DNA of 36,223 bases from Cystobacterineae bacterium (lineage in GTDB: Bacteria; Myxococcota; Myxococcia; Myxococcales; Myxococcaceae), in contig WRKR01000029.1 of NCBI GenBank assembly GCA_009782175.1, forward strand, positions 1 through 36,223, given 5' to 3'. Shown one piece after another: positions 1-36,223 of this stretch. Under the pieces are notes generated by a model, which ran no database searches, had not been told where the DNA came from, and saw only the letters and a program-made list of their open reading frames with translations. The stretch's first letter is position 1, and each line of letters begins with the position of its first letter. Made by a program: the position numbers and the translations under genes.

Positions 1-26
1 TATAATGAACAGGGTGATTTTTTTTG

Positions 27-58
27 GTTACTTTTTTTGTTCAGACAAAAAAAGTGAC
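27..58. repeat. AT-rich perfect hairpin at the edge of a repeat element
   Basis: The bases form a 14-bp stem (one G-T pair) around a TCAG tetraloop. A run of seven T on the left arm pairs with seven A on the right arm. The stem joins directly to the hairpin array that follows. It could act as a bidirectional terminator, because each strand carries a T-run, or it could simply be the end of the repeat element. Function is inferred. Confidence 0.55.
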
Positions 59-317
59 TTGCCGAAGGCAAGGTGCGCCCGCAGGGCGAAAAAACCCTTC
101 GCCGGAGGCGACACTCCCCCTCTGGAGGGAAAAAATAAAAACACCCCCCACAAAAAACTTTTTCCTTTGAAAAAAGCCGGGCCGCAGGCCCACTCTGAAA
201 AACAACCTCTGCCCGGGAGGGCAAAAAAACCCTTCGCCGAAGGCGACACTCCCCCTCCGGAGGGAAAAAAATAAAAACCCCCCCACGGAGTGGAAAAAAA
301 CAAAACCAAAAACAAAA
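58..317 (+). repeat. Dispersed hairpin-array repeat, family 1, copy A
   Basis: This stretch is a string of short GC-rich inverted repeats separated by A-runs. Clear hairpins are at 58-72 (loop GAA), 76-88 (GCA), 99-111 (GGA), 179-191 (GCA), 211-222 (GGGA) and 234-246 (GAA). Stems are 4-6 bp and most loops are three bases of the form GNA. About 85 bp (roughly 132-216) recur almost unchanged, inverted, near 34682-34770, and parts recur near 11208-11335. Open frames through it give Lys/Pro-rich low-complexity translations on both strands and are not convincing genes. Confidence 0.8.
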
Positions 318-516
318 ATGCAGAAAAAACTTATTGTAAATGGGGGATGCTCATATAGCGCTACCCGGCCAAAAATGGCACGAAAAAGCCACGCTGTCGG
401 GCGCGGGAAAACCGCTTTCAGGTGTGTTCAGCACCTGGCAAAAACCATAGCGCCTTTTTTGAAGGGATGCAAGAAGCCTTGGCCTGTCTCCAAAGCTTCA
501 GCCTTCTCCAGAAATT

Positions 517-660
517 TTAAAGCCCATCCAAAATCAGGCCAAAGGCGTCAGCCAAGCGTTTCATTGTCATAAGGCGCGGGTCGAGGTCGCCGCGCTCTAT
601 TTTGGGGCAGTGGGCTAATGAAGGGGGTGAAACCTCGTGAAACCCCAAAAAACAAACTGC
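517..660 (-). pseudogene. Remnant of an XRE-family helix-turn-helix regulator
   Basis: A 47-codon open frame on the minus strand ends with TAA at 517-519. It contains KIERGDLDPRLMTMKRLADA, which closely resembles the second half of the XRE/Cro helix-turn-helix domain (the usual IERG-x-x-DPRLxTLxRLAxAL pattern). The first helices are missing and there is no plausible start codon or ribosome binding site; the frame runs up to the 3' end of the tRNA-Leu gene. I read it as a decayed, 5'-truncated regulator. The adjoining tRNA 3' end is a common integration site, so this could be debris from a mobile element, which is inference. Confidence 0.5.
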
Positions 661-662
661 CT

Positions 663-750
663 TGCACAAGATGGGACTCGAACCCATATGGCCCGTTTAT
701 GGGCCCGCGGATTTTAAGTCCGCTGCGTCTACCAATTTCGCCACTCGTGC
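663..750 (-). tRNA. tRNA-Leu (anticodon UAA)
   Basis: On the minus strand the sequence folds as a class II tRNA. A 7-bp acceptor stem (GCACGAG with CTTGTGC, one G-T pair) is followed by a D arm containing TTGGTAGA. The anticodon stem GCGGA/TCCGC carries loop CTTAAAA (anticodon TAA). A long variable arm has a GGCCC/GGGCC stem, and the T arm is ATGGG/CCCAT with loop TTCGAGT. Discriminator base is A. The CCA end is not encoded, so it must be added enzymatically. It decodes UUA. Confidence 0.95.
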
Positions 751-1136
751 CTCCGCTGTTTCCACTGCATGCTTGGAAACTTTAAACCCTCATATCACCT
801 GGGGGGATGAATATTAGACCGTACAATAAAATACAAGAAGTCAAGCGGAAGGGGGGCCGCTCCAGCACCCCCAAAGAGGAGACATGCTATTGAGCTAACC
901 GGGGAAGGCCATATCCATTATAAGCTCATAAAATATAAGGCAAAGGACTCTAAGGCCTTGTTATGCGGCCCAGTCCTCTGCTCTGGCTTTATATAGCGTG
1001 GCCCAAGCGCGGTGGCGGGGTTTGGCCTTCTCTGTTGTTGCTGAAAAAACAAAAAAACGCTTAAATGGAAAAGCTGCTCAGCAAGCAGAAGCCTGGGGGC
1101 TTCTGAAAATCTATCGTCCATAAATAGGGTGCCGGC
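751..1136. other. Intergenic region with no supported gene
   Basis: This 386-base stretch separates the minus-strand tRNA from the plus-strand gene at 1137. It should hold the tRNA promoter (minus strand) and the promoter of the 1137 gene (plus strand), but I could not find well-spaced -35/-10 pairs. The piece TTGACT on the minus strand near 838-843 is a possible -35 without a good -10. No conserved coding pattern is visible. Confidence 0.5.
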
Positions 1137-2321
1137 GTGTTTATTTTTGTTTTGTGTTGTTTGTCCTTGGGCAATAGCTCCAAGTTTTTTCCTCCTGAGG
1201 CCAGCATGAAGGCGCTTGCCTCCCTCCCAAAAGAAATTTCCCCTGCTGCACCTCCACAACCAAGCTCGAAGCGCTTCTCCCTTCTCCTGGGGACAGAGGC
1301 AGAAGCTTTGTCTCCTCCCCTACCTACAACAACCGTTGAAACAACAACGGCTGAAACAACAACGGGCGAAGCAGCAACGGCCAATGCCACAGTTGTCGAA
1401 GCAACAACCGTTGAAACAACAACCGCCGAAACAACAGCTGATGAAGCAACAACCGTTGCAACAACAACGGGCCAAGCAGCCACTTCTGAAACAACAACGC
1501 CTGAAACAACAGCGGGCCAAGCAGCCACTTCTGAAACAACAACGGCTGCAACAACAACGGGCGAAGCAACAACGGCTGAAACAACAACTGTTGAAGCCTT
1601 AACTGAAAAAATACAAGCTTCGCCGAGGGCTGAGCCCGGGCCTGTGGATGAGTCTCCAGGCCAAGCGGGGGTTATGGCCCCGGCTTTTTCTTTTTATGGC
1701 CTCTATCCCCTTTGGGAAGGCACCGGAAACATGTTGGGGCACCGCCGTGTCTTCATGGGCAACAACTGGTTTGGCGTTGGCTTCGCTCAGCGCTTCTCCT
1801 TGGGCTTGCGTCCAACCAGCTTCTTTTTTCGAGCACCCAATGTGGACTTCAAAGCCTTGCTATATGCGCGCGACAATTTAAAAGTCAGCATGCAACTGGC
1901 TCCCTCGCTTATTTTGCCAGGGGCAAGCAAATCCTTCACCACGACGAATTTTGTCTCTCGTTTTGATGACAACAACCACCATTTGTGGTTGTTGCCTCTG
2001 TCTGCCCATGCCAGCTGGAAGCTTTTCGAAGAGCTCAGCTTGCATGCAAGCCTCACCGCTTTGGGTGCTTTTGGGAAACAAGTGCCCAATGCCCAATTCA
2101 GCGTTGGCTTAACCGTTTTTGCTGAATTCATCGCATGGGACAACCATTCCCTCCGGCTGCACCTTGGAGAAATAGGCTTCTGGCACCATGACTTTGCCAT
2201 GCTGGGTGCCTCTTATAGGCTGCATTGGGAATGGCTGGAAATACAAGTGGGCTATTTTTATCGGTTGACGCCGGATGGAAACCAGGGCGGCGCACTCATC
2301 GCCCTCGGGGTGCTCTTGTGA
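1137..2321 (+). CDS. Thr-rich repeat protein with a C-terminal outer-membrane barrel-like domain
   Basis: The product is 394 aa and I do not recognise the family. The first possible start is GTG at 1137, since an in-frame TAG lies at 1125; a weak AGGG precedes it. The first 14 residues are hydrophobic and may be a short signal peptide, but they lack the usual positive charge, so the start is uncertain. Residues about 60-155 are a low-complexity tract of Glu-Thr-Thr-Thr/Ala units. The remaining 210 residues alternate hydrophobic and polar residues, with many aromatic residues and glycines, as in outer-membrane beta-barrels. The stop codon overlaps the GTG start of the next gene by two bases, so the two proteins are probably made together. 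A surface protein with a stalk-like Thr-rich linker is the best guess. Confidence 0.7.
   Translation: MFIFVLCCLSLGNSSKFFPPEASMKALASLPKEISPAAPPQPSSKRFSLLLGTEAEALSPPLPTTTVETTTAETTTGEAATANATVVEATTVETTTAETTADEATTVATTTGQAATSETTTPETTAGQAATSETTTAATTTGEATTAETTTVEALTEKIQASPRAEPGPVDESPGQAGVMAPAFSFYGLYPLWEGTGNMLGHRRVFMGNNWFGVGFAQRFSLGLRPTSFFFRAPNVDFKALLYARDNLKVSMQLAPSLILPGASKSFTTTNFVSRFDDNNHHLWLLPLSAHASWKLFEELSLHASLTALGAFGKQVPNAQFSVGLTVFAEFIAWDNHSLRLHLGEIGFWHHDFAMLGASYRLHWEWLEIQVGYFYRLTPDGNQGGALIALGVLL
1318..1605 (+). repeat. In-frame tandem repeat tract coding for Thr-rich linker
   Basis: Short units built on GAAACAACAACG are repeated across nearly 290 bases. A larger unit starting GGGCCAAGCAGCC at 1469 recurs 45 bases later at 1514. 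Unit lengths are multiples of three, so slippage would change linker length without breaking the frame. Confidence 0.8.
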
Positions 2322-3790
2322 AATATTTTTCTCTATGTTTTTTGCTGCTGCTTGGCGCTTGTGACTGGGAGCACAGCGCGCTGATGAATTCCATTCCTGT
2401 GCGCCCCGAAAAAACGCCGGGGAAAACCATTCACGTCTTCCTCGGCTTGGATGGAATGGCATGGAGCGCCGCACAAGAAGCCATGCGCAGAGGCGCTTTT
2501 TCCAGCTTTCACCTCTCCAAAATCATCCCCATGTTCCCCGCCACCAGTGACGCCAGCTGGACGCGGATTTTGCATACCAAAGCCACTCCCGGTTATGAGT
2601 ATACTTATTTTGACTTAAGCGCGGACACCATTCGACAGTCCGGTATTTGGGGCGTCATCCTGCATGGGCTTCCCCATTTTGAGGACAGCAACATTTCTCC
2701 CGCCTATTATTCAGCCTTTGACGTCCACGCTTCAGACTATTTGGATGCCGCCTTCATCTATAATGAGCCGCATAACAGCATGGGCAGGGCTTTGGACAAC
2801 TTCTTCTTCACGCTGGGGGGCAGGCTGAGGAGCACAGAGCTTTTTTCAGGCTATGTGCTCGAAACCGATGTGCTGGGCCACTATGAGGATGAAGAAACCG
2901 TTGTCCAAAAACTGCAAGCCCTCTCTGAGCGCATTGACAGCTTTTCTCGACGACATAGCAACTACCATTTGGTTTTCACCCTTTATACGGACCATGGTTT
3001 GGACCACCGCCAAAAGGCCAACAACAACCTCATCCTCCTGGAAAACCTGCTGAAGGAAGCCGGTGTACACATTGCCTATTCCTTTCGTCAGGGCCAAGCC
3101 TCCGCCTTCCCCTGGGCTATACCCATTGAGCATACGCGTGTCACCTATGCCGCACTGTATACCATGCCCAGCCAAATACCCGCCGTCTCCCAACGCTTGT
3201 CCAACCACCCCAGTGTGGACTTGGTTGTCTCCCGCGGCTTCCAAATGCCAGGGGCTCCCGACCACCTCTCCTGGACAAACCTCTGGAAAAACGGCGCATG
3301 CGTCGCACGCATCGGCTATAGCCCCAGCGAAAACCGCTATTGGTTGTCCAAGGAGGTGGATTTAAAAGCCCTCGACCTCGCCTTGGAGCCGCCCTTGCTC
3401 GCGTGGCAAAGCTATGGCGACGAGGAATTGTTCCAGGCAACACTGGGGCGCCACTATCCGGATTTGTTTTTCAGGGCGCGCACTTCCCTGGAAGCCATTT
3501 CTGTCAAATATCCCGCGGATGTTTTGGTCTCCCTTTCAAACCAGTGGTTGATGCAGGGCTTTGACTTTCTCTTCATCTCCAAAACGGTAGGCAACGCAGG
3601 CTCTCACGGAGCCATGGACTATAGCGGCAGCGAGGGCGCTCTGCTGACACAAGCCAGCCACTTGCCCCCCGTCTTGCGCTCTGATGACTTTTTAAGCTTC
3701 TATCCCCAATTCCAAGAGTGGATTGAGCGAAAAAAACTCCTGGCTCGAGAACCCCTCCCTCCCCTGCGCTATGAGGACATTTTTCCTTAA
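2318..3790 (+). CDS. Lipoprotein of the alkaline phosphatase / type I phosphodiesterase superfamily
   Basis: The product is 490 aa. I chose the GTG at 2318 because it overlaps the previous stop (GTGA), has GGGGTG upstream, and opens a lipoprotein signal peptide with lipobox LLGAC (Cys15). The pattern of metal and nucleophile residues of nucleotide pyrophosphatase/phosphodiesterases is visible in order: LGLDG (Asp45), FPATS (Thr76/Ser77, likely nucleophile), DVLGH (Asp184, His188), TDHG (Asp225, His226) and GSHG (His430). All seven positions appear retained, so it is probably an active phospho-ester hydrolase anchored to a membrane. The substrate is unknown: nucleotides, phospholipid head groups or a surface polymer are all possible. 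It is translationally coupled to the Thr-rich outer-membrane-like protein. Confidence 0.75.
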   Translation: MKYFSLCFLLLLGACDWEHSALMNSIPVRPEKTPGKTIHVFLGLDGMAWSAAQEAMRRGAFSSFHLSKIIPMFPATSDASWTRILHTKATPGYEYTYFDLSADTIRQSGIWGVILHGLPHFEDSNISPAYYSAFDVHASDYLDAAFIYNEPHNSMGRALDNFFFTLGGRLRSTELFSGYVLETDVLGHYEDEETVVQKLQALSERIDSFSRRHSNYHLVFTLYTDHGLDHRQKANNNLILLENLLKEAGVHIAYSFRQGQASAFPWAIPIEHTRVTYAALYTMPSQIPAVSQRLSNHPSVDLVVSRGFQMPGAPDHLSWTNLWKNGACVARIGYSPSENRYWLSKEVDLKALDLALEPPLLAWQSYGDEELFQATLGRHYPDLFFRARTSLEAISVKYPADVLVSLSNQWLMQGFDFLFISKTVGNAGSHGAMDYSGSEGALLTQASHLPPVLRSDDFLSFYPQFQEWIERKKLLAREPLPPLRYEDIFP

Positions 3791-3793
3791 GCC

Positions 3794-3935
3794 CGGTTTC
3801 ACTTGGACATGCTTTCTTCGTGAGACGAGTTTTGAGCTCGTCTATTCTACTCCGAAAATTATTTGAGAAAGCATGCTTGTTCTTCCTTCATGGAGCGTAG
3901 TGCAGGAAAGCTTTAGCTTGCCTCCATTGAAACCG
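3794..3935 (+). repeat. Nested inverted repeat between convergent genes (family 2, copy 1)
   Basis: Three inverted repeats are nested. The outer arms are CGGTTTCA at 3794-3801 and TGAAACCG at 3928-3935, the middle arms CATGCTTTCT at 3808-3817 and AGAAAGCATG at 3866-3875, and the inner arms AGACGAG at 3823-3829 and CTCGTCT at 3837-3843. It begins four bases after the phosphodiesterase stop codon and fills the gap to the convergent lipoprotein gene. Its right half (TGGAGCGTAGTGCAGGAAAG onward) resembles the minus strand around 13190-13235, downstream of fusA. It may serve as a terminator for both genes. Confidence 0.65.
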
Positions 3936-3951
3936 CTCTGGGCTCCGCCTT

Positions 3952-4626
3952 TTATTTTATTTTTATAAAAGTGCTATAATGGTCATCCGTATAATAGGTG
4001 GAGCCCTCTGAGCCTCGGACAAACCGCTCCGCATCCCTCGTCGCCGGGGGGGGCAGTTTGCTGTTGACATCAAACTCCCTATAAGCAATGGAATAGCCCT
4101 CCTCGTCTGTGGTGGGCAGCGTTTTATCCCTGTTTTGCCATACGCCACCGGCTTGTGTTCCGGGTGTTTGCCCAGGCACAGTCCCCTGCCAGCCATATGT
4201 CTCATAATGCTCATAAGCGTCCTGCACATGCGGTGGCAGCTCCGCGAGGTTTTTAGAAACAATTCCCCCCTCAGGCACCAGCTCTTCCGCTGTGGGGGGC
4301 TCTTCTTCCGGGCTTGAAACCTCTTTTTCTATAGGGGGCTCTTTCTCCGGCGGAAGGCTCTCCACATCCACAGGTGGCAGCACTTCAACAGGGGGAGGCT
4401 CATTCCCCTTTGTCCCTGTCTCATGGAAGCCGACCTGCTCCACCTCCGGCTCGGCCTCTCCTTCAAACTCCCCTTCAACCTCGGTGGCCAAAGGCTCTTC
4501 AGCAGAAGGGCTTTGAGAAATAAACGCCTTGCCCTGCTCCGCTTCTTTGAAACACCCCCCATATATGCCCAGGGAAACGCCCAACACGAGCGTCAACCCT
4601 CCCCACAACATTTTGCTTATACGCAT
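3952..4626 (-). CDS. Pro/Glu-rich predicted lipoprotein
   Basis: The product is 224 aa, family unrecognised. The ATG at 4626 has AGGAGG six bases upstream. The N-terminus is a lipoprotein signal peptide: positive residues, a hydrophobic stretch, then GIYGGC with the lipid-accepting Cys at residue 25. Residues about 40-120 are low complexity and strongly acidic, rich in Glu-Pro and Pro-Pro (for example PPVEVLPPVDVE). The C-terminal 100 residues are more ordered and carry several Tyr and Asp/Arg residues (AYEHYETYGW, YTDDHY). A spacer-like periplasmic arm ending in a small domain is a reasonable picture. A good sigma70-like promoter lies about 190 bases upstream, leaving a long leader. Confidence 0.75.
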   Translation of the reverse strand: MRISKMLWGGLTLVLGVSLGIYGGCFKEAEQGKAFISQSPSAEEPLATEVEGEFEGEAEPEVEQVGFHETGTKGNEPPPVEVLPPVDVESLPPEKEPPIEKEVSSPEEEPPTAEELVPEGGIVSKNLAELPPHVQDAYEHYETYGWQGTVPGQTPGTQAGGVWQNRDKTLPTTDEEGYSIAYREFDVNSKLPPPATRDAERFVRGSEGSTYYTDDHYSTFIKIK

Positions 4627-4814
4627 GCGCTCCCTCCTTTTTCATCAGCCCATGGGCCCACCAGCCCCATGCCTCAAGTGCCTAAAACACCCCCTGAAGG
4701 CCCCCACAATGGCGCCGCCATGGCACGGCTTTAAAGTGCTTTCAACCTCACGCTCGCCCTCTCTGTCCGCTGCAAGGTTGCCCTCACGCTCAGCCTCGTT
4801 TATTCTATATTTGT

Positions 4815-4842
4815 ATTATTATGCCCCTGGAGTTCTGGTCAA
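4815..4842 (-). promoter_or_regulatory. Candidate sigma70-type promoter for the 3952-4626 lipoprotein gene
   Basis: On the minus strand TTGACC (4837-4842) and AATAAT (4815-4820) are separated by 16 bases; each matches five of six consensus bases. Transcription would start near 4807 and give a leader of about 180 bases before the ATG at 4626. The leader contains a perfect ATGGCG-C-CGCCAT inverted repeat. Confidence 0.5.
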
Positions 4843-4851
4843 AGAAAAACA

Positions 4852-4890
4852 GCTGACAACCCTCTGCTGAAAACCTCTGCTGAAAACCTC
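4852..4890 (-). repeat. Three tandem 13-bp units right after the HD-GYP gene stop
   Basis: On the minus strand the TAA of the HD-GYP gene is followed at once by GAGGTTTTCAGCA twice and then a diverged third unit GAGGGTTGTCAGC. The units lie just upstream of the candidate promoter at 4815-4842. Confidence 0.7.
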
Positions 4891-5985
4891 TTAGTTGTAG
4901 GACTCGCTGCGGGCCACGGCTGCAAACATGTCGGCCACTTTGCTGAAAATATGCGCCAATGAAGGGTCGAAATGTGTGCCGCTGCCGCTTTCAATCATCT
5001 TCCTGGCTTTGTCGGTGGGCATAGGCCGTCTATAGGGGCGCACGGAAGTCAGCGCGTCATATACGTCGGCAATGGCCATCAGGCGCCCTTCCAGGGGAAT
5101 GTCTGTGCCTTGGAGGCCCAGGGGATAGCCGCTGCCATCCCATTTCTCGTGGTGGCCGCCGGCAATCAGCCGGGCATGGCGCAAAAAAGAGTTGCCGCCC
5201 AGCTCTCCTCCCATGTTTTCTTCAATCTTTCGAATGGCACGTACACCTATTTCAACGTGCTTCTTCATCGCCTCAAATTCTTCGGGAGTCAGCTTGCCGG
5301 GCTTGTTCAAAATGCTGTCGCTGATGGCCAGCTTTCCCAAGTCGTGCAGCGGGGAAGAAGAAATAAAATGCTCTAAATTCCAAGAGAAGAGTTCCTCCGT
5401 ATATATCCCCTCCTCTAAGGTTTTCTCCAACAGAAGCTTTAAGTATTTCTGGGTCCTGAAAATATGGCTGCCGGTTGTATAGTCCCTAAATTCAATGAGG
5501 TCAGCCACCGTATTCATAATGGAATTTTGCAGCTTCACCACTTGAAAAGTCTTCTGAGCGACCATGTTTTCAAGGGAGGCATTAAAGTCCTGCAGTTGCT
5601 TTTTATGCTCAACAATCTGCAGGTTATTCTCAATGCGCTTTAAGAGAAGGGGAGCAGAAAAAGGCTTGGAAACATAGTCAATGGCCCCCAGGGAGAGTCC
5701 CTTCAATTCACTGCCCTCGTCAGCCCGGGCTGTCAAAAAAATAACGGGAATCTCTTTCCACTTGGGTTTCTTTTTCAGGGCGGCAATCACCTCATAACCA
5801 TTCATCCCCGGCATCTCTATATCCAGGAGGACCAAGTCCGGGAGCACATGCTCCAGAAGGTCCAAAAAAATATCTCCAGAGGGAATGGGGTATACTCTAT
5901 ATAGGCTTTCGAGCGTGTTTCTCCCCACCTCCAAATTGGTTGCATTGTCGTCCACCAGCATGATTATTTTTCGTTCCACACTCAT
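4891..5985 (-). CDS. Response regulator with HD-GYP domain (predicted cyclic-di-GMP phosphodiesterase)
   Basis: The product is 364 aa from the ATG at 5985, which is preceded by GAAGAGG eight bases upstream; a longer frame exists but would place this ribosome binding site inside the gene. Residues 5-120 are a receiver domain with acidic pair Asp12/Asp13, phospho-acceptor Asp55 (LLDIEMPG) and Lys107. Residues about 150-355 are an HD-GYP domain with HD at 214-215 (HDLGK), GGHHEKWDGSGYP at 276-288 and ADVYDALTSVRPYR after it. All hallmark residues are present, so hydrolysis of cyclic di-GMP under control of phosphorylation is likely. The hybrid kinase gene just upstream on the same strand is its probable partner. 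Confidence 0.92.
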   Translation of the reverse strand: MSVERKIIMLVDDNATNLEVGRNTLESLYRVYPIPSGDIFLDLLEHVLPDLVLLDIEMPGMNGYEVIAALKKKPKWKEIPVIFLTARADEGSELKGLSLGAIDYVSKPFSAPLLLKRIENNLQIVEHKKQLQDFNASLENMVAQKTFQVVKLQNSIMNTVADLIEFRDYTTGSHIFRTQKYLKLLLEKTLEEGIYTEELFSWNLEHFISSSPLHDLGKLAISDSILNKPGKLTPEEFEAMKKHVEIGVRAIRKIEENMGGELGGNSFLRHARLIAGGHHEKWDGSGYPLGLQGTDIPLEGRLMAIADVYDALTSVRPYRRPMPTDKARKMIESGSGTHFDPSLAHIFSKVADMFAAVARSESYN

Positions 5986-6083
5986 GTCTGTGCCTCTTCC
6001 CATTCGACGAAATGCCCGAAAAAAACCTAAATACTCAAAAACCGCAATATTCAAAATAAAAGAAACACAAAAAACCCTCCCTA

Positions 6084-6190
6084 TTCAGAAAAAACGCCAT
6101 GTTCAGAAAACACACGGTGTTCAGAAAACACACGGTGTTCAGAAAACACACCGTGTTCAGAAAAACGCCGTATTCAGAAACCATGCCCTG
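6084..6190. repeat. Six-unit 18-bp tandem array between kinase and HD-GYP genes
   Basis: Six units follow each other at 6084, 6102, 6120, 6138, 6156 and 6173; five are 18 bp and one is 17 bp. Two are identical (TTCAGAAAACACACGGTG) and the rest differ at a few bases. Each central unit holds the small palindrome ACAC-G-GTGT. The array fills most of the spacer between the kinase stop (6204) and the HD-GYP start (5985). It could be a protein-binding array, a structured mRNA spacer or a decaying satellite. Confidence 0.85.
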
Positions 6191-6203
6191 TCCAAGGAGG
6201 GGC

Positions 6204-9020
6204 TCAAGGCTCTTGGGCTTCTGTCAAACGCTTTTCAATCTGCTCAAAATCCAAGAGGAAAGCCTTTTTTTCAAGCCAGGCCATCAGCTCTGCCCCGGCA
6301 CCTGGGCTATATTCATAACTGCCCAGGGCTTTCATCGCCTGCTTCATTCGGTCTATGTCAAAAGCCTCACAAGCTTGGCGCAGGGCTTCTAACATCTCCA
6401 TATCCAGCTCGCTCTTGAGGGGTTTGGTGCTCGCACAGCTTTTGAGTTTTTCTAAAAGCATGGCCAAAAGTTTTTCGGCTGCCTCCAAAAAAGGTGCATT
6501 GTGCGTTGACACATAGGCAAAGTCGCCTGCCTTGGCTGCCTTTTCCAAGGCTTCAGCCAGGCCTCCCACCGCATAGGCGCCAATGTTATAGCTGCTGCCT
6601 TTCATGCCGTGCACCACAATGCCATAGTCCACCAAAGTCTCCGCTCTAACGTTGCGGACTTTCTCCAGCAAGGCCGGGGTATGCTGCACATAAGAGTTAA
6701 TCACCCCCAAATAGGTTTCGGTGTTGCCGCCAAACCTGCGCAGGCCCTTGGCTGCGTTTAAGCCTTCTATGCCTTCCATGCCGCAGAAGCTCTCTAACTC
6801 TCCCTCTTCCACAAGGCCGGCCTCTGCGGTTTCTATAAAATCCTTCCCCTTCACCCACTGGTGTATCACCCAATCCAGACGCATCATGTCTACGGGTTTG
6901 GAAATGAAAGCCTGAAAGCCGTTTTCCAGAAACATTTTCTCCGTGCCCACCACAGCATTGGCCGTCATGGCAATAATGGGTATTTCCCGGGCATATTCTG
7001 AGTTTATTTCTTGGCGGATAATATGTGTGGCCATCACCCCATCCATCCCTGGCATCATGTGGTCCATAAATATGGCGTCATATTTCACCTGTGCCTCCCT
7101 CACCAAATCCACGGCGGCTTGGCCGCTTTCAACACAGTCTACCTGCATGCCATAGGGCTTTAACAAGCCCTTGGCCACATCCAGGTTAATGGGCATATCA
7201 TCCACCACCAGCACCCGGACATGCGGCAAATGCACCCGAGGCAATTTTCTTTTGCGGCGGAGTTGGGCAGCCGGAAAGCTGAAATTGGCCAGGCTATCGG
7301 CAACCTCTTGGCCAACCACTGTATCGCTCATCTGCTTTTGGCGTATTCGCACTTTAAAGGTGCTGCCCTTTCCACTCTCGCTCTCCACGCTGATGGTGCC
7401 ATCCATCATCTCCACCAAATGCTTGGTCAGCGGCAAACCCAAGCCTGTGCCCTCAATCTTCCTGTTGGCTTTGGTGTCTACTTGATAATAGTCCATGAAA
7501 ATTTTCCCGACATTTTCAGGCAAAATGCCGCTGCCGGTATCCTCTACAGAAAAAAGCAACTCTATATTGTTGCCCTCCTCTCTCTCGAAAGAAACATTCA
7601 AACTCACCGTGCCCGCATGGGTATATTTGAAAGCATTGGACATGAGGTTGTTCAATATTTGCTTTATCCGCAGGTCGTCCCCCCACAGACGGCCAGGTAT
7701 GTTCGGGTCTACCCACACCTTCAGCTGGATGGGCTTGTCGGCTATGCGTACAATGTTCTGGTTGACGGACTCACTCACCAGGTTCGGCAAGGCATAATCC
7801 ACCGGATTAATCTCAAATTTTCCAGAGTTAATTTTGGAAATGTCCAAAATATCGTTGATGATGTTCAGCAGCGTGGAGCCCGCATTGAAAATTTTCTCGA
7901 GGTTTTCAGTGCATTCCGGTTTGCACTTCTCATCCAAAGTGTTCAGCGTCAGCTCGGCCAGGCCAATAACAGCATTGAGCGGCGTGCGCATCTCGTGACT
8001 CATGTTGGCCAAAAAGTGGGATTTGGCCTCGTTGGCCATCACAATGGCTTCGTTGAGCTCCTTGAGGTTCTGGTTTTGCGCCTTAATTAAAATGAAAGGA
8101 CGAGCCGTATATTGAGAAACCAAAAAAACAATAACGAGGCTCACCCCCAAAACAATGAAGGCCGACAAAAGCAACATCCTCTTCCCTTCGGCCACCGGAC
8201 TGTCTTCGAGCGGAGAAAAAATGCCCACCACCCAGCCCCCTGTGGTGCCCACCAAAGTCTGCCAGGCAAAAATGGCCTCCAGGCCACCACCATAGGTGAA
8301 GTCAAAAGTTCCTGATTGGGTTTTGACTGCATCCGCATATATTTTGAGCCACCGGTCTATGTCAGGGTCGGCATCCCTATCCGTGCTCCGCTCATGTATA
8401 TTGAAGTCCTCCTGGACATGATAGGCCATGGGAGAAACAATGGCTGAGCCGCGCTCATCTATAAGAAAAATGGTGCCCGCGCGCCACAGCATGAAGCTGC
8501 CCAAAAGCTCCTGAAACACCAGGCCACTGACGCTGACCGACAAAACCCGAGCATCATCTATGGGTGAATAGAGGTAGATGACGGGCTTTCCAAGCTCCGC
8601 ATCTCTCTGAATGGCCGAAATGGTTTCCTGGCCCAAAAATGCCTTGCGCAAATATTCGTTGCTCTGCGCACCTTGGGTTTGAGCGGGCTGCTCGCTCAAG
8701 GCACCCACCACGCTGTGGCGATCGACCACCTTGAAAGCCAAAAAGTCCGGATAGCTTTCCTTGGCTTGCTCGAAAATTTTGGGGAAATTTTCAGGTGGCG
8801 CACTGGACAGCTTCGTCGCCACTGTCTTCGCATCGGCTTTCAGCAGCGTAATTTTGGTGTTAATAAAGTCCCTGCCTATTTCCGCAACCACCGTCGAATC
8901 GCGCTGCGTTAGCTTTATGAGGCTGTTTTTGGTCAAAAAGAAGCTTATTCCCGTCAGGACGACGGTGAATGCAATAACAATGCTGCTGATGACCAAGGCC
9001 ACTTTGAGGTGAATTGACAT
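6204..9020 (-). CDS. Membrane hybrid sensor histidine kinase with receiver and HPt domains
   Basis: The product is 938 aa from the ATG at 9020 (GAGAGAG upstream); upstream in-frame ATGs lack support. A transmembrane helix at about 5-30 is followed by a 250-residue periplasmic sensor region resembling a double-Cache domain, then a second helix near 282-302. The kinase core has the H box HEMRTPL (His342), the N box NNLMSNAFKY, DTGSGI and GTGLGLPL. A receiver follows with phospho-acceptor Asp653 (FMDHMMPGMDG) and Lys708, and then an HPt domain with His804 (VHGMKGSS). This is a full His-Asp-His phosphorelay in one chain, so a separate receiver is needed as the last acceptor. The HD-GYP regulator downstream is the obvious candidate. 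The ligand is unknown. Confidence 0.93.
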   Translation of the reverse strand: MSIHLKVALVISSIVIAFTVVLTGISFFLTKNSLIKLTQRDSTVVAEIGRDFINTKITLLKADAKTVATKLSSAPPENFPKIFEQAKESYPDFLAFKVVDRHSVVGALSEQPAQTQGAQSNEYLRKAFLGQETISAIQRDAELGKPVIYLYSPIDDARVLSVSVSGLVFQELLGSFMLWRAGTIFLIDERGSAIVSPMAYHVQEDFNIHERSTDRDADPDIDRWLKIYADAVKTQSGTFDFTYGGGLEAIFAWQTLVGTTGGWVVGIFSPLEDSPVAEGKRMLLLSAFIVLGVSLVIVFLVSQYTARPFILIKAQNQNLKELNEAIVMANEAKSHFLANMSHEMRTPLNAVIGLAELTLNTLDEKCKPECTENLEKIFNAGSTLLNIINDILDISKINSGKFEINPVDYALPNLVSESVNQNIVRIADKPIQLKVWVDPNIPGRLWGDDLRIKQILNNLMSNAFKYTHAGTVSLNVSFEREEGNNIELLFSVEDTGSGILPENVGKIFMDYYQVDTKANRKIEGTGLGLPLTKHLVEMMDGTISVESESGKGSTFKVRIRQKQMSDTVVGQEVADSLANFSFPAAQLRRKRKLPRVHLPHVRVLVVDDMPINLDVAKGLLKPYGMQVDCVESGQAAVDLVREAQVKYDAIFMDHMMPGMDGVMATHIIRQEINSEYAREIPIIAMTANAVVGTEKMFLENGFQAFISKPVDMMRLDWVIHQWVKGKDFIETAEAGLVEEGELESFCGMEGIEGLNAAKGLRRFGGNTETYLGVINSYVQHTPALLEKVRNVRAETLVDYGIVVHGMKGSSYNIGAYAVGGLAEALEKAAKAGDFAYVSTHNAPFLEAAEKLLAMLLEKLKSCASTKPLKSELDMEMLEALRQACEAFDIDRMKQAMKALGSYEYSPGAGAELMAWLEKKAFLLDFEQIEKRLTEAQEP

Positions 9021-9474
9021 GACAACTCTCTCTCGCCAAAAAAACCAAAGCCCCCTTCCTCCTACTCGCCTTTCCACTGTTTTTCTGTCTCACTGAAAGC
9101 GGAAGGAGCTTTGGAAAGGGGGCCCACTTCCCCAAAGAAGCAACCGCTGTGTTCCCTTCACCGAAAGCAGCCGCTCTGCATCGTATATCCTCATTGACAT
9201 TTATCCGTATTCTACAAAATTCATTTTTTTTAGTAAAAAAAACAACGAGAAGCAATGCCACAAAGCTCAGCACAGCTCTCCAACAGCCGTTTGGGGCAAA
9301 AAAACCCCTCAAGCCCCCCAGAAAGCGCCTCAAAACTCCTTGTGCATGCGCTGGACGCTTCCGCAATAGCATGCTAGCACTCACAAAAAACAAAAATGGA
9401 TAGCTCCATACCCCCACAGGCAACAGAAACACAGACCCCCAACCATTCCATTAACAGCATTTAAAAACAATAGG
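9021..9474. other. Divergent intergenic region between the hybrid kinase and ffh genes
   Basis: About 450 bases separate the two divergent genes. The stretch holds a TTGACA at 9196-9201 without a convincing -10, a CTTTGG/CCAAAG inverted repeat near 9109-9138, and a TTGGGG/CCCC inverted repeat near 9290. Open frames here are short, lack ribosome binding sites and show no family motif. I see no supported gene. Confidence 0.5.
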
Positions 9475-9480
9475 TTATAT
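9451..9480 (+). promoter_or_regulatory. Candidate promoter just before ffh
   Basis: TTAACA (9451-9456) and TTATAT (9475-9480) are separated by 18 bases. Transcription would begin near 9487, leaving only about five bases before the ATG at 9492. No Shine-Dalgarno sequence is present there, so the messenger may be nearly leaderless. Confidence 0.4.
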
Positions 9481-9491
9481 ATACTCTCGCC

Positions 9492-11135
9492 ATGTTTGAA
9501 ACCGTTAGCAAAGGTTTTCGTTCCGCGAAAAACCGCCTCCAGGGCAAATCCGAAATAACAGAAACGCTTGTAGAAGAGTCTTTAAGGGACATTCGCATCT
9601 CCTTGTTGGAAGCCGACGTCGCCTTTGCGGTGGTCAAAAAATTCGTCGCGCGTGTGCGCGAAAAAGCGGTGGGTGAGGTGGTTTCTGTCTCCCTCACGGA
9701 CAAACGCGGAAAAAAACGCAAAGTCACCCCGGGTGAGCACTTCATCAAAATCTGCCATGATGAGCTTGAAGCTTTAATGGGGCCTGTGGATACGAGCTTG
9801 TCCTTTAAACCCAAAGGGCAAATCAGCGGAATTATGATGGTGGGCCTTCAGGGCTCCGGCAAAACCACCACCGCAGGCAAACTGGCCAAATATTTGATGA
9901 ATGCAGGCAAAAAACCCCTCCTTGTGGCTGCAGATATTTATAGGCCTGCCGCCGTTGAGCAGCTGCAGATACTTGGAGAAAGCCTCAACGTCCCCACCTT
10001 CCATGAGCCCAATACCCCACCTCCTGAGTTGGCCTCCAAGGCCTGGGCCTTTGCCAAAAAAGAAAATGTGGATGTGGTTATTGTCGATACGGCTGGCCGT
10101 TTGGCCATTGATGAGACTTTAATGCAGGAGCTTGAAGCCATCAAAGCTTCCGTCGAGCTCGACAATATTCTCCTCGTCTGCGATGCGATGATTGGGCAAG
10201 ACGCGGTGCGTACGGCAGCTGAGTTTGACGCGCGCCTCTCCATTGATGGTTTTATTCTGACAAAGCTGGATGGTGATGCACGCGGAGGCGCCGCCCTCTC
10301 CATTAAAGAGGTGACGGGCAAACCCATTAAATTCCTCGGTATGGGCGAAACCATGGATCGCCTCGAGGAATTTCGCCCAGACGGCTTGGCGGGCCGCATT
10401 CTCGGCTTTGGCGACATTGTCGGCCTCATGAAAGACTTTGAGGCCGTTGTGGATGAGCAAAAAGCCGAAGAAGACGCTCAAAAACTGCTCTCCGGCAAGT
10501 TCAACATGCGCGACTTTGTCGACCAAATTCGCACCATTCGCAAAATGGGCTCCTTAAGCAGCCTCCTCGAGAAGTTCCCCATTTTTGGAGAGCTCTCAGA
10601 GCAGATGAACCCTGACGAGAAAGAGCTGGAGCGCATTCTCGTCCTCTTCAACTCCATGACAGAAGCAGAAAGAAAAAACCCTGCGCTCATCAATGAGAGC
10701 AGAGCCCAACGCATCGCCAAAGGCTCAGGCCACAAAAAACAAGATGTGCTCGCGCTGCTTCAAAAATTTCAGATGATGCAACAAGTCATGGGAGGCATCG
10801 GCAAAAACCCCGGACTCCTGGGCCGACTGCCCGGCTTTAAACAGCTGGGCCAATTGTCCCAAATGAAAAACATGGACTTGGGCTCTCTGCTTGGAGGGGA
10901 CTCAAAGAAAATGCAACAACTGATGGGCGGTGCCGGTGGCCCCTCCCCCTTTGAGGCCCCACAACTGGCACCCGGAATCAGCGCCCCCATGAATTCCGCA
11001 GCCCTGGCACGCGCCAGACTCATGGGCTATGGGCCTAATGCACAAAACAAAACGCAAACCCTCTCCAAAGACGCCATACGTGAGCGCCGAAAACGAGAAA
11101 AAACAAATAAGAAAAAAAACCGAAAAAAACGCTAG
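9492..11135 (+). CDS. ffh: Signal recognition particle GTPase Ffh
   Basis: The product is 547 aa and binds signal peptides of nascent membrane proteins with 4.5S RNA, docking at FtsY. The N domain starts at once (MFETVSKGF, then EADVAF). The G domain has GLQGSGKTT at 118-126, DTAGRL and TKLDGDARGGAAL. The methionine-rich M domain contains GSGHKKQDVLALLQKFQMMQ. The usual length is about 450 aa; here some 80-90 residues are added after the M domain, rich in Gly, Pro and Ala and ending in a very basic Lys/Arg tail. The ATG lacks a Shine-Dalgarno sequence. The gene stands alone on the plus strand. Confidence 0.97.
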   Translation: MFETVSKGFRSAKNRLQGKSEITETLVEESLRDIRISLLEADVAFAVVKKFVARVREKAVGEVVSVSLTDKRGKKRKVTPGEHFIKICHDELEALMGPVDTSLSFKPKGQISGIMMVGLQGSGKTTTAGKLAKYLMNAGKKPLLVAADIYRPAAVEQLQILGESLNVPTFHEPNTPPPELASKAWAFAKKENVDVVIVDTAGRLAIDETLMQELEAIKASVELDNILLVCDAMIGQDAVRTAAEFDARLSIDGFILTKLDGDARGGAALSIKEVTGKPIKFLGMGETMDRLEEFRPDGLAGRILGFGDIVGLMKDFEAVVDEQKAEEDAQKLLSGKFNMRDFVDQIRTIRKMGSLSSLLEKFPIFGELSEQMNPDEKELERILVLFNSMTEAERKNPALINESRAQRIAKGSGHKKQDVLALLQKFQMMQQVMGGIGKNPGLLGRLPGFKQLGQLSQMKNMDLGSLLGGDSKKMQQLMGGAGGPSPFEAPQLAPGISAPMNSAALARARLMGYGPNAQNKTQTLSKDAIRERRKREKTNKKKNRKKR

Positions 11136-11162
11136 AGCCTGTTCACACCCCAGGTTTTGAAT

Positions 11163-11340
11163 GGTTTTTTCGCCTGGCGGCGGGCATTTTAAATAAGGTT
11201 TTTTTTGTCGCCTCCGGCGAAGGGTTTTTTGCCCTCCCGGGCAGGGTTTTTCGCCTCCCCGCTGAAAGCGAAATGAGCCGGGCCGCAGGCCCCCTCCCCC
11301 CCGGAGGGAAAAACCACAACCAAAAACAAAAAAAATATTT
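11163..11340. repeat. Dispersed hairpin-array repeat, family 1, copy B
   Basis: This fills the gap between the convergent ffh and acyl-CoA ligase genes. It carries TCGCC-TCC-GGCGA at 11208-11220 in the same orientation as copy C and GGGCC-GCA-GGCCC at 11280-11292 in the orientation of copy A, so it may be two half elements meeting. The sequence CATTTTAAATAAGG also has a close match in copy C (CATTTTAAATGAGG at 34628). It may double as the terminator for both flanking genes. Confidence 0.75.
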
Positions 11341-11357
11341 TTTAAAAGCCTCTCTCT

Positions 11358-13142
11358 TCAATCCGCGGACAGCACATTTCCAGAATAGAAATGGTCCAAA
11401 ATGTCCTGGTATTTCTGCTCAATATATTTGCGCTTTAGCTTGAGGCTTGGGGTGAGCTCTCCTTGCGCTATGCTGAACTCATTCTCTAAAATATGGAATT
11501 TTTTTATGGTTTCAAAGTGGGCCAGGGTTTTGTTGAAACGGTTTATATAAAAACCAATCAACTCTATAATTTTGGGGTGGTGGACTTTTAACTCTGGTTT
11601 GGAAATGCTGTTTTGGCTGGCCCAGCGCTGAATGGCTTCCATGTCCAGCGTTATGAGTGCAGAGCAGAAATTGCGGTTGTTTCCGTGGATCAGCACTTGG
11701 TTAATATAGGGGCAACATGTTTTGAGGGAATTTTCCAGGTGCTGGGGCGCAATGTATTTCCCGCCAGATGTTTTAATAAGCTCTTTTTTTCTATCCACAA
11801 TTTGGAGCTTTCCTTCGACCCACTTGCCCATATCACCGGTGTGTAGCCAGCCCTCCTCAAGGGCTTGGGCGGTGGCTTCGGGTTGTTTATGGTAAGCGCG
11901 CATGACGCCTCGGTTTTTAATGAGTATTTCACCATCCTCTGAAATTTTCACTTCAGTGCCGGGGATGGGGGGGCCTACGGTTCCGAATTTGAAATTGCTG
12001 GGGACGTTGACAAAGGAAGCCGCACTGGTTTCTGTGAGGCCATAGCCTTCTAAAATTAAAATGCCGCAGGCATGAAAAAATTCTGCAACCTCAGGAGCGA
12101 GGGGCGCGCCTCCGGAGATGATGAAGCGGATGCGGCCTCCAAACAGGGCGCGTATTTTGTCCAAAACGAGTTTTCGAGCCAAGGCGTGCTGAATGGCCAG
12201 CAAGGGCCCCACCTTTGGCGTGGAGTTCACTTTTTTGCCTATGCGGATGGCCCATTTGAGAATTTTATATTTGAGGGCGCCACCTTGTTTTGCATTCTGA
12301 ATAATTTTGTTGCGGATTTTCTCAAAAATCCGAGGGACAGCCTGAGAGAAAGTAGGCCGAATGCTGGCCATGTTGTCCAAAATTTTCTCAACCCGTCCAT
12401 CAATGGCTGTTGCAAAGCCCAACCGGAATTGGATGAGCCCAAAGAGTTTTCCAAAAACATGCGAGAGCGGAAGCCATAAAAGCTGAATGTCCTCCGGCCG
12501 TATAACATTCAGTTGTCCAATGCCCTCAGCCTCATAGAGCCAACAGTCATGCGTCAGCTCTACGCCTTTGGGCACTCCGGTGGAGCCAGAGGTATAAATA
12601 ATGGTTGCCAGAGAGGAAGGCTCCAGGCTTTGCCACACGCGCTCATAGTCCGCTTGTGAGGCTGAAATGCCCAGAGAAGAAATGTGTTGCAAGGGGAGAG
12701 ACCAGCCATCTGCCGAAGGCTGCCCTTCAAAACAAATGACGTGTTTGAGGTTGGGAAGCTCGGCTTGGTGCGCGCGCAGTTGAGAGAGCCTTTCTTCATT
12801 GTCGACAAAGAGGATGCGGATGTCAGCATCTTTCAATATATGGAGCGCCTCTTCCCAGGTAGCGGTTGGATAGATGGTGGTGGTGACGCCTGCGGCGCAG
12901 GAAACGGCGACGGCAGACAACACCCAGGCATAGCATGTTGGGGCCTGAATGGCGCAGTGCTCCCCCTCTTGCAACCCGAGGGCGCGCAAACCCATGGCCA
13001 AGGCTTTCACTTGCTCTCCAAAGGCTGCCCATGAAACTGTTTTCCAAGCCTCCCCCTCTGGAAACAAATAGGCTGGATTGAGCGGGGTGGATTGGATGCG
13101 ATGGTGAAGGAGCTCTGGCAGACTGCGAAACCGTGGAGGCAT
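11358..13142 (-). CDS. Long-chain fatty-acid--CoA ligase (AMP-forming)
   Basis: The product is 594 aa. The ATG at 13142 is preceded by AGGAGG four bases upstream; the frame is open for another 45 codons but those translate the upstream repeat. The enzyme activates fatty acids with ATP and joins them to coenzyme A. The adenylate-forming signature YTSGSTGVPKG lies at 183-193, followed by EGYGLTETSAAS and the hinge region LHTGDMGKW with DRKKELIKTSGGKYIAP. Length and motifs fit the FadD15-like group of long-chain ligases. It lies downstream of fusA, separated by about 210 bases containing strong palindromes, so it may have its own promoter, though I could not identify one. Confidence 0.92.
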   Translation of the reverse strand: MPPRFRSLPELLHHRIQSTPLNPAYLFPEGEAWKTVSWAAFGEQVKALAMGLRALGLQEGEHCAIQAPTCYAWVLSAVAVSCAAGVTTTIYPTATWEEALHILKDADIRILFVDNEERLSQLRAHQAELPNLKHVICFEGQPSADGWSLPLQHISSLGISASQADYERVWQSLEPSSLATIIYTSGSTGVPKGVELTHDCWLYEAEGIGQLNVIRPEDIQLLWLPLSHVFGKLFGLIQFRLGFATAIDGRVEKILDNMASIRPTFSQAVPRIFEKIRNKIIQNAKQGGALKYKILKWAIRIGKKVNSTPKVGPLLAIQHALARKLVLDKIRALFGGRIRFIISGGAPLAPEVAEFFHACGILILEGYGLTETSAASFVNVPSNFKFGTVGPPIPGTEVKISEDGEILIKNRGVMRAYHKQPEATAQALEEGWLHTGDMGKWVEGKLQIVDRKKELIKTSGGKYIAPQHLENSLKTCCPYINQVLIHGNNRNFCSALITLDMEAIQRWASQNSISKPELKVHHPKIIELIGFYINRFNKTLAHFETIKKFHILENEFSIAQGELTPSLKLKRKYIEQKYQDILDHFYSGNVLSAD

Positions 13143-13189
13143 AGGGCCTCCTATTATAAATAAACAAAAGCTCAATGAAAACTCACCGA

Positions 13190-13345
13190 GGCCTTCCGTT
13201 GAGGCGAGCTGAGGCTTTCTCGCACTGCGCTCCACTTCATAAATAATGAGGAGAGAAAGCTTGCTTTCTCTCCTCACGTTTTCTGCGGGCTTGTGCTGCT
13301 CTGCATGAATGAAGAAAAAGCATGCTTTTTCTTCGTTCCCTCCGC
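13190..13345 (-). repeat. Palindrome-rich repeat downstream of fusA (family 2, copy 2)
   Basis: Reading on the minus strand, the element starts a few bases after the fusA stop codon. It contains a perfect 24-bp palindrome (13311-13334), then a 14-bp stem with a two-base centre at 13247-13276 (TGAGGAGAGAAAGC left arm). It closes with a stretch (GTGGAGCGCAGTGCGAGAAA) that closely resembles the right half of the 3794-3935 element in the same order relative to the preceding stop codon. It may terminate or stabilise the long gsp-fusA transcript. Confidence 0.65.
13311..13334. repeat. Perfect 24-bp palindrome
   Basis: GAAGAAAAAGCA is followed by its exact reverse complement. No T-run follows outside the stem, so it is not a textbook terminator, although the 3' arm itself holds five T. 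It sits 20 bases after the fusA stop codon. Confidence 0.8.
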
Positions 13346-13354
13346 TCTGGTGGG

Positions 13355-15472
13355 TTATTTGCGGGCGGCTGCTTCGGCGGCCAGGCGGTCACGGTGGGCT
13401 TTAATCATCGCTTCCTGCTCGCTTTTGGGGACAGGCGCATAGCGGGCAAACTCCATGGTATATTCGCCCTTGCCCTGGGTAGCTGAGCGCAAGTCCGTGG
13501 CATATCCAAACATGTTGTTGAGGGGGACTTCTGCGACGATGGCGACATAGTTGTTTTCTATGGCTGTGGTTTCGGTGATGGTGCCGCGTCGCTGGTTAAT
13601 TTGCCCGACGACGGAGCCTTGAAAGTCTGAAGGGACTTGGACTTCCACCTTCATCATCGGCTCCAAAATGGTGGGTTTGGAGGCGGCATAGCCTTCGCGG
13701 AAAGCCATGAGGGCGGCTGTTTTGAAGGCTTGCTCTGAGGAGTCCACGGGGTGGTGGAGGCCGTCGTTAATGAGGCAGCGCACGCCAACAATGGGAAAGC
13801 CGATGAGGGAGCCTTTTTTGATGGCTTCCTGGAAGCCCTTGTCGCAAGCGGGAATAAATTCACGGGGGATGGCACCACCCACAATCTCATCGACAAACTC
13901 ATAGGGCATGACAGCGTCTGCGGGGAGGGGCTCCAGATAACCGCAGACGCGGGCGAATTGGCCTGCGCCGCCCGTTTGTTTTTTATGCGTATAAGCAAAC
14001 TCGCCGCGCTGCGTAATGGTTTCGCGATAGGCCACCTGAGGTTTGCCGGCGATGACTTCGCAGTTATATTCGCGCTTCATGCGCTCTATATAAATTTCAA
14101 GGTGCAACTCGCCCATGCCGTCGATGATGGTTTGTCCGGATTCTTCATCCCGGCGAACGCGGAAAGTTGGGTCTTCCCGGAAAAAGCGGTTCAGCGCCTT
14201 TGAAAAATTTGCCTGGCTTCCTCTGTCTTTGGGTTCAATGGCCAGAGAAATAACGGCATCAGGGACATGCATAGAAGTCATGGTTACTTCAATTTGGTTG
14301 TCCGTGAAGGTGTCCCCTGAAGCGCACTCTACACCAAACAGAGCAATAATATCGCCGCAACGCGCTTCTTCCACATCATGCATTTCATTGGAGTGCATGC
14401 GGACAATGCGAGGCACTTTAATGCGTTTCAATTGGCTGCTGCAATTGACGATGAAGTCGCCCTTGGCCAGTTTGCCCTGATAAATCCGCATATAGGTGAG
14501 TTGACCATAGCGTCCGTCCTCCAGTTTGAAGGCAAGGCCGACAAAGGGTTTGGAGGGCTCATTCTCCAAGACAATTTTGGCTTCGTTGTTTTTCTGGTCG
14601 TGCCCGTGGTTAACAATTTCCGTTGGGTTGGGCAAATAGTGCGTTACGGCATTCAAAACCAACTGGACTCCTTTGTTTTTATAAGCGGAGCCGCAGAGGA
14701 CGGGCGTCATTTTGAGGGCAATGGTTGCGCGTCGAATGGCCGCGCGAATGTCTTCGGCGCTGCAGGGCTCCTCATTCAAATATTTTTCAGCAAGGATGTC
14801 GTCCACGTCCGCGACGTTTTGAATAATTTCCTCGCGTGCGGTTTGGGCTGCTTCTGCAAACTCAGCAGGAATCTCAAACTCCCGGACTTCTTCTCCGCTG
14901 TCGCCTTCAAAAGCATAGGCCTTGCCGGCAATGGGGTCCACAATGCCGTTGAAATTGGCTTCTGCTCCCATGGGGATTTGGATGGGCACAGCATGGTGTC
15001 CCAGTTTCTCTTTGAGCATGCCCACGACGCGAAGGTAGTTGGCGCCGACGCGATCCATTTTGTTGACATAGGCGATGCGCGGGACGCCATAGCGTTTCAT
15101 TTGGCGGTCCACGGTGATGGATTGGGATTGCACACCGGCGACGGAATCCAGCACCAAAATGGCGCCATCGAGGACGCGCAGAGCGCGTTCTACTTCAATG
15201 GTGAAGTCGACGTGTCCAGGCGTATCAATGAGGTTGATGTTATAGTCATTCCAGATGCAATAACTTGCCGCGGACTGAATGGTGATGCCCTTTTCGCGTT
15301 CCAGGTCCATGGAGTCCATGACGGCGCCGACGCCGTCTTTGCCTTTGACTTCGTGGATGGAGTGAATTTTGCCCGTATAAAATAAAATCCGCTCAGAGAG
15401 GGTTGTTTTCCCTGAATCAATGTGAGCGGAAATACCGATGTTTCTAACTCGTTCTATTGGAATACCAGCCAT
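13355..15472 (-). CDS. fusA: Elongation factor G of the mitochondrial / spdEFG1 type
   Basis: The product is 705 aa from ATG 15472, which has GAAAGG seven bases upstream; an ATG at 15493 overlaps the previous stop but lacks a site. It is a ribosomal translocase GTPase. The G1 motif is AHIDSGKTT (16-24), then DTPGHVDF and NKMDR. The segment around [20 protein letters not shown] and [10 protein letters not shown] follows the mitochondrial EF-G1 and spdEFG1 pattern, whereas canonical EF-G has HIDAGKTTTTER and MDWMEQE. In that family a sister EF-G2 is normally responsible for ribosome recycling; none is in the window. It follows the FHA-type sigma54 activator by ten bases, so it is probably co-transcribed with the tail of the gsp operon. 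Confidence 0.95.
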
Positions 15473-15482
15473 GACGCGCCTT

Positions 15483-17183
15483 TCAATCGTCATCGTTGCT
15501 TTGTGTCAAGCCCCATTCTTTAAGACGCTTGAATAATGTAGATCTTGCAACCCCCAATTCCTTCGCCACGCGCTCCCTGTTGTTTTTATAGCGTTTTAAG
15601 GCGGCTTCAATGAGGGTTTTCTCAAAATTTTCAACCGCTTTATCGAGCGTTAGCCCTGAAGGCAGCTCTGTATTGAGAAAATTGAAGGACTGAGGGCTTG
15701 GGTTTCGTGCGGCGGGGCCATCAAATTGAATGTCTTTAATGTCAATGGAGGTACCATCTCTCAACAGGAGGGCTCTGTGGATGACGTTGCGCAACTCACG
15801 GACATTGCCGGGCCAAGGGTGAGAGAGCAGTTTTTTTTGGGCCGCAGCTGTCAAATGTACACGTTGGCCGCTGGGGGAGAATGCGCTGAGGAATGCTTCT
15901 GTGAGCATTTCCAAATCTCCCAAGCGTGCGCGCAAAGGGGGCAGGTGCAAGGGGATGACACACAGGCGATAATAAAGGTCTTCCCTGAATTTTCCTGCTT
16001 GGACTTGTTTTCCCAGGTCGCGATTGGTGGCAGAAATAATGCGGACATCCACAGCAATGGGTCGGGATGCGCCTACGCGTTTAATTTCGCCGGACTCCAG
16101 AGCGCGAAGCAGCTTGGCTTGCAAGTCCAAGGGAAGCTCTCCTACCTCATCCAGGAATAAGGAGCCTTGGTGTGCTTCTTCGAAGGCGCCTTTGCGGTGA
16201 GAAGCGGCTCCGGTGAAAGAGCCTTTTTCATGTCCGAACAACTCACTTTCGATGAGCTCTCGAGAAATGGCCGCACAATTGACGGGAATAAAAGCATTGT
16301 TTGCGCGAAGAGACAATTTGTGCACTGCCCGGGCGATGAGCTCTTTGCCGGAGCCGGACTCGCCAAAAATAGCGACGGTGGCATTGGAGGGTGCAACACG
16401 CTCCACCATTTCCAGGAGGTGGTGCATGCTTGGATCTGCGCCTATAATGCCATATTTGGTTTTGATGGAAGGAGAGGCTTTTTCTACGGGCTCAATGCAG
16501 ATGGTGGTGTCGCCAAGCCTCAGTTGCGTATATATGGGCAGCTCTGCCTCATAGATGCGGACCTTCCCCAGCCATGTGCCATTGGTAGAATGTGGATCTG
16601 CCACAATAAAGGCGCCATTGTGTTGTGTTAAGCGCAGGTGTTTTGCGGAGACATATTTGTCCTCAACAACCACGTCATTGTCTTCTGCGGAGCCGATGCA
16701 GCTGATGTCATGTGTGAGGGGAAAAACTTTTTCGCCGTTGGAGGAGGAGACGCGGATTTGCGCGGGGACATTTTCAATTTTAGAATGGGGATAAAACTGT
16801 GTACGGGGGTGCTGCTCATTGGAGCTGGTTTGTGTCCCCTGGGCGTGTTGGATATGAAAGACGGCTTGCAGTTTCCCAAAGGTGAGGATGTCCCCCTCTT
16901 TGAGAGTGGTTTCCTGGGTGAGGATGCCTTGCACTTTCGTTCCTTGTCCCGACAAGTCCTCCAGGAGATAGTGGGGGGGATGAAAACGCAGAATGGCTTG
17001 TCGCGCGGCGACACCCGGGTCCGGCAATATAACATCACAATTGCTGCCATGCCCCAGAACGGTATCCCGCGAAGCGAGCTTGACGCGCATGACTTCAACC
17101 CCCCGCCTGACAAATACGAGCTCAGCAATGTTTTGCGTCGATGGCTCGTGGAATTCTTTCAAGCCTGTCCTGATTGTTTCCAT
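15483..17183 (-). CDS. FHA-domain sigma54 transcription activator
   Basis: The product is 566 aa. Two forkhead-associated domains come first: a diverged one at about 20-112 (LGHGSNCDV) and a canonical one at about 140-232 ([21 protein letters not shown]). The AAA+ domain follows at about 243-470 with Walker A GESGSGKE (274-281), sigma54 contact loop GSFTGA (321-326, a variant of GAFTGA) and Walker B LFLDEVGE (342-349). A Fis-type helix-turn-helix ends the protein ([19 protein letters not shown]). FHA domains bind phosphothreonine, so it may respond to Ser/Thr kinases rather than a histidine kinase. It starts 59 bases after gspN, in the same direction, and may regulate the secretion operon or another sigma54 regulon. 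Confidence 0.93.
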
Positions 17184-17242
17184 TCTTCATAAACTACGCG
17201 CAATTGAGGTGAACTCAAAGTTCGAAAACTCAAAGCATGGCG

Positions 17243-18196
17243 TTATTTCATTTCCAGGCGCGAGAGAGGCCCCTGAAATTGAGCACTGCGCCATTGCGGA
17301 TTTTGCGGATCCACTGGAAGTAAACTGACGGCGGAGCCCAATATACCGAGGCGTTCGAGCAATTCGGGCTGTGCTTGAAGACGCAATGTAAAGTTACTTT
17401 GTGAGTCAGCGAGTTTTTTGTTTTTGTCCAGATGGATGTTTCCAAGCACTTCAGACTCCAATTCATGGCTTTGGGTTTTGAGCTGACTCAGTTGTATGTG
17501 TCCTTTTTTTATAGAAGCGGAAGTTTTCAAGTTTCCAAACACAATTCGAGGCAAATCCACAGGTGTTGGCTCTTTGGAGTTGGGAAGGAGAAGGGCAAGG
17601 GTTCCTTGTTTAAGCACCCACTCATTCAGCTCCATATTCCACTGTCCATGGGCTTCTGAGGCCTTTTGGTTTTTGGGAATAGAGAAAGAAATATGTGCGT
17701 GAGTTAAAACACCTTCCATATCCAATTGGGGGGTGGCTGTTCCGCTGTTGTATATTTCTGGTGAGAGCATCCATAACAAGGCAGAAAAGTTAATTTGAGA
17801 TAAGTCTATACCTTTGGCATCAATACTCATCTCCTTTGCGTTGAAGATTCCTGTTGCCAATTGGATGTTTCCCTTGGCTATTTTTATATTTGTTATGAGT
17901 TTTGAGGAGAAGAGACTGGGCCTTAAGGAGAGAGAATCCATATGGAGCTTTCCGAGCTCTATTTCAGGTTTTAAAGAGGCGGGGCTGATTTGGATTCCGT
18001 TGGCTTTAATTCCTGAAAGGGAGGGTTGGATGGAGTGGATGCTCAAAAGAATATTGGCCTGTTTGGCTTTAGCAACCAGATACTCAGAAAGGATAGGATA
18101 GGGGAATACAAAGAAGAGGCTTATAAGGAATGCGCAGGTGGTGAAGCTCAGATAGCCTATAAGTTTGAAAACAGTCTGAGAGTATTTCTTAAGCAT
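17243..18196 (-). CDS. gspN: Type II secretion system protein N
   Basis: The product is 317 aa. A transmembrane helix at about 11-33 anchors a periplasmic domain rich in short beta strands of alternating pattern (IKAKG-like units such as GIKANGIQISP and ELGKLHMDSLSL), as expected for the GspN/AsmA-like fold. Position after gspM, only three bases from its stop, is the usual place for gspN in deltaproteobacteria. It belongs to the inner-membrane platform, but its role is not well defined. Similarity to GspN is judged from architecture and context more than from strict motifs. Confidence 0.8.
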   Translation of the reverse strand: MLKKYSQTVFKLIGYLSFTTCAFLISLFFVFPYPILSEYLVAKAKQANILLSIHSIQPSLSGIKANGIQISPASLKPEIELGKLHMDSLSLRPSLFSSKLITNIKIAKGNIQLATGIFNAKEMSIDAKGIDLSQINFSALLWMLSPEIYNSGTATPQLDMEGVLTHAHISFSIPKNQKASEAHGQWNMELNEWVLKQGTLALLLPNSKEPTPVDLPRIVFGNLKTSASIKKGHIQLSQLKTQSHELESEVLGNIHLDKNKKLADSQSNFTLRLQAQPELLERLGILGSAVSLLPVDPQNPQWRSAQFQGPLSRLEMK

Positions 18197-18199
18197 AAT

Positions 18200-18745
18200 T
18201 CACGTTTTTTTCGAATAGGTGGCAACCGTTATCCAACAGGTCAACAGGTTTTGAGGGCGTTTTTCTATTCTCAGTTGTTTGATAAAGACGATGCCGGGAC
18301 CTGTTTCGCATGCTTTCAAGAAATCAACGAGGCGTTCTAAGGCCACATCGGTGAGGGTGAGTTCCACAGAGCGCTCCAGCATTTTTTCTCCCTCGATGGG
18401 AGTCCGAGGCGTAATAGAGCTGATTTCTATTTTTGCTTGTGTGGCGGCTTTTTCAACGTGGCTGGTGAGGCCCAGAGGCGGCTCTGCGAGTTTGCGTTCA
18501 AAATGTTCTCGGCGTTTTTTCCCCAAATAATAATTGTCGGTGAGTTTTTCTATTTGCTTAAGCTTCATCCTTTTGTCTGTCGTTCTCTCCTGAATGGTTT
18601 GGGCTTTGCGTGCAATTTGCAGGTGGATGAGGAGGAAGATGGCAACACAAAGCACGGCGAGCATGGCCAACAGCAGAAACTGCTCTCGACGCGTAAGCCC
18701 TAAAAAACGCTGGGTGAGGGAACGGATTTTCTCATGAAGTGCCAT
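18200..18745 (-). CDS. gspM: Type II secretion system inner-membrane protein M
   Basis: The product is 181 aa from ATG 18745, which has AGGAG seven bases upstream and overlaps the end of gspL by 14 bases. A single helix at about 22-43 (FLLLAMLAVLCVAIFLLIHL) is followed by a coiled region and a small ferredoxin-like periplasmic domain. It pairs with GspL in the assembly platform that links the cytoplasmic ATPase to the pseudopilus. A longer frame starts upstream but would overlap gspL by over 100 bases. Confidence 0.88.
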   Translation of the reverse strand: MALHEKIRSLTQRFLGLTRREQFLLLAMLAVLCVAIFLLIHLQIARKAQTIQERTTDKRMKLKQIEKLTDNYYLGKKRREHFERKLAEPPLGLTSHVEKAATQAKIEISSITPRTPIEGEKMLERSVELTLTDVALERLVDFLKACETGPGIVFIKQLRIEKRPQNLLTCWITVATYSKKT

Positions 18746-20297
18746 GGTTAAACTCCTGAGGCGGAGGGCAATGCAATTTAATGTCGAGGGGAAAATTCTT
18801 TTTGAGGCCGTCGCGGGATTTTTCGACTGTGCCTTCTTCAATTTCAGCGACGCAGGGAATGGTCTTTAAGGCTGTTTTGAGAGCGTCCATATCGAGTTTT
18901 TGGTCTGCAGTGCTTTTCAATCTGATGCGTTCTGGCTGAATTAAAATTTGCTCAAATTGGATGTCAACCTGGTTAGAAACATGTTGAATGAGGTGGGCCA
19001 GAAAATCTGCTGCGGATGGGTGAAAAAGTTCAGGCGCGAGGTTTGAGCTGCTGCTTAAAAGCTCTTTCGCCAGAGCATAGCTGCGCTCGCATTTCCCAAG
19101 GACGCGTGTGGTGAGTGTGCATAGCGCGTCATCGACGTGTCGCTCATTGGCTTGCAGAAAGAAGTTGTGGGTTATTCCGCCACCTAAAAACAGCACCACT
19201 GCGCACAGGGCGAAAATGCTCAAGGCTTTCAATTTGTCTTTTAAAAAGTCAAACTCGCTTTTATAGGCCAGCTCTTTCTGGCGAAAATTAAACCGACGTG
19301 AGCGGGGTGCGGCTGACTGATAGGAAGCCAGCAAAGAAGCGACTTGGCCTGCAGCCGGAGGCAAGGCTTCTTTGAAGCCGCTCAAAGGCAAAAGCTCCAC
19401 GGGCAAAGCGAGGGCATTTGATAAATAAGAGCTGATGCCTTGGAGCTGAGAGGTTCCTCCGGTGAGATAGAGGAGCTCAACAGGTTCTTGCCCGTGCGCC
19501 TCTCGCATTTTGAGGAGAATGCGCAATTCTCTTTCAACGGGAAGCAAAGCTTGCTGCATAATTTCTGCAGCTTTGTGTGCGGCGGGTGGGTGCTCATTGG
19601 ATGGAAACAAGGTGCCATGTCTTTCTTTCCATGCAGCGGCTTCTTGTTCAGAAATGTTGAAGGCGTTGGAAAGCGCGCTTGTTATTTCTTTGCCTCCGGC
19701 TGGAAATACGCGCGCTGTGTCACAACTGTTGGAGGCGTTAATTGAAGCGAAGCAGCAGCGCTCGTGCCCCAAATCCACGATGGCAAAGTTTTTGGGCAGG
19801 GGTTGGTTTTTTCGTCGAGCAGGCGAAGAGGCCAATGCCTTCAGTTGAAGAGCGGGGTGTGCAATCCACTTGGGTTCAACAGAAAGCCCTGAGAGTTGTT
19901 GGATCCACGCCATAACCTCTTGGCGCAGGGCAATTCCGACCAGGAGCTGCTTGCTGTTGATAATCAGCTGATAGTCAAAGGCGACATCTGCCATATCCAT
20001 GGCTGAAACAGTTTCTATTTCAAACCCCAGAGTGGCCTCAATCTTCTTCGGGTCAGCAAAAGGAAGTGAGAGCTGATGTGTTGCAATGGAAGTGCCTGGC
20101 AATGAAAAGAAGATTTGATCAACACCATATATTTTAGCTCCAAAAACGCGATGGAGTGCGTTTGCCAGGCTGTTGTGAGAAGAGTCCTGGTTCGAAAATT
20201 CTTCAAAGCGTATGGATTGAATGGTCTTCCGTATAGACTCAACGGTAGCCAGCTTGATGCTATAAGCGCCGACATCTATAGCAAGGATTTTTGCCAT
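18732..20297 (-). CDS. gspL: Type II secretion system protein L with a PilM-like domain
   Basis: The product is 521 aa; GAGGA lies eight bases before the ATG. Residues 1-330 form an actin-like cytoplasmic domain that keeps PilM features: IDVGAYSIKLA near the start, a central IVDLGHERCCF (173-183), GGKEIT (201-206) and LTGGTSQLQG (278-287). A transmembrane helix lies at 357-377, followed by a periplasmic ferredoxin-like domain resembling PilN/GspL. In Vibrio-type systems the cytoplasmic part is more diverged, so this form reads as PilM joined to PilN. It binds GspE and GspM. The start is three bases after the gspK stop. Confidence 0.9.
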   Translation of the reverse strand: MAKILAIDVGAYSIKLATVESIRKTIQSIRFEEFSNQDSSHNSLANALHRVFGAKIYGVDQIFFSLPGTSIATHQLSLPFADPKKIEATLGFEIETVSAMDMADVAFDYQLIINSKQLLVGIALRQEVMAWIQQLSGLSVEPKWIAHPALQLKALASSPARRKNQPLPKNFAIVDLGHERCCFASINASNSCDTARVFPAGGKEITSALSNAFNISEQEAAAWKERHGTLFPSNEHPPAAHKAAEIMQQALLPVERELRILLKMREAHGQEPVELLYLTGGTSQLQGISSYLSNALALPVELLPLSGFKEALPPAAGQVASLLASYQSAAPRSRRFNFRQKELAYKSEFDFLKDKLKALSIFALCAVVLFLGGGITHNFFLQANERHVDDALCTLTTRVLGKCERSYALAKELLSSSSNLAPELFHPSAADFLAHLIQHVSNQVDIQFEQILIQPERIRLKSTADQKLDMDALKTALKTIPCVAEIEEGTVEKSRDGLKKNFPLDIKLHCPPPQEFNHGTS

Positions 20298-20300
20298 GGC

Positions 20301-21524
20301 TTATTCCTCTCGATAATAAACAATCTGCCCCAATGGCTCTTTGTCCATTCGAACGACAGCGGTAAGCGTACGTTTGACTGTTCCAGAAGTCCCCAGGGAG
20401 TGGATGCGGAAAGTGGAGCTGCTGTCTCCCAGATAACGCTGGTTTTGCGTGTTGGCCGTGATGGCGCTGTTGGTGGCTATTCCTGCCGCCTTGAGCAATT
20501 CAACGAAGTCTTGAACGGAGAGCGCAAAGCCTGCCATGACTTTCAACTGACGAATATGTTCGATTAAGCCTTCAACAAAAAATGGATTTTGCAGCCGGGG
20601 ATCGGGTTTGAGTGGATCCGCGACGCTGCGGATGGCCAACTCCAGCAGGACAGGGTCGTCCGTGTTGATGTTGAGGCGGGAATTGATGCTGGGGAAAACA
20701 GTGAGGCGATCTCCAAAAACAGCCATAAACCGGTCATCAATCCCATGAACCATATATAACTCATCCAAGCTGTCAAACCGTGCGTTTTTGGCATGGTAGT
20801 GAGGGACATATTTAGAGCTATAATAATAATTTTCATCTGAAAACCCATCGAGAAAAGGGGGGCCTTGTCCTGACAAGTTGAGGGTAGAAGCCGATGTATT
20901 TTCATCAATCCAGTCGCGAATATTTTGGATGATTTCTGTTGGCGTGATGGGGGAGGAGCCTGACTCCAGAGGCTCATAAATGAAGTTATATTTTTTGTCA
21001 CCAATCAAGGAGAGGAGCTGTGCCAAGGCGATGCTTGTTTTGAGGTCGGGCGCGTCGAGTTGATTTAAATTGAGACGCTCTTCTTCATCGCTGATGGTGA
21101 CGTCAAAACACGTTGAAGCAAGGCCATCGGCTTGTGGGGTTTCGTCGAACTCCCAAAGGAGATTTGTTAAATAACAATCAATTTTGGCAAGCCTCCACAA
21201 CTGTATAGAAAGGCTTTGAGGCATATATCCACCAAAGTCATTGGTGGTGGTGTTGGTGATGCCCAGCAGCCCACTCAAGCTTGGAATTTTAATTTGCTCT
21301 ATTTGTTTTTGGAGAGCCAACATCAATCTGGAAAACTGAATGCCGCTGCGAGCGTGGTAGTGAGCTTTCAATTCATCGCGCTGGTTGCGCGCGAGGATTA
21401 ATTCCACAGAACCACGATAGGCCATGTCTTGGATGAAAATGGTCAGGATGGTTATGCCGACCAAGACAACGATCAGCGCGGCGCCGCGAGGTGAAATTCT
21501 TTTCTTTCGACGAGAATTTTTCAT
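20301..21524 (-). CDS. gspK: Type II secretion system minor pseudopilin K
   Basis: The product is 407 aa. The prepilin leader ends RISPRG and the mature protein begins AALIVVLVG; position 5 is Val rather than Glu, as is known for GspK, which caps the pseudopilus tip with GspI and GspJ. A large globular domain follows with the acidic segment FDVTISDEEERLNLNQLDAP typical of GspK. The start overlaps the gspJ stop as ATGA, so translation is coupled. Confidence 0.93.
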   Translation of the reverse strand: MKNSRRKKRISPRGAALIVVLVGITILTIFIQDMAYRGSVELILARNQRDELKAHYHARSGIQFSRLMLALQKQIEQIKIPSLSGLLGITNTTTNDFGGYMPQSLSIQLWRLAKIDCYLTNLLWEFDETPQADGLASTCFDVTISDEEERLNLNQLDAPDLKTSIALAQLLSLIGDKKYNFIYEPLESGSSPITPTEIIQNIRDWIDENTSASTLNLSGQGPPFLDGFSDENYYYSSKYVPHYHAKNARFDSLDELYMVHGIDDRFMAVFGDRLTVFPSINSRLNINTDDPVLLELAIRSVADPLKPDPRLQNPFFVEGLIEHIRQLKVMAGFALSVQDFVELLKAAGIATNSAITANTQNQRYLGDSSSTFRIHSLGTSGTVKRTLTAVVRMDKEPLGQIVYYREE

Positions 21525-22171
21525 TCATACCTCGATAACTCTCTCGTCAGAGTGAGTTGGACTTGCGTCACATACCTCATGGCAGTGCCACTTTCATTGA
21601 GGGTGATGGCAATTTTTATACGTGAGGGAAGAGAAGATTTTCTTTCTGCTTTTCTGGTGTCCCATTCATCAACCCAGTTTTTTTGAAAGGTGTCCCAATA
21701 GGAGAATTCAAGCTGATCCACATTTTCAAGGAAGACATTTTCTGTTCCTCCTCCCTCGTCAACGCGTCCATCCAGGACTGTTTTCTGGCGGCGCATAATG
21801 TCCTTTTGTCCTTTTGAATTCTGAAGTTGATATTCCACAAGCATTTGATCAGACTCTTTGGCATCTTGGTAGAGGCGTTGATGGGCGAATGTGGTGAACA
21901 ACAACTTGTCTTTGGTGCCGACGAAGTTGGTTGGGCGCCCATAAGCATCCTGATAGCGACGGATGTCATATCTGTCGCTGATGAAGGATGAGCTTAATTC
22001 GCGGCATAACCGAGAGAAAGCAACGCGCAAAGAGCGGGACGTTTCAGCATTTTCTTCGAGAATTTCAGATGAATTGATGATGGCAGAAAATGCGGAACCC
22101 ATGGACAAACTGATGATGGATAAAAGCGCAATGGAAACCATGAGCTCAATTAAAGTTAGCCCTTTTTTCAT
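21521..22171 (-). CDS. gspJ: Type II secretion system minor pseudopilin J
   Basis: The product is 216 aa. The short leader MKKG is followed by LTLIELMVSIALLSIISLS, a type IV prepilin signal with Glu5. The globular part contains RLCRELSSSF, and later VDQLEFSYWD, as in GspJ. Start and stop codons overlap with neighbours (ATGA at both ends), showing tight coupling with gspI and gspK. Confidence 0.93.
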   Translation of the reverse strand: MKKGLTLIELMVSIALLSIISLSMGSAFSAIINSSEILEENAETSRSLRVAFSRLCRELSSSFISDRYDIRRYQDAYGRPTNFVGTKDKLLFTTFAHQRLYQDAKESDQMLVEYQLQNSKGQKDIMRRQKTVLDGRVDEGGGTENVFLENVDQLEFSYWDTFQKNWVDEWDTRKAERKSSLPSRIKIAITLNESGTAMRYVTQVQLTLTRELSRYE

Positions 22172-22827
22172 CGAACCGTCCTCGTTCCCGGGTTGAGGTT
22201 GCCGATATGAGGAGGGACACCTGTGGGCAGCATGGTGGACATTTGCTGGGAGAGAACGTGGGTTCTGATTTCAAAGCTTTCTTTCTCTTTCTTTCCCCGG
22301 TGAGACCATTCAATTTTGAGGCGAATTTCTCGAACTTGTTGGGTGAGGGTTTGCACCATTTGAGCAAATTGTGTTTGCAAAGGCGCCAGAAGAGGAGCGA
22401 ATGCGGACATGGAGGTTGAAGCTGCCGAGCCACTGGGCATGAGGCTTGAGAAGATGGAGCTCGTATCCAGGGTTTGCTCAAGGGGAAGGCCGGCAAAACT
22501 TGCCAGAAGTTGCTCTGGGGATAGGTTTTCTACTTTGGGAACCAATATGCTAAAGCTCCATTCATACTCAGGCCATCCTTCTTCAGAAAAATCTCCCCTC
22601 TCATCCTCTACATCTGTTGCAGAAAACCCGTCTATTTGCAGTTGTTGTTCCACATCCGCCATTTTTGAGCGAGCCAGCAAAGTAGCGACGGTGAGCTTGC
22701 GCGCATAACTTTGAGAATCAGCTGCGGATGAGCTGATTTGAAACAAGGACACGAGGACGACGCCCAAAATGCCCAGAGCCACCACCATTTCAAGCAAGGT
22801 GAAAGCTTGCTTTTTTTTCATGCTCAT
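22168..22827 (-). CDS. gspI: Type II secretion system minor pseudopilin I
   Basis: The product is 219 aa from ATG 22827, which overlaps the gspH stop as ATGA. A prepilin helix begins after MSMKKKQA with FTLLEMVVALGILGVVLVS. The residue before the predicted cleavage site is Ala instead of the usual Gly. Known prepilin peptidases prefer Gly but some accept Ala. The protein is longer than typical GspI (about 120-130 aa) because of a Ser/Ala-rich insertion around residues 110-150 (FSSLMPSGSAASTSMSAFAP). Confidence 0.88.
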   Translation of the reverse strand: MSMKKKQAFTLLEMVVALGILGVVLVSLFQISSSAADSQSYARKLTVATLLARSKMADVEQQLQIDGFSATDVEDERGDFSEEGWPEYEWSFSILVPKVENLSPEQLLASFAGLPLEQTLDTSSIFSSLMPSGSAASTSMSAFAPLLAPLQTQFAQMVQTLTQQVREIRLKIEWSHRGKKEKESFEIRTHVLSQQMSTMLPTGVPPHIGNLNPGTRTVR

Positions 22828-23441
22828 ATGGGTGGCTCCAGTGCTTCTGGAATAATTTGAACTTTGCCGGTGAGTCCTGAGACGACGAGCGTCCATGCAT
22901 TGTCAGATTGTCTGACAACAATTTGTGCATTCTCCGTGAACCCTTGCGGAAAAAAATAAAGATAGGCCTGCCCTTCGTTTTTAGCTTTGAGTTGGTGTTC
23001 TGTCCAAACGGACAAAGTCACTGCGGATGGCAGGGTGCGAGGTTTGGTTTCTTGCTCTGAGAAGTTTGTGTGCAAGAGCAAGGCTTCAATTTTTTGGCGC
23101 TCTTCTTTTTCTGTTTCTGTTTGAGGGGCTATGCTTTGTTTTAATTCCAGCTGTTGGGTGCTTTCTCGGCGTATCGCCGTGGCCTTTTCAGAGCATTCTG
23201 TTTGATAGCGGGTTTCGGATGCTGTGTTGTTATCGTCAGGAAGAGAAAATGCCAGTCTACACGTGCGTCCTGTCAGAGCGGATGTATCATAGAGCGTTCG
23301 AATGGCGCCAACCAACTCGTTGGTTACCGCTTTTGCTTGAGTGCCTGTGAGTGCTCCAATGCCCACGACGGTTAGTCCAAGAATAACCGCGATGATGGCC
23401 ATGGAGACCAAAAGCTCAATCAACGTCATGCCACGAGACAC
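22824..23441 (-). CDS. gspH: Type II secretion system pseudopilin H
   Basis: The product is 205 aa starting at GTG 23441, with GGAG five bases upstream. The leader SRG is followed by MTLIELLVSMAIIAVILGL, a prepilin helix with Glu5. A C-terminal GspH-like beta domain includes GRTCRLAFSLP and the late strand segment GQAYLYFFPQGFTENAQIVV. A polar linker of about 50 residues rich in Glu and Gln sits in the middle. The gap to gspG is 24 bases. Confidence 0.9.
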   Translation of the reverse strand: MSRGMTLIELLVSMAIIAVILGLTVVGIGALTGTQAKAVTNELVGAIRTLYDTSALTGRTCRLAFSLPDDNNTASETRYQTECSEKATAIRRESTQQLELKQSIAPQTETEKEERQKIEALLLHTNFSEQETKPRTLPSAVTLSVWTEHQLKAKNEGQAYLYFFPQGFTENAQIVVRQSDNAWTLVVSGLTGKVQIIPEALEPPI

Positions 23442-23465
23442 ACAAACTCCAACGGCTGGAAATTT

Positions 23466-23870
23466 TTATTTGGAGTCTTTGCTTGAAATATCCGCATTAT
23501 CTCCCTCGCCTCCTTGTGCTTTATCTGCCCCATAGGAGACGACGACGGGCTTGCCCTGCTCCAAGAAATAGAGATAGTCGCTTCCCCATGGATCTTTCGG
23601 GATTTTCTTTAAAACCCCCGCGTCAACCAATGCTGGAAAACCTGCTGCTACGTCAGGATAATTTCCTCTCTGGACATAATACATGTCGAGCGCATTCATG
23701 AGAGTCCCAATGTCAATTTCTGCTACTCTCTTTTTGGATCCTTCCATCTGTGGAATGACAGCAATGGCCACAAGACCCATGAGAATGGCTATCATGGCAA
23801 TAACGACGATAATTTCGATCAGCGTCATGCCTTTTTGAAATTGATGCAGATGTGTCGTTCGTTTTTTCAT
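23466..23870 (-). CDS. gspG: Type II secretion system major pseudopilin G
   Basis: The product is 134 aa with a 14-residue leader ending QKG, then MTLIEIIVVIAMIAILMGLV. The mature part has the conserved GspG features: GNYPDVAAGFPALVDAG, then PKDPWGSDYLY and the C-terminal VSYGADKAQGGEGDNADI loop, which matches the calcium-binding loop of GspG. It is the main subunit of the pseudopilus. GGGGAG lies nine bases before the ATG. The next gene upstream is the 38-codon ORF. Confidence 0.96.
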   Translation of the reverse strand: MKKRTTHLHQFQKGMTLIEIIVVIAMIAILMGLVAIAVIPQMEGSKKRVAEIDIGTLMNALDMYYVQRGNYPDVAAGFPALVDAGVLKKIPKDPWGSDYLYFLEQGKPVVVSYGADKAQGGEGDNADISSKDSK

Positions 23871-23890
23871 GTGAAGAAGACTCCCCAGTT

Positions 23891-24007
23891 TTAAGTGAAA
23901 AATGCAATTCCTAGACTAGACAGAACGAAAATAAGCCCGAGCAAAACTCCCAACAACACGCGTTTGAGCCATAAGTCCGCTTTTGAAAATTGAGGTGTTG
24001 TTGGCAT
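23891..24007 (-). CDS. 38-residue single-helix membrane microprotein between gspF and gspG
   Basis: The ATG at 24007 shares its first base with the gspF stop (TAATG), the same arrangement that joins gspE to gspF. The frame runs 38 codons to a TAA at 23891-23893. The N-terminal 15 residues are polar and basic (MPTTPQFSKADLWLK), and the rest is one hydrophobic helix (VLLGVLLGLIFVLSSLGIAF). Without it there would be an unexplained 136-base gap in an otherwise overlapping operon. I know of no standard gsp component of this size at this place. It may be a small accessory subunit of the inner-membrane platform near GspF, which is inference from position. Confidence 0.7.
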   Translation of the reverse strand: MPTTPQFSKADLWLKRVLLGVLLGLIFVLSSLGIAFFT

Positions 24008-25254
24008 TATCTCACCAAGGTGTTGAGAGCATACATGGCTTGCAAAACAGCAACGGCGACGAAGAAGACGACGCCTCCCATGGCTAGAATGATGATGGGT
24101 TCCAAAATGGATGTGAGAGAGCCAATGCGGATGTCTGATTGTTGCTCATAGCTTTCTGCGATGCTGAGCAACATTTCTTCCAGTTTTCCGCTGCGCTCGC
24201 CTACGGCAATCATGTGAAAAACCAGGGGTGGGAAGTGTCCTGAGCGTTTTAAGGGGGCGGAGATGCTTTCGCCTTCGCGGACAGACTCACGCACGTCTTT
24301 AATGACATTGGAGATGACGGAATTGGGGATGACATTTTGAACAATTTCCAGTGCGTTAAGGACAGGCACACCGCTTTTGAGCAAAGTGGAAAGTGTTCGA
24401 GCAAACCGAGCAACAGTAACCATCCGGACAAGGTTTCCAACCAAGGGCAATTTTAATTGCCATCGATGCCAAATGGGCTGACCGGATTTGCTTTTGGTCC
24501 ATTTGAGGGCGGCGAAAACAAGCAGGGCGGCGGTTGGAAAAATGATGAACCAATAATTTTGGAAGGTATTGGAGATGGACATCAATATTCGCGTTGTGAG
24601 CGGGAGCGCGGAGTGCATGTCTTCAAACAGCTTGGCCACCTTGGGGACGACATACGTCATCAACACAGAGAGGATGAGGATGCCCATGACAGCCATGATG
24701 ACAGGATAGGTGAGGGTGGCTATAATTTTTTGTTTAAGGCGTGCTTGCCCTTCGGAGAACTCGGCTAAACGCAGGAGCACAGCGTCCAAGTCGCCTGAAT
24801 GCTCTCCTGCGTGAACCATGTTGATATAGAGCTCCCCGAAGTCCTTCTTGTGGGCTTCAAGGCCATTGGCCAACGAAGCACCTTCATTCACACGTTGCTT
24901 GACGTCAGACAGAATGCGTTTGATGTTTTCTTCATGGGCCTGATCGACAAGTGCAGAGAGGGCCTCCACCAAAGCGACGTCCGCAGCAAGCAATGTTGCC
25001 AATTGGCGTGTTAAAGTAGCCAGCTGGTCGATGGAGAGTTTGGATTTAAATATTTTTCCAAGTTTGACTTCTCTCTGAAGCATGCCTGCTGCAGCTGAGG
25101 GGCTTTGCGTATTTTTCTCTTTGCTGCTGACGTCCGTTAAAAAAATTCCTTCTTTGCGCAGAAGCATTCTCAAAGCCCGTGGCGAGTCCGCATCTCTTAG
25201 CCCACGCGTTTCTTTCCCTTCCTGGGTGAGTCCTTTGAATTCAAAAACAGGCAT
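24007..25254 (-). CDS. gspF: Type II secretion system inner-membrane protein F
   Basis: The product is 415 aa with the two tandem T2SSF cytoplasmic domains, each followed by membrane helices (about 170-195, 220-245 and 385-405). The signature LARTLSTLLKSGVPVLNALEI and the parallel first-domain LATLLAADVALVEAL are visible. GspF is the central polytopic platform protein. Its ATG shares one base with the gspE stop, and its stop shares one base with the next small ORF. Confidence 0.95.
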   Translation of the reverse strand: MPVFEFKGLTQEGKETRGLRDADSPRALRMLLRKEGIFLTDVSSKEKNTQSPSAAAGMLQREVKLGKIFKSKLSIDQLATLTRQLATLLAADVALVEALSALVDQAHEENIKRILSDVKQRVNEGASLANGLEAHKKDFGELYINMVHAGEHSGDLDAVLLRLAEFSEGQARLKQKIIATLTYPVIMAVMGILILSVLMTYVVPKVAKLFEDMHSALPLTTRILMSISNTFQNYWFIIFPTAALLVFAALKWTKSKSGQPIWHRWQLKLPLVGNLVRMVTVARFARTLSTLLKSGVPVLNALEIVQNVIPNSVISNVIKDVRESVREGESISAPLKRSGHFPPLVFHMIAVGERSGKLEEMLLSIAESYEQQSDIRIGSLTSILEPIIILAMGGVVFFVAVAVLQAMYALNTLVR

Positions 25255-27020
25255 TAGGTGTCTTCCTGTGTGACGGAAAGGACTTCTGCAATGCTGGTTT
25301 CTCCCATAGCCACCTTTGCCGTTCCATCATCGAGCAATGTTGTCATGCCATTGAGAATGGCTCTTTTTTTGATTGCACTCGAGTCGGTGCTTTTGAGGAC
25401 AATTTGTCGAATTTCGTCATCGACCAAAAGAAGCTCATAGATGCCTGTGCGTCCGCGATAGCCACTTTTGTTGCAGGTGGAACAAGAAGACGCCTTATAG
25501 ATGGGCTTGTTTTGGCTAAGCATCAAAAAATTTTCAAGAGAGACACCCAATTTTGCAACTTCTTCTTCCGTAGGCTCATAGGCGATGCGGCACTCTGTGC
25601 AAAGCCGGCGAACAAGTCGTTGGGCGAGGACGGTGGTGAGGGAGCTTGCGACGAGAAAAGGCTCAATGCCCATTTCAACCAGGCGGATGACGGCACCTGC
25701 GGAGTCATTGGTGTGCACCGTAGAGAGGACGAGGTGGCCCGTCAGGGAGGCTTCAATGGCGATTTGGGCTGTTTCTCTGTCGCGGATTTCGCCCACCATG
25801 ATGATGTCAGGGTCTTGCCGGAGGAAGGAGCGAAGGCCAGCGGCGAAGGTGAGGCCTATTTTGGGTTGGATGGCCATTTGGCCTATGCCTGGAAGCTGAT
25901 ATTCCACAGGGTCTTCCACCGTAAGAATGTTGACATCCGGTGTGTTCAGGCGATTGAGGGCGCCATAGAGGGTGGTGGTTTTCCCTGAACCTGTGGGCCC
26001 CGTGACGAGAATGATGCCATGGGAGCGCCGAATGGCTTCATCTATGGGGCCCAAAATGGATGGGCCCATGCCAATTTCGCTCAAGTCAAGAATGGTTCCG
26101 GATTTGTCCAGCAGACGCATGACGATGCGTTCACCGAAGGCGGTGGGGATGACGGACACGCGGATGTCGATGTCACGTCCGGCAAGGCGGATGCGAATGC
26201 GACCATCCTGAGGGAGGCGTTTTTCGGCAATGTTAAGGCGCGCCATAATTTTGATGCGGCTTAAGATGGAGTTTTGATAGCGCTTGGGTGTTTTAATAAT
26301 TTCCTGAAGCACCCCATCGACGCGAAACCGAATGGTGACACCTTGCTCCATAGGCTCGATGTGGATGTCGCTGGCGCGCTCCTTGGCTGCGCGAAACAAG
26401 AGCGAGTTAACCAAACGGATGATGGGCGCTTCGTCGCCGGCATCCAACAGGTCCTGCGTCTCTTCGAGCTCATGCCCAACCATATCTAAGTCTTGAGCCT
26501 CCATTTCATCGACCACTTCTTCAGCCGCATTCATGGAACGCTCGAAGCTGAGGTTAATGGCATCCACAATGGTGTTGGGGGTGGCGATATAGATGTTGAG
26601 AGCGGAGTTCAGGCAGAGCCTGGCTTGATCTAAAGCGGAGAAGTCCAGCGGATTGGCGACGGCGATGGCGATTTTGTCGCCTTCTTTATGCAGGGGGACG
26701 AGCACGGCTTGCTTGGCAAAGTTGATGGGAATGAGTTTGACCAACTCATAATCAACGGTATTTTTAGAAAGCTCTTCTAAAAATGGATAGCCCAGCTGAA
26801 TGCTTAAGGCGCGTCCGAGTTGCTCTGGAGCGATGGCCTTCATTTCAAGGAGTATTTCTCCGAGGAACTGGCCCTTGTCTTTTTGAAGCAGGAGTGCTTG
26901 AGAAACCAGCTCTCCGGGAACGCCATATTCAGCTTGAAGAATTTCCCCCAGAGAGCTTCCCTGGGCCAAGGGGGGTCCAGGAGGAGAAGCTAAGGCAGAG
27001 GGGAGTGGCGGTGGATTCAT
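25254..27020 (-). CDS. gspE: Type II secretion system ATPase E
   Basis: The product is 588 aa. A proline-rich start (MNPPPLPSALASPPGPP) is followed by the GspE N-terminal domain (about 55-165). The motor domain has Walker A GPTGSGKT (341-348), the Asp box around VEDPVEYQLPG, Walker B DIIMVGEIRD (405-414) and the His box LSTVHTND. Two CxxC pairs, CTEC (474-477) and CSTC (513-516), form the zinc site of GspE. It powers pseudopilus growth. Start and stop overlap gspD and gspF. Confidence 0.97.
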   Translation of the reverse strand: MNPPPLPSALASPPGPPLAQGSSLGEILQAEYGVPGELVSQALLLQKDKGQFLGEILLEMKAIAPEQLGRALSIQLGYPFLEELSKNTVDYELVKLIPINFAKQAVLVPLHKEGDKIAIAVANPLDFSALDQARLCLNSALNIYIATPNTIVDAINLSFERSMNAAEEVVDEMEAQDLDMVGHELEETQDLLDAGDEAPIIRLVNSLLFRAAKERASDIHIEPMEQGVTIRFRVDGVLQEIIKTPKRYQNSILSRIKIMARLNIAEKRLPQDGRIRIRLAGRDIDIRVSVIPTAFGERIVMRLLDKSGTILDLSEIGMGPSILGPIDEAIRRSHGIILVTGPTGSGKTTTLYGALNRLNTPDVNILTVEDPVEYQLPGIGQMAIQPKIGLTFAAGLRSFLRQDPDIIMVGEIRDRETAQIAIEASLTGHLVLSTVHTNDSAGAVIRLVEMGIEPFLVASSLTTVLAQRLVRRLCTECRIAYEPTEEEVAKLGVSLENFLMLSQNKPIYKASSCSTCNKSGYRGRTGIYELLLVDDEIRQIVLKSTDSSAIKKRAILNGMTTLLDDGTAKVAMGETSIAEVLSVTQEDT

Positions 27021-29749
27021 GAGTCTGCCGCTCCTGCCTCTTCGAGAAGAGGGGGCATTTCTGAAGGCGTGGGCGTTATTTCCAGGGAGGAGGGGGCGGC
27101 ATTTTCAGGAAGAGACGGTGTTTCTGTTGGGGAGGGGTTTGCGGGCGCCGTTGGATTTGTTTTGGGCTCTGCCATGGGGGAGATAAGGCGTTCGCCGTCC
27201 AGCCCTTTGCCTCCATGCTCAAACTTGCGCAGCTCCCGGTTGGTGATTTGAGCCACTCGAGCCATGGGGCCAGGTTTTCGAGCATAGTCGATGAGCAAGT
27301 CATAACCCGTGGCTGCTCCATAAAACTGTTCAACAAAACTTTGTCGCTCTTTGAGCTTGCGCTCTAAAATTCTTCTAAAGTCACTGGAGTCCCGGATGAT
27401 GTATGGCGTGAGAAACATCAACAAGTTGGTTTTTGTTTTTGTTTTCGTTTGGCTTCGAAAAAGGTGGCCCAAAATAGGAATGTCTCCAAAGAAAGGGACT
27501 TTGGAAACGTTTTCAAGCGTTCGGTCACGCATGAGTCCGCCGATGACCACCGTTTCTTGGTCTTTGGCGACGACAGTGGTTTTGGCAATCCGTTTAGAGG
27601 TGGTGGGGCCAAGCACCGGATCAATAGAAGTAATATCCTCAATTTGTTTGTTAATAACGAGGCGTATATAATCACTCTCATTGACTTGTGGTTTGATGGT
27701 GAGTTTGAGCTGCACGTCCTGGCGGTTAATTTGAGCTCCTCCCAACCCACCGAGGCCGCCCAGGAGGCTGGCGGCGGAGCCTGTGGAGCCAGAAGTGAGG
27801 TTTGTCAGCGAAGCGCTGCTGAAGGGGTTGATGGCATAGCCTGCCTGCATGGGGACATTTTGGCCGACGACAATTTCTGCTTCCTCGTTGTCGAGCGTGA
27901 GCAAGTGAGGTGTGGAGAGCACATTCACATCCGAATCGGATTGCAAGGCGTTGATGATGATTCCGAAGGCAGGGATGCTGATGCCAAGGTTGGAGAGTGC
28001 AGGGATGTTCAGGTCGGGCCCTTGGAGGCCTGCGAGGAAGCCGCCATAGTTGGCGAGGCTGAGAAGGCTGAACGAGGGGGGCAGGCCTTGCTTATAGTTT
28101 GTGCCTACAACGCCTGGCAAAGTGCCTCGGCTTGTTTCAATGCCAAAGCCTTGGTGGGCTTGGATTCCGAATTCCATGGAGCGATCTAAGCTGACTTCCA
28201 TGATGACGGCTTCGACGAAGACTTGCCGGCGACGGACGTCTAATTTTTCAATGACCCGGACCAAGGAGCGATAATCGGCTTGGTTAGCCGTAATAACCAG
28301 CGCATTGGTGGATTTGTCGGCGGCAATGCGCACTTCTCCCTGGAAAGTGTCTGTGGTGGAGCCGCTGCGAGACATTCCTGAACGAGGAGGCGCACTGCTT
28401 CCAGGCCGTCGTGTTTGGGGGGATGTGGATGTGGATGTTCCGGAAGTTTGAACGAAGGCTTGCAAGGTTTGGGCAATTTCTTCTGCATTTGCATTTTCCA
28501 GGGGATAGACGTGGATGCTGCCTTCTCCGGCGATGGGGATATCGAGTTCACGGATGAGGGCTTGAATGGATTCCAAAGCGGCGGGGCTGGCGATGACAAT
28601 GAGTTTGTTGGTGCGCTCATCCGGAATCAATTGGGTTAAGGTGGAGGGAGCGGAGGGCTCTCCGGAGGGGCTTTGAGCAGAGGAAGAAGGGGGATGGATA
28701 GGAGGAGCTGTTCTGCCTGAGCTGCCTGAGCTGCCTGAGCGTCTGTTGGCTGTTTGAGAAGAGTCGAAGAGTTTTTCGACTTTTTCTGCGATGCTGTTGG
28801 CTGTTGCATATTGGATTTGGATGGCGCGAATTTCTTCTCCGGAAGGGCGGAGGTCCAATTTTGCGAGGATTTTTTCAAGCCGTGAGAGGTTAGAAGCCAA
28901 GTCGTTCACAATAAGGCCGTTGGGAGGAACGGAGACCACATCCCCTGAAGGTGAAACGAGTTGCTGCAAAACAGTGCGAGCGTTTTCGGATTCAATATAT
29001 TTGAGGCGGAACATTTTGGTAATCATCTGGTCCGCAAAAACCCCTGAAGTTTCAGCATCCGTAAACGTTGGAATGGGGTGATTTTTGGCGCGTTGTTTTT
29101 CGACAATTTTTTGGAATTTTCCCTGCCTATAGACGGCAAAGCCATTGGCATCCAAAGAGGCGAGGAAAGCGGCATAAAACTCATCGGCGCTGACTTCTGC
29201 TTTGCCGTTTTCAGGTCCAATAATGGATATTTTCCCGCGGATGTTTTCAGGCAAAATGAAAGTTCTGCAGGTGGCGTCTGAAACGGTTTGGACGAGTTTG
29301 TCTATTTCTACTTTGTCAAAATAGATATTGAAGCGAGCCTGTTTTCTTATTTCCTCGCAAGTGGGTGTTGAGGTTTGCAACAAGGTTGAGGCGATGGGAG
29401 GCGTTTGGCTTGTACGAATGGCGGTAGAGAGCTCTGTGCTGGGGCTGGGTGGCCTGGGAGGTGGCGGAGCAGGAGGAGGCGGCGGAGCAGGAGGCGGAGG
29501 CGGAGCAGGGGGAAGCGGAGCAGGAGGGGCAGGGAGTGGAGGAGGGGCGAGCTGCCGGGGAGGTGGGGCGTCAGGGGGTTGATTGCGGAGCTGCTCTCTC
29601 TGCATGCGTTGACGTGCCGAGCGGAGCTGTCCTCTTGGGGAAAGGCTGTTTTCTGTTTCAGGTGGAGCACTGGCCTCAGCCTCAGGTTGAGCACTTGCAC
29701 TGTGTGCGGACAATAGGAGCAAAAGAGGAATGGCGGTGAGTTGTCTCAT
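27017..29749 (-). CDS. gspD: Type II secretion system secretin D with proline-rich N-terminal linker
   Basis: The product is 910 aa and forms the outer-membrane channel. Residues 1-20 are a signal peptide (cleavage after SASA). Residues 57-104 are almost pure Pro and Ala (many runs of PPPPPAPP), an unusual insert before the N0 domain at about 138-215. N1, N2 and N3 follow to about 505, with Ser-rich inserts near 330-370 and 434-468. The secretin domain is 506-790 (VFVEAVIMEVSL, ATTVV-type strand, VIGGLMRDR, VPFFGDIPILGHLF). A Pro/Glu/Thr-rich tail (860-910) replaces a recognisable pilotin-binding domain. It overlaps gspC and gspE by four bases each. Confidence 0.96.
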   Translation of the reverse strand: MRQLTAIPLLLLLSAHSASAQPEAEASAPPETENSLSPRGQLRSARQRMQREQLRNQPPDAPPPRQLAPPPLPAPPAPLPPAPPPPPAPPPPPAPPPPRPPSPSTELSTAIRTSQTPPIASTLLQTSTPTCEEIRKQARFNIYFDKVEIDKLVQTVSDATCRTFILPENIRGKISIIGPENGKAEVSADEFYAAFLASLDANGFAVYRQGKFQKIVEKQRAKNHPIPTFTDAETSGVFADQMITKMFRLKYIESENARTVLQQLVSPSGDVVSVPPNGLIVNDLASNLSRLEKILAKLDLRPSGEEIRAIQIQYATANSIAEKVEKLFDSSQTANRRSGSSGSSGRTAPPIHPPSSSAQSPSGEPSAPSTLTQLIPDERTNKLIVIASPAALESIQALIRELDIPIAGEGSIHVYPLENANAEEIAQTLQAFVQTSGTSTSTSPQTRRPGSSAPPRSGMSRSGSTTDTFQGEVRIAADKSTNALVITANQADYRSLVRVIEKLDVRRRQVFVEAVIMEVSLDRSMEFGIQAHQGFGIETSRGTLPGVVGTNYKQGLPPSFSLLSLANYGGFLAGLQGPDLNIPALSNLGISIPAFGIIINALQSDSDVNVLSTPHLLTLDNEEAEIVVGQNVPMQAGYAINPFSSASLTNLTSGSTGSAASLLGGLGGLGGAQINRQDVQLKLTIKPQVNESDYIRLVINKQIEDITSIDPVLGPTTSKRIAKTTVVAKDQETVVIGGLMRDRTLENVSKVPFFGDIPILGHLFRSQTKTKTKTNLLMFLTPYIIRDSSDFRRILERKLKERQSFVEQFYGAATGYDLLIDYARKPGPMARVAQITNRELRKFEHGGKGLDGERLISPMAEPKTNPTAPANPSPTETPSLPENAAPSSLEITPTPSEMPPLLEEAGAADS

Positions 29750-30636
29750 GGAGCGCGAATGTTATAGGTTTTTTTGAGGGGACTTCCGTTGCGTTCAATT
29801 TCAAGGTCGATGCGGGAGGAGTCTTTGAGTTTTGCATAGAGCTCCAGTGCTTTTTCGGGGCTGTTCATGTCATAGCCATTGATGCGTTTGACGATGTCGC
29901 CATTTTGCATGCCTAATTTTTGATAAAAGGAGTTGGGGCGAATGGCATGGAGCCTATACCCTTGCGAAGCGCCGTCCTTAAAGGCGGGCATAATCCGTGC
30001 CTGCGTTGAAATTTCATTGAGGTTGCCGAGCGTTTTTTCCAGGTCGTTGCGCGGAATTTCATAAGTGTTGGGAGCCAGCTCACGGATGTTGAAAGTGGCA
30101 TCCGCGCGGCTGGTTTCTGGTGAAGGCACAGGGTTTGGAGCTGCTGCCGGCGTGTTGGCGTCGATGTATTCGCGTTGATTGTTATGGACGACAATGACGC
30201 GCTCACGCTCAATGGCAATAACGGAAGCGCCTTCAATTTCGCTTCCGATGGCAAAACTCATCGGCTTTTCTGTCCCCACTTGTATAGAAGCCAGCGACCA
30301 CCGGGGAGGAAAGGCAATGAGTGTCCCCAGCAGCCGCGCATTGATGCTGCTCCTGGAGAGTATATTGCTCTCATCAGCGCTTTCCTGCGGAGCGAGGCTG
30401 TCGGTTGTCAACTCTATGCCCAGCAGCCTGGCAAAAAATACAATATCCAATTGAGGCTTGGTGGGTGTGAATTGGGGATTGGCGAGGGCCGCAGGTTGTG
30501 CAACCTCAGGCGCCAGAGGTGTTATTTGGAGGTTGGCGGCAATAATAAAAGAGGCCAGCCTGGCCAGAAGCCAGCCTATGCCTCCAAGGAAAAGGAACCA
30601 TACAAGCCAGAAGTTTTTTTTGAATAGAAACTCCAC
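29746..30636 (-). CDS. gspC: Type II secretion system protein C with PDZ domain
   Basis: The product is 296 aa. GTG 30636 is the only reasonable start in frame; no Shine-Dalgarno sequence precedes it. A short basic stretch leads into a transmembrane helix (about 9-35). The homology region (about 95-160, INARLLGTLIAFPPRWSLAS and IGSEIEGASVIAIE) contacts the secretin, and a PDZ domain (about 212-292, LGMQNGDIVKRINGYDM) ends the protein. GspC connects the platform to GspD and helps select substrates. It is the first gene of the operon and directly follows a sigma54-type promoter. Confidence 0.93.
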   Translation of the reverse strand: MEFLFKKNFWLVWFLFLGGIGWLLARLASFIIAANLQITPLAPEVAQPAALANPQFTPTKPQLDIVFFARLLGIELTTDSLAPQESADESNILSRSSINARLLGTLIAFPPRWSLASIQVGTEKPMSFAIGSEIEGASVIAIERERVIVVHNNQREYIDANTPAAAPNPVPSPETSRADATFNIRELAPNTYEIPRNDLEKTLGNLNEISTQARIMPAFKDGASQGYRLHAIRPNSFYQKLGMQNGDIVKRINGYDMNSPEKALELYAKLKDSSRIDLEIERNGSPLKKTYNIRAP

Positions 30637-30648
30637 AGCTTGGGTTGA

Positions 30649-30664
30649 TGCAATTGTAATGCCA
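30649..30664 (-). promoter_or_regulatory. Sigma54 (-24/-12) promoter for the gsp operon
   Basis: On the minus strand TGGCATTACAATTGCA matches the sigma54 consensus TGGCAC-N5-TTGCW at all strongly conserved positions, with GG and GC ten bases apart. The predicted start of transcription is near 30638, two bases before the gspC GTG at 30636. The gene for an NtrC-type activator ends about 100 bases upstream. Confidence 0.75.
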
Positions 30665-30765
30665 TGAGTTTTGTTATAAGTTGTTGAATTTTAAAGAATT
30701 TGCAAAAGGAGGGCGGGGAGGTTGTGTCAAAATGGCGAAAGCTCAAGGGGTTTAATGACGAGCTG

Positions 30766-32166
30766 TCAATCCGCCTGGGGTGGTGTAGGTTTTTCCAGGA
30801 GCTCATTTTCATCCGTAGCGAGTTTGCGATAGATGGTGCGTGTGGCGATGCCCAGCAGGTGGGCGGCGAGGTTTTTGTCTCCGCGTGTATAGCGCAGGGT
30901 TTCGTTGATGACGCGGCGCTCAATTTCTTCCATGGAGGTGCCGATGGGGATGAGGATTTGGCTGGCATAGCCTTTGGGGCCTTTGCCTATGCTTTCGGGC
31001 AAGTCAGCCAAGCCGACGAGGTTGTGGCGGCATAAGACGACGGCGCGTTCCATGGCGTGTTCAAGCTCCCTCACATTGCCTGGCCAGGAATGGTTTTCGA
31101 GTGCTTGGAGGGCTTCGGGTGTCAGCCCTTGGAGGGGTTTGTTGTTTTTGAGGCAAAAGCGTTTGAGGAAATACTCTGCCAGCAAGGAAATGTCTTCACG
31201 CCGTGAAGCCAGGGAAGGCAGATGCAACTCGACGACGTTGAGGCGATAGAACAAGTCTTCCCTGAAGCGTCCTTCCTGGACTTCCTTGTGCAGGTTTTTG
31301 TGGGTTGCGGCGATGAAGCGCACGTCGACTTTAATGGATTGAGTTCCCCCCAGGCGCTCTATTTCTCCTTCTTGCAAGACGCGCAGCAGTTTCACTTGTG
31401 CGGTGGGGCTCATATCCCCCACCTCATCCAGGAAGAGGGTACCTTTGTTGGCGCGCACAAAGCGCCCATCTCTCTTGCTGACAGCCCCCGTATAAGCGCC
31501 GCGCTCCACGCCAAAGAGCTCTGCTTCCAGGATGGACTCAGGGAGGGCGGCGCAGTTGACGGCGACGAAGGGGTATTTGGCGCGAAGGGAGAAGCCGTGC
31601 AAGGCGCGTGCGGCCAACTCTTTGCCTGTTCCGGACTCTCCGGTTAAGAGGACAGAGGCGGAGGAGGGCGCAATTTGCAGCAAGCTGTCATAAAAAGCGC
31701 GGAAGGCGGGAGATTGGCCCATCAGCGCTTTAGAGTCCAAGACGCCAAGGCGAGCGCGCAGGCTTTGGTTTTCTCTAACGAGGGCTTGTTTTTCGAGTGC
31801 TTTTTCAACAGCGCGGACGAGGGAGTGGCGTTTGAGCGGTTTGGTAATAAAGTCATAAGCGCCCTCTCTCATGGCGGATACGGCGGTTTCTACGGTTGCA
31901 TAGGCTGTCATGAGGATGACTTCAACATCGGGTCGCATGGAGCGCGCAGCGCGCAGCAGCTCTTGTCCATCCACGCCGGCCATCATGAGATCGCTAACAA
32001 TAACGCTCACTTCAGGACGCAAAAGCCATTCCAGAGCTTCTTTGCCCTGGGTGGTTGCGAGGGTTTGAAAACCTTCTCTTTGGAATATTTTGCAAACAGA
32101 GTCCAGGTTGGCCTTGTCATCGTCGACAATGAGCACTGTTGAAGAAGGTATAGAGTCCGCATCCAT
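30766..32166 (-). CDS. NtrC-family sigma54-dependent response regulator
   Basis: The product is 466 aa from ATG 32166; no clear Shine-Dalgarno sequence is visible, so the start is judged from the receiver domain. The receiver has VLIVDDDKAN (11-20) and phospho-acceptor Asp59 (VSDLMMAG). The AAA+ domain has Walker A GESGTGKE, sigma54 contact loop GAYTGA (variant of GAFTGA) and Walker B LFLDEVGD. A Fis-type helix-turn-helix ends it (NLAAHLLGIATRTIYRKL). No cognate kinase is adjacent. Its position just ahead of a sigma54 promoter and gspC suggests it activates the secretion operon. Confidence 0.93.
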   Translation of the reverse strand: MDADSIPSSTVLIVDDDKANLDSVCKIFQREGFQTLATTQGKEALEWLLRPEVSVIVSDLMMAGVDGQELLRAARSMRPDVEVILMTAYATVETAVSAMREGAYDFITKPLKRHSLVRAVEKALEKQALVRENQSLRARLGVLDSKALMGQSPAFRAFYDSLLQIAPSSASVLLTGESGTGKELAARALHGFSLRAKYPFVAVNCAALPESILEAELFGVERGAYTGAVSKRDGRFVRANKGTLFLDEVGDMSPTAQVKLLRVLQEGEIERLGGTQSIKVDVRFIAATHKNLHKEVQEGRFREDLFYRLNVVELHLPSLASRREDISLLAEYFLKRFCLKNNKPLQGLTPEALQALENHSWPGNVRELEHAMERAVVLCRHNLVGLADLPESIGKGPKGYASQILIPIGTSMEEIERRVINETLRYTRGDKNLAAHLLGIATRTIYRKLATDENELLEKPTPPQAD

Positions 32167-32281
32167 GGTGAGCTGATTTATGTTAGCATAGCAGCAAAGA
32201 GGGTTGTTTGGGCGGCCTAAAACAAGGTGTTGCAAAACAGGAGGGTGTGGTTTGGGGAAGCTGTGCTAGGAAAGGAAAGTG

Positions 32282-32310
32282 TTCACTTAAGGAAAGGCAA
32301 AGGATAGGAT
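32282..32310 (+). promoter_or_regulatory. Weak candidate promoter for the FHA/TPR gene
   Basis: TTCACT (32282-32287) and TAGGAT (32305-32310) are 17 bases apart and each matches four of six consensus bases. The spacing is ideal but the hexamers are poor. A short GATA-GACTC-TATC hairpin follows at 32303-32320 region. Confidence 0.25.
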
Positions 32311-32343
32311 AGACTCTATCTTCGTGCTAGACAGAGCAATTGC

Positions 32344-34410
32344 ATGAGGCCAAAAAATTCAAACTTAAATTCTCGGCAAGCGAGGAACTTTTCTGAGAGA
32401 GAGGGTGTGGCTTCTGAGGGTGGCCTTGGGCGGGCTTCTGCAAGGTGGAAAAACGCCTCTGCTCTTCCGAGTGTGCAGCTTTCAGAATCCATGGATGAGG
32501 AGAGCAGTGCGGCGCTGGAGGCGGAGTTTTCGCACGGGGCGGATGAGGAGGAATTGGGAGAAGGGCTAGGTGCGCTTGAGCCGGATTTGGATGAGCTTCG
32601 TCCCCGAGTGGAGCAACAGTTTGTGGGGCAGAATGACGGAGACCGAACGCGCGTCGCCGTATTGGCCAGGCTCGCCATACTTGAGGGGCCGGATGCGGGG
32701 AAGGAGGTGCCCTTTATAGGGATTCGCATGGTATTGGGGCGGGCCTCCAATTTAGAAATACCTCTCACGGACTTAGCGGTTTCTCGACGTCACGTGGAGT
32801 TTGTCCGCGGGGAAAATGGTGTATTGCTGAGGGATTTGGGCAGTGGAAACGGCACGCTGATTAATGGGCAACGCGTCACAGAGCAGATACTCTCTCATCA
32901 TGATGTGGTGACGGTGGGCTCCACCAAGCTGCGTTATATTAGCGAGGCCGAGGCACATGTTGCGCCTGAATCCGCCTCCATAAAACAAAACACCCAGCTT
33001 GCCGTGGTGGAGAAGAAAAAGCCCGCGCGCGAGCCCCCCAAAGCGCTGGTTCGCCCAGACCCCAGCGCTTTGCCGGTGGCACCTGAAAGGCGAATACGCG
33101 GCAGGAGTGGAAGGCGGGAGAGGCCCAAGAAGAAGAAGTGGCTTTTGTTGATGGCCAGTGCAGGAGGGTTGTTGTGCCTTCTGGTGCTTGCGGTGCTTTT
33201 GCGCGGGAAAGAAGAGCCGCCGCCACAGCTTTCAGACGAGGAGAAAAAGCAGCTCAGTGCGCAAGAGTTTATGACCAAGGCGCGCGAGGCCGCTCGCCAA
33301 AAGCGTTTTGGGGATGCATTGCAGTGGGTGGATGAGGCAGAGAAGCTCCAACCGGGCATAGATGTTTCCAATTTGCGAGGCCAGGCGGAGATTGAGTGGA
33401 ACGCAGAAAAAGGCATTGAAGAGGTGAAGGCTTTGCTTGCACAGCAAGTGTTTAAGCAGGCCAGGGAGGTTTTGGACAAAATTCCCGAAGCCAGTGCCTC
33501 TTTAAATGCGGAGAAAAAGGGGCTTTTGGATAGGCTGATTAAAGAAGAGCAGCAATTTCATTTGCAGCGTTCAGAAGAGTTGTTGATGCTTGGCGATTTT
33601 GACCCCGCCATAGACGTATTGAGGTTATTGCCCCGCGGCATGCAAACGGCGATGGGGGAGAAGATTGCCCTTGCAAGGGCTTCCTATGAGGAAGCCAAAA
33701 GGCTGGAGCAGGTCAAGATCAGAGACGATAGCAACCAAGTTGTTGTTGTGAGGCATAACGCTCGACTCGATTTTCTGGTGAACGCCTTTATGGATGTGCG
33801 AAGAAAATTTAGTGCAGAGGATTGGAAGCGTGCTGCCGATGAGTGCGATCGCGCCATCACTCAGCACCCCAAGGATGCAGAGCTCCGCAAAATTGCGAAG
33901 GAGCTGCAGAGACTCATTCCAGAATTCGGCCTGGCTTATGATGAGGGGGCCTCCAAATACCGTGCGGGGCAAATCGCCTCTTCAGCCGTGCCTTTGTCCA
34001 AGGCCTATGCGCTATATGGCAAGATACACAAATCCCCCGGCATGACAGGCGCCAAGATGGAAGGCTCGGCCGGTGCTGCCATTGAAGCCAAATTGAAGGA
34101 GATGTTGAGCCAAGCTTCCTTGTTGGCGGGGGAGGACGCTTTGGCCAGAGGGGATTTTGCCGCCGCCGCTGCTCACTGCAAAGAGGCGCAGAGATTGCAA
34201 CCTAAAAGTGAGAGAGCCAACAAGTGCGTAGATCGCGTAGTTGCCAAGGCGGAGGATTTGTTTGGCATGGGCTATAGCCTGAGGGCTTCGGACCCCAAGG
34301 AAGCGCAGCGTTATTTTAAGTTGATTATAACCATTACGCCCAAGGGCTCTCTTTGGTCTGAGAAAGCCAAAAACCAACTGAACGCCATGGCACACAAGAG
34401 TTTTGACTAG
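32344..34410 (+). CDS. FHA-domain membrane protein with TPR-like C-terminal region
   Basis: The product is 688 aa. ATG 32344 lacks a Shine-Dalgarno sequence, and the first 100 residues are low complexity, so the true start may be further in, for example Met50. A canonical FHA domain lies at about 108-200 (LGRASNLEIP, SRRHVEF, GSGNGTLING). A basic linker (KKKK at 262-265) leads into one transmembrane helix (about 266-287). The remaining 400 residues are helical, with repeated Ala-rich pairs such as ARQKRFGDALQWVDEAEKLQP and ARGDFAAAAAHCKEAQRLQP that look like TPR units. The FHA domain would face the cytoplasm and read phosphothreonine, with the TPR region in the periplasm. It is transcribed divergently from the NtrC-type regulator. 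Confidence 0.85.
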   Translation: MRPKNSNLNSRQARNFSEREGVASEGGLGRASARWKNASALPSVQLSESMDEESSAALEAEFSHGADEEELGEGLGALEPDLDELRPRVEQQFVGQNDGDRTRVAVLARLAILEGPDAGKEVPFIGIRMVLGRASNLEIPLTDLAVSRRHVEFVRGENGVLLRDLGSGNGTLINGQRVTEQILSHHDVVTVGSTKLRYISEAEAHVAPESASIKQNTQLAVVEKKKPAREPPKALVRPDPSALPVAPERRIRGRSGRRERPKKKKWLLLMASAGGLLCLLVLAVLLRGKEEPPPQLSDEEKKQLSAQEFMTKAREAARQKRFGDALQWVDEAEKLQPGIDVSNLRGQAEIEWNAEKGIEEVKALLAQQVFKQAREVLDKIPEASASLNAEKKGLLDRLIKEEQQFHLQRSEELLMLGDFDPAIDVLRLLPRGMQTAMGEKIALARASYEEAKRLEQVKIRDDSNQVVVVRHNARLDFLVNAFMDVRRKFSAEDWKRAADECDRAITQHPKDAELRKIAKELQRLIPEFGLAYDEGASKYRAGQIASSAVPLSKAYALYGKIHKSPGMTGAKMEGSAGAAIEAKLKEMLSQASLLAGEDALARGDFAAAAAHCKEAQRLQPKSERANKCVDRVVAKAEDLFGMGYSLRASDPKEAQRYFKLIITITPKGSLWSEKAKNQLNAMAHKSFD

Positions 34411-34498
34411 GCCGCTTCCGCTTTCCACTTGGAGATAGACTCTTCGCGAGCCTCGCAACGCGAGCCTCAATTGAAATGAGTCTGAAAAGCTATTTCAA
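34411..34498 (+). repeat. Nested inverted repeats after the FHA/TPR gene (family 2, partial copy)
   Basis: Arms AGACTC (34437-34442) and GAGTCT (34478-34483) enclose TCGCG (34444-34448) and CGCGA (34459-34463). A further pair is TTGAAAT (34471-34477) and ATTTCAA (34492-34498). The opening CTTTCCACTTGGAGA and the closing GCCTCAATTGAAA resemble the two ends of the 3794-3935 element. As there, it starts immediately after a stop codon. Confidence 0.55.
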
Positions 34499-34528
34499 CC
34501 CAAAGCGCTCCTAGCTCAACAAGCAGGC

Positions 34529-34790
34529 AAAAGTTTTTTTCGCCCTCCCCGGGCGGGCGGAATTTCGCCCCAAAGCTAAAAAAATATTTTTTTGTTTTTG
34601 GTTTTGTTTTTTCGCCTGCGCGGCGTGCATTTTAAATGAGGGTTTTTTTGTCGCCTCCGGCGAAGGGTTTTTGGCAAGGTTGTTTTTCAGAGGGGGCCTG
34701 CGGCCCGGCTATTTTCAAAGGAAAAAGTTTTTTTGTGGGGGGTGTTTTTATTTTCCCCTCCGGGGAGGGAGGAAAATAAAACCACAACCC
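34529..34790 (-). repeat. Dispersed hairpin-array repeat, family 1, copy C
   Basis: This copy runs opposite to copy A. It holds TCGCC-TCC-GGCGA at 34651-34663 and GGGCC-TGC-GGCCC at 34694-34706, separated by T-runs. The part at about 34682-34770 is nearly identical, inverted, to 132-216. It fills the space between the convergent FHA/TPR and GLUG-protein genes. Confidence 0.8.
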
Positions 34791-34802
34791 TATCCTATTT
34801 TT

Positions 34803-36223
34803 TTATGGCTGAAGGTGTATAGGCATACCCACCGGTTCCCCTAAAAGGCCTGGGAGGTGGCCCTCTATATATGTCCACGGGCTTTCAGAAAATACCGTGG
34901 GGAAGCCGTTGGCTGTTTGCAGGGCAGCAGCCGTTCTGCTGGCGCCATGGATGGTGCCCGCACCTATGGTGCCCCATGCGGTGTTGTTTGCCCTGTTGAG
35001 CATGCCGCTAAAAGCAAAGTTGTTTAACAAAGAGGCTGTATTCTCCCCTGTCACCCGCCCAACGTTGGCGCGGACGCAACTCACCCTCGGGTTTAAGGCC
35101 AGGCTGTTGCGCAGCACCCCCGCCTCTTCCATTGAGGCACTAGAATAATAGTTTCTCCCCAGCAGGCCACCCACCCAGTCGTTGCCCTCAACACTGCCCG
35201 TGGCATAGCTGCTTTCTATGATGCTATAGTTTATACCCGCAAGGCCACCCACTCGCTCATTGCCTACAACATTGCCTGTGGCATAGCTGCTGTGCACCCT
35301 TCCCAGGGTTAGCGGGTCGGAACGGTAGCTGTTGTTGCCCACCAGGCCGCCTATATAGTCGCCTTCGCCGCTTACGCTGCCTGTGGCATGGCTGTTGTGT
35401 ATTTCGCCAATGTTTGCACCCACCAGGCCGCCGACACGCGCGTTGCCTACAACATTGCCTGTGGCATAGCTGCTGTGCACCCTTCCCAGGGTTGGCTGGT
35501 TGGAGATGTAGCTGTTGATGCCCACCAGGCCGCCTATATAGTCACCATCGCCGCTTACGCTGCCTGTGGCATGGCTGTTGTGTATTTCGCCAATGTTTGC
35601 TCCCGCTAGGCCGCCTACATTATTACCGCCTCTAACGCTGCCTGTGGCATAGCTGTTTTGCACGGTGCCATTGCTGTTGTAGCCCACCAGGCCGCCTACA
35701 TTATTACCGCTGCCTACAACCTGCCCCATGGCGTGGCTGCTTTGCACGGTGCCCCGGTTTAGGCCTACCAGGGCGCCTATACGGTTGTTGCCGTTCAGCT
35801 GCACCTCAGCCAACCGGAGGTTTTCTATTTCAGCGCTTGAGCCTGTACAGCCAAACAAGCCCTGGTAATCTTCCTGGGGTGCCTCAATGCGGAGGCCAAA
35901 AATGCCAAAATGGTTGCCATTAAAGCTGCCCTCAAAGACGGCGGTGGCGTTGCCTATGGGCCTCCAGTTGCTTTGCTGTGCGGGCGGCGCGGGCAACTCC
36001 ACATTTTGGCTCAGCTGGTAGTGCTGCTTGAGGCCCTCTTCCGTGTTGGCATAGCCGTTAAAGGCCTCTATATTGGCCGAGCCAATGGGAATGGCGCGGG
36101 CTTTGGCCTGCCCATCCCTAATGGCCAGGGTGGCCGTTTGGGCACCGCTATAGCCATAGCCCTCAGGTAGGCTCCAACTCAGCTGGAGGGTGGCAAAACC
36201 CCTGGGGAAGGCTGTTATACCGT
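34803..36223 (-). CDS. GLUG-repeat surface protein (5' end outside window)
   Basis: The frame is open from the right window edge to TAA at 34803-34805, giving at least 473 residues. An internal GTG at 36002 is not the real start because the coding pattern continues upstream. Near the edge YQLSQNVELP and later WRPIGNATAVFEGSFNGNHF match the segment that commonly precedes GLUG repeats. Then come many GLUG-type units (VGGLVGYNSNGTVQNSYATG and similar) for about 260 residues, predicted to form a beta-helix. Two 61-residue blocks are nearly identical. Such proteins are usually secreted or surface-exposed adhesin-like proteins. The signal peptide would lie outside the window, so export route is unknown. 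Confidence 0.85.
   Translation of the reverse strand, partial: GITAFPRGFATLQLSWSLPEGYGYSGAQTATLAIRDGQAKARAIPIGSANIEAFNGYANTEEGLKQHYQLSQNVELPAPPAQQSNWRPIGNATAVFEGSFNGNHFGIFGLRIEAPQEDYQGLFGCTGSSAEIENLRLAEVQLNGNNRIGALVGLNRGTVQSSHAMGQVVGSGNNVGGLVGYNSNGTVQNSYATGSVRGGNNVGGLAGANIGEIHNSHATGSVSGDGDYIGGLVGINSYISNQPTLGRVHSSYATGNVVGNARVGGLVGANIGEIHNSHATGSVSGEGDYIGGLVGNNSYRSDPLTLGRVHSSYATGNVVGNERVGGLAGINYSIIESSYATGSVEGNDWVGGLLGRNYYSSASMEEAGVLRNSLALNPRVSCVRANVGRVTGENTASLLNNFAFSGMLNRANNTAWGTIGAGTIHGASRTAAALQTANGFPTVFSESPWTYIEGHLPGLLGEPVGMPIHLQP
35260..35625 (-). repeat. Two tandem 183-bp units inside the GLUG-protein gene
   Basis: The unit beginning TTGCCTACAACATTGCCTGT at 35260 repeats at 35443. The two copies differ at a limited number of bases and encode 61-residue blocks starting EIHNSHATGSVSG. 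The close identity suggests recent duplication or ongoing homogenisation. Confidence 0.85.

Follow-up and report, generated by a model that had tools for sequence, protein, structure and literature searches.

Does the gap between gspF and gspG in the type II secretion system (T2SS) operon of a Cystobacterineae bacterium hold a gene, and what might the product of so short a frame do beside the secretion machinery? Here, we address this question in a window of 36,223 nucleotides (the whole stretch of DNA that was analysed) and in the corresponding loci of other Myxococcota, and we consider what is known of the equivalent gene in Myxococcus xanthus.

A short frame in the T2SS operon

The operon lies on the minus strand, with gspC at its start (30636) and gspN at its end (17243). 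Its GspL is PilM-like, and gspN was assigned from its position and its match in Myxococcus. The features needed here are the following.

17243..30636, minus strand: T2SS operon with gspC, D, E, F, the microprotein gene, G, H, I, J, K, L, M and N (Pfam matches; gene order against a Myxococcus genome)
24007..25254, minus strand: gspF, T2SS inner-membrane platform protein (Pfam T2SSF, E 5e-63)
24011..24016, minus strand: GGTGAG, Shine-Dalgarno-like, in the last gspF codons and 3 nt 5′ of the microprotein ATG (read from the sequence)
23891..24007, minus strand: gene for a single-transmembrane microprotein of 38 residues (ORF, profile match behind gspF, interval survey, dN/dS 0.06-0.14)
23897..23983, minus strand: codons for residues 9-37, predicted to form the single helix, which holds the signature residues L29 and G33 (AlphaFold2 and alignments)
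23881..23886, minus strand: GGGGAG, probable gspG ribosome-binding site, within the 20 nt that separate gspG from the microprotein gene (read from the sequence)
23466..23870, minus strand: gspG, major pseudopilin (Pfam T2SSG, E 1.5e-19)

Most neighbouring genes are tightly packed: gspC/D, D/E, E/F, H/I and I/J overlap, and gspG and gspH are 24 nt apart. As the initial annotation had pointed out, the gspF-gspG interval, of 136 nt, is the sole sizeable gap within gspC-gspJ. It holds a frame of 38 codons (24007..23891, minus strand) with the product MPTTPQFSKADLWLKRVLLGVLLGLIFVLSSLGIAFFT, whose stop lies 20 nt from gspG. The ATG of this frame and the TAA stop of gspF share one A in a TAATG overlap, and the ATG of gspF overlaps the stop of gspE at 25254 in the same way; the parallel between the two junctions had also been drawn from the first reading and is confirmed in the sequence. 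The GGTGA upstream of the ATG is complementary to the extended anti-Shine-Dalgarno sequence, and translation of the microprotein in the window is probably coupled to that of gspF via TAATG. Base-shuffling of the interval produced an ORF of 30 codons or more with comparable hydrophobicity in 29 of 2000 trials (1.5%); taken by itself the window is therefore suggestive, and it is conservation that decides.

Genes for sigma-54 activators border the operon. An FHA-domain sigma-54 activator is encoded at the operon end (15483-17183, minus strand), a place that it keeps in Myxococcus. At the other end, the sigma-54-promoter-like sequence TGGCATTACAATTGCA (30649-30664, minus strand, two mismatches) lies just 5′ of gspC and is adjoined by a sigma-54 activator gene at 30766-32235; the frequency of sigma-54-like matches in the window is not above chance expectation.

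Distribution among the Myxococcota

GspF was found in 60 relatives and the intervals behind gspF were then surveyed, revealing a short ORF with one hydrophobic helix behind gspF in the window's own family. A profile built from 40 homologues was run on 145 genomes of the order; it matches the window, whose own sequence is among the 40 rows, with E 7.6e-10 at 23897-24007, directly downstream of gspF and on the same strand. Among the Myxococcaceae (f1), 93 of 96 genomes have one strong match each (E 3e-8 to 4e-22), amounting to 93 of the 94 with an intact gspF; the position immediately behind gspF was spot-checked by comparing coordinates with those of gspF. Two of the exceptions, G004 and G011, are without an intact gspF match. 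In the third, the Archangium-type genome G092, contig L124 runs from the gspF stop through 11 nt to the gspG start, which shows a clean recent deletion of the microprotein gene. Four more families (f2, f3, f6 and f9) also have the microprotein behind gspF, with weaker but clear matches.

The microprotein is absent from f4, f5 (Anaeromyxobacteraceae), f7 and f8. In f4, the Anaeromyxobacteraceae and f7, which retain a T2SS despite this absence, gspG abuts gspF in most loci. Within the same class but another order, family f10 has a distant member in L197 (E 4e-5) and, in L199, a similar ORF that the profile did not score; interval surveys of other Myxococcota classes did not find the microprotein. 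With f10 scored as having the gene, its presence and absence on the GspF tree require three changes. The simplest reading of this pattern is that the gene arose once in the class Myxococcia and was lost a few times afterwards, with the rooting of the tree uncertain.

The slot between gspF and gspG has other occupants elsewhere. In L181 (f8), it holds a 92-residue, probably two-helix ORF with no obvious relation to the microprotein, and in f11, a family of a different Myxococcota class, the occupant in L160, L161, L162, L153 and L201-L205 resembles lspA, the gene for signal peptidase II. A separate oddity is L110 (BNCN01000003.1), titled Comamonas sp. KCTC 72670, which carries a Myxococcus-like T2SS and falls inside Myxococcus on the GspF tree; this assembly is probably mislabelled or contaminated.

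How the gene is placed differs on its two sides. Across 144 loci, a count that includes repeats of the same genomes, its start overlaps the gspF stop in 58 and lies no more than 21 nt away in 143, the last being at +44, whereas its distance to gspG ranges from -7 to 171 nt in the same loci. The tight start and the variable spacing to gspG tie the gene to gspF and not to gspG. It is encoded in the gsp operon and inherited with it, at a fixed place behind gspF across five families. A core subunit would be present in every T2SS; since the microprotein is absent from Anaeromyxobacteraceae, f4, f7, other classes and L124, it is at most an accessory part of the T2SS and, judged by this distribution, is dispensable in evolution.

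Coding evidence and selection

Against three species of the window's genus, whose GspF is 83-85% identical to the window's, the microprotein has dN/dS values of 0.06, 0.11 and 0.14, compared with 0.09-0.12 for gspF. Between the window and L002 there are 12 synonymous and 3 non-synonymous changes (binomial p = 1.7e-5). In other close pairs with a reliable ungapped alignment, pairs with dN above 1 being ignored for their misaligned N-termini, pN/pS is 0.10-0.88 and usually above that of gspF; dN/dS across all distant pairs is uninformative, owing to saturation and the ungapped misalignment of differing N-termini. On these ratios, constraint outside the window's genus is real but looser than that on gspF. 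GC by codon position is 0.70/0.54/0.86 in 88 distinct sequences, which is the coding pattern in these GC-rich genomes.

The initial annotation had staked its proposal on a conserved frame in relatives, and such a frame is what the Myxococcaceae, the four further families and the dN/dS values reveal; it also came through a check of relatives for stops or frameshifts. The comparative evidence thus strongly supports the ORF as a real conserved gene for a single-transmembrane microprotein inside the T2SS operon.

Two explanations lose their ground here. That the ORF is accidental, lying in promoter or other non-coding DNA, might have been suggested by the nearby sites within gspF of Myxococcus (a proposed sigma-54 promoter and Nla28 sites), but this is refuted by conservation across the order and by selection, and its probability is close to nil: the gap usually closes where the gene is absent, and those promoter sites are inside gspF, not in the ORF. 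A remnant of an earlier gene in the slot, such as the first helix of lspA, would share slot, strand and a hydrophobic start with the f11 gene, but a remnant should not be under purifying selection, and a hhalign profile comparison with the f11 LspA-like proteins gave a probability of 0.1%; with no profile similarity, LspA ancestry is largely refuted and must be judged very improbable.

A family of predicted single-helix proteins

Members of the family have 30-87 residues, with a variable N-terminus, one hydrophobic segment in every case and a tail of 0-43 residues. They share the signature W-[IVL]-Q-R...L...VG..LY: the core typically starts with D-R-W-[IVL]-Q-R and continues into a helix with an invariant Leu, a nearly invariant Gly and often an LY end. 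Mean column identity across families is 22-32%. AlphaFold2, run with 45 aligned sequences, predicts one helix at residues 9-37 with a mean pLDDT of 86.7. The window protein itself combines one transmembrane helix and a basic N-flank with the L29 and G33 core.

Lysine and arginine number on average 2.4 before the hydrophobic segment versus 1.35 after it, and the N-flank is the richer in 52 of 88 members. The basic N-terminus and single hydrophobic helix described at the outset are thereby borne out, with a moderate charge bias. As positive charge is richer before the helix, the N-in orientation is likelier, and the N-terminus of the microprotein is probably cytoplasmic, with the C-terminus facing the periplasm.

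Searches of Pfam and NCBIfam with the window protein and 40 homologues returned scattered weak matches and no convincing family, and a profile search of the PDB returned a single chance match (E 0.16). The pseudopilin signal of GspG/H/I/J/K, in which Glu at +5 precedes the hydrophobic helix, occurs in none of 84 distinct members. The family is uncharacterised, lineage-specific and T2SS-linked.

Comparison with known systems

CydX, KdpF and AcrZ are single-helix accessory subunits, often encoded beside the machine that they serve. The microprotein resembles them in size, in its one helix and in its encoding beside a machine, but the partners differ, and the Pfam, NCBIfam and PDB searches detected no homology to subunits of this type. 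Nearer at hand, GspC, GspL and GspM are likewise single-pass inner-membrane proteins of the same operon. Unlike them, the microprotein has no soluble domain and no Pfam match, and it is not one of the three, as the true C, L and M are present elsewhere in the window operon. By gene position it can be likened to MshF of the MSHA pilus, encoded between the GspF-like mshG and mshB, though MshF, compared by description, is longer and belongs to a different system. mshF is the last gene of the first MSHA operon, ahead of the pilin genes starting with mshB (PMC4624765).

The equivalent gene in Myxococcus xanthus

Strain AM003 of M. xanthus has the microprotein gene (L116). MXAN2514 is listed as GspD and MXAN2505 as GspK (PMC3222651). 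From D to K, the Myxococcus genome has E, F, the microprotein, G, a second GspG-like gene, H, I and J, and since these eight genes fill the eight tags 2513-2506, the microprotein would be MXAN_2511. PMC9765219 describes a 10-gene T2SS operon from MXAN2511 that is controlled by Nla28 and induced by starvation; the microprotein gene to gspN in Myxococcus is exactly ten genes, a second independent count for the same assignment. Furthermore, the sigma-54 site and Nla28 half-sites printed there match the gspF 3′ end of M. xanthus AM003 and relatives exactly, at -73 to -57 and -187 to -82 from the gspF stop, respectively. By locus-tag count and site mapping, the orthologue of the window ORF is very probably MXAN_2511, the first cistron of the published operon, so that the initial description of the frame as unannotated was probably wrong for M. 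xanthus.

The sigma-54 site upstream of MXAN2511 is a prediction in PMC9765219, and its conservation may partly reflect conserved GspF codons. The two operons differ in this respect: the site proposed for the MXAN_2511 operon was not found at the gspF 3′ end in the window. A function for the MXAN_2511 peptide is not described in the open-access literature searched, the accessible part of PMC9765219 included. According to PMC9765219, an insertion in MXAN2510, which by locus-tag count would be gspG, delays aggregation, reduces viable spores to <0.1% and halves soft-agar swarming.

The second GspG-like gene follows gspG in Myxococcus (L116, M. xanthus, 5946-6401; also L226, Myxococcus G024). It has a T2SSG domain (E 7e-16) and an N-terminus with no recognisable prepilin signal, and it is absent from the window.

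A proposed role on the inner-membrane platform

We favour, with reasonable though not high confidence, an accessory subunit of the T2SS inner-membrane platform that is specific to this lineage, crosses the membrane once and probably partners GspF; the fixed position, the predicted helix and co-inheritance with the operon fit such a subunit. A small platform component had been the main suggestion of the initial annotation. It is a reasonable one that fits this evidence, while the association itself is inferred. In this proposal, the peptide would sit in the membrane in the orientation suggested by charge, its short basic N-terminus on the cytoplasmic side and its C-terminus reaching the periplasmic face. 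It would add one more helix to the membrane-spanning portion of the platform, most likely packing against the GspF trimer. The packed helix would then make the platform more stable or adjust how it works with the motor GspE and the pseudopilins; GspF as partner and this stabilising or adjusting role are inferred.

By modelling and cross-linking, PulF, the GspF of Klebsiella, is a trimer in which TMS1 and TMS3 line a channel and TMS2 is peripheral (PMC10790770). GspF positions 199 and 203 in TMS1 stand out when compared with presence of the microprotein gene, as post hoc picks with about three state changes on the tree; at position 199, almost every lineage that has the gene carries Met or Leu, and most of those lacking it carry Phe. 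Both are suggestive candidate contact sites. Modelling GspF and the peptide as one natural read-through product was rejected: with the end of GspF expected in the periplasm and the start of the peptide in the cytoplasm, a short linker would impose an incorrect hairpin.

Many single-pass microproteins act as regulators, and the protein might accordingly be regulatory rather than structural, for example by controlling how GspF is turned over or how pseudopilins are loaded, or by signalling to the neighbouring FHA/sigma-54 activators; a regulator of GspF/GspG had also been put forward in the initial annotation. Loose conservation and lineage losses suit a modulator more than a core part, and FHA and enhancer-binding-protein genes flank the operon in the window. 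The fixed place behind gspF, often overlapping, favours instead a stoichiometric partner, and beyond a short variable tail there is no soluble domain to carry a signal; we regard a regulator as somewhat unlikely.

A cis-acting leader is disfavoured, with a low probability. Translation of the ORF would then mainly control translation of gspG and downstream genes or transcript stability, the peptide sequence being of minor importance. The ORF does sit just 5′ of gspG, and in Myxococcus it would be first on the transcript from the intragenic sigma-54/Nla28 promoter that PMC9765219 proposes in the gspF 3′ end. However, selection is purifying at the amino-acid level, residues and helix are conserved over five families, and gspG has its own Shine-Dalgarno sequence. 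Neither the RNA structure nor the fixed spacing to the next gene that mark a leader peptide was found: the window has no Rfam family and RNA folding no better than shuffles, and spacing to gspG is variable.

Implications

The microprotein reveals a protein family linked to the T2SS that is missing from curated domain libraries, probably because its members are so short. A bolder version of the platform proposal, which we hold to be unlikely as a whole, is that the T2SS of Myxococcia has an additional stoichiometric one-helix subunit on the GspF trimer that controls the proposed ion channel or pseudopilin loading and can be made independently of GspF, from an internal promoter induced by starvation, which would retune the platform in development. 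A natural, lineage-specific one-helix companion encoded directly after gspF would offer genetic access to the platform, and to how GspF passes the work of the motor to the pseudopilus, in the tractable and harmless M. xanthus, in which insertion in the neighbouring MXAN2510 (gspG on our count) is reported to disturb aggregation, viable spores and social motility.
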